Assembly: GCA_019358975.1 (NCBI GenBank)
Contig: JAHHIL010000007.1
Location: forward strand, 91,477-155,476
Source: Trichocoleus desertorum ATA4-8-CV12
Lineage (GTDB): Bacteria > Cyanobacteriota > Cyanobacteriia > FACHB-46
Direction of reading: 5' to 3'
DNA length: 64,000 nucleotides
Shown here in pieces: positions 1 through 64,000 of this stretch; position 1 is the first letter of the stretch; the number at the start of each line of letters is the position of its first letter. Under the pieces are notes generated by a model. That model was given only the letters and a program-made list of their open reading frames with translations. It was not told the DNA's origin and searched no databases. A program made the position numbers and the translations under genes.

Positions 1-1
1 G

Positions 2-1879
2 CATGCTTGGTCATGTCAGGATCGAGATGAATTTTGGCAGGTGATGATCCAACGCTTGGGAATTCGTTTACAGCAGAACTATACACAGATTTTGAATCTA
101 TCCCAGGAAGTGGAAGCACCTCAATGGCTAGTTGATGCTCGGCTCAATATTGTAGAAAGCTGTTTTCAAGCGCCTGAGGATGCCACTGCGATCATTTATC
201 AACCAGAGGGAGGTTCACTCGCAAAAGTAACTTATGGAGAACTTCATGCTCTAGCGAATCGAGTTGCTAATGGTTTAGTAGAGCTTGGTTTGCAGCCAGG
301 AGATGCGATCGCTGTGGTTCTGCCGATGACGGTAGAAGCCGTGGCAATTTATTTAGGGATTGTTCAGGCGGGTTGTGTGGTGGTGTCGATCGCGGATAGC
401 TTTGCTGCACCGGAGATTGCTATTCGTTTGAAGATTACGCAAGCAAAAGCAGTCTTTACCCAAGACAGCATTATCCGCGCAGGAAAGCAATTACCTCTCT
501 ATACTAAAGTCATAGAAGCTCAGGCTCCACGGGCGATCGTTCTTACTGCTGCTAACCTTGCTGCTCCTAACACTCAATTGCGATCAGGAGATTTGACCTG
601 GAAAGATTTTCTCAGCGATCAGGCACAATTTCAACCTGTTTCTGCGGCTCCTGCTGCTCACACCAATATCCTGTTCTCTTCTGGTACCACTGGTGAACCC
701 AAGGCTATTCCTTGGACTCAAACAACACCGATTAAGTGTGCAGTAGATGGGCATCTCCATCAGGATATTCATGCTGGAGACATAGTGGCGTGGCCGACTA
801 ATCTCGGCTGGATGATGGGGCCGTGGCTGATCTATGCCAGTTTGATTAACCAGGCGGCGATCGCGTTGTATTACGGGACTCCGACAACAAGAGAATTTGG
901 TCAATTTATTCAGGATGCTCGTGTGACGATGCTCGGTGTCGTGCCTAGTTTAGTGACGGCTTGGAAGACCACTGATTGTATGAGAGGGCTAGACTGGAGC
1001 GCCATTAAAGCCTTCAGCTCCACAGGTGAGTGCTCCAATCCACAAGATATGTTGTTTCTCATGTCTTTGGCAGGTTGTAAACCCATTGTGGAGTACTGCG
1101 GCGGCACTGAAATCGGTGGAGGATACATTACTGGAACTTTAGTGCAACCCTGTATCCCTGCTACTTTTACTACCCCTGCCCTCGGTCTTGATATTGCTGT
1201 TCTAGATATAAAGGGACAACCTGCGGACAAAGGCGAAGCATTCATCATTCCTCCATCTATTGGTCTCTCTACTCAGCTGATGAATCGAGATCACCATCAA
1301 GTGTATTTTGCTGGTACGCCTCAATTAGCCGTTGAGCATCAGAACCTAAGGGCCAGGAGTCAGAAGTCAGGAGTCAGAAGTCAGGAGTATTCTCCTTCAT
1401 CCCTCCTCCTTCGTCCTTCATCCTTCATTTCCCTCCGTCGTCATGGCGATCGCTTGGAGCGTTTGCCGAATGGGTATTATCGAACACAGGGGCGGGTGGA
1501 TGATGCAATGAATTTGGGTGGAATTAAAGTGAGTTCCACAGAGATTGAGCAAGTACTGAATACGGTTGAGGATGTTTGCGAGACAGCAGCGATCGCGGTA
1601 TCACCTCCTGAAGGTGGGCCCAGTCAGCTAATTATTTATGTGGTTGCTCCGAATACCTCAAAGGCTAAAGAGAAGCTGAAAACTGCTCTGCAAAAGGCGA
1701 TCGCCCAGAATCTCAACCCTCTCTTCAAAATCCATGATGTGGTTATAGTGGACACCCTGCCGCGCACAGCTTCCAACAAGGTCATGCGACGAGTCCTGCG
1801 GGATCAATACCGAGAGCTTTCGGAAAAACATCGAGATGAAAGCGCTCAAAATCTGTTGAATCGTCCGGAGAAGACCTAA
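2..1879 (+). CDS. Acyl-CoA synthetase / AMP-dependent ligase (5' end outside window)
   Basis: Adenylate-forming enzyme that activates a carboxylic acid with ATP and passes it to CoA. The frame is open to the first base of the window and the codons before the GTG at 41 read like the N-terminal cap of acetoacetyl/acetyl-CoA synthetases (HAWSCQDRDEFWQ), so the gene starts upstream and is partial here. The P-loop FSSGTTGEPKA lies about 212 codons after that GTG. Later come the hinge region RTQGRVDDAMNLGGIKVSS and the C-terminal catalytic lysine segment PRTASNKVMRRVLR. Substrate cannot be read from sequence. Just before RRHGDRLERLPNGYY there are about 28 extra residues encoded by a tandem repeat (separate entry). 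An aminotransferase follows 70 bp downstream on the same strand and may be co-transcribed. Confidence 0.88.
   Translation, partial: HAWSCQDRDEFWQVMIQRLGIRLQQNYTQILNLSQEVEAPQWLVDARLNIVESCFQAPEDATAIIYQPEGGSLAKVTYGELHALANRVANGLVELGLQPGDAIAVVLPMTVEAVAIYLGIVQAGCVVVSIADSFAAPEIAIRLKITQAKAVFTQDSIIRAGKQLPLYTKVIEAQAPRAIVLTAANLAAPNTQLRSGDLTWKDFLSDQAQFQPVSAAPAAHTNILFSSGTTGEPKAIPWTQTTPIKCAVDGHLHQDIHAGDIVAWPTNLGWMMGPWLIYASLINQAAIALYYGTPTTREFGQFIQDARVTMLGVVPSLVTAWKTTDCMRGLDWSAIKAFSSTGECSNPQDMLFLMSLAGCKPIVEYCGGTEIGGGYITGTLVQPCIPATFTTPALGLDIAVLDIKGQPADKGEAFIIPPSIGLSTQLMNRDHHQVYFAGTPQLAVEHQNLRARSQKSGVRSQEYSPSSLLLRPSSFISLRRHGDRLERLPNGYYRTQGRVDDAMNLGGIKVSSTEIEQVLNTVEDVCETAAIAVSPPEGGPSQLIIYVVAPNTSKAKEKLKTALQKAIAQNLNPLFKIHDVVIVDTLPRTASNKVMRRVLRDQYRELSEKHRDESAQNLLNRPEKT
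1352..1434 (+). repeat. Short tandem repeat (7-base type) inserted in frame in the ligase gene
   Basis: The purine-rich half alternates AGTCAGA and AGTCAGG units (from about 1355 to 1388). The pyrimidine half that follows is built from CCTTCAT/CCTCCTT-like units. Such heptanucleotide repeats are typical of cyanobacterial intergenic DNA. Here the block stays in frame and adds a basic, serine-rich stretch (SQKSGVRSQE, then SPSSLLLRPSS) between conserved parts of the enzyme. Confidence 0.8.
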
Positions 1880-1948
1880 CTCCTCTTTTCTACAGCCTAG
1901 GAAGAAATGGGAGAGCCTACTAAATTTTTTCTATAAAGTGAGTTGAAT

Positions 1949-3118
1949 ATGGTGATCTTTGCGGAACGAATGAGTCATTTGGGCACCGAATCCGCTTTTG
2001 AAGTGCTTGCTAGAGCCAAAAAGCTAGAAGCCCAAGGAAAAAGTGTGATTCACCTAGAGATCGGACAGCCTGACCTCCCTACTCCTGACAATATCTGTGA
2101 AGCGGCTTGCCGAGCCATGCGCGAGGGATATACAGGATATGGTCCGGCGGCTGGACTATTGGAGTTCCGCGAGGTGATTGCTGAGTATATCGCAGCGACT
2201 AGAGGTGTGGAAGTTCACCCAGATGAAATCGTGGTCACACCTGGAGCGAAACCGATTATATTTTTTACTATTCTGGCACTGGTAAACGCAGGAGATGAGG
2301 TTATTTACCCCAATCCAGGTTTTCCCGTTTATGAATCGGTGATTAACTTTGTAGGAGCCAAAGCTGTCCCCCTGCCGTTACGAGAAGAAGTAGACTTTCG
2401 CTTTTGGATTGAAGATCTGATCAATGCTATTTCCGATCGCACCAAACTATTAATTATTAATTCTCCCCAAAATCCGACCGGAGGGCTGTTAATGGCAGAA
2501 GATTTGGCGGCGATCGCTGAACTTGCTCAGAAACACGATTTCTATATCCTCTCCGATGAAGTGTACTCCCGGATGGTCTATGAAGAGGAGCATCAGAGTA
2601 TCTTCAGTTTGCCAGGGATGCAGGCACGGACTATTTTGCTGGATGGCCACTCTAAAACCTATGCGATGACAGGTTGGCGCTTAGGATATGGTGTGGCTCC
2701 CCAGGCGATCGCAGAAAAGATGGTGCAATTGATGATTAATTCAAATTCTTGCACCTGTTCGTTTACCCAAATTGCGGGAATGGAAGCGCTAACTGGGCCA
2801 CAGGATGCGGTGGAGCAAATGATGGCTGAGTTTCAACAACGACGAGATGTGATTGTCGAGGGACTCAATGCGATCGCGGGTATCCAATGCCGCAAACCCG
2901 CAGGGGCTTTTTATGTGTTCCCTAATGTCAAGCAGTTGCCTATTGCCTGTGACGCTCTTGCCGATTATCTTCTCGAAGAAGCAGGGGTTGCAGTGCTTTC
3001 AGGAACTGCCTTTGGTCAATATGGAGATGGTTACTTAAGGCTTTCCTACGCCAATTCTCTAGAAAACATCCATGAGGCGTTAGAAAGAATTCAAATCGCG
3101 GTGGGTAAGCTGAAATAA
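1949..3118 (+). CDS. PLP-dependent aminotransferase, class I/II (aspartate-aminotransferase-like)
   Basis: Fold-type I aminotransferase of about 389 residues, normal for the family. Visible marks are the N-terminal LEIGQPDLPTP, the PNPGFPVY cofactor/substrate segment, NSPQNPTGG, the SDEVYSRMVY aspartate region, and the Schiff-base lysine in HSKTYAMTGWRLGY (about residue 235). The C-terminal LRLSYANSLENI carries the arginine that binds the substrate carboxylate. ATG 1949 is preferred; a TTG at 1943 is in frame two codons earlier. Amino donor and acceptor are not determined. It lies behind an acyl-CoA synthetase on the same strand, which suggests a shared amino/keto-acid route, but that is inference. 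Confidence 0.85.
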   Translation: MVIFAERMSHLGTESAFEVLARAKKLEAQGKSVIHLEIGQPDLPTPDNICEAACRAMREGYTGYGPAAGLLEFREVIAEYIAATRGVEVHPDEIVVTPGAKPIIFFTILALVNAGDEVIYPNPGFPVYESVINFVGAKAVPLPLREEVDFRFWIEDLINAISDRTKLLIINSPQNPTGGLLMAEDLAAIAELAQKHDFYILSDEVYSRMVYEEEHQSIFSLPGMQARTILLDGHSKTYAMTGWRLGYGVAPQAIAEKMVQLMINSNSCTCSFTQIAGMEALTGPQDAVEQMMAEFQQRRDVIVEGLNAIAGIQCRKPAGAFYVFPNVKQLPIACDALADYLLEEAGVAVLSGTAFGQYGDGYLRLSYANSLENIHEALERIQIAVGKLK

Positions 3119-3138
3119 GTCGATGATATAAGAATTTG

Positions 3139-3178
3139 GCTCCCCTTCCCTCGCAGGGAAGGGGCTGGGGGTTAGGTC
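3139..3178. repeat. GC-rich dispersed palindromic repeat
   Basis: Fold-back of CCCCTTCCCT and AGGGAAGGGG with a short loop, followed by CTGGGGGTTAGG. The same words recur in the other orientation near 39205-39240 and, degraded, near 61863-61893, so this is a dispersed family. The copy reaches into the stop codon of the VOC gene (3172-3174). It may also act as a transcription terminator between the convergent aminotransferase and VOC genes. Confidence 0.7.
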
Positions 3179-3825
3179 TCTTCCGTAAGACGTAATGCCG
3201 CGATATTTTGGCAAGAGAAAGTTGCTCCGTCTGTACATCGACGGTGAATTAGTTCTATGATTTGTCCTGCTAAATTTTTGAAAGACCACTGACACAGACA
3301 ACCGTCATCTTGAGGCACTGTGGATAAAGGTACAAAGCCTTTTCTCTGACATATTTCTGCTGCTGAGTTTATATCATTGGTATGCAGAGCCACGTGATGG
3401 ACAGTATTCAAACCCCTTTCCTGGATTAGGCGATCGAGCTGATCATGAGGGGTATGAGGGGCAGCTAGAACAACAATCCCACCCGATGGCATCAGAACTG
3501 AGAGAAAATACATCGTTAGGTCATCAGGGAAAGAGGTTAGACCCGGACAAAAATCCTGTGGCCATATTCCTGGCCCTTCAACAGCTTGTGCTCCATACTG
3601 GATCAAGCGATCGCTGTATTGGTTGAGAGCTAAAGCACTAGAAAACAACATGACTAGGTGATCGACAATCACCCTTTCATCAAATAATGTTGTGCTAAAA
3701 GAAGCATCTAGAAACTCAGGTGTCTTGCCTTCCTCTTTATAGAAAAGTAGTCCATTAATTTCTACAAAAGGTGGTTCGTGAATAGTTTGAGATTGGGGTG
3801 AAGTGCGATCGCTAGAATATGACAT
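3172..3825 (-). CDS. VOC (glyoxalase/bleomycin-resistance) superfamily protein
   Basis: 217 residues. Segments such as VDHLVMLFSS near the N-terminus, and later TVHHVALHTNDI with GQIIELIHRR, look like paired beta-alpha-beta-beta-beta VOC modules with a possible metal set of His and Glu. VOC members include glyoxalases, extradiol dioxygenases and 4-hydroxyphenylpyruvate dioxygenase relatives; this one cannot be placed further. The last residues (about AALRLTEET) are encoded next to and partly within a dispersed repeat, so the C-terminus may be of recent origin. The gene starts only 11 bp from a threonine-degradation relic on the same strand. Confidence 0.6.
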   Translation of the reverse strand: MSYSSDRTSPQSQTIHEPPFVEINGLLFYKEEGKTPEFLDASFSTTLFDERVIVDHLVMLFSSALALNQYSDRLIQYGAQAVEGPGIWPQDFCPGLTSFPDDLTMYFLSVLMPSGGIVVLAAPHTPHDQLDRLIQERGLNTVHHVALHTNDINSAAEICQRKGFVPLSTVPQDDGCLCQWSFKNLAGQIIELIHRRCTDGATFSCQNIAALRLTEET

Positions 3826-3836
3826 AACCGATTTAC

Positions 3837-4103
3837 CTAAATCACGTCATGTTTTTTGCCGACTCCTGCAAACGCATCAATGCAGCGATCTAGATGTGCT
3901 TGAGTATGAGCGGCGGAAAGTTGAACCCGAATGCGGGCTTGGCCTTGGGGTACTACGGGATAACTAAAACCAATCACATAAATGCCTTCGTTCAGCAAAT
4001 CGCGAGCCATAGCCTTGGCTAACTTGGCCTCATACAGCATAAGGGGCACAATTGGATCGATATAAGGGAGAATTGCTTTCAGGATGAGGTGGCGATCGCC
4101 CAC
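3837..4103 (-). pseudogene. kbl: C-terminal relic of glycine C-acetyltransferase (2-amino-3-ketobutyrate CoA ligase)
   Basis: The 88 codons match the C-terminus of Kbl: [20 protein letters not shown], then [20 protein letters not shown], then [20 protein letters not shown] full Kbl is about 400 residues, so roughly three quarters, including the PLP lysine, is missing. The frame is closed upstream by TAG at 4107-4109. Directly upstream, in another frame, is the start of a threonine dehydrogenase gene. The enzyme would cleave 2-amino-3-oxobutyrate to glycine and acetyl-CoA; this fragment cannot. Confidence 0.85.
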
Positions 4104-4200
4104 TCTCTACAACCTGTTCTACCCCATAGATCCGACGCAGAGCTGTCACCAAGTCACTGCCCAATTGCCCCTGCGCCCCAGTTACCAAAGTTCTATTCAT
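4030..4200 (-). pseudogene. N-terminal relic of an NAD-dependent L-threonine dehydrogenase (epimerase type)
   Basis: ATG at 4200 opens a 56-codon frame beginning MNRTLVTGAQGQLGSDLVTA and continuing LRRIYGVEQVV. This is the Rossmann start (GAQGQLG) of the short-chain/epimerase-type threonine 3-dehydrogenases. Homology stops at about 4095-4100, at a GGGCGATCGCC (HIP1) site, after which the DNA becomes the kbl 3' end in a different frame. The tdh and kbl genes are often neighbours, so this looks like one deletion that removed most of tdh and kbl and joined the outer ends. Confidence 0.75.
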
Positions 4201-4227
4201 TCTTCATAGCTTCTCATAGCCAGTATT

Positions 4228-5544
4228 TCACAGCTGTAGGGGCGGGTTTAGCTCAAATGCTGGTCCAGTCGATAATCTGTTCACAAAACCCGCCCCTACG
4301 AGTTCGGTCATCTCCTCCAAGGTCTGTAGCAAACGATTTACCTCATCCATCGTGTTGTAATGAACTAGGCCAATCCTTAGCAAACCACCGCTTGCTGCCA
4401 GCCCTAGCCGTTCTATGACGCCCAAGGCATAGAAATGACCATGCCAGGTAAAGATGCCGCGATCGCCCAGTTGCGTTGCGAGTTCGTAAGGTGTGTAACC
4501 GTTGATGCGGATACCGAAAGTAGGAGTTCGTTCAGCTAAGCGATTTGGGTCGGTGATGCCGTAGACAGTGACACCCGGAATCTCTAGTAAACCCTGCAAC
4601 AAGGCTTGGCTCAGTTCTGTTTCATAAGTGTGAATTGCAGATGTCACAGCAGCTAGCGCCGCTTGACGGTTTTGTACCGATGGATTAACTCGATGTCCCA
4701 GCTCCGTTAAGTAACCTAAGGTAGCGAGTAAACCTGCCATGCCTTCATAGTTTTGAGTTCCTGTTTCCCAACGAGACGGCACCTCATCCGGAGCGGGCAA
4801 GACCTTGTAAGGTTGGATCTGTGCGAGATGTTCTCGCTTGGCATAGAGGATTCCCAGGTGTGGCCCAAAGAATTTGTAAGCTGAGCAGACGAGGAAATCA
4901 CAATCAAGGGCTTGCACATCGATCGCGCCGTGGGGGGCATAGTGCACCGCATCTACAAATACCCAAGCCCCAACTTGATGGGCCAGCCGCGTGATTCTGG
5001 CAATGTCGTTAATCGTGCCGACCGCATTAGAGGCATAGCCAACTGCAACTAATTTGGTGCGTTCATTTAGCGATCGCGTCAATTCATCCCAATTTAGGGT
5101 GCAATCCTCTGGATGCATATCCACTGTGCGAACCACAATGCCCCGTTCTACCAGAGCTTCCCAGGCACAGACATTAGCGTAGTGGTCAAGAGTGGTAACA
5201 ATGATCTCATCTCCAGGTTGCAGTGTCCGACCGATTGCCCGACTGATGGCGTAGGTGAGAGTCGTCATGTTAGCCCCAAACACAACTTCATCACTGCCAC
5301 AGTTGAGAAAGTCAGCCACAGCACTCCGAGCGGCGGCAATTAGCGTATCTGTCCGATGGCTCGTAGCAAAAGCACCATGAGCGTTGGCATTGGAGGTGAG
5401 TAGATAGTCACTGATGGCATCTACCACTGTCTTTGGGACTTGTGTACCACCAGGGCCGTCACAGAAGATAGCAGGTTGACCGTTGATCTCTTGAGTCAAG
5501 GCTGGAAACTGAGAGCGAATCCAGTTGAGGTCAAGGGCAATCAT
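4228..5544 (-). CDS. Cysteine desulfurase-like protein (class V aminotransferase family)
   Basis: 438-residue fold-type I PLP enzyme. It starts IALDLNWIRSQFPAL and has CDGPGGTQVP near the N-terminus, TTLDHYANVCAWEAL (the stacking His), VDAVHYAPH with the PLP aspartate, and the lysine in CSAYKFFGPHLG (about residue 222). This pattern is closest to the 'cysteine desulfurase-like' branch rather than true SufS/IscS. An active-site Cys loop is not obvious, and the real substrate is unknown. The last ~20 residues (about VNRLSTGPAFELNPPL) are encoded by an inverted repeat, so the native C-terminus was probably slightly different. On the same strand as a dioxygenase, 57 bp away. Confidence 0.82.
   Translation of the reverse strand: MIALDLNWIRSQFPALTQEINGQPAIFCDGPGGTQVPKTVVDAISDYLLTSNANAHGAFATSHRTDTLIAAARSAVADFLNCGSDEVVFGANMTTLTYAISRAIGRTLQPGDEIIVTTLDHYANVCAWEALVERGIVVRTVDMHPEDCTLNWDELTRSLNERTKLVAVGYASNAVGTINDIARITRLAHQVGAWVFVDAVHYAPHGAIDVQALDCDFLVCSAYKFFGPHLGILYAKREHLAQIQPYKVLPAPDEVPSRWETGTQNYEGMAGLLATLGYLTELGHRVNPSVQNRQAALAAVTSAIHTYETELSQALLQGLLEIPGVTVYGITDPNRLAERTPTFGIRINGYTPYELATQLGDRGIFTWHGHFYALGVIERLGLAASGGLLRIGLVHYNTMDEVNRLLQTLEEMTELVGAGFVNRLSTGPAFELNPPLQL
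4236..4299. repeat. Miniature inverted repeat forming the 3' end of a CDS
   Basis: Arms GTAGGGGCGGGTTT (4236-4249) and AAACCCGCCCCTAC (4286-4299) are perfect inverted copies around a 36-base centre. It sits over the last codons of the cysteine desulfurase-like gene, whose stop is just outside the left arm at 4228-4230. Confidence 0.8.
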
Positions 5545-5566
5545 AAAAGTCTCCCAATTAATAAGG

Positions 5567-5616
5567 TTTATTTCGGTGGAAGCTTTATTTCGGTGGAAGG
5601 TTTATTCCGGTACAAA
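5567..5616. repeat. 17-base tandem repeat at the 3' end of the dioxygenase gene
   Basis: TTTATTTCGGTGGAAG occurs at 5567-5582 and 5584-5599. A third, diverged unit TTTATTCCGGTACAA begins at 5601 and contains the stop codon of the minus-strand dioxygenase (5602-5604). The period is exactly 17. The end of the gene seems to have been copied into the spacer before the downstream class V aminotransferase gene. Confidence 0.75.
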
Positions 5617-6276
5617 CAGGCCAGGACAGGTGAAGACAAAGACATCCCGCTCTCCGTCTTCAGGGGCGATCGCGCTCACCGAGGAGGTGAAATGGAAGTA
5701 TTGATCATCTCTAAATACTAGAAGCTCACCGGGGTTAAGCACTTTAGTAAAAGCTGGGCTGCTTTGTTTATCTTTATAGAGATGTGTTTCACCGCCTTCA
5801 ATGCGGGCACGATTCACGGAAAATATGCCGACTAGATCAACGCCATCGCGGTGAATGCCTTCTGGGGCAGGATTTCCTATTTGTTGAGAGGTAGCGGTGG
5901 TTCTAATTTGGTGGACGGCAACTTCTTTATGAGGGGTGCAAAGTTGACAGAACTGAAAAAATTCCCAAATGATTTTTTGAAAGTCTTCTAACTGAATTAA
6001 GCCATCATCCAGCTCTGCGTATTCTCTGGCCACATCACCCAGTAAAGGATTGTAAGTTTTCGACTGGAATAAATGCCGATGGGGGAGTTTATTCAAGCGA
6101 TCGCCTGCAATTTGGAAATGAGAAAGACGCCTAAAGCGGTAGTTACCCGCTAAATAGGGATCGGGTGGAAGCTGGTCAAAGAATGGCTTGAGTTGATCGA
6201 CTTGCACAGCCGTCACCATTTCTAGGATGTAGCTGGCTAGGCAATCAAACTCTTTAGGCTTGGATAGGTTCAGCAT
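5602..6276 (-). CDS. 2-oxoglutarate/Fe(II) dioxygenase, amino-acid hydroxylase-like family
   Basis: 224 residues, resembling the 2OG-Fe dioxygenase family that includes free amino-acid hydroxylases such as isoleucine 4-hydroxylase. Iron ligands are visible as HRDGVD (His ~142, Asp ~144) and a distal His in QYFHFTS (~195), with an Arg in DGERDVFVFT suited to bind 2-oxoglutarate. YRFRRLSHFQ near the N-terminus is also typical. The predicted reaction is hydroxylation of an amino acid with release of CO2 and succinate; the substrate is unknown. An imperfect hairpin (6316-6347, arms AATCCT/AGGATT and GGCT/AGCC) lies about 40 bp upstream of the start. Confidence 0.75.
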   Translation of the reverse strand: MLNLSKPKEFDCLASYILEMVTAVQVDQLKPFFDQLPPDPYLAGNYRFRRLSHFQIAGDRLNKLPHRHLFQSKTYNPLLGDVAREYAELDDGLIQLEDFQKIIWEFFQFCQLCTPHKEVAVHQIRTTATSQQIGNPAPEGIHRDGVDLVGIFSVNRARIEGGETHLYKDKQSSPAFTKVLNPGELLVFRDDQYFHFTSSVSAIAPEDGERDVFVFTCPGLFVPE

Positions 6277-6299
6277 GTTACCTAACTTCCTCGCTTAAA

Positions 6300-6796
6300 T
6301 TGTTCAGCAGCATCCAATCCTACTGGCTGCAATTAAGCCACAGGATTAACTCGAAATATGAGTTCTGTAGTGCTAAGCTTTGCTACTTACAAAAGATCAA
6401 AGAGAGAGTAAGACGGCAAAAAGAGAGGCAAGATGTTAGAGAATACGGCGCTGTAGTGTTAGTAAGGTTGATAAAACAAGCCCCTCTTAAATAGCTTTAC
6501 TAAGGTAGGGTTGAGTGATGCGCCACTACCTAGGCCAAACTATCAGCAAAGCTTTTGACAATCCTTGAGAATCACACCTCATATTTCATGGATGCTGATT
6601 TCATTGTAGTAATACTTTTTTGATGTTGTCGATCCCTGATTCTACTCAGGCCGTTTTTTGCCCAATCTTCACAATTTTTCGGCTCTACCTATTTTTATGA
6701 ATCTACTTTTATTTAATTAAAATTTATAATTAACGACTTTGATCAGAATCAAATCTAAGGGCGGAATCAAGGTGAATTCCGCGATCGCCATTGCAC
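6300..6796. other. Intergenic region, no convincing gene
   Basis: About 500 bp of AT-rich DNA between divergent or unrelated genes. It holds the 6316-6347 hairpin and an AT-only run near 6700-6735. A 64-codon frame at 6300-6494 has no ribosome site or family signature and is not called. No tRNA or terminator was recognised. Confidence 0.5.
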
Positions 6797-7078
6797 TCAA
6801 GAAGCCGAACCTGCATCCTCGACAGAACTTTCGGCCAAATCAATTCGCAGTAATTGTCGAGTCAGCCAATGCAAGCTCAGAAAAACCAAACTACTGCCCA
6901 CCAACAGCATCACGCCTAAAACGGTACTGTATCCCTTGGTATGCCACCACAGCCGTTGTAGGATGGCCAAACTGAGTTGGCTGGGCTGGTTTATCCGTGG
7001 CAGCGGATCTCGAACCAAACGGTAGCTCTGATTGTTCAACTGGTTTTGTGCTTGGTCTGCCTGAGGTGCGATCGCCAT
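6797..7078 (-). CDS. Small single-pass membrane protein, unknown function
   Basis: 93 residues: a polar N-terminal half (about 1-50), one hydrophobic helix around residues 52-74 (STVLGVMLLVGSSLVFLSLH), then an acidic tail. No enzyme motif. The start MAIAPQADQAQNQL is plausible. Composition matches the neighbours, and the minus strand gives a far better protein than the overlapping plus-strand frame. Not recognised further; a cyanobacterial hypothetical is the honest call. Confidence 0.55.
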   Translation of the reverse strand: MAIAPQADQAQNQLNNQSYRLVRDPLPRINQPSQLSLAILQRLWWHTKGYSTVLGVMLLVGSSLVFLSLHWLTRQLLRIDLAESSVEDAGSAS

Positions 7079-7239
7079 ACCAATTACTCCTATTAGCCCC
7101 AGCTTGGGCCACCAAATTTTGCTCTACTTAATCTACGGCAAGTCGGTAGATTTATGTGTATTTAGGAGTATGGCACTGCCTACTGAAACAAAACAAGTTC
7201 AAATGTTACTTTTTTGGAATTTGTCTAGAACGAGCGAAT

Positions 7240-7695
7240 TTATGACCGAGGCGAAAAGTCTAAGCAACCTTCACAAGGTCCATAGGGATGCACCGCACAT
7301 CTAATATGGGGCGATCGCGCTGAGTAAACACATTGAGGATTACCTAAGGGTTTTGGGTACGAGGTGGCGAGTTGAGTCCGAAACTCAGCGTTAAGCTGGG
7401 CAAGTCGCACTTTATACTGCTGCCACTGCCACCACAGGTTCACTAAGCTCAGTGGTAAATAAAGGAGAGAGCTACCAACGACGATTCCCGTAATTAATCC
7501 GGGCGAGCCTGCTTGCAAGGCCAAACAGAGATTGGCGAACATGATGCTGATCAAGCAGTAGTTGCTATACCGCATTAAAGCGCGATTTGAGTGTCGAAAT
7601 AGAGATTGAAAAAATGCCATGATCGTGGCCTTGGTAGAGCTTGGCCCTGATTCAGAATAGCGTTTCATTGGCAGCGATGTGAGTTTTGCTAGCAA
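7240..7695 (-). CDS. DUF6464-like small membrane protein with C-terminal cysteine cluster
   Basis: Up to 151 residues. Two hydrophobic stretches (about LISIMFANLCLALQAG and LITGIVVGSSLLYLPLSLV) are followed by a basic, Gln-rich linker. The conserved tail is LGNPQCVYSARSPHIRCAVH, then PYGPCEGCLDF. The CxxC pair and spaced cysteines suggest metal or Fe-S binding on the cytoplasmic side. The tail matches what I recall of the cyanobacterial DUF6464 family. The start is uncertain: MKRYSESG and MAFFQSLF are in-frame alternatives downstream. Confidence 0.65.
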   Translation of the reverse strand: MLAKLTSLPMKRYSESGPSSTKATIMAFFQSLFRHSNRALMRYSNYCLISIMFANLCLALQAGSPGLITGIVVGSSLLYLPLSLVNLWWQWQQYKVRLAQLNAEFRTQLATSYPKPLGNPQCVYSARSPHIRCAVHPYGPCEGCLDFSPRS

Positions 7696-7726
7696 GACAA
7701 AACGGTAATCATGCCAGCGGTTAGCA

Positions 7727-9601
7727 GTGCGGGCTATCGTGGAGAATATGAAGTATCGTAACCTTTACACGGGGCTTTACACAGCTCTGCAACGGCGCTT
7801 GCAGGAACTCCCCCAATCGCTGAATTTGTTTCAATATGGTGGCCGCGCTGTGGAGTTGGTTTGGTCAACCAATCACCGCTTGACGATCGCCTTGGCTCTT
7901 TTTACCCTAATTGCGGGGTTGCTTCCTGGCGCGATCGCCTATGTTGGCAAACTCATTATTGATAGTGTAGTGGCGGCTTCGCAGTCGCAATCGCTCAGCG
8001 ATCGCTGGGACGCACTAGGATACCTTGGCCTAGAAGCGATCGCGGTTGCCTTGTTGGCGGGTAGTAAGCAAGGACTCACGCTCTGTCAGTCATTGCTGCG
8101 GGTGTTGCTGGGGCAGAAAGTGAATGTGCTGATTCTCAAGAAAGCCCTGACTTTGGATATGGCGCATTTCGAGGATTCAGAGTTTTACGACAAAATGACC
8201 CGTGCCCGCCGGGAAGCTTCTAGCCGCCCCTTAAGTTTGGTAGGGCGAACCTTTGGACTGGTGCAAGATAGCTTAGCACTGATTACCTATGGCGGGTTGC
8301 TGCTGAACTTCTCCATTGGAGCCGTCTTTGTGCTGATGTTGGCCGCTGTGCCTGCCTTTATCGCCGAGACTCGCTTTGCAGGGCAAGCTTTTCGGTTGTT
8401 TCGTTGGCGTGCCCCCGAAACCAGAGAGCAAACCTATTTGGAAACTTTGATTGCCCGTGAAGACTTTGCTATGGAGGTGAAGCTGTTTCAGTTGGGGCCG
8501 TTGCTCTTGACTCGCTATCAAGAGATCTTCCATCGCCTTTATGATGAAGACCGCAGCTTAACCATTCGGCGCGGACTGTGGGGTTACTTGCTGGGATTAC
8601 TCAGCACAGCGGCTTTTTACGCAGCTTATACCTGGATTGTGCTTGAGGCGATCGCGGGGCGAATCTCTTTGGGTGACTTGACCATGTATTTGGTGGTGTT
8701 TCGCCAAGGTCAGACCACCTTTTCCTCGGCGCTAAGTTCCATCGGTGGTATGTTTGAGGACTCTCTTTATCTTTCTAATTTGTATGAATTTTTAGAACAA
8801 GAGATTCCTCAGCCTGCCGGAACTGCTAAGCGGGGGCCAGTCCCTGGAGATGGAATTCGTTTTGAAAATGTCTCTTTTACTTATCCCGGCAATACCCAAC
8901 CTGCTTTAAACAATGTTTCTTTCCATCTTAGGCCCGGAGAAAAGATGGCGATCGTAGGTGAAAATGGTTCTGGCAAAACCACACTAATCAAGCTACTCAC
9001 CCGCCTCTACAGCCCTAGCTCAGGCCGTATTTTTCTCGATGGTCTAGATTTGGAAGCTTGGGACACGGAAGTGCTCCAACGTCGCATTGGCGTGATCTTT
9101 CAGAACTTTGTCCGCTACCAATTTACTGTCGGAGAGAATGTGGGCGTGGGAGATGTGGAACATATCACTGACTCACCGCGCTGGGAAGTTGCCGCCGACA
9201 AGAGTATGGCTTTGCCCTTTATTCAGGAAATGGCAGAGGGATTTCAAACTCAGTTAGGTAGGTGGTTTAAAGGGGGGCGAGAGTTGTCGGGTGGACAGTG
9301 GCAGAAGATTGCTTTGTCTCGCGCTTTTATGCGGACAGGGGCCGATATTCTGGTTTTAGATGAGCCTACTTCAGCGATGGATGCAGAAGCGGAGGTGCAA
9401 ATCTTCAATCACTTTCGAACCGTGACTGAGCACCAAATGGCAATTTTGATCTCTCATCGCTTCTCGACCGTGCGAATGGCTGATTGGATTGTAGTGCTAT
9501 CGGCTGGGGAACTGATTGAGCAAGGTAGCCATGAAGACTTGCTACAAACAGGCGGGCGCTATGCTCATTTGTTCTCTTTACAAGCAGCGGGTTATCAGTA
9601 A
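7727..9601 (+). CDS. ABC exporter, fused membrane and ATPase domains
   Basis: 624-residue half-transporter of the MsbA/LmrA type: about six membrane helices (residues ~55-340), then an ATPase domain. Walker A GENGSGKTT (~411), signature LSGGQWQKIA (~519), Walker B ILVLDEPTSAMD (~541) and the H-loop SHRFST (~575) are all intact. The segment HFEDSEFYDKMTRARREA is typical of this subgroup. The substrate is unknown; lipids, peptides or drugs are possible. GTG 7727 is used; ATG 7748 gives a slightly shorter start. Its stop overlaps the next gene's ATG (TAATG at 9599-9603), indicating translational coupling. Confidence 0.9.
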   Translation: MRAIVENMKYRNLYTGLYTALQRRLQELPQSLNLFQYGGRAVELVWSTNHRLTIALALFTLIAGLLPGAIAYVGKLIIDSVVAASQSQSLSDRWDALGYLGLEAIAVALLAGSKQGLTLCQSLLRVLLGQKVNVLILKKALTLDMAHFEDSEFYDKMTRARREASSRPLSLVGRTFGLVQDSLALITYGGLLLNFSIGAVFVLMLAAVPAFIAETRFAGQAFRLFRWRAPETREQTYLETLIAREDFAMEVKLFQLGPLLLTRYQEIFHRLYDEDRSLTIRRGLWGYLLGLLSTAAFYAAYTWIVLEAIAGRISLGDLTMYLVVFRQGQTTFSSALSSIGGMFEDSLYLSNLYEFLEQEIPQPAGTAKRGPVPGDGIRFENVSFTYPGNTQPALNNVSFHLRPGEKMAIVGENGSGKTTLIKLLTRLYSPSSGRIFLDGLDLEAWDTEVLQRRIGVIFQNFVRYQFTVGENVGVGDVEHITDSPRWEVAADKSMALPFIQEMAEGFQTQLGRWFKGGRELSGGQWQKIALSRAFMRTGADILVLDEPTSAMDAEAEVQIFNHFRTVTEHQMAILISHRFSTVRMADWIVVLSAGELIEQGSHEDLLQTGGRYAHLFSLQAAGYQ

Positions 9602-10629
9602 TGTTGTCAGTAATGTTTAAAGGGATTCGCGATCGCCTGAACCACTTTAAAGCTCGAAGAACTGAATCGCTGCAACTGGAGCGGCTACAAACAGAGCTGC
9701 TGGAAGAATCTAAGCTGGGGATCTCCTACTTAATCCTAATTATTGGCTCTTGCGCGATCGCCACTTTAGGATTGCTAGCCAACAGCACCGCTGTAATTAT
9801 CGGCGCGATGATTATTGCTCCCTTGATGTTACCCATCCGAGGGCTGGCTTTTGGGGCTTTGAAAGGGGATATTCATCTCTTTCAGGAAGGATTGCTTGCC
9901 GTCAGCGTAGGCACTTTATTAGCGGCTAGCCTAGCCTGGGTTTTAGCCATGATGGTAGGACTACCCAGCTATGGCAGCGAAATCATCTCCCGTTCAGAAC
10001 CAACCCTAATCGATCTAGGAATTGCGGTGGCCGCTGGCAGCATTAGTGGCTATGCCAAAGTGCAACCCAAAATTTCTGAAAGTTTAGCAGGAACCGCGAT
10101 CGCTGTAGCCTTAATGCCGCCTGTTTGTGTGATCGGCCTAGGCTTAGCCCAAGGAAACTGGTCGCTTAGTTGGGGAGCCACCCTACTCTACCTAACCAAC
10201 TTGCTGGGCATCACGCTCTCTTGTATGCTGACGTTTCTCCTAGCGGGCTATATGCCGTTCCACCAAGCTCGCAAAGCTTTAGGTTGGGCACTAGCGTTCA
10301 CAGCCGCGTTGCTGCTGCCCTTAAGTGTGGGCTTTGCTGAACTAATCAGACAATCCCGTTTGGAAAGTAGCCTTCGCACAGCCTTAGTGAACCGAACCAT
10401 TACTTTTCAACGATTAGAATTGTTAAGCATCAACACCAACTGGTTAACGAAGCCCCCGCAGGTACGGGTAACAGTGCGATCGTCAGGCCCAGTGACCGCA
10501 AAGCAAGTCCGCCTCTTAGAGGCCTTTGTCGAGCGGGAAATGGGACAACCTTTCACATTAATTTTTACGGTGAGCGAGGTCAAAGAAGTGACCCGTGACG
10601 AACCCAGGCGATCGCCTGCTCAGCCCTAA
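9601..10629 (+). CDS. DUF389 family integral membrane protein
   Basis: 342 residues with about six hydrophobic segments. The family core is clear: LGISYLILIIGSCAIATLGL, the NSTAVIIGAMIIAPLMLPI signature, then AVAAGSISGYAKVQPKIS and AGTAIAVALMPPVCVIGLGL. A short cytoplasmic N-terminus and a C-terminal soluble tail (about 270-342) flank the membrane part. Function of DUF389 proteins is not established. Translation is coupled to the upstream ABC exporter by the TAATG overlap, so the two probably act together or share control. Confidence 0.88.
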   Translation: MLSVMFKGIRDRLNHFKARRTESLQLERLQTELLEESKLGISYLILIIGSCAIATLGLLANSTAVIIGAMIIAPLMLPIRGLAFGALKGDIHLFQEGLLAVSVGTLLAASLAWVLAMMVGLPSYGSEIISRSEPTLIDLGIAVAAGSISGYAKVQPKISESLAGTAIAVALMPPVCVIGLGLAQGNWSLSWGATLLYLTNLLGITLSCMLTFLLAGYMPFHQARKALGWALAFTAALLLPLSVGFAELIRQSRLESSLRTALVNRTITFQRLELLSINTNWLTKPPQVRVTVRSSGPVTAKQVRLLEAFVEREMGQPFTLIFTVSEVKEVTRDEPRRSPAQP

Positions 10630-10731
10630 GGCGACCCAAATCTGAAGCACCAACTTCTTAATAAAAATGTGATATGGCTATCAGCCCCATGAGTCAGTGG
10701 CTAGTTATAGTGGAAGGAGCATCCTAGCTCC

Positions 10732-11211
10732 ATGTTTATTTGGCATTGGTGTAGCAGAATTCCATTTTTTATGAACACTGAACTGCTGACTCGAAAACCT
10801 TGGTTCGCCCTCGTTCTGCTCGTTTTAGCCTACACGGTGTTAGGGTGGCATTTATCGGCTCACCACATCTTTTGGCTAGTCGGCACTTTTGTCATTGCGG
10901 TCACCTTAGTAACCGCTTGGAAAAGCCATCCAATTCTGGAATCACTGGTTTGGTTTGCGACTCAAAAATTGCTAATTGTAGTCGGCCTTAGTATGCTGTT
11001 TAGCGTTGCCGTCACTCTGGTATTGACGAAACCCATATTATTGAACCTAACGCTGCTGCCGCTGGTTTCGCTGCTATATGCAGAATTAGAAATGAGGGCC
11101 ACTGGTTTTAAGCAAATAGACGTGTTCTTTTGCTCAGTCTTGATGGCTGGCCTGGGCTTGTTAGTAGGGGAAGCTGTGGATTTGTGGGTGATCCCCAGTA
11201 TGCGCTATTAA
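10732..11211 (+). CDS. Small integral membrane protein, unknown function
   Basis: 159 residues, mostly hydrophobic, about four helices (around 25-45, 50-68, 80-120 with a break, 132-155). No recognised domain. The Shine-Dalgarno GGAAGGAG (10712-10719) is followed by a small hairpin GGAGC-atccta-GCTCC that both masks it and shortens its distance to ATG 10732. An alternative ATG at 10774 (MNTELLTRK) has no ribosome site. It follows the DUF389 gene on the same strand after about 100 bp. Confidence 0.6.
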   Translation: MFIWHWCSRIPFFMNTELLTRKPWFALVLLVLAYTVLGWHLSAHHIFWLVGTFVIAVTLVTAWKSHPILESLVWFATQKLLIVVGLSMLFSVAVTLVLTKPILLNLTLLPLVSLLYAELEMRATGFKQIDVFFCSVLMAGLGLLVGEAVDLWVIPSMRY

Positions 11212-11395
11212 ATTTTACAGGTCTCACCATCTTAGAAATACGTATATATACATATACAAAATTACATCCTGAGTCGGAGGCAGCCAGCTCGCCCTAACTT
11301 CTAGTCTGGTAGACGAAGCGTACATGCAGCCAGTTAGAGAAGTAGTTATGGCCCATATTCTGCTAATTGACGTAGCATGAGGAATCGATCGGTTC

Positions 11396-12166
11396 ATGAC
11401 TTTGGCAGAAGTTGCGGTATCTACACCCTTGAATGTCGTCTTTCTCTCAGGTCTGTCAGCTGTCGCTCTAGTTATAGTGCATGTATTCTCTAGTAGGTTA
11501 CGTTTTCTAAAAGTTGCCCCTCGTAGCCGCTGGTTATCGTTTGGCAGTGGCGTGTCAGTTGCCTATGTTTTTGTCCATATCCTACCGGATTTGAGTGTTG
11601 CTCAAGAGACTCTACACCAAAGCTGGGGAGAAGGATGGACATTTCTAGACCATCACGTCTATTTGCTGTCATTGGCTGGCTTAGTGGCCTTTTATGGATT
11701 AGAGCGAGCTGCAAAAGTTTCTCGACAGCGTAACCAGGCAGCAGGCCAAGGAGATGTAACTGAAGTAGAAGTCTTTTGGCTGCACATGGTGTCATTTGCA
11801 CCTTACAACGCCCTAATCGGCTATCTTCTACTGCATCGAGAAGAATCCGGAGTTATGAGTTTGCTACTTTTCGCAGTAGCGATGGGCTTACATTTTTTGG
11901 TCAATGACTACGGCCTTAGAGAGCACCACAAGAAGCCCTATGACCAAATAGGCCGCTGGATCTTGTCCGCTGCTGTGATGGCTGGCTGGGCTATAGGCAG
12001 TGGCACTCAAATTCCTCAGGCGGCGATCGCAATCCTGTTTGCCTTTTTAGCGGGTGGCATTGTGCTGAATGTTTTGAAGGAAGAACTACCAGACGAGAGA
12101 GATAGCCGCTTTGGAGCCTTCGCCTTCGGTGCTATGGGTTACACAGCTCTTTTAGTGGCTTTGTGA
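11396..12166 (+). CDS. ZIP-like integral membrane protein
   Basis: 256 residues, seven or eight hydrophobic segments. The arrangement resembles distant ZIP metal-transporter relatives: FGSGVSVAYVFVHILPDLS (His and Asp in a helix), LHFLVNDYGLREHH, and near the end FAFLAGGIVLNVLKEELPDE followed by FGAMGYTALLVAL. Classical ZIP histidine motifs are only partly kept, so transport of a metal is inference. The CAST-like end begins 30 bp after its stop. Confidence 0.6.
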   Translation: MTLAEVAVSTPLNVVFLSGLSAVALVIVHVFSSRLRFLKVAPRSRWLSFGSGVSVAYVFVHILPDLSVAQETLHQSWGEGWTFLDHHVYLLSLAGLVAFYGLERAAKVSRQRNQAAGQGDVTEVEVFWLHMVSFAPYNALIGYLLLHREESGVMSLLLFAVAMGLHFLVNDYGLREHHKKPYDQIGRWILSAAVMAGWAIGSGTQIPQAAIAILFAFLAGGIVLNVLKEELPDERDSRFGAFAFGAMGYTALLVAL

Positions 12167-12196
12167 CCTTTTGGCGTTATCAGCGGATGACACAGA

Positions 12197-12412
12197 TGTA
12201 CAGGAACTAATTAAATGTCGTCGTGACTAATTAGTGTCGTCAGCCCAGAGTGACTACTGGATAAGTATTCCAGCGATCGCTCTGGGTCTAAAAGCTTACT
12301 GCAAATTACCTGAACTGGAGACAAATTGCGTGTCACAATCCAGATTAATGACAAATTACCTGTCGTATCTCCTCAAGGGCTTAAACTAAGGATGTGACAG
12401 ATTAGCTGTCGT
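12197..12412 (+). mobile_element. CAST/Tn7-like transposon end (cluster of TnsB-type sites)
   Basis: Begins TGTACAGGAACTAATTAAAT followed by GTCGTC, and continues with spaced copies of a GTGAC-nAATTAn-TGTCGTC word: 12223-12241, 12320-12336, 12349-12366 and 12394-12412, plus a weaker CAAATTACCTG at 12302. All have the same orientation and point into the region to the right. Terminal TGTACA followed by such direct repeats is how the ends of cyanobacterial type V-K CAST elements look. No transposase gene (tnsB/tnsC/tniQ) or cas12k is found near it, so this is a relic or the end of a non-autonomous element. Confidence 0.65.
12244..12286. repeat. Nested hairpin inside the transposon end
   Basis: Arms CCCAGAG (12244-12250) and CTCTGGG (12280-12286) enclose a second stem CTGGA/TCCAG. 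It lies between the first two and the later TnsB-type sites, spacing the site clusters. It could be a terminator or only structural. Confidence 0.5.
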
Positions 12413-12570
12413 GATTTAACCCTCAGTGGTGCTTGAGGCTAAATTTTATCAAGACTCATCACTTAATTGGAAAGAGGTGCTCGCTCGTTCCCGAAGTACA
12501 CGGGCGATCGCTTAACTCTGAATTAGGGTTGATCTATCACGTTACAAAAACCCTTTTCAGTAGTTTTTAA

Positions 12571-13308
12571 CTAATCTAATTCGTTTGGGTCTAGTCCCAT
12601 TGCCTGCAATCGGGCTGCTAGTCTGTCGGCTCGTTCGGCATCCGTAGGAATCCAACGGTTCTGGGCATCGTACCAACGGAGCCACTGGCGTTGAATGCCG
12701 CTGTATTCCCCATGCCATATTCCTATGCCGATATTCAGAGTTGGCATCCACAGCTTTGGTTCTGTGAGTTCTACTTCCTGATATTGGCCTGCAACTAGGG
12801 TAAAACAGCGGAGCAGGTTGGTGTAGCGGTTGAAGAGGATGTAATAAGGAATGCGGAGAATTTGCTCGTAGACTTCCCATTTGGTGGGAGGTTGGCCGCT
12901 GCTGCGATCGCGCTGACCGAGGTCTTCGGCTTCGGTGCCTGGGGAGAGTAGCTCGACTACAATGCTGGGACTGATGCCTTCTTGCCAGATGACGTAGCTT
13001 AAACGCAGGTCTCGGTTTTCGTAAAGACGAGGCACGCCGACCGCAGCGAACCAGTCGGGACGCTTGTACCAGTTGGGGTGGTGAACGTCGTAATACAGGT
13101 TGAGATCGCCAGCAGTAAAGACTTGGTCGGCAGCATAGTCTGCCAAGCGAAAGGTAGCACTCAGTAGTTGGGGCTGGAGGTAGTGATATTCATCGGGCAA
13201 GCCAGGTTCCTCTAGATTTTCGCTAGGCAAATCATACATGGTGGGCAGTACTTCTTTGGGCGATCGCGGGGGATCGGTCTGCTCAATGGAGGGTTTTGCC
13301 AGCGTCAT
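12571..13308 (-). CDS. Uma2 family (DUF820) restriction-endonuclease-fold protein
   Basis: 245 residues. Core features of the PD-(D/E)XK-like Uma2 family are present: DLNLYYDVHHPNWYKRPDWF, then SPSIVVELLSPGTEAEDLGQ (the Glu of the nuclease core), and KWEVYEQILRIPYYILFNR. The C-terminal tail (RWYDAQNRWIPTDAERADRL) is the usual repeat-prone end. Uma2 genes are multiplied in cyanobacterial genomes and common in mobile patches; their biological role is unsettled. It lies between the transposon end and the CRISPR array, on the opposite strand to both. Confidence 0.85.
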   Translation of the reverse strand: MTLAKPSIEQTDPPRSPKEVLPTMYDLPSENLEEPGLPDEYHYLQPQLLSATFRLADYAADQVFTAGDLNLYYDVHHPNWYKRPDWFAAVGVPRLYENRDLRLSYVIWQEGISPSIVVELLSPGTEAEDLGQRDRSSGQPPTKWEVYEQILRIPYYILFNRYTNLLRCFTLVAGQYQEVELTEPKLWMPTLNIGIGIWHGEYSGIQRQWLRWYDAQNRWIPTDAERADRLAARLQAMGLDPNELD

Positions 13309-13420
13309 ATTCAGCCTGCTGTAGTTTTAAGAACAGGGACATGGGGCGATCGCTTTCTATTTTAATGGTGGCAAAGACAAAGAGAGGACGGAGAATGTTT
13401 CGCTTCCGCCCTCTTGTATG

Positions 13421-13752
13421 GTTTCAATTAGTCCATTTCAACTCATTAGTGAGGCGCTGAGACTGGCGTAGGCATTGTCATTGTCCCGTTCGGGTTTTCA
13501 ACTAATCCGATTTTGGTTTACCGGTAAAGCCATCCGCTCCATGAAGTCGGGGCTAGCCAACGATCAGCGGGCTACCATGTTTCCAACTAATCCGATTTTG
13601 GTTTATCGGTAAAGCTTCCCGATGCTGATGCCCCAGTACGATTTACTTTTGTTTCCAACTAATCCGATTTTGGTTAATCGGTAAAGGGACTATTGGATCC
13701 AGAGTTACGGCGAATTGGTTACATTGTGCGTTTCCAACTAATCCGATTTTGG
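13421..13752 (+). CRISPR. Short CRISPR array: three full repeats, one cut repeat, possibly one degenerate repeat
   Basis: Three 36-nt repeats lie at 13494-13529, 13579-13614 and 13651-13686, sharing CAACTAATCCGATTTTGG and ending GGTAAAG. Inner bases form a stem (CCGAT/ATCGG; six pairs in the third copy, one mismatch in the first). Spacers are 49, 36 and 43 nt. A fourth repeat (13730-13752) is cut after 23 nt exactly where an IS begins. A diverged copy may start at 13421 (GTTTCAATTAGTCC). No cas genes are nearby and the repeat does not resemble type V-K repeats, so the array is an orphan remnant of another system. Confidence 0.82.
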
Positions 13753-14494
13753 CTGCTTGACTGACAAAACTAAAAAGCTGGAAAGCGTTTCAGGACAATA
13801 AATTCACGATTAAAAAACTGATCGTGTTGTCGTTGAGCAGCGAGCGCAGGTTGAGGGTCGGGGGCACTCGATAGAAACTGAAAAAGAGAAAGTTTCCATT
13901 GTTAAGTCAGGGCTAGACGAATCCAGTTCCAACCTAATTTGAGATAACTCATGCCCCGACGCCAATGAGTATCGACTAAACGACGCTGGCCCAATGCCAC
14001 TACTTGAGTCCCTTGCAGCACCAAAAACAGCATCGTCAGCGCAATCACGCCACAGAGTTGAGTCAGCGCAAATTTGTCTCTTAAGCGTGATGCTTCGAGG
14101 CTAAAGCCATTAGATTTGAGGTCCAAGAAAGATTCTTTCACTTGGAACCGGAATCGGTATTGGGCAAAGGTTTGTAAATTGGTAAGTTCGTCACTGACAA
14201 TCACCCAATCCTCGTCACTGGGTTGGTCATGAGCAAAGGCCAGATAAACATTGGCATCGGGCTTCCTTTTACCCAGAGACACAGCGGGAGTGAAGTAGGC
14301 TTGTCCGGGTTGCAGTCGGACTGATGAAACCTTGTACCTTGACATTGACTCAAATAATCATGCAACGCATCATAGAGACGGGAAGTAGGAGCCATGGGTT
14401 TTGCTAATGGGTGTGGTAACTGATCAGCTTAAACCAAGCTCCTCTTCCTTCTTACCTTTCGTTTCAATCCCTTAGACTTTTGTCAGCCAAGCAG
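13753..14494. mobile_element. Internally deleted insertion sequence (742 bp) that truncates the CRISPR array
   Basis: Terminal inverted repeats CTGCTTGACTGACAAAAC (13753-13770) and CTTTTGTCAGCCAAGCAG (14477-14494) match at 16 of 18 positions. Inside is only the end of a transposase plus a short out-of-frame start. No clear target duplication is seen (TTTGG on the left, GAGAA on the right), which suggests that DNA next to the element was lost after insertion. The right end lies 13 bp before the histidine-kinase start. Confidence 0.75.
13902..14395 (-). pseudogene. Transposase remnant (IS4-like DDE type)
   Basis: The frame 13902-14345 encodes the C-terminal part of a DDE transposase: YRFRFQVKESFLDLKSNGFS carries the YREK-like Glu region, followed by LRDKFALTQLCGVIALTMLF. 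A start-like MAPTSRLYDALHDYLSQ lies in another frame at about 14393, so the middle of the gene, with the catalytic aspartates, is missing and the ends are out of register. Not functional on its own. Confidence 0.75.
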
Positions 14495-14507
14495 GAGAAC
14501 AAGGGCT

Positions 14508-15938
14508 TTGTATCTTAGAAAACTCAATCGATTTCTTCGCCGATGGGGTGTGTTGGGGGAAGCCCGAACGCAAATATTAATTTGGTATTTGGGGCTAATG
14601 ACTTGCTCCGCGATTGTTACTGTCGTGGCTATTCGGGAGAAGCTTTCTGATCGTTTAGACCAAGAGTTTCAGCAATCACTAACCCGGGAAATTGAGGAGT
14701 TTCGGCAATTGACAACCGAACAAAATCCATCTACAGAAAAACCGTTTGGAAATGACATCGAATCTATTTTTAACGTGTTTCTTGATCGCACCGTGCCAGA
14801 TGATGGACAGTTTCTCATTACCCTATTCAATGGTCAGTTCTACCGTTCTAGCCCTAGCGCCATTCCAGGAGAGCTGCATAAGAATTCAGCCCTGATGAGT
14901 CAGCTAGCCCTGTCAACCCATTCTCAGCAGGGACAACTGACGATATCTCCCAATGACTCGCTGGTTTACATTGCTGAACCGCTAGTGAAGGGGAGCAACC
15001 GGGGGGTGCTTGTGGTAGCTTACTCCACAGCAACTGAGCACAAGGAGATTAATAATGCTGTAATTGTGGTTACAGAGGTGATGATCGGAGTATTGGGTTT
15101 TGCATCACTGCTTGCTTGGATTGCGGCAGGGCGGGTGCTAGCACCGCTACAGTTATTGTCTAAAGCAGCCCGTTCGGTGAGTGAGTCTGACCTGACGCAG
15201 CGACTACCTGTCCAGGGAAGCGGGGAATTAGACAGGGTAGCTCTCACCTTCAATGAGATGATGGATCGGTTGCAGGCAGCTTTTGACAGCCAGCGTAATT
15301 TCCTCAATGATGCAGGACATGAACTGCGAACTCCTATCACCATCGTGCGCGGGCATTTGGAGCTGATGGGAGATGATCCCGAAGAACAACAGGCAACCCT
15401 GGAATTGGTACTAGACGAACTCGATCGTATGAGTCGTTTGGTCAATGATTTAGTTGTGCTGGCAAAGGCAGAACGACCCGATTTTTTGCAATTTGAAACC
15501 GTGGACTTGAGTTCATTGACCGAGGAACTATTTACCAAAATTACGGCACTGGGCGATTGCAACTGGCAACTGGATGCCTTGGGCAAAGGGCAGATTGTGA
15601 TTGATCGACACCGGTTGACTCAAGCTTTGACAAATTTGGCACAAAACGCAACGCAATACACAGAGAGCACAGGTACAATCGCACTTGGATCTAGCTTAAG
15701 GGGGAACTTGATCCGGTTTTGGATAAGTGATACTGGCAAGGGAATTGCACCAGAAGACCAAAAGCGAATTTTTCAGCGATTTGCTCGTGGTATGAACAGC
15801 CGTTCTATAGAGGGGACAGGTTTAGGGTTAGCAATCGTGCAGGCGATCGCGGAAGCACATAACGGTCGGGTAGAGCTAAATAGCCAACTTGGGATGGGGT
15901 CTACTTTTACAATTATCATTCCACTGAAACCTGCTTAA
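14508..15938 (+). CDS. Sensor histidine kinase (membrane, HAMP, HisKA, HATPase)
   Basis: 476 residues: one helix near 23-43, an extracytoplasmic sensor of about 120 residues, a second helix near 180-205, HAMP (LAPLQLLSKAARSVSESDLT), the phospho-acceptor His ~271 in NDAGHELRTPI, and an ATPase domain with N-box LAQNATQYTE and GTGLGLAIVQAIAE. It autophosphorylates in response to an unknown signal and should serve the regulator that starts 13 bp downstream. The TTG start at 14508 is chosen by domain length; the frame stays open upstream into the IS end, so the native start or promoter may have been altered by that insertion. Confidence 0.85.
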   Translation: MYLRKLNRFLRRWGVLGEARTQILIWYLGLMTCSAIVTVVAIREKLSDRLDQEFQQSLTREIEEFRQLTTEQNPSTEKPFGNDIESIFNVFLDRTVPDDGQFLITLFNGQFYRSSPSAIPGELHKNSALMSQLALSTHSQQGQLTISPNDSLVYIAEPLVKGSNRGVLVVAYSTATEHKEINNAVIVVTEVMIGVLGFASLLAWIAAGRVLAPLQLLSKAARSVSESDLTQRLPVQGSGELDRVALTFNEMMDRLQAAFDSQRNFLNDAGHELRTPITIVRGHLELMGDDPEEQQATLELVLDELDRMSRLVNDLVVLAKAERPDFLQFETVDLSSLTEELFTKITALGDCNWQLDALGKGQIVIDRHRLTQALTNLAQNATQYTESTGTIALGSSLRGNLIRFWISDTGKGIAPEDQKRIFQRFARGMNSRSIEGTGLGLAIVQAIAEAHNGRVELNSQLGMGSTFTIIIPLKPA

Positions 15939-15951
15939 GAGGACATCTAAG

Positions 15952-16620
15952 ATGAGTCGCCTTCTAATTGCTGAAGACGAATCTCGGATTGCTGCCTTTA
16001 TAGAAAAGGGACTCAAAGCCAATGGATTAATCACAACCGTAGTGACCAATGCCCATGAGGCAATACTGCTGACCCAGAACGGTGAATTTGATCTGCTGAT
16101 TTTGGATTTAGGACTACCTGACCAGGATGGTTTGACTGTGCTAGAGATTCTGAGGGGGCAGGGGGAACGATTGCCCATTATTGTTTTGACTGCCCGTGAC
16201 GACATTCACGCCAAAGTAGCAGGTTTAGAAGGCGGCGCAGATGATTATGTAACCAAGCCGTTCCGGTTTGAAGAATTGTTGGCGCGGGTGCGGGTGCAAC
16301 TGCGAAATCGCCAAGTGTCTTCTAGCAAGGAAGATATGGTGCTGACAAGTGGTCCAGTGACGCTTAATCTGCGAACTCGTGAGGTACAGGTGGGCGATCG
16401 CCCGATTGAACTGTCAGCCCGAGAGTTCATCCTGGCAGAAACGTTTCTACGCTATTCAGGACAGGTGATGAGCCGGGAGCAGTTGCTCAACCACGTTTGG
16501 GGTTACGACTATGACCCTGGTTCAAACATTGTGGATGTGTATGTGGGGTATCTACGTAAGAAGCTTGGTGGTGACCTGATCGAAACCGTCAGAGGTATGG
16601 GTTACCGATTGCAGACATGA
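15952..16620 (+). CDS. OmpR/PhoB-family response regulator
   Basis: 222 residues: receiver with EDE acidic pocket, phospho-acceptor Asp ~52 in LLILDLGLPD, Lys in DDYVTKPFRF, then a winged-helix DNA-binding domain (LSAREFILAETFLRYSG to YVGYLRKKL and TVRGMGYRL). It follows the kinase by 13 bp and is its probable partner. Candidate targets are its own operon and the carbon-transport genes downstream; a row of TTCAT-type direct repeats at 17279-17325 is a plausible binding site. Confidence 0.92.
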   Translation: MSRLLIAEDESRIAAFIEKGLKANGLITTVVTNAHEAILLTQNGEFDLLILDLGLPDQDGLTVLEILRGQGERLPIIVLTARDDIHAKVAGLEGGADDYVTKPFRFEELLARVRVQLRNRQVSSSKEDMVLTSGPVTLNLRTREVQVGDRPIELSAREFILAETFLRYSGQVMSREQLLNHVWGYDYDPGSNIVDVYVGYLRKKLGGDLIETVRGMGYRLQT

Positions 16621-16726
16621 GAGCTTTTTCATTCAGTTTTCTCGAATCTCGTGACAAACTGTAAGAAGTGACGCAAAACACATTTTTTATGTGTTCCTGT
16701 TGGCTCTAGCCTCTTGATAGCAACCC

Positions 16727-17098
16727 ATGAAGCAGATTTTAATTGCTGAGGATGAATCTCGCATTGCCGCATTTTTAGAGAAAGGATTCCGCAAATATGG
16801 ATTTACAGTTGCGATCGCCCGCGATGGGCAAGAGGCGATCAAACTCACTCAAAAACAACCCTTTGATCTGCTGTTGCTTGATTTAGATTTGCCAGTGATC
16901 GATGGCTGGACTGTACTTAAGCAGCTACGTGCTCAGGGAGATTCGCGTCCGATTATTATCATCACGGCTCAGGACGATGAAAATCAAAAGGCAATGGCGC
17001 TAAAAATTGGCGCAAGTGACTACATCACAAAGCCACTGCGGTTCAAGGCACTGCTGACACGAGTCCAAACACAGTTGGTCGAGCGTTATATAGCTTAA
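16727..17098 (+). CDS. Single-domain response regulator
   Basis: 123 residues, receiver domain only. The first ~115 residues are clearly paralogous to the preceding regulator (KQILIAEDESRIAAFLEKGF versus RLLIAEDESRIAAFIEKGL), with Asp in LLLLDLDLPV and Lys in SDYITKPLRF. The DNA-binding half is absent and the protein ends right after the receiver, so it probably competes for, or relays, phosphate from the kinase rather than binding DNA. It looks like a duplication followed by loss of the winged helix. Confidence 0.85.
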   Translation: MKQILIAEDESRIAAFLEKGFRKYGFTVAIARDGQEAIKLTQKQPFDLLLLDLDLPVIDGWTVLKQLRAQGDSRPIIIITAQDDENQKAMALKIGASDYITKPLRFKALLTRVQTQLVERYIA

Positions 17099-17278
17099 TA
17101 TTTCTCGATTAACCTCCCTAGCCCCTGATTCTAGAGAAACTGTTCGGTTGCGTGTGCAAAGCACGTAACTTCTCAAAGTTTTAGAATTGAGGGCTTAAAA
17201 CCGTTTGGGCATACAAGAAAGGGAGGCGAATACAATTACTTGATCGACTCACCAAGCGGATTAGTTCGCAGCTACCCT

Positions 17279-17325
17279 TTCATGAAAGCTTTCTCATAAA
17301 ACGTTCATTGAAGATTCATTAAGCG
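17279..17325 (+). promoter_or_regulatory. Candidate OmpR-type operator: direct TTC-A/T repeats upstream of sulP
   Basis: Four direct repeats start at 17279 (TTCATGAAAGCT), 17291 (TTCTCATAAAACG), 17304 (TTCATTGAAGA) and 17315 (TTCATTAAGCG), spaced 12, 13 and 11 bases. About one helical turn between direct repeats is the pattern expected for PhoB/OmpR-class regulators, one of which is encoded just upstream. It lies about 200 bp before the SulP start. This is inferred from spacing alone. Confidence 0.4.
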
Positions 17326-17365
17326 TTGAGACTCTATTGGTTAATAGAAGTTAACGCGCTCAGGA

Positions 17366-17456
17366 CTTACGCAGTTAAATCTTCCATTTCCTTTGAGGAG
17401 TCTTAATGCGCTCCCTTCTTTAAGAAGCGGAGGAGAGCGAGATTTAAGTGCGTCAG
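17366..17456. repeat. 91-bp miniature inverted-repeat element
   Basis: Ends CTTACGCAGTTAAATCT (17366-17382) and AGATTTAAGTGCGTCAG (17440-17456) are inverted copies matching at 15 of 17 positions. The centre contains another hairpin (CTCCCTTCTT / AAGAAGCGGAG). No reading frame is inside. It sits between the candidate operator and the SulP gene, so it would be in the 5' untranslated leader if transcription starts at the operator. Confidence 0.6.
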
Positions 17457-17524
17457 CCCCACCGTGTGATCGTCTTTATTTCAAGCAATGACACTCTAAA
17501 AGTCATTGTGGTTGGAGGAAACTC

Positions 17525-19099
17525 GTGAGAAAGCTTAAAAGTCTCTTAGATCCGCAACTATTGACTAAGGATTTACTTGCTTCGTTTGTAGTGTTCCTCG
17601 TTGCTTTGCCGCTGTGTATGGGTATCGCGCTTGCCTCTGGCGTGCCGCCTGCTCTGGGTTTGGTGACAGGTATGGTGGGTGGCATTGTTGTTGGCAGTAT
17701 TTCGGGTTCGCCCTTTCAAGTCAGTGGACCAGCGGCTGGATTGGCGGTTGTCGTAGCAGAACTCGTGCGCGACCACGGCATCGAGATGGTGGGTCCGGTG
17801 CTGATGTTAGCAGGCTTAATTCAACTGCTAGCAGGTCGGTTTAAGCTGGGGCAACTATTTCGGGCCATGTCTCCTGCAGTGATCTACGGCATGTTGTCGG
17901 GTATTGGGGTGCTGATTCTCGCATCTCAGCTCCACGTCATGATCGATGACAAGCCCCGTATTCATGGCATTGACAACTTGCTCTCTATCCCTGAAGCCTT
18001 CTATAAAGCTTTCGTCTCGGTTAGTGACGCTAATCATCATCTAGCAGCAGCAATCGGCTTTTTATCAATTGTGACGCTGGTGGCATGGGATAAGTTTAAG
18101 CCTGAAAAATTAAGGCTGGTACCCGGTGCATTAGTTGCAGTGGTTCTAGCGACATTAATTGCAAGCATATTAAAGCTACAGATCAGTTATGTAGATGTCC
18201 CTGCGAATTTGCTAGAAACAATTCGACTACCGCAACTGAGCAGTTTTTTTAATGTGATTCGAGCTCCCATGTTGCTCCAGGCAATCACAATTGCATTCAT
18301 TGCCAGTGCCGAAAGTTTGCTCTCAGCCGTCGCAGTCGATCGCATGCACCAGGGTCCCAGAGCGAATTTTGATCAAGAGTTAAGTGCCCAGGGAATTGGT
18401 AACCTGATTTGCGGAGCACTGGGTACCGTGCCAATGACAGGGGTGATTGTGCGTAGCTCGGTCAACGTGGAGGCGGGTGCAAAAACCAGAGTTTCAGCCA
18501 TTCTGCACGGAGTGTGGTTAATTGTATTGGTAGTGGCTGCTCCTAACTTGCTCAGGATGGTGCCAACCGCAAGTCTGGCTGCAATTCTAGTTGTCACAGG
18601 CTACCGGCTAATTGAAGTAGAACATATTCGTCACCTCAAACGATATGGGCGAATTCCGCTGATCATCTTCTTCGCCACCTTTATTACCATCGTGATCACG
18701 GAGCTGTTAACAGGAATTCTAATTGGCATTGTCTTAACCGCAGTCTTCGTGATTTCCAAAGTGTCTAACTTGAAGATTCGGGTAGAGCATGATGAGCGTA
18801 CTCAACGGATTGACATTCACTTAGAAGGTGCTGCAACGTTTGTCCGCTTGCCTGAGTTAGCCTCTGCTCTAGAAAGGATTCCTCCTAAGACACAGTTGTA
18901 CGTTCATCTGGAAAAGCTGGCTTATGTCGATCACACTTGTTTCGACTTGCTGTCTAACTGGGCAAGCCAGCAGGAAGGAAGAGGCAGCACCATCACCGTG
19001 GAATGGGAAGGTTTAACGGATCGCTACCGCAGACCGTTTGCTACGCGAACGAATCCAGTGAGCTTTCCTGCATCAGGTCCCTTTGCAGAAGAGTTTTAG
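17525..19099 (+). CDS. SulP family anion transporter with STAS domain (bicarbonate transporter-like)
   Basis: 524 residues. N-terminal SulP core with LPLCMGIALASGVPPALGLV and SGPAAGLAVVV, about 10-12 membrane segments up to ~residue 410, then a C-terminal STAS domain (VRLPELASALERIPP, VDHTCFDLLSNWA). Cyanobacterial SulP proteins include the sodium-dependent bicarbonate transporter BicA as well as sulfate carriers. The placement before NDH-1 CO2-uptake genes favours bicarbonate, but sequence alone does not prove it. The GTG start follows GGAGG at 17514-17518. Confidence 0.82.
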   Translation: MRKLKSLLDPQLLTKDLLASFVVFLVALPLCMGIALASGVPPALGLVTGMVGGIVVGSISGSPFQVSGPAAGLAVVVAELVRDHGIEMVGPVLMLAGLIQLLAGRFKLGQLFRAMSPAVIYGMLSGIGVLILASQLHVMIDDKPRIHGIDNLLSIPEAFYKAFVSVSDANHHLAAAIGFLSIVTLVAWDKFKPEKLRLVPGALVAVVLATLIASILKLQISYVDVPANLLETIRLPQLSSFFNVIRAPMLLQAITIAFIASAESLLSAVAVDRMHQGPRANFDQELSAQGIGNLICGALGTVPMTGVIVRSSVNVEAGAKTRVSAILHGVWLIVLVVAAPNLLRMVPTASLAAILVVTGYRLIEVEHIRHLKRYGRIPLIIFFATFITIVITELLTGILIGIVLTAVFVISKVSNLKIRVEHDERTQRIDIHLEGAATFVRLPELASALERIPPKTQLYVHLEKLAYVDHTCFDLLSNWASQQEGRGSTITVEWEGLTDRYRRPFATRTNPVSFPASGPFAEEF

Positions 19100-19158
19100 T
19101 TCCCTCCATTCCCGAACGGGTTGGTTTGTAAGTTTTTACCTATTAGCAGTTGAGAGAG

Positions 19159-21039
19159 ATGTCAATCACTGAATTCCTCATTCAAACCATCTGGCTGATT
19201 CCGTTCTATGGCTTGCTAGGTGCAGTTCTCACCCTTCCCTGGTCTTTAGGAATCATTCAACGCACAGGCCCTCGTCCAGCAGCGTATTTCAATCTACTCA
19301 TGACCTTTAGCGCCTATGTGCATGGGCTATTTGTCTTCAACGCAGTTTCGAACCATCCGGCTCAACAGCTGATAATTCATTGGTTCCATGCGGCAGACCT
19401 CGATTTGACTTTTGCCCTGGAAATTTCTGCGGTTACTGTTGGGGCGATGGAGTTGGTGACAGGACTGAGCCTCCTGGTACAACTGTTTGCCCTGGGCTAC
19501 ATGGAGAAAGACTGGGCATTGGCCCGTTTCTTTGCCCTAATGGGATTTTTTGAGGCAGCCATGAGTGGGTTAACCCTGAGTGATTCACTGTTGCTCAGCT
19601 ACTGCCTGCTAGAGTTGTTAACCGTCTCCACCTATTTGCTGGTGGGCTTCTGGTATGCCCAGCCTTTAGTGATCACAGCCGCGCGCGATGCCTTCCTGAC
19701 TAAGCGAGTGGGTGATGTGCTGCTGCTAATGGGCGTTGTTGCGCTTTCTACTCTGGCTGGCAGCACCAATTTTTCTGACCTGTATACCTGGGCAGAAACG
19801 GCTCATTTATCACCTGTCACCGCAACACTGCTGGGATTGGCTCTGATAGCGGGTCCAGTTGGTAAGTGTGCCCAGTTTCCGCTGCATTTGTGGTTAGATG
19901 AAGCGATGGAAGCACCCAGTCCTGCCTCAGTGTTGCGAAATTCGCTGGTGGTTTCCTGCGGTGCCTACCTGCTGATTAAGATGCAGCCCATTTTAGCCCT
20001 GTCGCCGATTGTGATGGCAACGTTGATTGCGATCGGCTCCGTAACTGCGATCGGCTCTTCTCTGGTGGCGATCGCGCAAATTGACATTAAGCGTGCCCTT
20101 TCTCACTCCACGAGCGCCTACCTGGGATTGGTATTTGTCGCGGTGGGCATACAGCAAATCGAGTTTGCCCTGATGCTGATTCTGGCCCATGCGATCGCCA
20201 AAGCCCTTCTGTTTATGAGTATCGGCTGCGTGATTGCCAACACGAATAGCCAGGATTTGACCGAGATGGGCGGATTGGGCAAAACCATGCCAATTACCGC
20301 GAGTGCATTTCTGGTGGGTGCGGTTGGCTTAGTCGGACTGTTTCCGTTGGGTGGCTTTTGGGCAATGCAACAGGGGGTCGATCGCTTCTGGGCAGATGCT
20401 CCTTGGCTCATCAGTGTGTTGCTATTGGTGAATGGCTTGACAGCGTTTAATATGATGCGAGTCTTTCGTCTGGTGTTCTTGGGGCAACCGCAGGTGAAAG
20501 CCCGTCGAGCCCCAGAAGTAGGTTGGATGATGGCTCTACCAATGGTGGCTCTGAACGTGACGGACATCTCAGTTCCCTTGATGCTGCGAAAGTTAATGTT
20601 GCTGCCTCCTATCTTCAGCTTGAATCCCGTGGCAGAAATGCTGCTTGTAGCGTCTGGCTTACTGGGTTTTGGGGTCGGTGCCATGTTCCCGTTCAAGCGA
20701 ATCTGGTTGAGCCCGGTGTCTAAGATTCCAGGCTTCTTCCACAACATGCTGGCCTATGACTTCTATGCCGATCGTTTATATCACTCAACGGTGGTCTTTG
20801 CAGTGGCGCAGATCTCGAAGTTCTCTGTCTGGTGCGATCGCTACATCTTTGATGGCGTTGCAAATTTAATTGGATTTGCTGCCATCTTTAGCGGTCAGAG
20901 TCTTAAGTATGTCACGTCTGGCGCTTCTCAATCCTATGTATTTACTATCTTGGTGAGTTTAGGTGTGCTGGTTGTGATGGTGAGTTGGGAGTTTTTGCAG
21001 GGTTTTAGTTTATCCACTGTCATTAGCTTTCTCTTCTAG
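19159..21039 (+). CDS. ndhF: NAD(P)H-quinone oxidoreductase subunit F, CO2-uptake type (NdhF3/NdhF4)
   Basis: About 626 residues with the NuoL/NdhF proton-pumping core: HLWLDEAMEAPSPASVLRNS, then KRALSHSTSAYLGLVFVA, and LTKRVGDVLLLMGV. Association with NdhD and a CO2-hydration protein directly downstream identifies the specialised membrane-arm module of the NDH-1MS/MS' complexes, which power hydration of CO2 to bicarbonate at the thylakoid. F3 versus F4 cannot be fixed here: no cupS follows, which leans to the F4/D4/CupB type. ATG 19159 is preferred over the TTG at 19150. 59 bp separate it from the SulP gene. Confidence 0.88.
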   Translation: MSITEFLIQTIWLIPFYGLLGAVLTLPWSLGIIQRTGPRPAAYFNLLMTFSAYVHGLFVFNAVSNHPAQQLIIHWFHAADLDLTFALEISAVTVGAMELVTGLSLLVQLFALGYMEKDWALARFFALMGFFEAAMSGLTLSDSLLLSYCLLELLTVSTYLLVGFWYAQPLVITAARDAFLTKRVGDVLLLMGVVALSTLAGSTNFSDLYTWAETAHLSPVTATLLGLALIAGPVGKCAQFPLHLWLDEAMEAPSPASVLRNSLVVSCGAYLLIKMQPILALSPIVMATLIAIGSVTAIGSSLVAIAQIDIKRALSHSTSAYLGLVFVAVGIQQIEFALMLILAHAIAKALLFMSIGCVIANTNSQDLTEMGGLGKTMPITASAFLVGAVGLVGLFPLGGFWAMQQGVDRFWADAPWLISVLLLVNGLTAFNMMRVFRLVFLGQPQVKARRAPEVGWMMALPMVALNVTDISVPLMLRKLMLLPPIFSLNPVAEMLLVASGLLGFGVGAMFPFKRIWLSPVSKIPGFFHNMLAYDFYADRLYHSTVVFAVAQISKFSVWCDRYIFDGVANLIGFAAIFSGQSLKYVTSGASQSYVFTILVSLGVLVVMVSWEFLQGFSLSTVISFLF

Positions 21040-21137
21040 AAGCTGATGTTGAGAGTGAACAGTGAGTCCTGAAACATGGGTTTACGAAAGATAGCTGAGT
21101 GAATCGAGAAGCTGAAGCTTAAATAAGGAGAATGATC

Positions 21138-22646
21138 ATGCTGAGTGCTTTGATTGGGATACCTTTATTAGGTGCAGTTATCATTGGGTTTTGTCCTGGA
21201 ATCACGCCTCGTTCGGCTCGCTGGGGTACTTTGGCGATCGCAACATTAATGTTTGTTTGGACGATCGCCTTAGCAAGTCAGTTTGATCTGTTGAGTTCTA
21301 CGTTGCAGTTTGAGGAACATCTTTCCTGGCTGGATACGCTGGGTTTGACGTACCATCTGGGGATTGATGGGTTATCGTCGTCTCTCTTGGTGCTGAATGG
21401 ATTGCTGACCGGAATTGCCATCTACAGCACCACTAAAGATATTCATCGTCCCCGATTGTATTACGCGCTAATGTTGCTGTTGAATGCAGCGGTGGCAGGA
21501 GCGTTCTTGGCTCACGATTTGCTGCTGTTTTTCCTGTTCTATGAACTGGAACTGCTTCCCCTGTACCTGCTGATTAACATTTGGGGCGGTGCGCGACGGG
21601 AGTATGCAGCGACTAAGTTCCTGATTTTTACATCCCTTTCGGGCATGTGCTTACTGGTTAGCTTCCTAGGAGTCGTCGGTTTCACAGGGGCATCTACCTT
21701 TGCCTACGACCCAACACTGGCTGCCATGCTTCCACTCGAAACTCAAATGCTTTTGCTACTGCCGATTCTGCTAGGGTTTGCCATCAAGGTGCCGCTAGTT
21801 CCGTTTCACACCTGGCTACCTGATGCTCATGTCGAGGCTTCAACCCCCGTTTCCGTCTTATTGGCAGGAGTTCTGTTGAAGTTGGGCACCTACGGATTGC
21901 TGCGCTTTGGGGTAGGGTTATTTCCTGCAGCCTGGACAACTTTGGCTCCTTGGTTAGCAGCCTGGGCGGTAGTGAGTGTGTTGTTTGGGATACTCGCGGC
22001 GATCGCTCAAACCGACATGAAGAAGATGGTTGCCTACAGCTCAGTTGGACACATGGGCTTTATTCTGCTGGCAGCAGCGGCGGCAACACCACTGAGCTTG
22101 CTGGGAGCCGTTGTGCAAATGGTGAGTCACGGTCTCATCTCTGGCTTACTGTTTCTGCTGGTGGGCGTGGTCTACGTCAAAACGGGGACGCGCAGTTTGG
22201 ATACGCTCAAAGGACTGCTCAATCCCGAACGCGGACTGCCAGTGGTGGGGAGCTTGATGGTGTTAGCGGTGATGGCAAGTGCTGGAATTCCTGGTATGGC
22301 AGGATTTGTCGCTGAGTTTTTGATCTTCCGGGGTAGTTTTGCGGTGTTTCCAGCACAAACGCTGCTTTGCATGGTCGGTACAGGCTTGACGGCAGTTTAC
22401 TTCCTGGTGTTACTCAACCGTGCCTTTTTTGGTCGCCTGTCATCAGCAGTGATAGATCTACCTCGCGTTAGTTGGTCAGAACGCCTCCCAGCAGCTGTTC
22501 TAGCGGCAATCATCATTCTGTTGGGGATTCAACCAAGTTGGTTGATTGGTCTGAGTGAAGCCGCGAGCGCAGCCTTGGAACCCACGACAAGAATCACAGA
22601 CGCATCCTTGGTCATCTCTCAGCCCAGCACTGCTCCACCGCTGTAA
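21138..22646 (+). CDS. ndhD: NAD(P)H-quinone oxidoreductase subunit D, CO2-uptake type (NdhD3/NdhD4)
   Basis: About 502 residues, NuoM/NdhD family. The pumping channel motifs are visible: LLFFLFYELELLPLYLLINI with its key Glu, PLVPFHTWLPDAHVEASTPV, LLAGVLLKLGTYGLLRFG and QTDMKKMVAYSSVGHMGF with the channel lysines. About 14 membrane helices. ATG 21138 is chosen because AAGGAG (21124-21129) is then about 8 bases upstream; the ATG at 21132 is too close. It is the second subunit of the CO2-uptake NDH-1 membrane module. Confidence 0.9.
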   Translation: MLSALIGIPLLGAVIIGFCPGITPRSARWGTLAIATLMFVWTIALASQFDLLSSTLQFEEHLSWLDTLGLTYHLGIDGLSSSLLVLNGLLTGIAIYSTTKDIHRPRLYYALMLLLNAAVAGAFLAHDLLLFFLFYELELLPLYLLINIWGGARREYAATKFLIFTSLSGMCLLVSFLGVVGFTGASTFAYDPTLAAMLPLETQMLLLLPILLGFAIKVPLVPFHTWLPDAHVEASTPVSVLLAGVLLKLGTYGLLRFGVGLFPAAWTTLAPWLAAWAVVSVLFGILAAIAQTDMKKMVAYSSVGHMGFILLAAAAATPLSLLGAVVQMVSHGLISGLLFLLVGVVYVKTGTRSLDTLKGLLNPERGLPVVGSLMVLAVMASAGIPGMAGFVAEFLIFRGSFAVFPAQTLLCMVGTGLTAVYFLVLLNRAFFGRLSSAVIDLPRVSWSERLPAAVLAAIIILLGIQPSWLIGLSEAASAALEPTTRITDASLVISQPSTAPPL

Positions 22647-22709
22647 GCAACCACTTAGCAATCCTTAGCAATTCCGTTAAATCCATCAAAACCTTTAGGA
22701 GGCATTGTC

Positions 22710-23840
22710 ATGGTTACAACCAGCGTGTCATTGAAGTCATCCAGTCATCCCCTCAGTCACTACATTCATCAACTCGAATCGGGTCATACCCTGCTTCCCA
22801 ACTCGACCCAGCATGTTCAGGAAGTTGTGGGAGTTCTGCACAGCTACGGGATTGTCCTGGATGCCTACTGCAAAAATTTGATTTACATTGCTGAAAATGC
22901 TTTTCTAGAGCCGTTTCCCTTCTTCAAATATTTCAATGGGGAAATCACGCTCAAAAAGATACTGCAATATGCACAGCACGATCGCATCAACTTTGAATAT
23001 GCTGAATACTGCATGAAGGCAATGTTGTGGCATGGTAGCAACAGCTTTGATGCTTACCTGGATTCCCCGGAACTCGCCGCCCTAGCTCAACAGGCGATCA
23101 CCACTAAACTGCACAACAATCCCCTCCTCCAAGGATTTCATCGCCTCTTTCCAGCCTTTTTCCCAGAACAGATTCGGCAACTGTGCTACTACAGTGCCCT
23201 GGGTCAGTTCTGGCGCATCATGAGCGATCTGTTTATGGAATTGTCGGCTGGCTACGATCGCGGCGAGATTCCATCCGTTCGTCACGTCGTTAACCACATT
23301 TGCCAGGGTTTGGTTGATGCTGCTGCAACCCCCATCACTTACACCGTCAGAATTCGCAACCAGTCTTACGACATCATTCCCCTCTCCGCCGGAATCACGT
23401 TTTTGATGGACGTGGCGGTTCCCTATGTCGAAGCCGTTTTTCTCAAGGGAACGCCCTTTTTTGGCACGGTCTCCTACAACGCTCAGGCACACCAGATTTC
23501 TCCCAACCCCGCTGAATTTGCTTACGGCGCATTGTTTGCTGATCCACTCATGACCGGAGCCGCAGGCATTCCACCCACACTACTCATGCAAGATATGCGT
23601 CATTTCTTGCCAAATTACCTGCATAAGATCTATCAGCGATCGCCCAGAGGCGAAGACAACCTGCGGGTCCAAATTTGCCAGAGCTTCCAAAAATCTATGT
23701 TCTGCGTGACCAATGCCGCCATTCAAGGGCTAGCTCCCCATTCCCTCTGTACCTCTGATCCGAACGAGCAGCAAGCAGTCCGTGCCTACCTGGAAGGATG
23801 GATGAACCGCCTCTTGACCTCCCGTCTATCCCAACTGTAA
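22710..23840 (+). CDS. CO2 hydration protein (CupA/CupB, also ChpY/ChpX)
   Basis: 376 residues of the low-CO2 'CO2 hydration protein' family found only in cyanobacteria. Diagnostic stretches include YIAENAFLEPFPFFKYFNGE, FHRLFPAFFPEQIRQLCYYS and LGQFWRIMSDLFMELSAGYD. It docks on the NdhF/NdhD arm at the cytoplasmic face and uses a zinc site to turn CO2 into bicarbonate in one direction. AGGAGG (22698-22703) precedes the ATG. Length and absence of a cupS neighbour lean toward CupB, but this needs a tree, so no symbol is given. Confidence 0.88.
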   Translation: MVTTSVSLKSSSHPLSHYIHQLESGHTLLPNSTQHVQEVVGVLHSYGIVLDAYCKNLIYIAENAFLEPFPFFKYFNGEITLKKILQYAQHDRINFEYAEYCMKAMLWHGSNSFDAYLDSPELAALAQQAITTKLHNNPLLQGFHRLFPAFFPEQIRQLCYYSALGQFWRIMSDLFMELSAGYDRGEIPSVRHVVNHICQGLVDAAATPITYTVRIRNQSYDIIPLSAGITFLMDVAVPYVEAVFLKGTPFFGTVSYNAQAHQISPNPAEFAYGALFADPLMTGAAGIPPTLLMQDMRHFLPNYLHKIYQRSPRGEDNLRVQICQSFQKSMFCVTNAAIQGLAPHSLCTSDPNEQQAVRAYLEGWMNRLLTSRLSQL

Positions 23841-23910
23841 CGACCTTCCCTTCATTACATAAACTTACCCCCGTTCCAAAAATCTCTCAATCGTTGCCGG
23901 AAGTTTGACT

Positions 23911-25176
23911 ATGAAAGTCGGTCTACCAACCAGAGCCTTTGATGCTTCTCACAAGACCTTGTGGGACCCAGTACAAACTGCTTACCAGTGGTTCACTAAA
24001 ACACCAGAACGGGCTTTGGAGCAAGCCTATCAAGCAGTACTGAACATTCAGGCGATCGAGCGTCAATACTTTGATGGCAATGACATTGATCTGACTTTAA
24101 CCCGTCATCCTACCAATGTGATGGCGTGTTTGCGAACTGACCTCGATCGTTACCTCAACACCGCTAAACTGCGAGTTGCAGAATTCAAGCTGAGTCGAGC
24201 CATGCTGGGCAGGACAGATTACGCACTGCTGGAAAAACTGGCAGTGATCGATCAACTGCTTGCCAAATATGAGGCAAAGCTAACGATGGCTAAAAACACC
24301 CGCTTGACGACCGTTCCACCAGAGAGACTACAGGCAGATTTAGATATGTTTGAAGGGGCACCTCCTGCCCATGAGTCCTCGAAGAGAAAGAGTGTCTTAC
24401 CACGCTCCATTGGTAGAACCGTCAATCGCATCACAACAGAATTAAACCCTAATTCTGAAAAAGAGCTCCTCACCAACTTTCGCCACTCCAGCACAAAAAC
24501 TAGAGTCGCACTCAAATTTCTTGCCCTGCTGATTCTGGTGCCGATATTGACTCAACAGTTATCGAAAAACTTTCTGATTGAACCAATCGTGGAGCGGTTT
24601 CATAGGGAAAACTCCGCTCAGGCATTCTTGAACGTTGAAATGAAAGAGGAAGCCTTGCAGGAGTTAGAAGCCTTTGAAAAAGAACTGCGCTTTCAAAATT
24701 TACTGGCTACAGCCCCGCAACTCTCAACCGAGGCGATCGAAACCCAAGTCCATGCAAAAGCGGTTGAAATTGCAGAGCACTACCGCGATCGCGGTAGCCA
24801 TGCGATTGGTAATGTCTTTGCTGATCTACTCGGCTTATTTGCCTTTTGCTGGCTACTTGTGATCAGTCCAAAGCAAATTGCTGTTTTGAAGTCATTCATA
24901 GATGATATCGTTTATGGACTAAGCGACAGTGCCAAAGCATTCATCATTATCTTGCTAACGGATATCTTCGTTGGCTATCACTCGACCCACGGCTGGGAAG
25001 TTTTGCTGGAAGAAATAGCGAACCATTTGGGAATTGCTGTGAGCCGGAATGGCATCTTCTTGTTCATTGCAACCTTCCCGGTGATTCTTGACACCGTCTT
25101 CAAGTACTGGATATTCCGTTATCTCAGCCGCACATCTCCCTCCGCTGTCGCCACACTCAAAAATATGAATGAATAG
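23911..25176 (+). CDS. pxcA: Proton extrusion protein PxcA (CemA family)
   Basis: 421 residues. A long soluble N-terminal part with coiled-coil character is followed by the CemA-like membrane domain: KFLALLILVPILTQQLSKNF, LLGLFAFCWLLVISPKQIAV, FIIILLTDIFVGYHSTHGW and the hallmark end LDTVFKYWIFRYLSRTSPSA with VATLKNMNE. PxcA supports light-induced proton release and Na+-dependent inorganic carbon uptake. It stands in the place where cupS follows cupA in some genomes. ATG 23911 is used; the TTG at 23905 is an alternative. Confidence 0.88.
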   Translation: MKVGLPTRAFDASHKTLWDPVQTAYQWFTKTPERALEQAYQAVLNIQAIERQYFDGNDIDLTLTRHPTNVMACLRTDLDRYLNTAKLRVAEFKLSRAMLGRTDYALLEKLAVIDQLLAKYEAKLTMAKNTRLTTVPPERLQADLDMFEGAPPAHESSKRKSVLPRSIGRTVNRITTELNPNSEKELLTNFRHSSTKTRVALKFLALLILVPILTQQLSKNFLIEPIVERFHRENSAQAFLNVEMKEEALQELEAFEKELRFQNLLATAPQLSTEAIETQVHAKAVEIAEHYRDRGSHAIGNVFADLLGLFAFCWLLVISPKQIAVLKSFIDDIVYGLSDSAKAFIIILLTDIFVGYHSTHGWEVLLEEIANHLGIAVSRNGIFLFIATFPVILDTVFKYWIFRYLSRTSPSAVATLKNMNE

Positions 25177-25409
25177 TACTTATTGCTAATTGTGTCTCAG
25201 TAGTGTTCTATTCATGCAACGTTGTTGAACTATACAAGGTGCTCTCAACTCAATTGAACAATAGCGCGACAGTCCCCATCCCTCTTTAGGGTGGGGAAGG
25301 ATAGCGCGGCAATGAAGCGAAGCGGAATTGCCAATTATAATTGTCATTTCACAATTTGTATAAAACACAGACAAGTTAGGGGTTTGAGCGTTTTGAGAAC
25401 AAATATCGT
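25177..25409. other. Non-coding stretch with two hairpins between pxcA and the homing crRNA
   Basis: Contains a strong hairpin at 25274-25296 (CCCCATCCCT against AGGGTGGGG), flanked by TAGCGCG words on both sides (25262 and 25302), and a weaker GGCAAT/ATTGCC pair (25309-25333). It could be the terminator of the carbon-uptake genes or a small fold-back repeat. No open frame is convincing. Confidence 0.5.
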
Positions 25410-25455
25410 GTTTCAAAATCCAGATGGGTTGAAAGGAGTGCTACGATCGCACCTC
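25410..25455 (+). CRISPR. Delocalised CAST homing crRNA: one shortened repeat plus tRNA-matching spacer
   Basis: Repeat 25410-25435 starts GTTTCAAAATCCA and ends TGGGTTGAAAG, the 3' end of type V-K (Cas12k) CAST repeats; the internal hairpin of a full repeat is missing. The next 20 bases (25436-25455), GAGTGCTACGATCGCACCTC, match tRNA-Ala at 25668-25687 (minus strand) at 18 of 20 positions, differing at positions 8 and 19. The target is preceded by GTA, fitting the GTN PAM. Isolated, diverged repeat-spacer units of this kind direct V-K CASTs to tRNA genes. Neither cas12k nor a tracrRNA is visible here. Confidence 0.8.
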
Positions 25456-25503
25456 ATTGGGTATTAAGCTCCAGGTTGGATTGCCTGAGCATAGGTTATC
25501 CTC

Positions 25504-25633
25504 AAAAATTGGACATTAATTCTTTAAACAGGAATTTTGAGGGGGTTAATTGTCTCCTAGAGCCTGAAACCCCCAAAACTCGTAAAATTAGACATTAATT
25601 CTTTAAATGTGACAAATAATTCTTTAAAGGACA
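25504..25633 (-). mobile_element. CAST transposon end abutting tRNA-Ala
   Basis: Read from the tRNA outward (minus strand) it begins TGTCCTTTAAAGAATTATTT followed by GTC. On the plus strand three copies of A-TAATTCTTTAAA lie at 25512-25528, 25591-25607 and 25611-25628, two of them preceded by GACATT and the last by GACAA. An inverted pair (TTTTGAGGGGGTT / AACCCCCAAAA, 25536-25578) lies between. The outer end is 2 bp from the tRNA 3' end and 54 bp from the PAM, within the spacing known for V-K elements (about 49-66 bp). The sites differ in wording from the 12.2-kb cluster, sharing only AATTAn..TGTC. Confidence 0.65.
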
Positions 25634-25635
25634 TA

Positions 25636-25708
25636 TGGAGAATAGGGGAGTCGAACCCCTGACCTCTGCGGTGCGATCGCAGCACTCTACCAACTGAGCT
25701 AATTCCCC
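25636..25708 (-). tRNA. tRNA-Ala (anticodon CGC)
   Basis: 73-nt cloverleaf: acceptor GGGGAAT/ATTCTCC, D-arm GCTCAGTTGGTAGAGT, anticodon stem CTGCG/CGCAG with loop ATCGCAC, so anticodon CGC for codon GCG, and T-arm AGGGGTTCGACTCCCCT. CCA is not encoded. The anticodon arm contains a full HIP1 octamer GCGATCGC. It is the target of the nearby homing spacer. The element end starts 2 bp after the discriminator base, so the mature tRNA is left intact. Confidence 0.95.
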
Positions 25709-25721
25709 AGATAACCCCGCT

Positions 25722-25727
25722 ATTATA
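25722..25727 (-). promoter_or_regulatory. -10 box for tRNA-Ala
   Basis: TATAAT on the minus strand, 13 bases before the tRNA 5' end. A loose -35 (TTAGAG) lies about 18 bases further upstream. Confidence 0.5.
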
Positions 25728-25801
25728 GCAAGAAACCAAACCAGGCTCTAAGGGCTGTTTTAGCCAGCCCTCAACGCTTTAAACCATCATTCTCAGCAGA
25801 G

Positions 25802-26494
25802 TTAGTTCGCCTCTACCCTCATCAAAGTCACTTTTGCCTTCGCAGATGTCGTATTGTCGCCCCAGAAAATCAGATTGGGGGTCTTGTAAGGGTTGGGATA
25901 CCCTGCTGGTGGCGTATAGCCTGTGTATTGGCGCATTGGCCCTTGCAAAATAGGGGTCGTCGCATTGTCTACAAACAGTTTGTATTGATTGCCACTGACT
26001 TTGAGATGGTAAGTATGAGCTAGCGATTGCGTGTTATAGGTAGCGGTTTCAGCTTTTGTAAAAGTGGAACTCTGCGCCCAAATGTTATTAAGCCAAAATC
26101 CAAGTTCAACACCATAAGGTTGAGCCTCACCTGCTCCTTGTTTACTAATCACAATCACGCTAAAGCCCGCTCGATTGTTGTTTGTCCCGTGAGACTCAGA
26201 ATTAACCCTTAATTTGAAGCTGACTGTGTAGCCGTTAGAGCGATCGAGAATGACTGGAGTTCCGTTGAAATAACCTGCATAGTTAGAGCTATTACCTGTA
26301 TCTAAGACTGTACCGCTGCTTGTTGCAGTTGCGATCGGAGCAGTCGCGATCGCGGTGGCTTGATATAACCAATTTTGTTGAGCAGGCGTTTGAGAAGGAC
26401 TAGATAAACCATCGTACAAAACCACAGCCCTAGCTGCTGTTGCACTCAGCGCCAAAACTAAGCTAGCTGTCACCGTTGGCAAAAAAACTTTCAT
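25802..26494 (-). CDS. Secreted protein, jelly-roll/LamG-like, unknown function
   Basis: 230 residues with a clean signal peptide (MKVFLPTVTASLVLALSATA, cleavage near ARA). The mature part is rich in beta-strand patterns such as GYTVSFKLRVNSESHG, AGFSVIVISK and SLAHTYHLKVSGNQYKLFVD, like concanavalin-type carbohydrate-binding folds. No catalytic motif and no C-terminal PEP-CTERM anchor. It is a single gene, oriented away from the tRNA. Family not identified with confidence. Confidence 0.6.
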   Translation of the reverse strand: MKVFLPTVTASLVLALSATAARAVVLYDGLSSPSQTPAQQNWLYQATAIATAPIATATSSGTVLDTGNSSNYAGYFNGTPVILDRSNGYTVSFKLRVNSESHGTNNNRAGFSVIVISKQGAGEAQPYGVELGFWLNNIWAQSSTFTKAETATYNTQSLAHTYHLKVSGNQYKLFVDNATTPILQGPMRQYTGYTPPAGYPNPYKTPNLIFWGDNTTSAKAKVTLMRVEAN

Positions 26495-26616
26495 GGCAGT
26501 TCCAATTACAACTCCCCAATGTTATGCCCAGAAAAATTCTTAGCTGATGAAATCACGGTCAAACAGAATCAAGACTGTGTAAATCTTGGCTCCGTAGATC
26601 GCAGCACTGAGGAGTA

Positions 26617-27336
26617 TTACGATGCTTGAGGTACGGGGGATTTAGCATAGACGGCTTGAACGCGATCGAGTTCTAAATCAGAGAGATAATCAACCGCCCA
26701 ATTCGCTTGCCGCTGCATCATGTGAAACGGATAAGTATTGGCCACCCCAACCACCGGAATTCCGGCCCGCTTTGCTGCTTGAATTCCTGCGGGAGTATCC
26801 TCGATCGCGAGGCACTCTGAAGGTTGGAGATTCAGATCTAGAAATTGTTGATTCAGACGCTCAACCACTAGCAAATAACCGTCTGGTTCTGGTTTGCTCG
26901 TAACAATATCATCGCCCGCCACAATCACCTGAAAATAAGCAGCCAATTGCGCTTTTTCTAACACCAGTTCAATTCCGCTTCGTAAGGCTCCACTCACCAC
27001 AGCCAGCTTTAATTGAGCAGCCCGCAGATTAAACATTAAATCAGTTAAGCCAGGATAAATAGGCAGCTTTTCTATCGTGTCTAGCTCACGTTGATAAGTA
27101 CGGGCTTTGCGCTGCATCAAGTCCATCAGGTAGTCTTCTGTGGCAACTCGCCCCCGACTCGCTAGCAGTTCGGTTAAACAAGCGCGATCGCTACGCCCTA
27201 GGCAAACGCGAGCAAACTCTCCAGAGTTCAGCCGCAGATTTTCTTCAATCAGAAGCCGCTCAATCAGTCGCTCATGAATCGCTTCATCATTGATAATGAC
27301 GCCATTAAAATCAAATAGAACTGCCTTCAAAACCAT
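26617..27336 (-). CDS. HAD-superfamily phosphatase, beta-phosphoglucomutase-like
   Basis: 239 residues. HAD motif I AVLFDFNGVIINDEA (DxN in place of DxD, with the cap-I domain following), motif II VVSGAL with Ser, Lys in TSKPEPDGY and motif IV ECLAIEDTPAGIQAAKRAGI. The DFNG variant is common in cyanobacterial members; an Asn at the second position can reduce phosphatase activity, so the chemistry is uncertain. It starts 6 bp after the methyltransferase stop on the same strand, so the two are probably one transcript. Confidence 0.8.
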   Translation of the reverse strand: MVLKAVLFDFNGVIINDEAIHERLIERLLIEENLRLNSGEFARVCLGRSDRACLTELLASRGRVATEDYLMDLMQRKARTYQRELDTIEKLPIYPGLTDLMFNLRAAQLKLAVVSGALRSGIELVLEKAQLAAYFQVIVAGDDIVTSKPEPDGYLLVVERLNQQFLDLNLQPSECLAIEDTPAGIQAAKRAGIPVVGVANTYPFHMMQRQANWAVDYLSDLELDRVQAVYAKSPVPQAS

Positions 27337-27342
27337 ACTTGC

Positions 27343-28239
27343 TTACTCAAACGCGGGAGCGGGGAACCCTGCATCAGGGACAACAGAGTCATCGATCCTA
27401 ACAGAGTTAGGATGGGCTCTGACAGAGTCAGGGTCTTGTCCAGAAAGTGGCTTGACTCCCTTAGTAATTTGGTGAATCCACCAGAGTTCTTGTGTGTTTA
27501 CAGCTCCAAACCCAGCGGCCCCCATCCAAGCATCTACATTTCCGGTTGCATAAGCTTGAATGTAAGGTTCTTCAAAGATTTGGGTCAACCATTCGGTTTG
27601 CCGTAAGGTTTTTTGGTTGCCATCTAAGATCAACACTTCTCCGCCAGGTTTGAGCAATCGTGCGGCTTCCTGCAAAATGGCTCGTGAGACAGCGGGAGGA
27701 GTTTCATGAAAGAGCAAAGAAGCGGTGACTAAATCAAAAGCAGCGTCAGGAAAGCCTGTCTGCTCAGCATTGGCGTGAACGAACTGAATGTCTAGTCCCG
27801 CTTGTTGAGCCTTGTAATCTGCCATTACTAACATGTAAGGCGAGAAATCTAAACCAACAACTTCAGCAGTCGGAAACGCTTGCTTGAGCAATAAAGTGGT
27901 TGACCCAGTCCCGCAGCCTAAGTCTAAAATTCGCCTCGGTTTGCCCCGCACAGCCTCAATCGCAGCTTGCCGAATTAAGACTTCGTTAGGTAGCAAGACA
28001 TATTGAGTGATGGGATCATAGGATACAGCCGCTCGTGGATTCAGGTAACCTTTTTCAATCCCATGAAAATTCTGAGTGCTGTAGTAGGCGGGATATACCA
28101 AGCTAGGGTTACAGAAGCGATCGCCTTCTATCTCCCAATCAATACTGCGATAAAACTGTTCTAAACCCTCGCGATCAATAAACAACTGTAGGATAGGGGA
28201 CAAAAATCGCTCAAAGATTGTGTCTTTCCGAACTGCCAT
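27343..28239 (-). CDS. Class I SAM-dependent methyltransferase
   Basis: 298 residues. SAM motif I RRILDLGCGTGSTTLLLKQA (about 124-143), motif II AEVVGLDFSPYMLVMA, then FDLVTASLLFHETPP and LKPGGEVLILDG. The N-terminal ~100 residues (FIDREGLEQFYRSIDWEIEG) are a helical cap; the substrate is unknown. The C-terminal tail (PDSVRAHPNSVRIDDSVVP) is encoded by a tandem ACAGAGT repeat and is not part of the fold. Good start: ATG 28239 with GGAGG just upstream. Confidence 0.82.
   Translation of the reverse strand: MAVRKDTIFERFLSPILQLFIDREGLEQFYRSIDWEIEGDRFCNPSLVYPAYYSTQNFHGIEKGYLNPRAAVSYDPITQYVLLPNEVLIRQAAIEAVRGKPRRILDLGCGTGSTTLLLKQAFPTAEVVGLDFSPYMLVMADYKAQQAGLDIQFVHANAEQTGFPDAAFDLVTASLLFHETPPAVSRAILQEAARLLKPGGEVLILDGNQKTLRQTEWLTQIFEEPYIQAYATGNVDAWMGAAGFGAVNTQELWWIHQITKGVKPLSGQDPDSVRAHPNSVRIDDSVVPDAGFPAPAFE
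27382..27431. repeat. ACAGAGT repeat in the methyltransferase 3' end
   Basis: ACAGAGT(C/T) at 27383, 27401 and 27422, with GGATCCT/AGGAT-like words between. In the minus-strand protein each copy reads as (D/N)SV, giving PDSV, PNSV and DDSV in the tail. Confidence 0.55.
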
Positions 28240-28539
28240 AGGAGGTTACCTAAAATTAGCTTTTTTTGCAGCTCTCAGCAAAAGCGTAGAACTGCCCTAT
28301 TAATATTCTACTTTTATGAAGTTTAATAAATAAATTTAGCCCATGCCACGATCGCATTCCAGCCTCTTGTCTTAACGTGAGCCTCAGAACTGACAAAGAT
28401 GCCTCTAGCGATCGATCCTGAAAACCCGAATTTTTATTAAATTCTTGACAGTGCGGTGAACTAGAGTACGCTTGCTAAACCGCAAATGGTTACTCTGTGA
28501 AAAATACGCAAGCTACTAGAACTTCGCAAAAAATAGCCC
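28240..28539. other. Intergenic region between divergent genes
   Basis: 300 bp upstream of both the methyltransferase (minus) and the sensor kinase (plus). It must hold both promoters, but no box is convincing. No repeat or RNA gene recognised. Confidence 0.4.
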
Positions 28540-30177
28540 ATGTCCGCCCCCTTACCTGCCAACGAAGCAGAAAGGCTTGAAAGCCTCCTCCAATATGCCA
28601 TTCTTGATACTGAAGCTGAAGAATCCTTTGATGAGCTTTGCCGCTTAGCCGCCTACATTTGTCAAACTCCGATTGCCTTAATTAGCCTGGTGGACAATCA
28701 CCGCCAATGGTTCAAAGCAAAAGTCGGCATAGAAGTTACGGAAATGCCACGAGACATTGCCTTTTGTAGCCATGCAATTTTGCAGCGTGATCTGTTTGTG
28801 GTGCCTGATACCCTAGCTGACGAACGCTTTGCCACCAATCCTCTGGTAGTCTCTGATCCCCATGTCCGATTTTATGCTGGCTCTCCTTTGTTAACCTCCA
28901 AGGGACATGCGGTGGGAACGCTTTGTACGATTGACCGCGTCCCACGACAGCTCAACCCAGAACAATTGAAAGCGCTAGAAGACCTAGGCCATCAAGTCAT
29001 GAGGCAACTGGAACTACGACGCAATTTAGGGGCTCTGGCTCAAATTACGCTGAAGCGGCAAGAGGCAGAAGCGGCTCTATGGCAAAGTCGAGAGCAGCTC
29101 CGAAATTTAGTTGAGCAAATCAATGATTGGGTCTGGGAAGCGGATATCAAAGCTGCGTTTACTTACGTTAGCCCCAAGATTAGAGACATCTTGGGTTATG
29201 AACCACATGAGGTGCTCGGCAAGACACTTGACCAGTTTATGCCTGAGGATGAAGCTAAGCGCTACACCACCTTATTGAGTTATTTCACAGCCCAGCAAAC
29301 GGAATTTACTCAGGTAGAAACGGCTCTGCTTCACAAAGACGGTCATCTCATCGTTTGCGAGAGTAGTGCTTCCCCCATCTTGGGTCCACAAAATGAACTC
29401 CAAGGCTTCCGGGGTGTCACCCGCGATATTACCGAGCGAAAGCAAGCAGAACAGCAAATTCGTAAAGCACTCACTAAAGAAAAAGAACTGAGTGAACTCA
29501 AATCCCGTTTTATTAATACAGCCTCTCACGAATTTCGGACACCCCTCACCACAATCTTGGCTTCGGCGGAAGGCCTAGAACACTACAGTCATAAATGGTC
29601 CGACGAGAAAAAGCTGGCCTATCTCCACCGCATTCAAGCCACAGTGCAGCATCTCAATGGATTATTAGATGATGTTTTACTGATTGGCAAATCCAATGCA
29701 GGTAAGCTGGAATCTCGACCAACCCCTCTAAATTTAGAAAAACTCTGCTGCGAATTGGTAGAAGAAGTTCAACTGAGTGCTCCTAGTCACCAAATTGACT
29801 TTGTTAACAACGGATCGAGTCATCCAGCCTGTATGGATGAAAAGTTACTACGACACATCTTGATTAATTTACTCTCAAATGCTGTTAAGTACTCTCCTCA
29901 AGGAGGCCAAGTCAATTTCCATCTTTCTTGCCAAGATGGAATGGCTACGTTTCAAGTTCAGGACTCAGGTGTAGGGATTCCTCCCCAAGATCAAAAACGT
30001 TTGTTTGAATCTTTTCATCGAGCAGCGAATGTCGGTAGTATTCCAGGAACGGGCTTGGGGTTATCCATTGTCAAGCAAGCTGTAGAGGCACACAGAGGTA
30101 CAGTTTCAGTTAACAGTGCTGTTGGAGTAGGCACAACATTTACAGTGATTCTGCCACTTGATAAAGGTAAGAAATAA
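28540..30177 (+). CDS. Soluble hybrid-sensing histidine kinase (GAF-PAS-HisKA-HATPase)
   Basis: 545 residues, no membrane segments. GAF domain (~25-165: FCSHAILQRDLFVVPDTLAD, RFYAGSPLLTSKGHAVGTLC), PAS domain (~190-305: AAFTYVSPKIRDILGYEPHE, FRGVTRDITERKQAEQQI), His ~330 in NTASHEFRTPLTT, N-box INLLSNAVKYSPQG and GTGLGLSIVKQAVEAH. Its stop overlaps the next gene (TAATG at 30175-30179), so kinase and partner are made together. The GAF lacks an obvious bilin-binding Cys-His pair, so light sensing is not supported. Confidence 0.9.
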   Translation: MSAPLPANEAERLESLLQYAILDTEAEESFDELCRLAAYICQTPIALISLVDNHRQWFKAKVGIEVTEMPRDIAFCSHAILQRDLFVVPDTLADERFATNPLVVSDPHVRFYAGSPLLTSKGHAVGTLCTIDRVPRQLNPEQLKALEDLGHQVMRQLELRRNLGALAQITLKRQEAEAALWQSREQLRNLVEQINDWVWEADIKAAFTYVSPKIRDILGYEPHEVLGKTLDQFMPEDEAKRYTTLLSYFTAQQTEFTQVETALLHKDGHLIVCESSASPILGPQNELQGFRGVTRDITERKQAEQQIRKALTKEKELSELKSRFINTASHEFRTPLTTILASAEGLEHYSHKWSDEKKLAYLHRIQATVQHLNGLLDDVLLIGKSNAGKLESRPTPLNLEKLCCELVEEVQLSAPSHQIDFVNNGSSHPACMDEKLLRHILINLLSNAVKYSPQGGQVNFHLSCQDGMATFQVQDSGVGIPPQDQKRLFESFHRAANVGSIPGTGLGLSIVKQAVEAHRGTVSVNSAVGVGTTFTVILPLDKGKK

Positions 30178-31274
30178 TGAAAAAGATTTTAGTGATTGAA
30201 GATGAACGGGATGTGAGAAATGTCATTCTTGACATTTTGGAGGCTGAAGAATTTGATGTTATTGGTGCTGAAAATGGTTTGGTTGGGGTGAAACTGGCGC
30301 AAGAAAAGGCTCCTGATCTGATCATTTGTGATGTGATGATGCCTGAGTTAGATGGTTTGGGTGTTTTGGCGGAGTTGCGGAAACATCCCGGAACAGCAGT
30401 GATCCCATTTGTATTCTTGACTGCTAAAGCAACTAAAGATGATTTTCGCCAAGGTATGGAGCTAGGGGCGGACGATTATCTGAGTAAGCCTTTCACGCGC
30501 TTGGAATTGCTAAAGGCGGTTTCTACTCGCCTAGAAAAGCAAGCAGTGGTGGATGAAAGAGTTCAGCAAAAACTCGATGATTTGCGTAGCACGATTACCC
30601 TCACTCTGCCTCACGAGTTAATCACTCCTTTAAACGCGATCGCCGATTTATCGAGTGTGCTAATGAACGAATGCAGCTTGATGGAGCAGGCTGAAGTTGT
30701 AGAGGTTGCAGAAGACATCCATAACGCCACTCAAACCTTACATAGGTTGGTACAAAACTTTCTTTTGTATGCTCAGTTGGAGCTATTGGTTAAAAGCCCA
30801 GAGCGAGTCAAGTCACTATCTAAAGGCAAGACTCATGTGGTTGGGATGTTAATAAATGATTGGGTGATTCAAAAAGCGCAACGGATGAACCGAGCCACTG
30901 ATTTACAGTTGGATTTTCAGGGTGCAGTGGTTCAAATTTCACAAGCCAAGTTAAAGAAATTAGTAGAAGAACTGGTTGATAATGCCTGCAAGTTCTCCTC
31001 CCCAGGCACTCCTATAAAAGTTTTGAGCAGTCATAGTGAAAGTACGTTTATTCTCTATGTGATTGATCGAGGTCGAGGGATGACCCTAGAACAGATTGAG
31101 AAGGTGGGTGCTTACATGCAATTTGAGCGCAAGCTGTATGAGCAAGAGGGCTCAGGGCTAGGGCTAGCCATTGCTAAACGCTTAGTAGAATTGCATGGTG
31201 GAGAACTGGGGATCGAGAGTATTCCTGGTAAACAGACGACTGTGCGCGTTGTCCTGCCATTGGCTCAAGGCTAG
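30177..31274 (+). CDS. Receiver-kinase hybrid (response regulator with HisKA-like and HATPase domains)
   Basis: 365 residues. An N-terminal receiver (Asp ~52 in IICDVMMPELDG, Lys in DDYLSKPFTR) is followed directly by a dimerisation helix with TLPHELITPLNAI, His ~146 in the kinase H-box position, and an ATPase domain with ELVDNACKFSSPG and GSGLGLAIAKRLVELHGG. There is no DNA-binding domain. The output is therefore another phosphotransfer step, with the upstream kinase as likely donor by translational coupling. Confidence 0.85.
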   Translation: MKKILVIEDERDVRNVILDILEAEEFDVIGAENGLVGVKLAQEKAPDLIICDVMMPELDGLGVLAELRKHPGTAVIPFVFLTAKATKDDFRQGMELGADDYLSKPFTRLELLKAVSTRLEKQAVVDERVQQKLDDLRSTITLTLPHELITPLNAIADLSSVLMNECSLMEQAEVVEVAEDIHNATQTLHRLVQNFLLYAQLELLVKSPERVKSLSKGKTHVVGMLINDWVIQKAQRMNRATDLQLDFQGAVVQISQAKLKKLVEELVDNACKFSSPGTPIKVLSSHSESTFILYVIDRGRGMTLEQIEKVGAYMQFERKLYEQEGSGLGLAIAKRLVELHGGELGIESIPGKQTTVRVVLPLAQG

Positions 31275-31470
31275 CTGCTGAGCAAGCAACAAAGGCCTAT
31301 CCCATTACTTAAAATTTGTGTCATAAAGACTTGCGATCGCCTAACTTATGGACGTCTGAAGCAGCGATCGCTCTAGCTAAAGTAAGCTTTACTGTTCAAG
31401 TAACTTTTTGATAGCCAGAGTACAAAGCTAGGGTCATTCCTTAGCTAGACGATATTTAGTACCATGATTG

Positions 31471-31514
31471 GCTACGGTAAAAGAGATAGAGCTACCAAAC
31501 TCTTTTACCGTAGC
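31471..31514. terminator. Strong 15-bp perfect hairpin before a small gene
   Basis: GCTACGGTAAAAGAG (31471-31485) and CTCTTTTACCGTAGC (31500-31514) pair perfectly around a 14-base loop. No T-run follows, so it may be a leader structure or operator rather than a classical terminator. It ends 12 bases before the likely start of the small Cys-rich protein. Confidence 0.55.
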
Positions 31515-31526
31515 ATTAGCTATTTT

Positions 31527-31715
31527 ATGATCGCCCAAGATATTATTCTGCTATTGCAAACTACAGTCACCCACCGACTTCATCAAAGCTCAGAGATCGG
31601 CAACTTAGATCTTCGTTGTCACTGTGACCATCCAGGTCAAAAACTTCGTTGTGAAGACTGCCCTTACTTAGAAGCTCAACTATCGCGCTCTAGACTCCTT
31701 AGAGGTAAAGATTAG
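31527..31715 (+). CDS. Small cysteine-rich protein, unknown function
   Basis: 62 residues from ATG 31527 (an ATG at 31464 is in frame but would place the perfect hairpin inside the coding region). The second half has LRCHCDHPGQKLRCEDCPYL: two C-x-C/C-x2-C pairs, the look of a small zinc or Fe-S knuckle. No family recognised. It stands alone between the second two-component pair and glgX. Confidence 0.5.
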   Translation: MIAQDIILLLQTTVTHRLHQSSEIGNLDLRCHCDHPGQKLRCEDCPYLEAQLSRSRLLRGKD

Positions 31716-32063
31716 TATATTTGTACTGCAACAACCATGACACCGAAATTGTCCTTGCGGTAGATGCCGTAATCCACTTTGTTCAGCTATTTTCTTCAAG
31801 TAGCTTTAAAAACTGTTGACCTTGTTTTGATTGAAAGGAGGAGCAGAGCAGATGTAGTGCCCTGCGTAGCTAATGAACGGGCAATGAGACTCGCCACTAC
31901 GAAAAGGGTGTGGTTCAACCCATTGAACATTGGTGTAAAGCTGTCAAGATAGGCTTTAGCTCGTTTTAGTAAACACAACAGTCCTCCTGAATTGCATCTA
32001 CCGATTAGGTGCAATTTATTCATTTTTGTTTTCACTGATTTTTACCCCACTAAATCCTCAGTT
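31716..32063. other. Intergenic region upstream of glgX
   Basis: About 350 bp. Possible minus-strand frames here have no family signature. It must contain the glgX promoter; no box is convincing. Just before the start lie AT-rich runs (TTCATTTTTGTTTTCACTGA). Confidence 0.4.
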
Positions 32064-34193
32064 ATGTATCTAGCGCTTTGGCCAGGACAAGTTTACCCTC
32101 TCGGTTCGTATTGGGATGGAAAAGGTACCAACTTTGCCTTGTTCTCAGAAAACGCCACTGGAGTAGAGTTGTGTTTATTCGATCGCGATGATAGAGAAAC
32201 GCGCTTGCACCTGACAGAAGTTAGTAACTTTGTTTGGCACGGGTATATTCCTGGCATTGGTCCTGGACAGCGTTATGGGTTCCGAGTTCACGGCCCCTAC
32301 TCTCCCCACGAAGGGCAGCGCTTCAACCCCAACAAACTGTTGATCGATCCTTATGCAAAGGCGATCGATGGTGACATTGGCAATGGCCCCGAACTGTTTG
32401 GCTACTCTTGGGACTCTCCAGAAGCTGATCTCTCCTTTTCAGAATTAGACAGCGCCAACTTAATCCCCAAATCGGTGGTCGTTGATGAATCTTTTGATTG
32501 GGAAGGAGATCGACTCCTGCGTACCCCCTGGCATGAAACCATTATTTATGAAACTCATGTCAAGGGTTTTACTAAGCTCCATCCAGATATCCCGGAAGAG
32601 TTACGTGGCACCTATGCTGGTATGGCTCATCCTGCCGCGATCGAGCATTTGCAGCGATTGGGAATTAGCGCGGTTGAGTTGATGCCTGTGCATCATTTTC
32701 TTACCTATCCGGGCCACCTGGCAGACAAGGGCTTAAAGAACTACTGGGGCTACGACTCGGTTAACTACTTTGCTCCCCACTCTGGCTACAGCGCTGGTGG
32801 CAGTATGGGGCAGCAAGTGAATGAATTCAAGGAGATGGTGAAAGCACTGCACCGTGCTGGTATTGAGGTGATTTTGGATGTAGTCTACAACCATACCGGA
32901 GAAGGAAATCATCTCGGCCCAACTCTATCTCTACGCGGCATCGACAACAGCATTTATTACCGCCTAGTGGATGATGATAAGCGCTATTACATGGACTTTA
33001 CAGGCTGTGGTAATTCCTTGTATGTGGGCCACCCCCAAGTGCTAAAGCTGATCATGGATAGCTTGCGCTACTGGGTGCTGGAGATGCATGTAGACGGTTT
33101 CCGCTTTGATTTAGCTTCTGCTTTGGCGAGAGAACTGTATGAAGTGAATAGCCTGGCTGCCTTCTTTGATATTATTCACCAAGATCCCGTATTGGCTGAT
33201 GTGAAGCTAATTGCAGAGCCGTGGGATATTGGCGATGGGGGCTACCAGGTGGGTAACTTCCCTGTCCTATGGTCAGAGTGGAACGGAAAATATCGTGATA
33301 CGGTGCGAGATTTCTGGCGCGGGGAAGACAGTATTTTAGGGGAATTCGCCTACCGCTTAACTGGTAGCCCTGATCTCTATTTTCAGTTCAATGGCCGCCG
33401 CCCTAATGCCAGCATCAACTTTATCACCGCTCATGACGGTTTTTCGCTCAACGATTTGGTGAGCTACAACGAAAAGCACAATGAAGCCAACGGCGAGAAC
33501 AGCCAAGATGGGGAGAGCCATAACCGTTCTTGGAACTGTGGCGCGGAGGGAGAAACAGATAATCCTGAAGTGTTGCAGTTACGAGAACAGCAACGGCGAA
33601 ATTTCTTATTGACGCTGATGTTCTCCCAAGGCATCCCGATGATGTTGGCAGGAGATGAGTTAGGCCGAACCCAGCAAGGAAACAACAATGCCTATTGCCA
33701 AGACAGTGAAATTTCTTGGATCAACTGGGACTTGCAAGAAAAGAACGAAAATCTTTTGGACTTTGCTCGCGAGCTAATCTATTTCCGACGACAGCATCCT
33801 GTATTCCGGCGACGCAAGTGGTTCCAAGGACAGGCCATTCACGGAGCTGGGGTGAGTGATATTGTCTGGTTCAATCCTGATGGCACTGAGACGAGCGACG
33901 AGCAGTGGGAGATTGGCTATGCCAAGGCGATCGGAATGTTCTTGGACGGACGGCAGATTCCTAGCCCAGGACCGCAAGGGCAGCGTATTAGTGATGACAG
34001 CTTCATCCTGTTCTTCAACGCTCATTATGAGGTGATCGAGTTTACGCTGCCTGAGGCATTCAGGCAGAAACAATGGGAGTTGCTAGTTGACACTAAAGAA
34101 CCACGCTTCATTCAAGATGAAATTATCTTTAATGGCGAGCAGCAGATCCCTGTCAATGCCCGTTCCAGCGTGGTTCTCCGCCTGTTCGAATAG
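32064..34193 (+). CDS. glgX: Glycogen debranching enzyme (isoamylase-type)
   Basis: 709 residues from ATG 32064 (MYLALWPGQVYPLGSYWDGK), the family start; frames upstream add an implausible leader. N-terminal CBM48 (about 1-110), then the GH13 barrel: VILDVVYNHTGEGNH, nucleophile Asp in HVDGFRFDLASAL, acid/base Glu in LIAEPWDIGDGGY and transition-state Asp in FITAHDGFSLNDLVSYNEKH. It hydrolyses alpha-1,6 branches during glycogen breakdown in the cytosol. A strong terminator follows. Confidence 0.95.
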   Translation: MYLALWPGQVYPLGSYWDGKGTNFALFSENATGVELCLFDRDDRETRLHLTEVSNFVWHGYIPGIGPGQRYGFRVHGPYSPHEGQRFNPNKLLIDPYAKAIDGDIGNGPELFGYSWDSPEADLSFSELDSANLIPKSVVVDESFDWEGDRLLRTPWHETIIYETHVKGFTKLHPDIPEELRGTYAGMAHPAAIEHLQRLGISAVELMPVHHFLTYPGHLADKGLKNYWGYDSVNYFAPHSGYSAGGSMGQQVNEFKEMVKALHRAGIEVILDVVYNHTGEGNHLGPTLSLRGIDNSIYYRLVDDDKRYYMDFTGCGNSLYVGHPQVLKLIMDSLRYWVLEMHVDGFRFDLASALARELYEVNSLAAFFDIIHQDPVLADVKLIAEPWDIGDGGYQVGNFPVLWSEWNGKYRDTVRDFWRGEDSILGEFAYRLTGSPDLYFQFNGRRPNASINFITAHDGFSLNDLVSYNEKHNEANGENSQDGESHNRSWNCGAEGETDNPEVLQLREQQRRNFLLTLMFSQGIPMMLAGDELGRTQQGNNNAYCQDSEISWINWDLQEKNENLLDFARELIYFRRQHPVFRRRKWFQGQAIHGAGVSDIVWFNPDGTETSDEQWEIGYAKAIGMFLDGRQIPSPGPQGQRISDDSFILFFNAHYEVIEFTLPEAFRQKQWELLVDTKEPRFIQDEIIFNGEQQIPVNARSSVVLRLFE

Positions 34194-34224
34194 TTGCGAG
34201 CAGTTGAATTAGAAAGTAGCATCC

Positions 34225-34282
34225 AAAAAAGCAGCGATCGCTCAGTTGCATTAATTGCATCAGGAGCGATCGCTGCTTTTTT
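34225..34282. terminator. Terminator built around two HIP1 octamers
   Basis: AAAAAAGCAGCGATCGCTC (34225-34243) and GAGCGATCGCTGCTTTTTT (34264-34282) are perfect 19-base inverted copies, with T and A runs at both outer edges, so it can end transcription in both directions. It lies 32 bp after glgX. Confidence 0.75.
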
Positions 34283-34376
34283 ATTGTTTCTGTTTTTGAT
34301 TCTGATTCTGATTAGTTTAATTCTGATTAAGAGGGGCGATCGCTTCTGTGTCTATGAAGACGAATTAATTTCATAA

Positions 34377-34691
34377 ATGAGTAGTCCTTTTGGGCGATCG
34401 CTACATACCCCTATAGCGGAAGTTGGCGTTGTTGATCCCTACTACGCTTCATAGTGTTAGCACAAGCAATGTTAAATCATAGCCAAGCCTGGAGCATGGC
34501 TCAAGCTCAAAAAGCCTATCTACTCAAATGCTTCCCATACCCTTCCCAAACCTAAATGTGTCTTTGGCTTGAAGCATTTTTATTAGCTATTTCGTGAAAC
34601 AGAACTGTTGTTTGTAGGACTGGGCTATGGGTGTGGTGAATGTTTGAGTGAATGCTTGATGTGCAAAAAATACAACTTTAAGGAGATAGTG
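34377..34691. other. Intergenic region upstream of the Gly/Thr-repeat gene
   Basis: About 315 bp. It holds a HIP1 site and, near 34505-34585, a loose inverted pair (CAAGC.. / ..GCTTG around AAGCTCAAAAAGCC and GGCTTGAAGC). AAGGAGATAG at 34679-34688 is the ribosome site of the next gene. Nothing else recognised. Confidence 0.4.
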
Positions 34692-35558
34692 ATGAAGCCG
34701 AATCATAATCAACGTAACAAGCTGACCGGGATTATCGGACTCTTCAGTGCAACTGCTTTCATGAGTGTCTCAGCCCTAATGCTGGTAGCCCAAAAGGGTT
34801 TAACCTTACATGATCAGAGCAGTCAATCTAATCAGGTGCTAGCCCAAAGTACAACGGGCGGTGGTACGACAGGTGGTACAACGGGCGGTGCTACTGGCAC
34901 AACGGGCGGCACAACGGGCGGCACAACTGGTGGTACTGGTAGCTATGGCACTGGTGGTGCTGGTGGTACCACTGGTGGCACAACAGGGGGCACAACGGGT
35001 GGCACAACTGGTGGTTATGGCACTGGTGGCGCTACTGGTACGACGGGCGGCACAACGGGCGGTTATGGCACTGGTGGCGCTGGTGGTACTGGTGGTACAA
35101 CGGGCGGAACCACAGGTGGCACAACTGGTGGCTATGGTACTGGCGGTACAACTGGTGGCACAACGGGTGGCTATGGCACTGGTGGTGGCGCTGGTGGTAC
35201 GACGGGCGGTACAACTGGTGGTACAACAGGTGGCGCTGGTGGCACAACGGGCGGTACAACAGGTGGCGCTGGTGGCACGACTGGTGGTACAACAGGTGGC
35301 ACGACGGGTGACTATGGCACTGGCGGTGGTGCTGGCGGAACCACAGGTGGCACGACGGGTGACTATGGCACTGGCGGCGGCGCTGGCGGTACAACGGGCG
35401 GAACCACAGGTGGCACGACGGGTGACTATGGCACTGGCGGTGGTGCTGGCGGTGGTGCTGGCGGTACGACCACGGACTATGGGACAGATGGTGGCGCTGG
35501 TGGCGGTGCTGGTGGTGGTGCTGGTGGTGCAACAGAAGGAGTCAGAGCTCTCTGGTAA
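34692..35558 (+). CDS. Secreted Gly/Thr-rich repeat protein
   Basis: 288 residues. ATG 34692 follows AAGGAG; the longer frame from 34608 is not supported. A signal sequence (about 1-45, GIIGLFSATAFMSVSALMLV) precedes an Ala-Gln-Ser cleavage region. The rest, ~225 residues, is TTGG/GAGG units punctuated by SYGTGG, GYGTGG and DYGTGG tyrosines. At DNA level the unit is about GGTGGCACAACGGGC, so frames on both strands stay open. A flexible, glycine-loop matrix or sheath protein is plausible. Repeat number is likely to vary between strains. Confidence 0.75.
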   Translation: MKPNHNQRNKLTGIIGLFSATAFMSVSALMLVAQKGLTLHDQSSQSNQVLAQSTTGGGTTGGTTGGATGTTGGTTGGTTGGTGSYGTGGAGGTTGGTTGGTTGGTTGGYGTGGATGTTGGTTGGYGTGGAGGTGGTTGGTTGGTTGGYGTGGTTGGTTGGYGTGGGAGGTTGGTTGGTTGGAGGTTGGTTGGAGGTTGGTTGGTTGDYGTGGGAGGTTGGTTGDYGTGGGAGGTTGGTTGGTTGDYGTGGGAGGGAGGTTTDYGTDGGAGGGAGGGAGGATEGVRALW

Positions 35559-35801
35559 GCTGCTAACTGTATAGAGAGTGGAAACCCTATTACTCTGAGC
35601 CTTTAGATTGATGTGAGTATTGCCTGCTGTTATGTAGTGTAAGGTTGCGAAACGCGATCGCTGATCGCTTCTCCTAATTCTGAATTACATACCTGCATAG
35701 CAGTAGGCTCTCATTTCCTCTTCTAGCCTTATAAGGATTTCCTAACTTTGAGCTATGTAGGAAATGATGGGTAGCACTCTTTAAGTAGTTGATCGAAACT
35801 G

Positions 35802-36473
35802 ATGATCAAGCAGGCATTAACGCTGGTTAGTTTATTTTGGGCTTGTGGGCTGTATCTCAGTACGCAGACGCCATTAGTTTCTGAACCCAATATTCTTCCG
35901 GCTGATCCTGCTCCGAGTACAACTCCTCAACCGACACCAGCACCGCTTCAAGCACGAGTAGCACTCCAAGCCTCAGATGATTTAGACACAGGCGATTTAG
36001 ACAGTGAGGCTTCTAATGTTGGGTCTTTATCTACTCAAACTGCAACTCCAACAGCTCAGGTTGCAATTGGCTCCATAGATCAGCCGCTACGCCTAGAGAT
36101 TCAGCGGAGTCGCCGACGAGTGACCCTTTATCAAGGCAAAACACCAATCAAGACTTATCCTATTGCCGTGGGTCGTCAAGGTTGGGAGACGCCTATTGGT
36201 CAGTTTAAAGTAATTCGTAAGCTCAGAAATCCTACCTGGATTAATCCGTTAACAGATGAGTCAATTTCAGGAAACGATCCTGAGAATCCTCTAGGAGGCT
36301 ATTGGATTGGTTTCTGGACAGATGGAAGAAATTGGATTGGCTTCCACGCCACGCCTAATCCTGAATCTGTGGGTCAGCCTGTCTCGCATGGTTGCATCCG
36401 CATGCACAAAAAGGATATTCAGGAATTTTTTAATCAAGTTCAACCGGGAACACCTGTGATCGTCAAGGGATAA
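35802..36473 (+). CDS. L,D-transpeptidase (YkuD domain)
   Basis: 223 residues: N-terminal hydrophobic anchor/signal (1-20), a Pro/Ala/Thr-rich linker to ~85, then a YkuD catalytic domain (LRLEIQRSRRRVTLYQGK to the end) with the active-site motif SHGCIRMHKKDI. It forms 3-3 peptidoglycan cross-links or attaches proteins to the wall in the periplasm. Single gene; the convergent neighbour is 24 bp away. Confidence 0.9.
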   Translation: MIKQALTLVSLFWACGLYLSTQTPLVSEPNILPADPAPSTTPQPTPAPLQARVALQASDDLDTGDLDSEASNVGSLSTQTATPTAQVAIGSIDQPLRLEIQRSRRRVTLYQGKTPIKTYPIAVGRQGWETPIGQFKVIRKLRNPTWINPLTDESISGNDPENPLGGYWIGFWTDGRNWIGFHATPNPESVGQPVSHGCIRMHKKDIQEFFNQVQPGTPVIVKG

Positions 36474-36496
36474 GAACTTAGCAAAATTCTATAGCG

Positions 36497-37252
36497 CTAA
36501 GTTGAACTGGGCGGAAAAACGGCTCCCTGTGTAAATCCATGTCCGGTGTTTCGATCGTACTCCACATCCCTTTGGTTATAGTGCTGAATGACTTTGCGAG
36601 CAGTGGTGTTAGCGGCTGCTTCTAACGCTCGGCAAGAAGGATAAGCTGGTAAATTGCTGAGGGTACGGAGAACCTCCTGCCCTGCGGCAATGCCATGATC
36701 TTTATGTCCATCTTCATGCAGTTGCAATGCTGCCGAATAATGGCTCCATTGATTCATCAGCGATCGCGAAGCCTTAGATGCAGTCTGCCACTTCGGCAAT
36801 GTGAAAGTGATATCGACGTGGCTGCTGACATGACTCATTGAGCAACTAATCCCCGTCCTGACATAGCGATAAGACCAGCGCACATACCAATCTGTGTTGG
36901 CATCATAGTGCTGCCCTCCCTGAGTCACTGGGCTGAGATGGGCAATGTCCGAGCGTAGATGCTGGACTGTGGAACCTGTGACGGGGTAGTAGCGATGTTG
37001 AATTTTTACAGTGGGTTGGAGACTAGATGGCTGTACCGGGTAAATGGGTTGGGAGTCAACCGAGGAAACCGCAACCACTGACTCATTAAGCGCCACTGTC
37101 GAGTTGGCTGTATCAACTACATCCGCAACTTTAGGGTTGGAAACTGATTTGCTCGGTTGAGTTAATGGAAGGATAGAGGTGTTAGCAGGTGGGAGCGAGC
37201 ATCCAACTAGCAGAGGGAGTAAGGCACAAGTAAAAGCTCTAAGTGTTAACAC
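36497..37252 (-). CDS. DUF922-like lipoprotein with HExxH-like motif
   Basis: 251 residues. Lipoprotein signal MLTLRAFTCALLPLLVGC with the lipobox cysteine at 18. The region from ~85 (VKIQHRYYPVTGSTVQHL) to ~215 matches DUF922 proteins, with the metal-protease-like LHEDGHKDHGIAAGQE (HExGH variant) and a Cys pair (SCSM and SCRAL). Probably a periplasmic zinc-dependent hydrolase; activity is not established for the family. Confidence 0.72.
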   Translation of the reverse strand: MLTLRAFTCALLPLLVGCSLPPANTSILPLTQPSKSVSNPKVADVVDTANSTVALNESVVAVSSVDSQPIYPVQPSSLQPTVKIQHRYYPVTGSTVQHLRSDIAHLSPVTQGGQHYDANTDWYVRWSYRYVRTGISCSMSHVSSHVDITFTLPKWQTASKASRSLMNQWSHYSAALQLHEDGHKDHGIAAGQEVLRTLSNLPAYPSCRALEAAANTTARKVIQHYNQRDVEYDRNTGHGFTQGAVFPPSST

Positions 37253-37604
37253 GGGAAGATTAAACCTTGAAGTAGTTATCCAAACTCAAGGTTTCCCACC
37301 TAAGTAGCTGTTTTCTCGCTTAGGTCATGATTGGCACTGTATAGAATTGTACTTTTAAGCGATCGCTGGTTAAGTATACAGCGATCGCTTCTGTAAACCG
37401 CCGCTCCATCCGTAGGGTTTCTCCCAACCACAGACGAGGCAAAGTTTCTGTTGCAGCAACCTCAGCTGAGATTACCGGAGGGCAAGCCATGAGCAGCGGC
37501 AACTTTACCAACGCCGAAGTAGAGGAACTTGCGCCTTGGCTAGGGTTATCCCTAGAGCCAACAGCGTCCAAGTGTAAGTAGCCAGCTTATTTCCATTGCT
37601 CAGC
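37253..37604. other. Intergenic region with a HIP1 hairpin
   Basis: About 350 bp. The hairpin AAGCGATCGCTG (37357-37368) and CAGCGATCGCTT (37379-37390), 12 perfect pairs with a 10-base loop, resembles the terminator after glgX but lacks a long T-run. A minus-strand 83-codon frame (37320-37571) runs through this hairpin and shows no family marks, so it is not called. Confidence 0.5.
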
Positions 37605-39116
37605 TCACTTTTTATCCTGCCGCTTTTTCTCCGGTAAGTTGCGGAGCGGAGTTTCTCGTCCTCGGTAAAACTGCTGCTCTAGCCGACCCAACCCCAGCCA
37701 TGCGGCTCCACTTGCTAAACTCGCGATCGCAACTCCTACGACTCCCACCTCAGCCGCGTTTCCCAAGGAAACTGCCAGTAAGGGGGCAAGGGTCCAAGCG
37801 ATCGCTGCCAAGATCAGACAAGCTAACCTAATTCGCTGTAATCGAGTTAGGGCGGCGCTGCAACTAGCGCACTTAATGGTGTGAGAATAATAGCGATCGA
37901 GCAGTTGCTCTTTAGGTAACGCAGGGGGCAATGTTGCGCCTGGAAAAGGATCGGCGCTGTAGCGGTTTACCCATTGCCGCAGAGCCGAGACAAAGCGATC
38001 GGCTCTTGTAGGTAAATAAAATGCCTTAGCAAAGTTAGCGCTTCCGCCTGCCTGCTCTAGATAACGTTCTTGGTGGTGCAGAAAAACTTGGTCGTCTTCT
38101 AGCACGTTGTTTTGCCCCAGGTGAGAATACCAACGGGGGGTCAGGCGAATGAAGAAGCTGGGCAACTTGGAGGAGAACTTAAACGGAAACCGCGCAAACA
38201 GCCGACATTCTCCTTTGCGAATTGGAGTGGCGTAAACCACAGTCAGCGTTCTGCCAAATTGCTTGGAAGTCAGATCGTGCCACATCAATCCTGGGGCAAT
38301 GAATGTGGTGTCTTGACGGCCTAAGGTGCCTTTACGGGGGCCTTCTTCCCAAAGCCCTTGGAAGCCTTGTTTGCCAGACTCTACAATCTCTAGGTCTACA
38401 GTGGAGGCGTTAGCGCGATTGCCTACAGAGCGATGGTGAGTATAAGGCACATGGCTAGCATCGAGTACATTTTCTAGCAGGGTTAGTGCGTCGTAGGGTA
38501 AGTCCCGAAAGGTATTGAGGCAAACCCAGCCATCTGAGGTTTCTATGGGTTCTACAATGGGCACTGAGGTTTTGGCGGCGTTCTCTGGGTTGCCAGGATA
38601 AACAAACAATAATCCCTGGCGCACTGTAGCTGGAAATGCGGTTACACAAGCACGCTGCGAAGTTTCTGCTGTGCCGCTCGCTGCTTGTTGCGGAATGCGA
38701 TCGCATTCACCCGTTCCAGAGAAAGCCCAGCCATGATAGGGGCACTCTAGCAAGCCATCCTCAGCAATTCTGCCTTCAGAAAGGGGTGCTAAACGATGGG
38801 GACATTTATCTTCTAAAACTCGCCAAGCTTCCGTCGATTGCTCCCACCAAATGACTAGATCGGTTTCCAGCAAAGTAAATCGAGCGGGCTTGGTCTGATC
38901 CAAGTCTTCTACATAGAACACCGGATACCAAGCTTCTTTGGTGTCAAACCGCGATGGATCAGCGCCTCCTGGAGAGAGTTCGTCAACTTCACGATCCCGC
39001 TGCTCTAGCTCTTTGCCTTCCAGCTTCCCAGGGCTACTGCCTGCTAATTCTGGATTTGCGATCGCCTGCGTTTGAGCCAAAGACGCATCTGGCATCACTC
39101 TTGGGGTTGTCTCCAT
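37605..39116 (-). CDS. Rieske oxygenase of the PaO/Tic55/ACD1 family
   Basis: About 503 residues. Rieske [2Fe-2S] ligands CPHRLAPLSEG and CPYHGWAF (~98-120), mononuclear iron motif ENVLDASHVPYTHH (~200), a PaO-type middle domain, a C-terminal CASC (CxxC) redox motif and two membrane helices near the end (LACLILAAIAWTLAPLLAV; VVGVAIASLASGAAWLGLG). Relatives oxygenate chlorophyll breakdown products or other tetrapyrroles in plants; the cyanobacterial substrate is open. The start is uncertain: GTG at 39140 is possible, ATG 39116 chosen. Confidence 0.85.
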   Translation of the reverse strand: METTPRVMPDASLAQTQAIANPELAGSSPGKLEGKELEQRDREVDELSPGGADPSRFDTKEAWYPVFYVEDLDQTKPARFTLLETDLVIWWEQSTEAWRVLEDKCPHRLAPLSEGRIAEDGLLECPYHGWAFSGTGECDRIPQQAASGTAETSQRACVTAFPATVRQGLLFVYPGNPENAAKTSVPIVEPIETSDGWVCLNTFRDLPYDALTLLENVLDASHVPYTHHRSVGNRANASTVDLEIVESGKQGFQGLWEEGPRKGTLGRQDTTFIAPGLMWHDLTSKQFGRTLTVVYATPIRKGECRLFARFPFKFSSKLPSFFIRLTPRWYSHLGQNNVLEDDQVFLHHQERYLEQAGGSANFAKAFYLPTRADRFVSALRQWVNRYSADPFPGATLPPALPKEQLLDRYYSHTIKCASCSAALTRLQRIRLACLILAAIAWTLAPLLAVSLGNAAEVGVVGVAIASLASGAAWLGLGRLEQQFYRGRETPLRNLPEKKRQDKK

Positions 39117-39204
39117 ATCTTTCTTCGCATTCCCTAGCACTTAACTCTAATGTTAAGAACTTTTGAGTACTATTGGGGCAACGGGTTGGCAGATAGAATA
39201 AACC

Positions 39205-39291
39205 TAACCCCCAGCCCCTTCCCTACTAGGGAAGGGGAGAAATATTCAAAGCCCCTCGCCGCGTCGGAGAGGGGTTTGGGGAGAGGTCTGG
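39205..39291. repeat. Compound dispersed GC-rich repeat
   Basis: First part CCTAACCCCCAGCCCCTTCC with CTACTAGGGAAGGGG is the reverse complement of the 3139-3178 family. The second part, CAAAGCCCCTCGCC ... GGAGAGGGGTTTGGGG, has a counterpart near 51358-51398. Both fold back. They lie between the PaO-like gene and the MBL gene, ending a few bases before the MBL stop codon. Confidence 0.7.
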
Positions 39292-39292
39292 A

Positions 39293-40159
39293 TCAACCTG
39301 GTGAACGGCTAGAAGGCACTTGGAATTGATAAGTATCACCGTGGCTGAGATATTCGATTTGGGTGTCTAGTCCTGCGGCAGCGATCGCCTGCTGGAATTC
39401 TTCTAAGGGAGATTTGAACACAGTGTAGTCGTTGTAGTGGATGGGGATGGCAGTCCGGGGTGCAACCAATCGCACCATTTCTACGCCTTGCTTACCATCC
39501 ATTGTCAGTAACACACCAAATGCTTTGGTGCCACCTAAATGCAGCAATGCCAAATCAATTTGGGGATGACGTTTTGGAATTTCTTTGATTTCCTCATAAA
39601 CCAACGTGTCACCCGTAATATAGAGGCGAAACAGAGACTCTCCAGCGCTATTTTGGAACTCTAATAAGCTACCCATCACCGGAGGCAGTAAAGCAGCTAA
39701 AGCTCCAGGCCCATGTCTTCCGGGCATGGCACTGATGCGGAGCTGCATCCCTCCTTTCTTAATAGTTATGGTTTCCCAAGTGTCTAAAGCGTAGGCCGCT
39801 TGGAATCCCTTTTTATGCAACTTTTCAGTCGCATGTTGGGTCGTGACAATGGGAACAGTTTTGTTTAACTTTTGCTCGGCAATGCGATCGAAGTGGTCTT
39901 CGTGCATGTGGGAGAGCACGACGAGATCGAGGGGGGGTAACTCCTCAATCTCAATCGCGGGATTTGTGACTCGTGCGGAACGCAGTCCATATCCTAAATG
40001 AACATGATCACCTTGATGCAAAAAGTTAGGATCGGTCAGGATAGTGAACCCAGCGTACCGGAGAATGACAGTCGCAGTGCCAACAAAGAAAATGGAACCA
40101 CTTGCAATATCAGGACTGTGGTTTTCAGCTGGCAAAACTAAGGTACTTGAGTCAGTCAT
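39293..40159 (-). CDS. MBL-fold metal-dependent hydrolase (UlaG-like)
   Basis: About 288 residues from ATG 40159 (MTDSSTLVLPAE); a longer frame starts at 40183. Metallo-beta-lactamase metal motif SHMHEDHFD, preceded by FTILTDPNFLHQ, later PGRHGPGAL, YITGDTLVYEE and IPIHYNDYTVF. Similar to the UlaG/RomA-type branch acting on esters, lactones or phosphodiesters, such as N-acyl-ethanolamine phospholipase D relatives. Substrate unknown. Confidence 0.8.
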   Translation of the reverse strand: MTDSSTLVLPAENHSPDIASGSIFFVGTATVILRYAGFTILTDPNFLHQGDHVHLGYGLRSARVTNPAIEIEELPPLDLVVLSHMHEDHFDRIAEQKLNKTVPIVTTQHATEKLHKKGFQAAYALDTWETITIKKGGMQLRISAMPGRHGPGALAALLPPVMGSLLEFQNSAGESLFRLYITGDTLVYEEIKEIPKRHPQIDLALLHLGGTKAFGVLLTMDGKQGVEMVRLVAPRTAIPIHYNDYTVFKSPLEEFQQAIAAAGLDTQIEYLSHGDTYQFQVPSSRSPG

Positions 40160-40630
40160 ACATCCCCTGAAAGATAACCCCATACCTCCAGTCGGCCAAC
40201 TGGGAGTGCATCAAGGCTGTTGATTTAACGGCAACGGAGCTTAGCGGTAGCGGAGACGAGAAAACTTGGCACTTAGAGATTAGTTGATTAATCAAACCTC
40301 TAAGGATGATTGCAGTTAGATGTATCTGTAAAATAGGATATTCTACTTATTCAGCAGATTAGAAGCGATCGCGAACATTCACGTCTACCCAAGGGGCCGT
40401 TGTGCTTATGTCTAAAGGACTGTCAGATAACTAAACTAGTATGTAGTCAAAATTACAAAACGAGTTTATTATTTCGTCAACATCGCTTTAGCAAGTCACT
40501 GTATGGCTCTACACATAACTCTAGAATGTCCAGTTAACCCTCCAGTTAACCCTCCAGAGAGATTCAGTCCGAGTCAAAGCAGACTAAACATAGATCAGCG
40601 AATTCAGAAACCAGCTTTCTGGTTAGACCT
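40160..40630. other. Intergenic region upstream of hflX
   Basis: About 470 bp. It contains AT-rich segments and a 12-base tandem repeat TCCAGTTAACCC (40529-40540, 40541-40552). The second copy carries the last in-frame stop (TAA, 40547-40549) before the hflX frame. A frame at 40503-40742 overlaps hflX out of phase and is not called. Confidence 0.5.
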
Positions 40631-40684
40631 ATCGAAACGATTTACGGTAATACCCAAGGCATCAAATCCAGCCAACTCAAACAG

Positions 40685-42367
40685 TTGCAACGCTTGTACG
40701 AACAGCGGCAACCGAGCGATCGTTTTTGTACGCCAGAGCTAGCTCAAGAGTTGGCGGCTATCAGTACCGCGATTCATCACCCTGTCTGTATCTACCTAAA
40801 CCGACGAGGGCAGGTGATGCGAGTGGCAGTGGGTACGCCAGCCCAAACCCAACTGTCAGATCAAGAGCTACCTCGACACAGTGCCGAACGCTTGAGCGGA
40901 GTTCGTTGTTTGGCAACCCAGCTTAAAGCAGACCCTCCGGACGGCTCTAGCCTAACGGCGGCAACTCGGCAGCGTTTGGATGCTCTAATCATCCTAATTT
41001 GTTCTCCTAGGGATTCCAAGCCGAAAGGTACGGGAGTAAAAAACGGAACTTCCAGCGAAATTCAATCTACTTATTTAGTACATCTCGTTCCTGATCTCAA
41101 TCAACCTTGGGAGATTTCGTCTGCCCTTCCCCTCGAAGAATTGACCGAGGAGGACTTTGGCGATTTGGTTGATGACTGGGAAAAAGAGTTTCATGCCGCT
41201 GGATATGGAGCTTTCCAGTTTGAAGAAAAGGGAGATGACCAAGATAAAATCTTGCTTGTGGGGTTGATGACTGAGGATCTATCGCCTCAACGCTTTCAAG
41301 ATGGCTTAGAAGAACTCGTTCGTCTAGCTGAGAGTGCTGGGGGAACCGTTCTGGAAACTATGATTCAGAAGCGATCGCAACCTCATCCTCAGACAGTTGT
41401 GGGGCAGGGGAAAGTAGATGAAATTGCCCAGCAAGCTCAAGCGATCGGCGCAAACTTAGTGGTATTCGATCGCGATATTTCGGCTTCCCAGATTCGGAAT
41501 TTGGAAACCCAAATGAACCTGCGAGTGGTTGACCGTACCGAATTAATTCTGGATATCTTTGCCCAACGCGCTCAGTCCCAAGCAGGCAAATTACAAGTTG
41601 AACTTGCCCAGTTGGAATATATGTTGCCGCGACTACGGGGCCGAGGACAGGCGATGTCCAGGTTGGGGGGTGGTATTGGCACTAGAGGTCCAGGGGAAAC
41701 CAAGCTAGAAACAGAGCGTCGGACGATTCAGCGGCGGATTAATCAACTGCAACAGGAAGTAAACCAGTTGCAAGCCCACCGTTCTCGCCTGCGTCAACAG
41801 CGCCAACATAACGAAATTCCCACGGTTGCCTTGGCAGGCTACACTAATGCAGGCAAGTCAACTCTGCTCAACATCTTAACTCACGCGGAAGTTTATACTG
41901 CCGATCAGTTGTTTGCCACCCTCGACCCCACCACGCGGCGGCTGACGATCACCGATCCAGAGACGCAATCTCAGCGATCGCTCCTCCTTACGGACACGGT
42001 CGGTTTTATCCATGAGCTACCACCACCCCTGATGGATGCTTTCCGGGCCACCTTGGAAGAGGTAACAGAAGCCGATGCAGTGCTGCATGTGGTAGATCTT
42101 TCCCATCCCGCTTGGGAAAGCCATATTCAGTCAGTCCAAGCGGTCTTGGCAGATCTTCCGACCATTTCTGGTCCCACTCTGCTGGTGTTTAACAAAGTAG
42201 ATCAAGTGGAAAGTGGGGCTCTAGCTGCTGCTCAACAAACTTATTCAGACGCTGTCTTTATCTCGGCTACTAAAGGGCTGGGTTTGGAAACTCTAAAGCA
42301 GCGCTTACTGCATATTGCCACGGCTGCTGTGAATGTCAAGGTGGCTAAGGAGTTTAGCCCAAGCTAG
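40685..42367 (+). CDS. hflX: Ribosome-associated GTPase HflX (long cyanobacterial form)
   Basis: 560 residues from TTG 40685. The N-terminal ~190-residue extension (TPELAQELAAISTAIHHPVC) is typical of cyanobacterial HflX. Then come the HflX domain with LGGGIGTRGPGETKLE and the GTPase: G1 GYTNAGKSTL, G3 DTVGFIHELP, G4 NKVD, G5 SATKGLG. It rescues or splits stalled ribosomes, with a helicase-like N-domain. Codons before the TTG (40631-40684) read IETIYGNTQGIKSSQLKQ, apparently the conserved beginning, but in the expected Met position stands ATC, and no ATG/GTG/TTG exists back to the stop at 40547. The start is therefore unusual. Confidence 0.88.
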   Translation: MQRLYEQRQPSDRFCTPELAQELAAISTAIHHPVCIYLNRRGQVMRVAVGTPAQTQLSDQELPRHSAERLSGVRCLATQLKADPPDGSSLTAATRQRLDALIILICSPRDSKPKGTGVKNGTSSEIQSTYLVHLVPDLNQPWEISSALPLEELTEEDFGDLVDDWEKEFHAAGYGAFQFEEKGDDQDKILLVGLMTEDLSPQRFQDGLEELVRLAESAGGTVLETMIQKRSQPHPQTVVGQGKVDEIAQQAQAIGANLVVFDRDISASQIRNLETQMNLRVVDRTELILDIFAQRAQSQAGKLQVELAQLEYMLPRLRGRGQAMSRLGGGIGTRGPGETKLETERRTIQRRINQLQQEVNQLQAHRSRLRQQRQHNEIPTVALAGYTNAGKSTLLNILTHAEVYTADQLFATLDPTTRRLTITDPETQSQRSLLLTDTVGFIHELPPPLMDAFRATLEEVTEADAVLHVVDLSHPAWESHIQSVQAVLADLPTISGPTLLVFNKVDQVESGALAAAQQTYSDAVFISATKGLGLETLKQRLLHIATAAVNVKVAKEFSPS

Positions 42368-42873
42368 GCCTGTAGCTGAGAGCAACATATTGCACAGCTC
42401 CTTTAGTTCCAATAAGATATCTACCCTATCTTCTGGAAACATTGAGATCACAAATGTAGAGACGATCCGTGCGGTTGCTCTCGACTCTTAAACAGGCCGA
42501 AAGATCGCTTCTACCGTTCTACTTATTCTGCAACTGGGGAACACCCATTTTTGTATACCTTAATACAGACTCGTTTAATTGCAAATCCTGACATAGGGCA
42601 GACGTGGACTTGAAAGTTAGTCTGTACTCTAATTATTACGGTCTTAACAGCCAAGCAAAACTTGCCAAATCTTTTATTCACACTGGGTTACTAAGCCTGA
42701 CGATAGTCGCTTACGCTTCATCACTCTCCATCATTCAATAACTTCTCTCTTCGAGCTGTTTTTGTTATGAGTTGCGGAAACAGGTTGAAGAACTTTGCGA
42801 TCGCCTTATCCCAAGTTTTGCCAGCATTAGCCATTTTCAATGCAGTTTTTAATGTTAGACGGAATCAACCCAA
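42368..42873. other. Intergenic region between hflX and cyanophycinase
   Basis: About 500 bp. No gene recognised; a plus-strand frame at 42767-43036 overlaps cphB out of phase. The promoter of cphB must be here. No terminator hairpin or RNA family was seen. Confidence 0.4.
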
Positions 42874-43737
42874 ATGGTCATTAACATCAATCAAGCACAG
42901 ATGGGGAGCCATTCCCCTACCATCAACCAAGGTCAGCTTGTCATCATTGGTGGAGCGGAGGATAAACAGGGAGATTGTAAAATTCTGCGCGAATTTGTTC
43001 GTCGCGCTGGGGGTCGCCAAGCCAAGATTGTTGTAATGACCGTGGCAACAGAGCTACCAAAAGAAGTGGGAGATAACTACATCCAGGTTTTTGAACGCCT
43101 AGGTGTAGAGCAGGTGCGTGTAGTAGATACAGACAGTCGCGAGGAGGCTGAAGCGCCTGAAGCTCTAGCAACCATTCGAGAATCCACTGGGGTCTTTTTT
43201 ACAGGTGGAAAACAGGATCGGATTACCAAATACATCAAGGGCACAAAACTAGACCAGCTTCTACACCAGCTCTACGCTCAAGGGTTGATCATTGCTGGCA
43301 CCAGTGCAGGAGCGAGCATGATGTCCGATGCCATGATCGTGGAAGGGGAAGCTGAAACTCACCCCCGAATTGAAATTGTAGAGACGGATGATGGGCTTAG
43401 CTTTATGCCTGAAGCCATCATTGATCAGCATTTTGCCCAAAGAGGACGGCTTGGACGGCTACTGTCGGCTGTAGCTGAGCAACCTGACCTGTTAGGCATC
43501 GGTATTGATGAAAACACCGCGATCGTCGTCAGTGGTGGGCAGATGACCGTGATTGGTGAGGGTGCTGTGACGATTGTGGACTTGCAAGACTTGATCTACT
43601 CGAATTTACATAATCTGCTCAAAGATGAAGGTCTAGCGCTTTGTGGGGTTAAGTTACATATTCTTCCTGATGGATATAGCTTTGACATAAACTCGCGATC
43701 GGCTGTTGTAGAAGCCAATTTCCCCAAAGCAGCTTAA
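42874..43737 (+). CDS. cphB: Cyanophycinase
   Basis: 287 residues, peptidase S51 family. The serine nucleophile is in IIAGTSAGASMMSD (~residue 145). Other family marks are GQLVIIGGAEDKQGD, GVFFTGGKQDRITKYI, EAIIDQHFAQRGRLGRL and GIGIDENTAIVV. It splits beta-Asp-Arg dipeptides from the nitrogen store cyanophycin in the cytosol. cphA (cyanophycin synthetase), which usually follows, is not in the window; instead a tandem 16-base repeat (TTTGCTTGATTGAATG / TTTGCTTGATTGAATC, about 43746-43777) and DUF4327 follow. Confidence 0.93.
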   Translation: MVININQAQMGSHSPTINQGQLVIIGGAEDKQGDCKILREFVRRAGGRQAKIVVMTVATELPKEVGDNYIQVFERLGVEQVRVVDTDSREEAEAPEALATIRESTGVFFTGGKQDRITKYIKGTKLDQLLHQLYAQGLIIAGTSAGASMMSDAMIVEGEAETHPRIEIVETDDGLSFMPEAIIDQHFAQRGRLGRLLSAVAEQPDLLGIGIDENTAIVVSGGQMTVIGEGAVTIVDLQDLIYSNLHNLLKDEGLALCGVKLHILPDGYSFDINSRSAVVEANFPKAA

Positions 43738-43854
43738 ATCATTAGGTTTGCTTGATTGAATGTTTGCTTGATTGAATCTGAGGGGCAGGCTGAGCATGGT
43801 TCTGCCCTCGAAAAATATCAGAAATTATCAATTGCTTACAGTTAGAAGGCCACA

Positions 43855-44076
43855 ATGAATCGCTTTATTCATGCCTCTATTGAAGCCATTCAAGATGAAG
43901 CCCGGTGTTTAGTTGAGCAGGGAGTGATTAGCCGTCACCAACTTATTTATGTACTGTTTCGTTATTTTCCGGTTCGAGAGTGGATGGAGGTTGAGCAGGA
44001 GCTAGAAGCCAATGATTTTCTTCTGCGAGATCCCATTGGTGACTTGATTAGTCATGACCAATGGACGAATGATTAA
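43855..44076 (+). CDS. DUF4327 family small protein
   Basis: 73 residues. The family pattern is clear: IQDEARCLVEQGVISRHQLI, FPVREWMEVEQELEAND and DPIGDLISHDQW. Found widely in cyanobacteria, soluble, function unknown. ATG follows AGAAGGCC by a short distance. Single gene. Confidence 0.85.
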   Translation: MNRFIHASIEAIQDEARCLVEQGVISRHQLIYVLFRYFPVREWMEVEQELEANDFLLRDPIGDLISHDQWTND

Positions 44077-44154
44077 TCCTTCACCTCAGCCTCTTGCTGA
44101 TCAATCCTTACTTAGATTTTGCACCTGTGCCACGATTAAATTACAGCAGTTCTC

Positions 44155-44222
44155 GCCCCCCTAGCCCCCAAATTTGGGGGGAACCTGCTCAAAGTCCCCC
44201 AGAATTGGGGGATTTAGGGGGC
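44155..44222. repeat. Dispersed fold-back repeat (CCCCCTAGCCCCCAAATTTG type)
   Basis: CCCCCTAGCCCCCAAATTTG is followed by GGGGGAACC, then GTCCCCCAGAATTGGGGGAT and TTAGGGGGC. The outer CCCCCTAGCCCCC and inner CCCC..GGGG words pair into a long hairpin. The same words occur inverted near 61987-62070. No coding content. Confidence 0.75.
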
Positions 44223-44414
44223 TTAGAGAATTTACAAGCGTGGTGCATTCATTTGAAAACGGCTGTAGGAGGAAAACTCCCCTAGGACGATTACGGTTTC
44301 TTCACCTGTCAATCTCACTGGGGTTGTCTAGAGTAAAAGGGTTGGTTGCACTCGTAACGCTTCGCAACTAATAGCTCACTCTACACCAGGGCTCTCAAAG
44401 AGCTTCAGTTGATC

Positions 44415-44657
44415 ATGATGAATACATTAGAAGTTTCTCCCTCCCTAGAACAAGCCATCCAAGACGCGATCGCCCAAGCCTGGACTGCTTGCGAGTCGAA
44501 TGGTGAGGTTTCTGCCAATTGTGCAGTTGCTTGGGACATTGTGGAAGAACTCCAAGCTGAGCGGGCTCACCGCCAAGTGAAATCCAGCAAAAATTCTTTA
44601 GAAGTCTACTGTGACCAGAACCCAGATGCCGCTGAGTGTCGGATTTACGACGTTTAA
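44415..44657 (+). CDS. cp12: CP12, Calvin-cycle regulator
   Basis: 80 residues, intrinsically flexible. An N-terminal Cys pair (ACESNGEVSANCAVAWDIVE, the AWD_VEEL core) and a C-terminal pair in YCDQNPDAAECRIYDV, which inserts into GAPDH. When oxidised in the dark it ties GAPDH and phosphoribulokinase into an inactive complex; thioredoxin reverses this. Both pairs are intact. Its stop TAA (44655-44657) overlaps the stop of the convergent ABC ATPase (44654-44656). Confidence 0.93.
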   Translation: MMNTLEVSPSLEQAIQDAIAQAWTACESNGEVSANCAVAWDIVEELQAERAHRQVKSSKNSLEVYCDQNPDAAECRIYDV

Positions 44658-45325
44658 TTCACCACTAAACCATCTCTGACCTGGATGGTGCGTCGGGTTT
44701 GTGCGGCCACATCCGGTTCGTGAGTCACAATAACAATCGTGATGCCTTGCTCATTGAGATCCGTGAGCAAGGCCATTACTTCTTGTGAGGTTTGAGTGTC
44801 TAACGCTCCAGTCGGTTCATCAGCGAGTACCAAGGCAGGACGGTTGACTAAAGCCCGTGCGATCGCGACTCGTTGCTGTTGACCGCCCGACAGTTGGCTA
44901 GGGCGATTAGAGAGCCTTTCTGCTAGACCCACACGGGTTAAAGCTTCTTCCGCTCGCTGTCGTCGTTGCGCTTTCGGAATACCCGCATAGACCATTGGCA
45001 ACATGACATTTTCTAAGGCGGTGGCGCGGGGCAACAGGTTGAACTGCTGAAACACAAAACCGATGCGCTGATTGCGGATATAAGCTAATTCATCGTTGGT
45101 AAAGGTCGTGAGGTTTCTACCTTCCAAAACGTAATAGCCATCAGTGGCGCGATCGAGACAGCCAATAATGTTCATCAGCGTCGATTTGCCAGACCCAGAG
45201 ATACCCATAATGGCGACATACTCACCTTCTTCGATGTTAAGGTCAATCCCTTTTAGAACTGGGACCTCTACTTCACCCAAACGATAGCTTTTGGTAATCC
45301 CTTCCATCCAAATCATGGTGGCCAT
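44654..45325 (-). CDS. MacB/LolD-type ABC transporter ATPase
   Basis: 223 residues. Walker A GISGSGKSTL, Q-loop FVFQQFNLLPRATALENV, signature LSGGQQQRVAIARAL, Walker B LVLADEPTGALD and H-loop VTHEPDVA. The ATPase of a tripartite efflux system whose permease and adaptor lie upstream on the same strand (3 bp to the permease). Confidence 0.92.
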   Translation of the reverse strand: MATMIWMEGITKSYRLGEVEVPVLKGIDLNIEEGEYVAIMGISGSGKSTLMNIIGCLDRATDGYYVLEGRNLTTFTNDELAYIRNQRIGFVFQQFNLLPRATALENVMLPMVYAGIPKAQRRQRAEEALTRVGLAERLSNRPSQLSGGQQQRVAIARALVNRPALVLADEPTGALDTQTSQEVMALLTDLNEQGITIVIVTHEPDVAAQTRRTIQVRDGLVVN

Positions 45326-45328
45326 GTC

Positions 45329-46594
45329 TTAATCGCTCCGCAACGCTGCGATCGGATCAAGATTGGCAGCATTCCGAGCAGGGATGACTCCGGCAATTAA
45401 GCCAACAGTTAGCGCCAAACCTAACCCCGCCCCAATCGACCAGAGGGAGACGACAAAAGGGAACTTAAATAGAGTAGAAGCAGCGAAGGCAAGACCCACC
45501 CCAATCGATACGCCGAGGGCACCGCCTAAAAGGGAAACCAAGATCGCTTCGGTGAGAAACTGTTGCAAAACGGCACGACTCGTCGCTCCGATCGCCTTAC
45601 GAATCCCAATTTCACGGGTTCGCTCCACCACAGAAACTAGCATAATATTCGCGATCCCAATTCCACCCACAACTAGAGAAATACCCGCGATCGCCCCTAC
45701 CAATACCGTGAACAGCCCCACCACACTGCTGAACGTATTGATGATGTCGATTTGGCTGCTAATACGAAAATCATCGGGTGCGGGAGGATAGATGTTGTGG
45801 CGCACTCGCAGTAAATTTGTCACCTGAAACTGAGCCGCTTCTAGTTGCGCTTGGTCTAAAGCTTTCAACCAAAAGCCATTAATTGCCGTGCCATTGATAG
45901 CGTTGTTGCCGACAATCCGAGAAGACATATTTGTCAGCGGAATATAGACTCGATCATCTTGATCTTGCCCTCCTACAGAGCCTTTAGATTCCATCACTCC
46001 AACAATGCGGTAGCGTCCATTCTGAATGCGGAGACTTCTACCAACAGCAAGCTCGGCAGGTGCAAAGAAAGTATCCCGAACAGTGCTACCAATGACCACA
46101 ACAGGCTCGGCATTATCTAGATCTGCTTGAGTAAAAAACTGTCCTTCCTGCGGATAAATCTCCTTGACTTCTGGATAAGCGAGGTCAACGCCTAGGATAC
46201 TGGTAGAGGTGTTTTGCTCTCCGTATACCACTTGCCCAGAGCGTTGCAGATAGGCGGTGACACTCTCTGCGGCAGGAACCTGTTGGGCGATCGCTTGGGC
46301 ATCCTGCCAAGTCAGGGTCGTGGCTGAACCAAATCCTTGGCTGATACCACCCGAACGCGCCGCCCCTGCTAAGACCAACATGACATTGGTGCCCAGAGAT
46401 TGAATCTGTTGCTCTGTTGCCTTCTGGACTCCTTGCCCCACAGAGGTCACCGTGATCACAGAAGCAATGCCAATCACCACTCCCAGCATTGTCAGGCTAG
46501 TGCGCAGGCGATTACTCCACAAAGCCTCTACAGCCATTGTCACGACTTCTAGCAGAGAAACCTGAGTAGGCCGAATTTTACCCAACTGCACCAT
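45329..46594 (-). CDS. MacB-type ABC transporter permease
   Basis: 421 residues: one N-terminal helix (TSLTMLGVVIGIASVITVTS), a large periplasmic domain (~60-290), then three C-terminal helices (FSSVVGLFTVLVGAIAGISL; AILVSLLGGALGVSIGVGLA; IGAGLGLALTVGLIAGVIPA), the FtsX/MacB arrangement with ERTREIGIRKAIGA. It couples ATP hydrolysis to mechanical transfer of substrate in the periplasm toward an outer-membrane channel. Substrate unknown. Confidence 0.92.
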   Translation of the reverse strand: MVQLGKIRPTQVSLLEVVTMAVEALWSNRLRTSLTMLGVVIGIASVITVTSVGQGVQKATEQQIQSLGTNVMLVLAGAARSGGISQGFGSATTLTWQDAQAIAQQVPAAESVTAYLQRSGQVVYGEQNTSTSILGVDLAYPEVKEIYPQEGQFFTQADLDNAEPVVVIGSTVRDTFFAPAELAVGRSLRIQNGRYRIVGVMESKGSVGGQDQDDRVYIPLTNMSSRIVGNNAINGTAINGFWLKALDQAQLEAAQFQVTNLLRVRHNIYPPAPDDFRISSQIDIINTFSSVVGLFTVLVGAIAGISLVVGGIGIANIMLVSVVERTREIGIRKAIGATSRAVLQQFLTEAILVSLLGGALGVSIGVGLAFAASTLFKFPFVVSLWSIGAGLGLALTVGLIAGVIPARNAANLDPIAALRSD

Positions 46595-46654
46595 CTCCTA
46601 ATCTGCCTGCGCTTTTCCAACTCCCTGTCTCTGGGCTTGCTTGAGTGCTCCTCC

Positions 46655-48247
46655 TCATCCTCCACCTCTTCTACCGCCACTGCCAGAACCGCTGCCAGAA
46701 CCGCCATTGCTAGAACCGCCACTACCAGAACCGCCACTAGAAGCACCAGAGCCTCCCGGTCTTTGTCGTCCCGCCCCTGGCATAAAGGAAGGCGTTCTAG
46801 AAGGTGGGCGCTCTCCTTCAGGGAAGCTCAGCATCACCTTATCTCCTGCTTTTAATCCAGAAGTCACCACAGTTTTGTCCTCTACAATGGCACTCGTGGT
46901 AATGCGTTGGAATCTGGGTCTGCTATTTTCTCCTTGGCCTGCCAGAAAAACTCCGCTTCCTTGCTCTTGCCGAACCAGCGCTGCCGTTGGAATCACCAAA
47001 GCATTGTCGAGAGCACCAACCTGAAACTCCACACTGACATTCATGCCCGACTGCAACAAGTTTTTAGAGTCATCCACAGACATCTTGACTTCAAAATTAG
47101 TCACATTTTGTTCAACTGTAGATTGCGTCGCAACTTGAATCACCTTGCCTGTAAAAGATTGATTAGGATAAGCATCCGCTTCAATGGTGACTCCCTGGCC
47201 AACTTTGATTTTCGGGACGCTGGTTTCCGCCACCTTGGCAACAACCTGGTTGTTAGAAGCTAGCGCCAAGATGGAAGAAGAAGTAGCCGAAGAAACATCA
47301 CTGCTGGCAGTGGTTGGAGTCACGAATGAACCAGGATCGGAGAATTTTCGGGTCACAATCCCGCTAAAAGGAGCCCGAATGGTAGCATCGTTAATTTGTG
47401 TTTGAGTCGTTTGCAAGGCTCCCTCGGCGCTCATCAATTGGGCGCGAGCTTGGGCAATTTCTTCTGGACGTGCTCCTGATTGCTGGAGATTGAGGGCTTG
47501 TTTAGCTTGTTCTACTTGGGCGCGAGCTTGGGCAATTTCTTCTGGGCGCGTACCCGACCGCTGCAAGTTAAGGCCCAGTCTTGCCTGCTCTACCTCAGCC
47601 TTCGCACTATCATAAGTGGCGCGAGAGGTATCTAATTCCCGTAAGGAGAGCGCCCCTGCGGTGTAAAGCTGCTGGTTTTGGTTAAGAGTGAGTTGGGCTT
47701 GGCGGAGATTGGCTTCGGTGGAGGTCAGTTGAGCCTGAGCTTGAGCCACTTCTTGAGGACGGTTGCCTGCTACCAATCGGTTGAGGTTGGCTTGGGCAGA
47801 GGCAACTTGGGCTTGGGCTTGTGCGATTTCTTGGGGGCGATTGCCTGCCAATAGTTGATCAAGATTGGCTTGGGCTGATGCTACTTGAGCTTTAGATTGG
47901 GTGAGTTGCCCCTGTAAATTGGAGCTATCCATGTAAGCTAAGACTTGTCCTGCTTCAACGCGATCGCCCTCTTTCACCAGCAGTTCTTTCAAAACCCCGG
48001 AGTTCTTGGGGCTGACATTGATCGATCGCTCTGGTTGAACAGTACCATTGGCGGCGATCGTGATCGGCAAACTGATACGCTCTACGGTTGCAGTTTGGAC
48101 GCGGCGGCTCGCTTCCTGTCGTTGCCCTGTGCTCATGCGGCTGTAAGCAGTGTAGCCTCCACCCGCCAACAAGCCCAGCACCAAAGTTCCAACCAACCAA
48201 GTTGGCACCCTAAATCTAAATTTAGCCCAATCTTTCACCCGTTCCAC
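46655..48247 (-). CDS. Periplasmic adaptor (HlyD/MacA family) with repeat-extended coiled-coil hairpin
   Basis: 530 residues, long for the family. One N-terminal helix (LVGTLVLGLLAGGGYTAYSR), a lipoyl half (GTVQPERSINVSPKNSGVLK), then a helical hairpin built of repeated segments such as AGNRPQEIAQAQAQVASAQA and SGARPEEIAQARAQ (four to five copies), then barrel domains (ATIRAPFSGIVTRKFSDPGS; GQGVTIEADAYPNQSFTGKV). The tail from ~500 is Gly/Ser-rich and disordered. It bridges the MacB permease to an outer-membrane channel. First gene of the three-gene operon. Confidence 0.9.
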   Translation of the reverse strand: MERVKDWAKFRFRVPTWLVGTLVLGLLAGGGYTAYSRMSTGQRQEASRRVQTATVERISLPITIAANGTVQPERSINVSPKNSGVLKELLVKEGDRVEAGQVLAYMDSSNLQGQLTQSKAQVASAQANLDQLLAGNRPQEIAQAQAQVASAQANLNRLVAGNRPQEVAQAQAQLTSTEANLRQAQLTLNQNQQLYTAGALSLRELDTSRATYDSAKAEVEQARLGLNLQRSGTRPEEIAQARAQVEQAKQALNLQQSGARPEEIAQARAQLMSAEGALQTTQTQINDATIRAPFSGIVTRKFSDPGSFVTPTTASSDVSSATSSSILALASNNQVVAKVAETSVPKIKVGQGVTIEADAYPNQSFTGKVIQVATQSTVEQNVTNFEVKMSVDDSKNLLQSGMNVSVEFQVGALDNALVIPTAALVRQEQGSGVFLAGQGENSRPRFQRITTSAIVEDKTVVTSGLKAGDKVMLSFPEGERPPSRTPSFMPGAGRQRPGGSGASSGGSGSGGSSNGGSGSGSGSGGRRGGG

Positions 48248-48803
48248 CCCTTCTTAGCCGACTGAACTGCGGCTTTAGAGTCTACTCCTGAGGAGTTTTC
48301 TTGATCGTAGAGGAGGATGGGCCTAGTAGATCTAGGAAAAAGGTCACAAAGTGCAACGAAACACTCATGACTTAAGTCATGCAGCTCTGCCAACTATTTT
48401 CTAAGGCTCATTCTAAAGCTCAACTGTAGAATTTAAAAATTACAAGCCTCCCATAATAAAGGCTGGGAGGCAGTTTCCTATAAAGTTTGATGCGCTTTGG
48501 GATATCGCTTTATTGTTTCTATCTTAGTTCTGCGATCGCCCCATCTCCTTCCCCCATAAGGGTGGAACTGCTGAAATTATTCTCACCCAAAAAACATAAG
48601 CTCTAAAACATACTCTCTTGTGCTTTTAAGGAGATAAGTTGTGTTGCTTTAGCTGGCCCTAAGACAGAGTTGATTCACAAAAGCTTTGCTATGTCAAGCA
48701 TTGGAGTAACTCTAAAAAATTGTAAATGTCACCATACCCTGACCGAAATACGGCGATTTCCTTTTGTAGCCATCCTCACTACATTATCGAGAGGTTACTA
48801 ACT
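48248..48803. other. Intergenic region between divergent genes, with a hairpin
   Basis: About 550 bp. A 7-bp hairpin GCCTCCC (48446-48452) / GGGAGGC (48465-48471) is present. TTCACAAAAGC and AT-rich DNA precede the NG-repeat gene. Frame 48726 upstream of the true GTG start is not used. No RNA family recognised. Confidence 0.5.
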
Positions 48804-49205
48804 GTGAATTCACGCTTCTTGGCTATTGTCGCGCTTACTGCTTTGAGCGTTGCCGCCTTCTCCCCGGATGCAAAAGCTGGCCTTGCCGTAAACGGGCTGG
48901 CCTTTAACGGAACCCAGTTGAATGGCATCAACCTCAATGGAGTAAGAATGAATGGTATATCGGTAAATGGCAGCAACCTGAATGGAGTGGAAATGAATGG
49001 CATATCAGTAAACGGCATATCAGTAAATGGCAGCAACCTCAACGGCAGCAACCTCAATGGTGCTAACTTAAATGGGCGTAATGTGAATGGTCAAGAAAAT
49101 CAGAACGTGGCAGTGACGTCGTCTCAAGAGACGGGTATGGTCTTGTCGAGTCCTGAGTTCACAGAGATTCAAGTTGAAGAGGGCCGTTTGGTAGGCATTA
49201 AGTAA
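48804..49205 (+). CDS. Secreted Asn-Gly pentapeptide-repeat protein
   Basis: 133 residues from GTG 48804, preceded by GAGAGG. A signal peptide (MNSRFLAIVALTALSVAAFS, cleaved near AKA) is followed by about 16 tandem five-residue units of the form [LVM]-N-G-x-x (LNGINLNGVRMNGISVNGSN and so on), then a polar tail of ~35 residues. This is a variant of pentapeptide repeats in which Asn-Gly is fixed, probably a right-handed beta-helix outside the cytoplasm. It is followed 103 bp later by an ADYC-domain protein. Confidence 0.75.
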   Translation: MNSRFLAIVALTALSVAAFSPDAKAGLAVNGLAFNGTQLNGINLNGVRMNGISVNGSNLNGVEMNGISVNGISVNGSNLNGSNLNGANLNGRNVNGQENQNVAVTSSQETGMVLSSPEFTEIQVEEGRLVGIK

Positions 49206-49308
49206 ACAAGGCTGCTATCTAAATCACATTGGGATGGAACAAATCTTTCACGGTTCCATCTCGGTGAAGAAGTGAGATTGTTGGAGATTTTTTGAGAAGA
49301 AGGACTGC

Positions 49309-50139
49309 ATGCGTATTAAGCCAATATTGCGATCGCTGTTGCTAGTTTTGGTATTTTTGTTCGCTTGGGGCAGCATTGCGATCGCGACACCTACCTCTCA
49401 TCCCAACGAAAAAGATAAGGTGCCTCTCTCCAAAACAGAGCTTCAAACCACTGAAATGGTAGGGTTTGACGATCAAGGTCGTCAACAAAAGTTTCAAGTG
49501 CGGGATGCTGAGGTTGATCCGCTTGACCCAGAACAAAAAACATATCTTTATACCGTTTTTTATCAAGACAACCAGCAGAACTGGCAGAACCTCTGTGAAC
49601 CAGATGCAAAAGGAGTGGCCAAAGCAGTCGTGCTTCAAGGTTCTTGGGATAGCCGAGGCAATTACCGCCCCAACCAGAAACTCGTGACATTTAGCTGTAC
49701 CAACGGAGCTTTAGCCAAGTGTATGCGGTTCGGCTACAAACCTTGGCAAAATGTCAAAGGGCGATCGCTGCGAGATTATCATTCTGCTTGTGTGCGGATG
49801 GTACGCGCGGATTATTGTGGGGATGGTGTCGCCCATACGAAAGATGGCACTCCAATCAATCTCTACGATCGCCTAGGTATCCAAAAACCGGATACAACAC
49901 CAGAAATGCGGTTTGAGGCAGCTTGGGGCGTAAATGGAGCACAGTGTATCAACCAAGTCAGGTGGCCAGAGGCACTAGCTTATGTAAAGCGAGTTTGCCC
50001 TACCCGATTGGCAACAAGAGGCAATCACTGCACTTCCGCAGAACGCGCCCAACGTCATTTTCCTGATGCGCTGTTATTCAACGACTCAGCAATCCAAGAA
50101 CCCCGCCGACTCGACAAGCGATCTGGTAACGTTTTATAG
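49309..50139 (+). CDS. Secreted ADYC-domain protein
   Basis: 276 residues. Signal peptide 1-25 (LRSLLLVLVFLFAWGSIAIA). The core has cysteines throughout: NLCEPDAKGVAKAV, FSCTNGALAKCMRFGYKPW, DYHSACVRMVRADYCGDGVA (the ADYC motif), HTKDGTPINLYDRLGI, NGAQCINQVRWPE and KRVCPTRL. The conserved ADYC and paired cysteines suggest a disulfide-rich extracytoplasmic enzyme-like domain; function not established. The NG-repeat gene lies upstream on the same strand. Confidence 0.78.
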   Translation: MRIKPILRSLLLVLVFLFAWGSIAIATPTSHPNEKDKVPLSKTELQTTEMVGFDDQGRQQKFQVRDAEVDPLDPEQKTYLYTVFYQDNQQNWQNLCEPDAKGVAKAVVLQGSWDSRGNYRPNQKLVTFSCTNGALAKCMRFGYKPWQNVKGRSLRDYHSACVRMVRADYCGDGVAHTKDGTPINLYDRLGIQKPDTTPEMRFEAAWGVNGAQCINQVRWPEALAYVKRVCPTRLATRGNHCTSAERAQRHFPDALLFNDSAIQEPRRLDKRSGNVL

Positions 50140-50183
50140 TGGCGCGATCGCTTTGTTGACCTTTTTTATCGGCTGAAATATTT

Positions 50184-51248
50184 ATGTTGTCTACCGTTGC
50201 TCAGGTATATCCCGTTGTTTGGCAAGAAGACCGAGTCTTGCTAATTGACCAAACCCGTTTGCCTAATGAATATGCCGTTGTGGAAATTAGCCGCTACGAA
50301 GACATGGCAAGGGCAATTAAGACCATGATTGTACGGGGGGCTCCGGCGATCGGGGTGGCAGCAGCCTACGGTGTGTACTTAGGGGCACGAGCGATTCAGA
50401 CCAGCGATCGCGATCAATTTTTGGCTCAACTGGAAACAGTGGCTCAGGAGTTGCGAGAAACTCGCCCTACTGCGGTGAACTTGTTCTGGGCGATCGCGCG
50501 GATGCTGAAGACAGCACGGCAGACGATTGGGCCTGTGGAATATCTGAAGGAAACGCTGCTAGAAACGGCGAAGCAAATCAATGCAGATGACATCCAAACC
50601 TGTCAGGCGATCGGCGATTATGGCGCGAAAGCGTTACCTGCTAGTTCCGACAAGCTGCGGATTTTGACCCACTGCAATGCAGGAGCCTTAGCAACAGCAG
50701 GATATGGTACCGCTCTGGGTGTGGTGCGCTCGGCTTGGCGAGATGGACGGCTAGAGCGAGTGTATGCGGATGAAACTCGGCCTCGCTTACAAGGGGCGAA
50801 GCTAACGGCTTGGGAATGTGTCCAAGAAGGTATTCCGGTAACGCTGATTTCAGATGGGATGGCGGCGCACTGCATGAAGCAGGGTCTCATTCACGCGGTT
50901 GTAGTTGGGGCCGATCGCATTGCCGCCAATGGAGATGCGGCGAATAAGATTGGTACTTATAGTGTGGCGATCGCAGCGAAAGCCCATAATATTCCTTTCT
51001 TTGTGGCTGCTCCCCTATCCACCATTGACTTTTCTTTGTCGGATGGTAGTGGGATTCCGATTGAGGAACGCGATCCGGTGGAAATTTATCAAGTGGGTGA
51101 CACTCGTATTTGTTCGCCCGGTGTGGAGTTCTACAATCCGGCGTTTGATGTGACACCTGCGGAGTTGATTACGGCGATCGTGACTGAGTTTGGGGCGTTT
51201 GCTCCGAGTGAGTTGAAGTCTCAGTTGCACGAAAAACAAGCGGTTTAA
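50184..51248 (+). CDS. mtnA: Methylthioribose-1-phosphate isomerase
   Basis: 354 residues, complete. The eIF2B-like fold carries the catalytic Cys in [19 protein letters not shown] and the catalytic Asp in [19 protein letters not shown]; the N-terminal [16 protein letters not shown] is also diagnostic. It isomerises 5-methylthioribose-1-phosphate to the ribulose form in the methionine salvage pathway. Other pathway genes are not adjacent. Confidence 0.95.
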
Positions 51249-51269
51249 CTACTATTTCTTAAGAACCGA

Positions 51270-51405
51270 ACCCTTGGGGGCACTCGCCCCCAAACCCCCG
51301 CTGAGGGACGGTTGCGTCCCCCAGACCCCCTCCAAAAGGCTATCTGTTGCTCTGCTTTCAAAGCCCTCTCCGCATCGGGGAGGGTTTGGGAGGGGTGATT
51401 TTGGG
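51270..51405. repeat. Cluster of GC-rich fold-back repeats
   Basis: GGGGGCACTCGCCCCCAAAC, then GAGGGACGGTTGCGTCCCCC, then AAAGCCCTCTCCGCATCGGG with GAGGGTTTGGGAGGGG. Each folds on itself. The last part is kin to the repeat at 39245-39287. Together they lie between mtnA and the aldo/keto reductase. Confidence 0.65.
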
Positions 51406-51492
51406 AATTTAAAAAATTTCAGTCCTAAGAAGGATGCTGTTCTTTGCCCAGGTGCTGCAATAGTTGGCAGTTGATGGCATGGGAGATCAAGA

Positions 51493-52473
51493 ATGCAGAC
51501 TCGACAACTGGGTAGTCAAGGCTTGACGGTTTCTGCGATCGGCTTGGGCTGTATGGGTATGTCTGAGTTCTATGGTGCGGGGGATGAGACGGAGTCGATC
51601 GCGACAATTCACCGGGCTTTGGAACTGGGGGTGACATTTTTAGATACAGCGGATATGTATGGGCCGTTTACCAATGAGAAGTTGGTAGGACGGGCGATCG
51701 CGGATCGTCGAGATCAGGTAATTCTGGCGACTAAGTTTGGCAATGAACGCAGTGAGGATGGAAAATTCCTTGGTGTGAATGGGCGACCAGAGTATGTACG
51801 ACAGTGTTGTGATGCATCTCTGCAAAGGCTTGGCGTTGATTATATTGATCTCTACTATCAGCATCGGGTAGATGCCACTGTACCGATTGAAGAAACCATT
51901 GGGGCGATGGCAGAGTTGGTGCAGCAAGGCAAGGTACGCTACCTAGGGATGTCGGAGGCGGCACCTGCTACGATTCGGCGGGCGCAAGCGGTGCATCCGA
52001 TCAGTGCTTTGCAAACAGAGTATTCGCTCTGGAGTCGTGACCCAGAAGATGAAGTTTTACCAACAGTGCGGGAATTAGGGATTGGGTTTGTGGCCTACAG
52101 CCCGCTCGGTCGAGGCTTTCTTTCAGGACAGATCAAGAGCCTAGATGACTTGGCTCCAGACGACTATCGACGACATTCACCCCGTCTCCAGGGAGAAAAC
52201 TTTAACAAAAACCTGCAACTGGTAGAGCGAGTGCAACAGATTGCAGCGGAGAAACAAGTAACCCCGTGTCAGTTGGCTTTGGCTTGGTTGCTGGCTCAAG
52301 GTCAAGATATTGTGCCCATTCCAGGAACCAAACGGCGGCAATATTTGGAGGAAAATGCAGCGGCGGTAGGGATCTCCTTAACAGCGGAAGAGGTGGCGCG
52401 GATAGATGAAGTGGCTCCGAAAGGATTTGCCGTGGGCGATCGCTATGCTGACATGAGTACAGTTAATCGCTAA
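51493..52473 (+). CDS. Aldo/keto reductase
   Basis: 326 residues, NADPH-dependent (beta/alpha)8 barrel. The catalytic tetrad is visible: Asp and Tyr in [11 protein letters not shown], Lys in VILATKFGN, His in DLYYQHRVD. Cofactor end [14 protein letters not shown]. Closest in pattern to the AKR13/YajO-like general aldehyde and ketone reductases. Physiological substrate unknown. Confidence 0.9.
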
Positions 52474-52488
52474 CTCAAATCGTGGAGG

Positions 52489-53718
52489 CTAGCGTAAGGC
52501 CCAAGCCAAAAACCGCTCGACATAATAGAGAGTCACTTGGCTCCCTAGCCCTTGAAAGACTTCATCAAAGCTGTGCTCGGCCCAAGGAAGCTCTAGCAGT
52601 GCTACGGGGCTACCTACTGCCCGCAACCGTTGGTACATGCGCTGGGCAAATTTGATTTCAACCAGATGATCGCGCCGACCATGGACGAGTAATGTGGGGG
52701 GCAAAGGTCGGGTAACATAAGTGGCGGGGGAAGCCTTGCGATATAGGATGGGTTTCTCAGTTGGGGTGCCGCCCAAGAAGGCTCTTAAAACTGCCCGCAC
52801 GTTAATCGGGTCAGGTTCAGGCGGATCGGCGTAACCTGCCGTTAAGTTAAAAGGGCCGTAGTAGCTGACCACAGCCCGAATTGGCAGAGCGTCGGGTTGG
52901 TAGGCTGCTAGCATCGCCAAGTGCCCTCCTGCTGAGCGACCCAGCAAGGCCATGCGATCGCCATCTGCTTCGTAGTCATTGGCATGTTCACGCACAAAAG
53001 CTAAGGCAGTGCGAACATCGTCAAGTTGGGCTGGGAAAGGGTGCTGAGGCGCATGGCGGTAATCGATCGCGAAGACCGTATAACCTCTTGCAGCCATGTA
53101 ACGGCTGAAGGCAGCATTGGCCAAGGGACTTCCTCCTCGCCAAGCCCCCCCATAAATCACTACTAAGGCTGGATAGCGACCCACTTGAGGCGGTCGGTAA
53201 ATATCCATGCTGAGTTGTACGCCGTCTGGCTGGGCGAAGTTGATATTGGGGTCGTAGCGAACTGAACGACTGGCTGGAATTCCGGTAAAAACCTGCTGTA
53301 AGACGAAGGGTTGCGATCGCGGTTTCTCTATACCTTGGTTTGTACTTTGAGCCGCTTGGCGATCGAGCTGCTGGCTGATTTGCTCATAGCTCGGCCCTAA
53401 ATTCGCTTGCAACTCAGCATTAGTTTGTTGCACAGTCAGAGGCAGTTGGAGCAAGGGAATCATACTCAGCCCTAGCCCAACCAGGCTCAACACTACAGCC
53501 AAGCGTTGGAGCCAACTGCGTCGCAGCCCTACAATTGCAAGGAGACAAGCGATCGCATTGAACCCGATCAACCAAGGACTCAGTTCTGGAGTGGCTACCC
53601 CCAAGCGTAGCAAGGCCAATGTTGGTGCTGGAACGACAATCCAAGCACTCAAGAAAAAAATAGCACTGCTAAGGAGAAATGCCAGGCAGGAATAGAGAGT
53701 TCGCAAAAAAGGTGGCAT
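52489..53718 (-). CDS. Alpha/beta hydrolase (carboxylesterase-like) with N-terminal membrane part
   Basis: 409 residues. Three to four hydrophobic helices in the first ~115 residues, then an esterase domain with oxyanion segment VIYGGAWRGGSPLANAAFS, nucleophile Ser in LLGRSAGGHLAML, Asp near VHGRRDHLVEI and His in LPWAEHSFDEV. Similar to hormone-sensitive-lipase-like esterases. The catalytic part probably lies on the periplasmic side; substrate unknown. Convergent with the aldo/keto reductase (15 bp). Confidence 0.82.
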   Translation of the reverse strand: MPPFLRTLYSCLAFLLSSAIFFLSAWIVVPAPTLALLRLGVATPELSPWLIGFNAIACLLAIVGLRRSWLQRLAVVLSLVGLGLSMIPLLQLPLTVQQTNAELQANLGPSYEQISQQLDRQAAQSTNQGIEKPRSQPFVLQQVFTGIPASRSVRYDPNINFAQPDGVQLSMDIYRPPQVGRYPALVVIYGGAWRGGSPLANAAFSRYMAARGYTVFAIDYRHAPQHPFPAQLDDVRTALAFVREHANDYEADGDRMALLGRSAGGHLAMLAAYQPDALPIRAVVSYYGPFNLTAGYADPPEPDPINVRAVLRAFLGGTPTEKPILYRKASPATYVTRPLPPTLLVHGRRDHLVEIKFAQRMYQRLRAVGSPVALLELPWAEHSFDEVFQGLGSQVTLYYVERFLAWALR

Positions 53719-53930
53719 TAGGCAAGGTTGGTAGCGGATCAGAGCTTGTCAGGGGATCATCATCCTAAAGGCGGGTTTATGGGGCTTTAGCGTAAACTTT
53801 CTCCTGTTTCGTCTAAACCTCTATCTAAAGGCAGAGGTTTAGCAGGGTTAGCTTCTGTCTTATAAGAAAAGTAGGCAGACTTTGAGTCATTGATAACAAT
53901 ACTTAAACTTTAGAGATTGAGGAAGACTCT

Positions 53931-54308
53931 ATGCGTTCTATCAGGCTTGCCTTGTTGAGTGCAGGACTTGTGGTCGTCGGTGGGGCTAGGTTGGGACAGG
54001 CGCAAACGGTTAGCCCACCGATCGAGCCAGGCAGTAGTGTAACGTTGTCCAGCCAATCTCTCCAAGGGGTGCAAACTCGCAGCCTCAGCGACTTTAAAGC
54101 AGCCATCTCCCCAGCATCTCTAGTCTTACAGGGAAATCCCAATAATTTAGGGCCCCTGTCTTCACCAGGCTTCAGAGTGCAAGATAGAACAATGCTCCTC
54201 ATAGAGCGATCGCGCCCCTCGGATGAAGCCTCAAGCGTGTTCTTAGATGAAGCTGGTAGCGATCGCGAACAACGATTTAAGGTGCAATATCAGTTGACGG
54301 ATCAGTAG
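53931..54308 (+). CDS. Small secreted protein, unknown function
   Basis: 125 residues. Good signal peptide (MRSIRLALLSAGLVVVGGAR, cleavage near GQA|QT), then a Ser/Pro-rich mature part without Cys or recognised motif (LSDFKAAISPASLVLQGNPN; RTMLLIERSRPSDEASSVFL). The C-terminus is basic-acidic mixed. Reading frame and codon use fit a real gene; family unknown. Confidence 0.5.
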   Translation: MRSIRLALLSAGLVVVGGARLGQAQTVSPPIEPGSSVTLSSQSLQGVQTRSLSDFKAAISPASLVLQGNPNNLGPLSSPGFRVQDRTMLLIERSRPSDEASSVFLDEAGSDREQRFKVQYQLTDQ

Positions 54309-54393
54309 TGGTAAAAGAGTGGCAAAAGAGCGGCAAAAGTTGCAAGTTTCTCTCCCAATTGTCCGTTAGTTGATCTCTGCTGGAGCTATTGAA

Positions 54394-54435
54394 GCGATCG
54401 CCGCTTTTTGGACATAGGGCGATCGCCGCTTTTTT
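54394..54435. repeat. HIP1-containing direct repeat
   Basis: GCGATCGCCGCTTTTT occurs at 54394-54409 and again at 54419-54434, in direct orientation, period 25. The T-runs follow GC-rich words but no long stem is formed. A duplicated terminator half is possible. Confidence 0.5.
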
Positions 54436-54463
54436 ATTCTTTTCTGCCTGTAAAGCTACAACT

Positions 54464-55795
54464 CTATTGACTCTGTTGAGCCAAAAACTTCTGATTAGAG
54501 CGCTTGACTTTTGCGATCCAACGACGATACGACGACAGGATTTCCGCATAGGGAACTCTGGTGTCAGACAGCAGCTCAAATAAAGAAGCTGGAAAGTATT
54601 GAGGCAATAACCGATGCATAACTTTGCCCAATTTCTGTCTCACCATAAGTTCAACAAATAAGGCTTTAACTAACGGAAATGGACTGTCAGACAGCTCTAC
54701 CAAAGCGTGAGCATCGGGTTTGCGACGAATACTAAATTCTGGCAGCACTAAGTTTAAGGTGTCAGAATATTCATCTAATAGCCGATCCAACACTTCCACA
54801 TCCTCAAAAGCAGCGTTGCATCCCTGCCCCAAGGAGGGTGAAACAGCATGCGCCGCATCACCCATTAGTAGCACGCTGTTGCCGTAGTGATAATGGCTGC
54901 AACGAATGGTAGGCACTTGGGAAACGGGACGATTGAGCAATGCTTCCGCTTCGGCATCGGCAATGAGTGGGCTTAAGTCAGGAAAGTTTTGGCGGAAAAA
55001 ATCTAAAACTTGAGTAGTCGTAGACAGATTGACAAATGACTTGTTGTTACGCGAGAAGGTAATCACCCCACTGGCGATCGCATCACTGATGGGCACTGCT
55101 AAAACTGTGGTGCTATCATCTAGTCGCCAACTATGAATATGCTCTGGTTTGAGGTCTAGCTCTACTGTTTCATTTCGTCGTAAGGGGAAAAGAGCTTTGT
55201 AATCGGTGGGAATGTACTGGGCTTCGACTGTAAACCCATCGGTTGGCAAAAAGTGATCTCTAATCACCGAACCAGCCCCATCGGCACCAATCAGTAGGTC
55301 GTAGTTAGTCCTTAGCTTCTCTGCCACATTGTTTTCAAGGAGGCTTTCAGTGATGCTCTCAAAGGTAATGCTCTGTCGCTCAAAATCTGCGGCAATACAT
55401 TTGCAGTTGAAGTGGAGAGTCAAGCGATCGCTGGGGTATGTTTCGGTGAGCTTTTCCAATAAGGTAATCACTAATTGGGTGCGATCGAGGGCAAAGAGTG
55501 GTTTCTGGCGCGATAAGATTCGCGTTTTCCCGTTCTTACCATGCACGGCTGTCCCCCAGATTGCTGTCCCGTGGGCTTTAACGCTGGCTTCTAGCCCTTC
55601 AATTTGACTCAAAGCATGGATACCTCTAGCATTGAGGGTCAGCGGATAGGTGCGGACTTTTTCAAAGGAGACGCTGCGAGGATCAGGGCGGCGATCGTAA
55701 ATTTCAATCTGATAAGCTTCGTCGCGCCGTAGTAAGTAGTGGGCCAATAAAACCCCGCTCGGCCCAGCCCCCACAATTGCAACTCTCTTTGCCAT
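54464..55795 (-). CDS. FAD-dependent monooxygenase (PHBH/KMO-like)
   Basis: 443 residues. FAD-binding GAGPSGVLLAHYLLRRDE at the N-terminus, the DG-type LIGADGAGSVIRDHFL at ~165-180 and the GD motif VLLMGDAAHAVSPSLGQG at ~300 are all present. Resembles kynurenine 3-monooxygenase-like flavoenzymes, but the substrate is not defined. Divergent from an SDR gene 99 bp away, which may share control. Confidence 0.85.
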   Translation of the reverse strand: MAKRVAIVGAGPSGVLLAHYLLRRDEAYQIEIYDRRPDPRSVSFEKVRTYPLTLNARGIHALSQIEGLEASVKAHGTAIWGTAVHGKNGKTRILSRQKPLFALDRTQLVITLLEKLTETYPSDRLTLHFNCKCIAADFERQSITFESITESLLENNVAEKLRTNYDLLIGADGAGSVIRDHFLPTDGFTVEAQYIPTDYKALFPLRRNETVELDLKPEHIHSWRLDDSTTVLAVPISDAIASGVITFSRNNKSFVNLSTTTQVLDFFRQNFPDLSPLIADAEAEALLNRPVSQVPTIRCSHYHYGNSVLLMGDAAHAVSPSLGQGCNAAFEDVEVLDRLLDEYSDTLNLVLPEFSIRRKPDAHALVELSDSPFPLVKALFVELMVRQKLGKVMHRLLPQYFPASLFELLSDTRVPYAEILSSYRRWIAKVKRSNQKFLAQQSQ

Positions 55796-55893
55796 TGCTC
55801 CACCTCAAATCTGCGTTGATAGAACACTCATAGAATTAGATGCTATAGCCAATCTGCTAATGCTAGGCTGCTAACGGTTGAGTTGCAGGTCTT

Positions 55894-56664
55894 ATGTCTG
55901 TTTTTGCTGAAATACAAAGTGCCAACGCCTTGATTGTAGGAGCAAATGGAGGCATTGGTTTAGAATTTGTGCAGCGGTTGTTGCAGGACGATCGCATTGC
56001 CAAAATCTATGCCACTTATCGTCAACCCGAATCTGCTAGCGAATTGTTGGCATTTCGAGATAAATATCCGGAGCAGTTAGTTTGTCTCCCGCTAGACATT
56101 ACAGATGAAGCTCAAATTGCCGAATGTAGCGATCGCATCCAAACTCAGGTAGACAAATTACATTTGGTGATTAACTGCGTTGGCATTTTGCATGAGGGAG
56201 ACTTGCAACCAGAAAAAAGCTTGCGGCAGATCAACCCTGACCATTTAGGGCGCTACTTCCAGGTCAACAGCATTGGCGCGGTGCTACTTGCCAAACATTT
56301 ATCGCCTTTGTTTTGCCATAGTGACAGGAATGTATTTGCCACGATTTCCGCCAAAATTGGCAGTATTGGAGATAACCAGCTGGGAGGTTGGTACGGCTAT
56401 CGGGCTTCTAAAGCAGCACTGAATATGTTAATGCGAACCGTTGCGATCGAATATAGGCGTAAAAGCCCAAATACAATCGTAGTGACACTGCATCCGGGTA
56501 CCACCGATACCCACCTCTCCAAACCATTTCAGCGAAATGTGCCACCCGAAAAACTGTTTCCGGTAGAACGAACTGTTACTCAGTTGCTGGCTGTCATTGA
56601 AAATCTAGAACTCAGGGACAGTGGCGAGTTCTTCTCTTGGGACGGCACTCGTTTGCCTTGGTAG
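55894..56664 (+). CDS. Short-chain dehydrogenase/reductase (CsgA-like)
   Basis: 256 residues. Cofactor motif IVGANGGIGLEFVQRL, NCVGILHEGD (NAG variant), ISAKIGSIGDN (Ser) and catalytic Tyr-Lys in YGYRASKAALNML. C-terminal LHPGTTDTHLSKPF is typical of the C-factor/CsgA branch. NAD(P)-dependent; substrate unknown. Confidence 0.9.
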   Translation: MSVFAEIQSANALIVGANGGIGLEFVQRLLQDDRIAKIYATYRQPESASELLAFRDKYPEQLVCLPLDITDEAQIAECSDRIQTQVDKLHLVINCVGILHEGDLQPEKSLRQINPDHLGRYFQVNSIGAVLLAKHLSPLFCHSDRNVFATISAKIGSIGDNQLGGWYGYRASKAALNMLMRTVAIEYRRKSPNTIVVTLHPGTTDTHLSKPFQRNVPPEKLFPVERTVTQLLAVIENLELRDSGEFFSWDGTRLPW

Positions 56665-56808
56665 CGGCAGGCAGGGTATTCAGCATCACAGCCAGATTTT
56701 ACGGCTTAACAATGCTACAGATAGAATCCTGTCTCTGCCTGTAGTGGAAGTTGGCGCTAGCGATCGCTAGTACGCTGCTTAGTAGTAGCTGCTCAAAAAG
56801 GTTTTACT

Positions 56809-57303
56809 ATGCAAACGAATGCTCCTAAATTACTTCAGCGCCTTGACGGTGCCGAACGACTTTTTGCCATGATCATCGGTATGGTCTTTTTAGTCGTTGG
56901 GATTGCTGGATTTATCCCTGGCTTAATTGCGATGCCTGCGGTGGCGGGAGATGCACCACTGTATGTTCCCGACTTGTCTTTTCCAGATGGATATGGCAAT
57001 GTCTTCGGGCTATTTCCTACTAATTTCTTACATAATGCAGTCCACATTGCAGTAGGTATTTTAGGTTTGGCTGCTGCCACTAGCTTCTCAGGCTCATTGG
57101 TGTTTAACCAAGGATTTGCAATCTCTTATATCCTCATTGCCATCATGGGTTTATTGCCAGCAACCAATACCACCTTTGGTCTCATGCCCATTTTTGGCAA
57201 TAACGTTTGGTTCAATGCTCTGACAGGGTTGGCTGCTGCTTATTTCGGTTTCATTAAGCCCCTCAAAGTTCAAAGTGAAATCACTTCTGCGCCTAAAGCT
57301 TAG
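56809..57303 (+). CDS. DUF4383 membrane protein
   Basis: 164 residues, four helices (~20-42, 72-92, 100-118, 128-148) with family words NFLHNAVHIAVGILGLAA and FGLMPIFGNNVWFNALTGL. Often near stress genes in cyanobacteria and actinobacteria. Function unknown. Confidence 0.82.
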   Translation: MQTNAPKLLQRLDGAERLFAMIIGMVFLVVGIAGFIPGLIAMPAVAGDAPLYVPDLSFPDGYGNVFGLFPTNFLHNAVHIAVGILGLAAATSFSGSLVFNQGFAISYILIAIMGLLPATNTTFGLMPIFGNNVWFNALTGLAAAYFGFIKPLKVQSEITSAPKA

Positions 57304-57642
57304 ATATAAACTAGGGGCGTAGATATAACTGGGCGTGAGCTAGCGGCGATCGCTGTGCGTGGGATTTTAGCCAAACAGGGCTTTTGATTCTACTTCAATT
57401 AGCTTAATAATTCATTCTCTTTTCAAAGCTTTCCTTTTCCCTTCTCTCCCCTCAGCCATATATCTGTGGGAGAGATTTTCTATGCTCCTGGCTTTCTATG
57501 CTCCTGACATAGAGCCATCTGACAAGAGCCACCTGACAAGATCCAGATGAAGCTACAAATCTGGGTCAGTAGCAACCTAGGCTACATCTCTAGGTTGATG
57601 AGTTGCTCTAGCAGAATCATAACAATGTAGGGGCTATTAACA
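57304..57642. other. Intergenic region with small repeats
   Basis: About 340 bp. A 15-base near-repeat TCTATGCTCCTGGC / TCTATGCTCCTGAC (57479 and 57495), a (CA)TCTGACAAGA / CACCTGACAAGA pair (57518-57543), and a hairpin AACCTAG/CTAGGTT (57575-57599) are present. No gene recognised. Confidence 0.5.
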
Positions 57643-57680
57643 AATCTGCAAGCGTGGCGCTGTAGCCAACTTTGCAGATT
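57643..57680. promoter_or_regulatory. Leader hairpin before a stress-protein gene
   Basis: AATCTGCAA (57643-57651) and TTGCAGATT (57672-57680) pair perfectly over nine bases with a 20-base loop, 12 bases before the GGAAG ribosome site (57692). A role in translation control is inference. Confidence 0.45.
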
Positions 57681-57701
57681 CAGAAAGTGATGGAAGAACC
57701 T

Positions 57702-58253
57702 ATGACTAAAAATCAACAACGTGCTCTAGGAGCCTTTTCTACTCGTTCAGCAGCCGAAACTGCACTCCAAGAGTTGCAAGCCTCTGGTTTTTCGATGAAT
57801 CAAGTATCTGTGATTGCTAAGAACGCAGACGAGAGCCAAGAGATGAGTGGGGCTCACCTTCAGGGCCAGATTGGAAATCAGGAAGTCGATGCTGGAAATG
57901 CCACTGCTTCTAATTTGGCTTATGGGGGTGCCACCGCGACAGTTTTACTAGGGCTTACCAGTCTGAGTATCCCTGGAATCGGTGCGGTATTGGCCGCAGG
58001 TACTTTGGCTGCTTCTCTGGTGGCTAGTGTCGCAGGTGCAGGGATTAACGCTGCTTCAGCAAGTAGCTTGGTGCAAGCGATGACTGCGGCAGGGATTGAT
58101 AAACAGCAAGCGGAAATTTACAGCGATCGCTTGTTGCGAGGGGATTATGTGGTGCTTGTGGAAGGCAGCGATGCGGAGATTCAGCAGGCCGCAGGTATCC
58201 TCAGCCAGAATAGTATCCAAGATTGGAGCGTTTCCTCGGCGGCAAACGCTTAG
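57702..58253 (+). CDS. General stress / low-temperature-induced protein (YflT/GsmA-like)
   Basis: 183 residues from ATG 57702, preceded by GGAAG; ATG 57690 is possible. N-terminal domain RALGAFSTRSAAETALQELQ with ASGFSMNQVSVIAK is the 'heat/cold-induced YflT' alpha-beta fold. A middle glycine-rich hydrophobic hairpin (LAYGGATATVLLGLTSLSIP; GAVLAAGTLAASLVASVAGA) follows, and a second alpha-beta copy at the end (MTAAGIDKQQAEIYSDRLLR; DYVVLVEGSDAEI). Induced by stress in relatives; mechanism unknown. Confidence 0.75.
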   Translation: MTKNQQRALGAFSTRSAAETALQELQASGFSMNQVSVIAKNADESQEMSGAHLQGQIGNQEVDAGNATASNLAYGGATATVLLGLTSLSIPGIGAVLAAGTLAASLVASVAGAGINAASASSLVQAMTAAGIDKQQAEIYSDRLLRGDYVVLVEGSDAEIQQAAGILSQNSIQDWSVSSAANA

Positions 58254-58302
58254 GCTATGCTTCGGGTGTTCCTAGGCTAACCTTGCGCAAGGAGCAGTAA
58301 TC

Positions 58303-59055
58303 GTGACATCAGATTCAGCTAAGTTTGGTGAAGAGACACTCAACAAAATGGCCACTATGGCGATCGCGAGCATGATCAAGGATGCCGAAGGAGTGGATGT
58401 TCAGATCAAAACCGATCTGAGTAAACTCGCCCAAGGACAGGTTGATTCGATCGCCATTAAGATCCAAGGTTTGTTGATGCAGTCCAGCTTACGTCTGGAG
58501 GAATTTTATCTCCAGATCAACCGAGTTGCAGTCAAGCCGATGAGTGCAATGATGGGCAAGATTAAGCTGCTACATCCAGCTGAGGGCACGATCCGCGTCG
58601 TTGTCAACGAAGATAGCCTTACCCAAGCTCTCAATTCTGCCTCGGTACGGGAGAACTTGCCACCGCTACCCAGGCAGAGCGACCCTCATTCCAGAGATGC
58701 TTCGGTTCAGCAAGTGAAATGTTATTTGCTGAGTGATGGTCATCTTGCCTTTAATGTCGGTGCAAGTTCACCAGACCCCGCCATGCCCTCTGTGGCTTTT
58801 ACAGCAACACCAGAGATTAGCAACAACGGGCAAGGGATTGTGTTGCAAAAGCTCTCTCCTGTGAATCATCCAGTGAATGCTCCAGACTCTCTGGCAGAAA
58901 TCACAGCCGCTTTAATTGCTCAAACTAGTGATCTGCTCAGTATCTCGGAATTCCAACACCAGGGTATGTCTGTCGAAATTCAACAGCTAGAGGTGGTCAC
59001 TGGCAAGTTAAGCTGGGAAGCGATCACTTCCATTGACCGATTTCAGTCTACTTAA
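58303..59055 (+). CDS. DUF2993 (LmeA-like) lipid-binding family protein
   Basis: 250 residues. Family features: IKTDLSKLAQGQVDSIAIKI, LRLEEFYLQINRVAVKPMSA and IRVVVNEDSLTQALNSASVR. DUF2993 proteins have a tubular lipid-binding fold and bind phospholipids in other bacteria. No signal peptide here, so probably cytoplasmic or peripheral. GTG start after AAGGAG (58289-58294). Confidence 0.82.
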   Translation: MTSDSAKFGEETLNKMATMAIASMIKDAEGVDVQIKTDLSKLAQGQVDSIAIKIQGLLMQSSLRLEEFYLQINRVAVKPMSAMMGKIKLLHPAEGTIRVVVNEDSLTQALNSASVRENLPPLPRQSDPHSRDASVQQVKCYLLSDGHLAFNVGASSPDPAMPSVAFTATPEISNNGQGIVLQKLSPVNHPVNAPDSLAEITAALIAQTSDLLSISEFQHQGMSVEIQQLEVVTGKLSWEAITSIDRFQST

Positions 59056-59171
59056 GCCTCTGTTCTACTTATTCACTTCTACTCTTTGGAGGGGGGTACT
59101 ACCCTTTCTTCCAGCTTATCCCTAGATTAAAACTCTATTTTGATTCCCTTTATCCTGTCTGTATCCCTGCT

Positions 59172-60467
59172 ATGACTCACTTTGGTATTATTTGTCCACC
59201 TTATCCAGGACACTTGAACCCCCAAGTCGCTTTGGGCCGAGAACTACAACATCGGGGCCATCGGGTCACTTTGCTACAAATCCCTGATGTTGCTCTAAAA
59301 GTTCGCTCCGAAGGGTTAGAGTTTTGTCCGATTGGGCAGTCTACTTATCAACCTGGCACTTTAGCCCGAACCTTTCAACAACTAGGGCAATTGAGTGAAT
59401 TGGAAGCCCTCCGTTACTCGGTTGATTTTTGCCAACAGGTGACGGAGATTATTTGTCGAGATGCTCCAGACGCGATCGCTGAGTTAGGCATTGAGGCTTT
59501 GCTAGTCGATCAGTTAGAACCAGCGGGAGAAACCGTTGCCGAAGGGTTGAATCTTCCCTTTGTAACCGTTTCCTGTGGTCAAGCGATTCATCGACGAGCA
59601 GACGTACCTCCCTTTTTTACGCCTTGGCGCTACCAGAAAGCTTTGTGGGCCAAGCTCCGCAATCAAGTTGCCTACTACATGCTGGATCGCAATTGCCAAC
59701 CGATCCTCGATACAATCAACCACTACCGCCAGCAGTGGAATTTGCCTCCTTATCAAGGGCTGTATGCTCCTTCCAATCGCCTAGCTCATGTTAGCCAGCA
59801 GCCTGCTGCATTTGATTTCCCTTGCCCAAATCTACCTGTGGACTTCCACTACACCGGGCCTTTTCGGAACTCATCTCCTTGTGCCGTCAGTTTTCCATTT
59901 GAGCAGTTGACGGGACAACCGCTAATTTATGCCTCTCTAGGCAGCGTGCAGAACACCAAGGCTGATCTGTTTCGGGCGATCGCCGCAGCTTGCCAAGGGT
60001 TAAATGTACAACTCTTGATTGCACATGGAGGTGGTATTAGTCCAGAAGATATCCAGAGCTTCCCTGGCTCCCCCTTGGTTATGGAGTATGTGCCGCAGGT
60101 GGAAGTGTTGGCTAGAGCTAGCTTGACCATTACCCATGGGGGTTTAAACACAGTGCTCGACTCCCTCACGCATGGCGTACCTTTGGTGGCAATTCCGATC
60201 ACGTTTGAGCAGCCCGGAACAGGAGCCAGAATCCGAGAAACAGCCGTTGGGGAAGTGTTGCCGTTGAAGCGTTTGAATGTAAAACGTCTGAGAAAAACTA
60301 TCCAACGGGTTCTCACTGACTCGTCCTACGCCCAGAATGCTGCCAGAATTCAGCAGTCCATCCGGGACTCAGGAGGTGTACAGCGAGCCGCTGACATTAT
60401 CGAGCAAGCCGTAAATCCTCAAGTACGAAGTTTGTCTGGAGCAGCACCTCGTGTAGCGATGAAATAG
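59172..60467 (+). CDS. Glycosyltransferase family 1 (UDP-glycosyltransferase-like)
   Basis: 431 residues, GT-B fold. The N-terminal acceptor domain begins FGIICPPYPGHLNPQVALGR with the catalytic-His-type H (GHLNP); the C-terminal donor domain has PLIYASLGSVQNTKADLFRA and the signature ITHGGLNTVLDSLTHGVPLV (the HGG and PxxxEQ-like FEQPGTGARI). Relatives glycosylate carotenoids, macrolides or sterols; the acceptor here is open, carotenoid being a reasonable guess in a cyanobacterium. Confidence 0.87.
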   Translation: MTHFGIICPPYPGHLNPQVALGRELQHRGHRVTLLQIPDVALKVRSEGLEFCPIGQSTYQPGTLARTFQQLGQLSELEALRYSVDFCQQVTEIICRDAPDAIAELGIEALLVDQLEPAGETVAEGLNLPFVTVSCGQAIHRRADVPPFFTPWRYQKALWAKLRNQVAYYMLDRNCQPILDTINHYRQQWNLPPYQGLYAPSNRLAHVSQQPAAFDFPCPNLPVDFHYTGPFRNSSPCAVSFPFEQLTGQPLIYASLGSVQNTKADLFRAIAAACQGLNVQLLIAHGGGISPEDIQSFPGSPLVMEYVPQVEVLARASLTITHGGLNTVLDSLTHGVPLVAIPITFEQPGTGARIRETAVGEVLPLKRLNVKRLRKTIQRVLTDSSYAQNAARIQQSIRDSGGVQRAADIIEQAVNPQVRSLSGAAPRVAMK

Positions 60468-60595
60468 ACCAGTCCATTTTTGCTCTCTAGATGATGTTCC
60501 GCTGTGCTACCCAATGACTAAGCAACAGCCCCATAGCGTTTCTGGAAAGCAACGGTTGGCAGTAAGCTGGTTTACGGCCCTTGTATCAATCCATC

Positions 60596-61831
60596 ATGGC
60601 AACGATTAACGATAACTACCTCAAGCTCAAAGCAGGCTACCTGTTTCCGGAAATTGCTCGGCGGGTCAATGCCTTTGCTGAGGCCAATCCAGAGGCAAAA
60701 ATTATTCGCTTAGGGATTGGGGATGTCACAGAGCCCCTACCGGAAGCTTGCCGCACCGCAATGATTCAAGCGGTGGAAGACATGGGCGATCGCGGTTCCT
60801 TCCGAGGCTATGGCCCAGAGCAGGGTTACGCTTGGTTGCGGGAAAAAATCGCTCAATTCGACTTCCAAGCTCGCGGTTGTGACATCAGCGCTGATGAGAT
60901 TTTCATCTCCGATGGCTCGAAGTGCGATACAGGCAACATCCTCGATATTTTTGGCGACAACAACACCATTGCGGTGACTGACCCAGTTTACCCCGTCTAT
61001 GTGGACACCAACGTCATGGCGGGTCATACAGGCACTGCTAATGACAGAGGCGAGTTTGAAGGGTTGGTTTATTTGCCTGTCACCGCCGAGAACAACTTCA
61101 CCGCCGAGATTCCCTCTCAGAAGGTAGACTTGATCTACCTCTGCTTCCCCAACAACCCCACAGGCGCAACGGCTAGCAGAGAACACCTCCAAGCTTGGAT
61201 AGATTATGCCAAAGCCCACGGCTCCATCATTTTCTTTGATGCCGCTTACGAAGCATTTATTACTGATCCAGCGATTCCTCACTCCATCTATGAGATTCCT
61301 GGAGCGAGAGATTGCGCGATCGAATTCCGCTCCTTCTCCAAGAATGCTGGTTTTACTGGAACTCGTTGCGCCTTGACTGTGGTACCCAAAACCCTCCTGG
61401 CTAAAGCTGCTGACGGCTCCGATGTAGAACTGTGGAAGCTGTGGAACCGTCGCCAATCCACTAAGTTCAATGGCGTATCCTATATTGTGCAGCGGGGCGC
61501 TGAAGCGGTTTACTCTGAGGCAGGCCAAACCCAAACTAAAGCGCTCGTTAGCTTTTATCTAGAGAACGCCAAAATTATCCGAGAGCAACTTACCGCCGCA
61601 GGATTAGCCGTTTATGGCGGGGTGAATGCGCCTTATGTTTGGGTGCAAACACCAAACAATCTCTCTAGCTGGGACTTCTTTGATAAGTTGTTGCAAACCT
61701 GCAATGTCGTCGGCACCCCTGGTTCTGGCTTCGGGGCTGCGGGTGAAGGCTACTTCCGCATTTCAGCTTTCAACAGCCGTGAAAACGTAGAAGAAGCAAT
61801 GAAGCGCATCACCGAGAAGTTCAAGGCTTAG
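60596..61831 (+). CDS. dapL: LL-diaminopimelate aminotransferase
   Basis: 411 residues from ATG 60596 ([20 protein letters not shown]), the conserved start; the TTG at 60581 is not needed. [47 protein letters not shown] and the PLP Lys in [15 protein letters not shown] are diagnostic of DapL. It makes LL-diaminopimelate from tetrahydrodipicolinate in one step for lysine and peptidoglycan synthesis. Confidence 0.96.
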
Positions 61832-61856
61832 TCTAGATGTAGGTAGGCGATCGCAT

Positions 61857-62140
61857 TTAGACCTAATCCCCAGCCCCTTCTCTGCTAGGGAAGGCGGGGT
61901 GGTTTCATATAGCGAAAGGAAAAGCGTGAACCCAGTTCGACTCCTTGCACTGCCCCCTTTTCTTGTATACCCGTCAAAGCTTTAATCCCCCAATTCATAG
62001 CCCTAGCGGGCATTCCAGAAAGGGGAATTTTGAGCAGGTTCCCCCCAAATTTGGGGGGCTAGGGGGGCCTGGTTCGGAATTCTTTTCTTGTATTGTATGA
62101 AACAGCCCTGCCAAATTTGGGGGCTAGGGGCTGGTTCGGA
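61857..62140. repeat. Composite of dispersed fold-back repeats
   Basis: CCTAATCCCCAGCCCCTTCT near 61862 belongs to the 3139/39205 family. From about 61983, TTAATCCCCCAATTCATAGC and later GTTCCCCCCAAATTTGGGGG with GCTAGGGGGGCC are the inverted counterpart of 44155-44222. A partial third copy (CCAAATTTGGGGGCTAGGGG) lies at about 62112-62131 and CTGGTTCGGA repeats twice. No gene. Confidence 0.7.
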
Positions 62141-62142
62141 TG

Positions 62143-62364
62143 CTATTGCTCTAGCGCATCTTGAGCCAAGGTTTGTAATAAATTATCTAATCTCTCTTCA
62201 GGACATTGCTCGATCAGCACTTCAAATGCTTCCAGCAACTTAGCGGCACTATCGCCTAGAATCGGGCTCAACCCCCAAACATCCTGCACCCAATCTTGGG
62301 GCAAGGCCTCCTCAAAGATGATTTGTTCTAGAAGTTGCTTGGCTGCTGGCTTGGAGATAGGCAT
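62143..62364 (-). CDS. Small helical protein, unknown function
   Basis: 73 residues, acidic, all-helical pattern (KQLLEQIIFEEALPQDW, DSAAKLLEAFEVLIEQCPEE, LLQTLAQDALEQ). The start MPISKPAAK is plausible and the gene lies 48 bp after the EcsC gene on the same strand. No family recognised. Confidence 0.5.
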   Translation of the reverse strand: MPISKPAAKQLLEQIIFEEALPQDWVQDVWGLSPILGDSAAKLLEAFEVLIEQCPEERLDNLLQTLAQDALEQ

Positions 62365-62412
62365 AGAATTCTTGGGGGTCAGTAGAACAATCCCTTGACT
62401 TTAGCGATCGCG

Positions 62413-63204
62413 TTAGCTATTGGCAACACTCATCTCTGGCTGAGTTGCAGATTGGCGCTTGACTTCGTAAAAACGACAAGCTAATTGCCCCAGGGTGTAG
62501 AGCAAAGCAGCATCACTCGATGCTCCCACCACAGCCCCAATCACAGGCAAAATTTCCACCAAGCCCAGACCTAGCTTGAGTACACCCGACCCCCCCATAG
62601 ATAAACCAAAAATGACTAAGACTTCACCGCGTCGAGTGGGATCTGTGAGCGGAAAGCCATAAACTGCTGCAATCCGATAAATCATTTCGGCTTGGAGTGC
62701 GGTCACGGCTGCTATATCTACAGCAAACAGAGCTAGCGCTAGGGGAGGCACAAAATTGGTTAGTAAGCCAATACCACCTGCCTTCAGCGAAGTATCCGCA
62801 ATGATCCGCTGAGCCAATTGCTCTGGTGTTTCTAAAGGAAAGTTTTGTCGCAGTTGCTCTACTTCCTGCTGCGCTTTTTTGGCATCGACTTGACCGAGTG
62901 CCGCCATCAGCACATTGATGCCAGGCACCTTGACTGCAAACTTCACGAGTGGGTTTTCAGCAATGGGAGCAACGATTTTGCCTACAGTTTCCGTGCTTTG
63001 CTCCAGCGATCGCTGCACCGCCGGACCAACAGCCTCACCAATCGCAGTAGTAGTGTGAGTCATATTTCCCGCAGTCGCTTGTAAGGCTTCCGTAGCCATT
63101 TGAGCCATGCGATTTGCTGCGGCGATCGCTTCCCACATTGGTTCAGGGTTAGAGTTTGTCTGAGTATTTGTCTGCGTGGAACGCTCTTTATCTGCTACTG
63201 CCAT
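62413..63204 (-). CDS. EcsC family protein
   Basis: About 263 residues from ATG 63204; GTG 63237 would add 11. A middle hydrophobic region (GGIGLLTNFVPPLALALFAV) and AVTALQAEMIYRIAAVYGFP, LTDPTRRGEVLVIFGLSMGG and LPVIGAVVGASSDAALLYTL match the EcsC family. EcsC is coded beside an ABC transporter in Bacillus, but its role is unclear; here no ABC gene is adjacent. Confidence 0.8.
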   Translation of the reverse strand: MAVADKERSTQTNTQTNSNPEPMWEAIAAANRMAQMATEALQATAGNMTHTTTAIGEAVGPAVQRSLEQSTETVGKIVAPIAENPLVKFAVKVPGINVLMAALGQVDAKKAQQEVEQLRQNFPLETPEQLAQRIIADTSLKAGGIGLLTNFVPPLALALFAVDIAAVTALQAEMIYRIAAVYGFPLTDPTRRGEVLVIFGLSMGGSGVLKLGLGLVEILPVIGAVVGASSDAALLYTLGQLACRFYEVKRQSATQPEMSVANS

Positions 63205-63343
63205 AGGTACCGGGAACTTTGCTGTGCTATTGATCACTAAGATCTACAGTAGCGATCGCCACAGCGCTACAACCTCTACCTTGTGGCAGTCATTGGGGCT
63301 TAAGATGGGTTGATTTATTGGGTAAAACGCGATTTAGAGTAGA

Positions 63344-63676
63344 TCAGAAATTGCCTTCCGCAACTTGCAAACAAGTTAATCCTTCGCTTCTCCACATCTT
63401 TACTACTTGGTCGCGATCGTCGAGCACAATCGTCGAGCACAAAGAAGACATTGTATTGACCTTGAATGCATTCTTTATAGATCTCTTTTTTGACGATAAA
63501 GTCTGGTCTGGAATCCTCCGTACTTCTCATCCAGAGCGCATCATATTCCACTTCATGATCGGCTAGCCATGCCTCAGTTTCTAGGTTGTAGTCAGCGGGT
63601 TGTCCAGAAACCAATAGAATGATAAATTCTCTCTCTTTGTACATCTGAAGGATGTCTCGACAAAACTCATAAGTAC
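63344..63676 (-). pseudogene. Relic of a polynucleotide kinase/phosphatase HAD domain, frameshifted and cut by an IS
   Basis: Reads EFCRDILQMYKEREFIILLV, SGQPADYNLETEAWLADHEV, DFIVKKEIYKECIQGQYNVF and FVLDD. A 13-base tandem duplication (63416-63428 and 63429-63441, unit ATCGTCGAGCACA) then shifts the frame. Skipping one copy restores DRDQVVKMWRSEGLTCLQVA followed by EGNF and a stop at 63344-63346, the usual end of Pnkp-type 3'-phosphatase domains. Upstream, homology stops at about 63676 where the TnpB element begins. The HAD nucleophile (DxD) part is missing from the window. Confidence 0.8.
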
Positions 63677-64000
63677 CTCACGGGAGTTTGGAAACCGAGC
63701 GTCTTTAGACCTCGGAAGAAAAACGACGCGGGTACTTTAGTGCCCGTTATACCTGGATGAGTTATAATACACCTATGACTCAATCCCTGTCTGTTAAATG
63801 CAAGCTGATAGTGCCCGTAGAGTTGAGGTTGGAAATCGACCAAACTTTGCAGGGGTTTGCGGATGCTTGCAACCAGATTTTGGAGGTTGCCAAGCGAGAG
63901 AACTGCTGGAACACCACTAAGCTTCACCACCAGGTTTATAAGAGTGTCAGAGAGGCGACTGGCCTCAAAGCAAACCATGTTTGCCAAGCCATTCGACGAG
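63677..64000 (+). mobile_element. IS200/IS605-type element, left end (partial)
   Basis: Between the kinase relic and TnpB lies a non-coding end with subterminal hairpins: CCGAG-C-GTCT / AGAC-CTCGG (63695-63715) and GGGTAC/GTGCCC (63731-63746). The exact left boundary near 63677 is inferred from where the host gene homology stops. A TATAAT at 63763-63768 could start tnpB. The right end lies beyond the window. Confidence 0.65.
63775..64000 (+). CDS. tnpB: TnpB, RNA-guided transposon nuclease (3' end outside window)
   Basis: ATG 63775 opens a frame to the last base (75 codons): MTQSLSVKCKLIVPVELRLE, then IDQTLQGFADACNQILEVAK and NTTKLHHQVYKSVREATGLK ending near NHVCQAIRR. This is the N-terminal (OrfB helix-turn-helix/WED-like) part of cyanobacterial TnpB. 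TnpB uses a guide RNA from the element's right end to cut DNA and preserve the transposon. The RuvC and zinc-finger parts are not in the window; no tnpA precedes it here. Confidence 0.8.
   Translation, partial: MTQSLSVKCKLIVPVELRLEIDQTLQGFADACNQILEVAKRENCWNTTKLHHQVYKSVREATGLKANHVCQAIRR

Follow-up and report, generated by a model that had tools for sequence, protein, structure and literature searches.

Beside a tRNA-Ala(CGC) gene, an island of about 13.4 kb (12197-25633) is bordered by the ends of two different type V-K CAST families, and it is probably the fused remains of two CASTs that stacked at this one tRNA and whose inner ends and machinery were deleted. The window that holds it, which is the whole 64,000-nucleotide stretch of DNA analysed here, belongs to a 6.06-Mb, 90-contig draft genome (G000, with contigs given C-numbers), and "family A" and "family B" are labels that we coined in this analysis for the two V-K transposon families. 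New in this analysis are the extent of the insertion and the identity of its far end, which we read as the right end of the other V-K family. The initial annotation of this DNA had recognized the left end but overlooked both the second end (12197-12411) and a CAST with Cas12k on contig C23. Our literature search, which covered open-access sources and few subscription papers, returned no account of V-K ends that are fused, of left ends standing alone, or of V-K CASTs devoid of machinery.

Homing of CAST guides to tRNA genes allows unrelated CASTs to pile up at a single tRNA. The present locus indicates what can remain of such a stack: fused, mismatched ends with stranded genes between them. Islands of this kind escape surveys seeded with cas12k or tnsB; anchor crRNAs and end-site registers detect them. 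The locus also offers a test of family-specific CAST target immunity.

Table 1. Features of the island and its attachment site, in window coordinates
Feature	Position	Strand	Basis or remark
Right end (family A) of V-K-type transposon, terminus TGTACAG (as read)	12197-12411	+	TnsB-type sites 12205, 12225, 12320, 12350, 12396
Uma2-family nuclease gene	12571-13308	-	PF05685, E 2e-19
Four 37-nt direct repeats, CRISPR-array-like	13493-13765	.	Similar repeats on C39
Open frame in multi-copy stretch 13753-14495	13902-14345	-	IS-like by copy number only; copies in C68, C75, C42, G002
Sensor kinase, response regulator, single receiver-domain genes	14508-17098	+	Pfam/NCBIfam
SulP-family transporter, distantly BicA-like	17525-19099	+	PF00916, E 1e-68; NCBIfam BicA model, E 2.5e-41, far under cut-off
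ndhF3-type gene, CO2-uptake NDH-1 family	19150-21039	+	TIGR01960, 925 bits (cut-off 588.7)
ndhD-type gene (NDH-1 subunit M)	21132-22646	+	NF005060, 794.8 bits (cut-off 747)
CO2 hydration protein (chpXY family)	22710-23840	+	TIGR01964, 516 bits (cut-off 293.7)
pcxA-type gene (proton extrusion)	23905-25176	+	NF002703, E 3.5e-147, 491 bits, below cut-off 526
R*, truncated V-K CRISPR repeat GTTTCAAAATCCAGATGGGTTGAAAG	25410-25435	+	3' 11 nt TGGGTTGAAAG same as R* of C23 Cas12k locus and of L089
17-nt anchor spacer vs tRNA-Ala(CGC)	25436-25452	+	16/17 to tRNA, GTA PAM
Left end (family B), inner TnsB-type site	25505-25528	+	
Left end (family B), second TnsB-type site	25584-25607	+	
Left end (family B), outer TnsB-type site and terminus ..GGACA	25605-25633	+	Homology to G002 begins at 25634
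tRNA-Ala(CGC), attachment site	25635-25709	-	17-nt protospacer 25687..25671, PAM 25690..25688

The tRNA-side end

By its sequence features, 25410-25633 is a type V-K CAST left end with a predicted tRNA-homing crRNA sequence. In the layout given in PMC9938897, the left end lies downstream of a tRNA that points at the transposon, and a truncated repeat (R*) is followed by a 17-nt anchor read toward the left end, with a GTN PAM and 46 to 82 nt from PAM to end; a tRNA-matching 17-bp motif is likewise described at the ShCAST left end (PMC10949235). The window has R*, an anchor of about 17 nt against the adjoining tRNA, a GTN PAM 54 bp from the last base of the end, TnsB-type sites, and a TGT/ACA terminus. 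Read over 20 nt (25436-25455), the spacer matches the tRNA gene at 18 positions (protospacer 25687..25668, minus strand), and the outermost of three TTAATTCTTTAAA-like sites is ATAATTCTTTAAA.

Chance resemblance, or ancestral tRNA-flank DNA, could be suspected from a HIP1-like GCGATCGC in the anticodon arm of the tRNA, a motif common in cyanobacteria. In dinucleotide shuffles of 25177-25633, however, the best 20-mer against the tRNA gene reached 16 matches, with 18 found in 0/300, none of 100 shuffles contained the site motif TTTAAAGAATTAWTGTCNNATTTT (<=3 mismatches), and left end B is absent from the corresponding site in the same-genus genome G002 (see below), all of which leaves this explanation next to no probability. 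The 12-mer TAATTCTTTAAA occurs five times in the whole 6.06-Mb assembly, three times at left end B and twice at the left end on C23.

The letters and coordinates of repeat, spacer, PAM, and 54-bp distance given in the initial annotation all held on re-check, and its identification of a V-K left end with a tRNA-homing crRNA sequence stands on R*, a 16/17 anchor, a GTA PAM, and three TnsB-type sites. It had called the place and direction of the crRNA unusual; by PMC9938897, both are canonical. We compared 16 loci chosen for having R*, sought in that orientation only (14 at tRNA-Ala(CGC), the C23 locus, and L092). The best anchor had a GTA PAM and 15 to 17 of 17 matches in all 16, and anchor start and tRNA 3' end were 135 to 417 bp apart, a range that includes the 199 bp of the window.

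The initial annotation was also right that the window has no cas12k, tnsB, tnsC, or tniQ: 13 Cas12k, TnsB, TnsC, and TniQ queries found no remnant there, the best match (E 0.11) lying outside the island. A complete V-K CAST, with cas12k, tracrRNA, array, and tnsB-tnsC-tniQ inside the element, is thus not what the island contains. An 85-bp repeat at 25253-25337, between the pcxA-type gene and R*, starts with the V-K-tracrRNA-like AATAGCGC; it was rejected as a tracrRNA remnant, as it also occurs at C4:189561 (94%).

A related left end on contig C23

Searching the genome for Cas12k, as the initial annotation had proposed, returned a single match, a 687-aa protein on contig C23 (NCBIfam NF038191, 644 bits against a cut-off of 150; PADLOC, 1.7e-206). 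There, cas12k is followed by a tracr-like region, repeat-like units, R* TGGGTTGAAAG, an anchor that matches tRNA-Ala(GGC) at 17/17 positions, the site motif, and that tRNA gene; the contig ends 4.6 kb upstream of cas12k, before any tnsB. The C23 locus shares with the window the R* core TGGGTTGAAAG, the TTAATTCTTTAAA sites, and a tRNA-Ala target, with 59 bp from PAM to end, and differs in targeting tRNA-Ala(GGC) and in having retained Cas12k, the tracr-like region, and a DUF499 gene. Since R* core and site motif are common to both, the two are, judged by sequence, left ends of one CAST family (B) in G000. Duplex energies between R* and the C23 tracr region were no better than those of shuffles, so this pairing test did not discriminate.

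With the TnsB of L089 as query, no TnsB was found in the G000 assembly, an absence that in a 90-contig draft is no proof; the same search returned, fragments included, one match in G001, seven in G002, six in G158, and four in G072. The G001 match is a TnsB-like gene at 35% identity, in a genome with no Cas12k match. A PF09299 profile search was empty for G000 but also for 14 control genomes, while the L089 TnsB itself matches the profile (42.4 bits). One speculation, to which we give little credence, is that the full-length and presumably nuclease-dead Cas12k of G000, together with the anchors for tRNA-Ala GGC and CGC, is what a CAST with no detectable transposase has turned into, a pair of RNA-guided binders of tRNA-Ala genes that would lower transcription or guard these sites against further CASTs, a CO2/HCO3- uptake cassette having been delivered and locked beside one of them.

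The far end

We read 12197-12411 as the right end of V-K family A, distinct from B, on the basis of its site register. Site spacing helps to distinguish the two V-K transposon ends (PMC11406308). The sites at 12197 have offsets of 0, 20, 115, 145, and 191. In right ends that adjoin tnsB the offsets are 0, 20, 115, 145, and 202 (L167) and 0, 22, 115, 145, and 201, with one weak extra match at 176 (L211); two G002 clusters in the fitting orientation have 0, 20, 115, 145, and 190 (L164, with the closest full tnsB some 36 kb away) and 0, 20, 113, 143, and 189 (L166, some 12 kb away). Sites 1 to 4 at 12197 agree with L167 and L211, and the fifth with L164 and L166. The four left ends compared run 0, 21, 41, 60, and 88 (L173, L174, and L105) or 0, 21, 40, 60, and 88 (L175). 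Among seven family-A-like stretches upstream of tnsB, the full right-end register was seen only in L167 and L211, was partial in L106 and L170, and was absent from L105, L165, and L161.

The exact-core site cluster at 12197 was reached in 0/200 shuffles. It has the spacing of a right end, with no tnsB directly inside it. Family A ends presumably resemble those of ShCAST. At about 36% identity, the A and B TnsB proteins represent different families. Elsewhere in G002 (C1, 90 kb to 138 kb; L105/L163/L164), a left end with Cas12k at tRNA-Val lies about 48 kb from a right-end-like cluster. RAMP/Cmr3 genes and CRISPR-like repeats occupy the interval and may be a type III system carried as CAST cargo, though the cluster does not adjoin tnsB.

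Insertion at tRNA-Ala(CGC)

Of the two other same-genus genomes compared, G002 and G001, it is G002 that places the island as an insertion. G002 matches the window from 39167 to 25634, with gaps at 37608-34242 and 31431-28360, and its other flank matches from 12171 to 6070. Between these flanks G002 has a 6.1-kb stretch with a phage-integrase-family gene, a repeated copy of the 3' part of the tRNA, and a short transposon-end fragment; of this intervening DNA, only the repeated tRNA part has a match in the window. Homology ends at 25634, the base adjoining the predicted left-end terminus, and the roughly 13.4 kb of 12197-25633 is missing from G002 at the same tRNA. Because G002 has no left end B there and homology stops at the terminus, 12197-25633 is, on these alignments, an insertion beside tRNA-Ala(CGC). 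The initial annotation had named relatives carrying the left-end sequence as ancestral DNA as the finding that would count against its reading; G002, lacking left end B, favours insertion instead. In G001 another element occupies this tRNA and the flank is differently arranged, so the ancestral flank order is taken from G002 alone.

At its tRNA-Ala(CGC), G002 carries, 81 bp from the PAM, an A-type left-end-like fragment whose sites are spaced by 21 bp and whose terminus, TGTACTATACAG, is aberrant. A TCTGT duplication common to the flank of this fragment and that of the G000 right end hinges on how the aberrant terminus is read, and we did not count it as evidence. Adjoining the fragment is an integrative element of about 6.1 kb (L156:7248-13470), in which roughly 100 bp comprising the 3' part of the tRNA and its flank are duplicated, with a phage-integrase-family gene at 12208-13308 of that locus (PF00589). 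The G001 element (L155:6404-15511, 9.1 kb) has inverted B termini that agree at 17/17 positions and sensor/Ser-Thr kinase genes, and it lacks both R* and any CAST gene; the adjoining gene takes its stop codon from the right end of the element. We rejected it as a clean mini-CAST, since the right end has one recognisable site and the flanks show a 4/5 duplication (CCATT/CCATC), so that it looks decayed.

Origin of the island

The two borders of the island do not form a pair. Its 5-bp flanks, ACAGA and TATGG, show no target-site duplication, no right end matching left end B was found in G000 at the sensitivity used, and the island lacks two matched ends of the kind that one TnsB could use. Across the whole G000 genome the exact family-B motif is absent elsewhere apart from the C23 left end. 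With up to 3 mismatches, the terminal pattern gave 108 matches against 148 for a reversed-pattern control, so weak matches carry no signal, and none of five that were inspected showed a second site in the 180 bp examined for each. The rest of contig C7 has scattered one- or two-mismatch matches and no B-site cluster; the window has no further B site (<=1 mismatch), no further exact-core A site, and no inner-end remnant.

The initial annotation had suggested a mini-CAST mobilised in trans, that is, a non-autonomous element still movable by Cas12k and transposase encoded elsewhere. C23 does encode a 687-aa Cas12k beside the same R* core and site motif, and elements that carry no machinery between two B ends are known from G001 (L155:6404-15511) and G190 (L210:1757-2264). 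The family A far end, the missing duplication, the lack of a B right end in G000 at the sensitivity used, and the lack of TnsB in a search that was positive for the other four of five genomes nevertheless make this explanation improbable. Still less probable is a single insertion of one CAST with naturally unlike ends: both borders are TGT/ACA in the expected mutual orientation, yet in the two full elements examined at both ends, B elements only (L089/L108 and L100:6965-18052), one motif recurs at the two termini and a 5-bp duplication flanks the element; 12197-25633 has no such duplication.

A further alternative is that the ends are independent relics, a solo B left end with its crRNA at the tRNA and an old A right end 13 kb away, and that the genes between them arrived by ordinary recombination or IS activity and not as CAST cargo. 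Part of the content fits, in that 12500-13687 copies DNA of C39 and 13753-14495 is multi-copy, and solo B left ends with R* and no core genes nearby occur in other genomes. Set against this, the 13.4 kb missing between the G002 flanks is bordered on both sides by transposon termini, and we regard independent relics as unlikely.

We return to two stacked and fused CASTs as the probable origin. The initial annotation had spoken of a decayed CAST; decay fits, but of a fusion of two CASTs and not of one element. In the proposed sequence, a family-A CAST would have used tRNA-Ala(CGC) in the ancestor of G000 and G002, its traces being, in G002, the fragment that resembles a family-A left end and, in G000, the A right end kept by the same flank gene (weakly ZIP-like, 11396-12166). 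A family-B CAST would then have inserted beside the tRNA, 54 bp from the PAM, by means of the R*-anchor at 25410-25452 and Cas12k. Deletion or recombination would subsequently have removed the B right end, the A left end, cas12k, the tracrRNA, and tnsB-tnsC-tniQ, leaving the carbon-uptake-type genes between the ends fixed in the chromosome. Since transposition requires the transposase to bring together a matched pair of ends, the remnant is likely immobile. The junction of A- and B-derived DNA was not located, which limits this model.

Stacked and complete CASTs at other loci

Stacking of B upon A at one tRNA has a precedent. At tRNA-Pro in G347 (L100), the left end of a family-A CAST is interrupted by a family-B CAST of 11,088 bp (6965-18052), which has a tnsB and a Cas12k of its own and is flanked on both sides by ACAAT, a perfect 5-bp duplication. 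Between B and the tRNA, 86 bp of the A left end remain; the A terminus is 61 bp and the B terminus 147 bp from the PAM, and the single reported exception to the PAM-to-end distance is the same 147 nt (PMC9938897). The outer family-A element has its tnsB and right end in L211. The anchor beside each of the two R* is GCGCACTTCGTTCGGGA, which matches tRNA-Pro at 17/17 positions. As in the window, B lies on the tRNA side and A outside, at one tRNA; unlike in the window, two Cas12k and two tnsB genes are present and B sits within the A left end. Because both families share one tRNA-Pro target here, CAST target immunity does not seem to extend from one family to the other.

The closest full counterpart of the tRNA-side end is in Filamentous cyanobacterium CCP2 (L089/L108; L089 is PVWD01000102), where a full B element at tRNA-Ala(CGC) has B-type sites at each end and is flanked left and right by AGTAA. 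L089 and the window share R*, a 17-nt anchor, a GTN PAM, a left end 46 to 82 nt from the PAM, TTAATTCTTTAAA sites, and a tRNA-Ala(CGC) that points at the element. The window differs in having no cas12k, tracrRNA, array, or tns genes, in the family of its far end, and in left-end site spacing (79+21 vs 102+21). Leptolyngbyaceae cyanobacterium SL_7_1 (L205) is like the window in its R*-to-site layout at tRNA-Ala(CGC), a spacing of 79+22, and no core genes on the contig, and unlike it in an anchor matching at 17/17 and a contig of only 6.9 kb.

Anchors and ends without core genes

Degenerated cas12k copies are mentioned in PMC9938897. Among 388 genomes of the class, 10 matched the anchor pattern; 8 of the anchors adjoin tRNA-Ala(CGC) and 2 (L198 and L199) do not. 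Core genes lie near two of the eight (G128 and G158), whereas five have none: the inward stretch covered was 15 to 18 kb for G224, G333, and G190, 25 kb for the window, and, for G272, the 3 kb left before its contig ends. For the eighth, G115, the sequence ends 1.1 kb inward. A scan of named genomes gave seven loci, with cas12k intact in one (L202 = G158), broken or fragmentary in three (L203, L204, and L206), and no core genes in the stretch in two (L200 and L205 = G272); L201 is cut off near the anchor. Machinery-free left ends are ordinary; the unusual feature here is that mismatched ends have been fused around a block of genes.

The 14 tRNA-Ala(CGC) anchors, from loci that are not all independent, matched at 17/17 in 3 cases, 16/17 in 10, and 15/17 in 1. 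Position 15 was mismatched in 8 of the 14, with A, T, or G for C, which looks like a recurrent, perhaps selected, anchor imperfection. In G190, a gene-free element of about 0.5 kb (L210:1757-2264), with no clear target-site duplication, consists of right-end sites, one CRISPR repeat-spacer, R*-anchor, and left-end sites, both ends being B, and is a candidate miniature CAST.

Genes between the ends

The island (GC 0.484) is unmarked by GC relative to its flanks (0.480 and 0.488), and either CAST may have brought in the carbon-uptake-type genes as cargo. Over 19158-23828, long matches in G001 and G002 are 64 to 70% identical (two 110-bp pieces reach 75 to 76%), on par with G000 paralogs, compared with flank identities of 86 to 93% for pieces of G002 and mostly 80 to 81% for G001, where two are at 71 to 72%. 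Because these matches are only paralog-level and far below flank identity, 19158-23828 looks, from such comparisons, like an additional set of these genes that, of the three same-genus genomes, G000 alone has. The carbon-acquisition-type block is absent from the tRNA-Ala(CGC) site in both G001 and G002. Genes of central carbon metabolism are reported as Tn7-like cargo in PMC8649781, and the parts of that source available to us show no CO2-uptake cassette as such cargo.

Other parts of the content have different affinities. The Uma2 gene and the first CRISPR-like repeats (12500-13687) are 92% identical to a segment of C39, which also has a longer run of similar repeats, and by this identity the segment need not be CAST cargo. 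The open frame at 13902-14345 has no Pfam match. The pcxA-type gene is a second copy in G000, with a paralog at C7:41594-42934. Beyond the tRNA, 34845-35545 is a long run of 12-nt-based repeats within the open frames 34608-35558 and 34861-35574.
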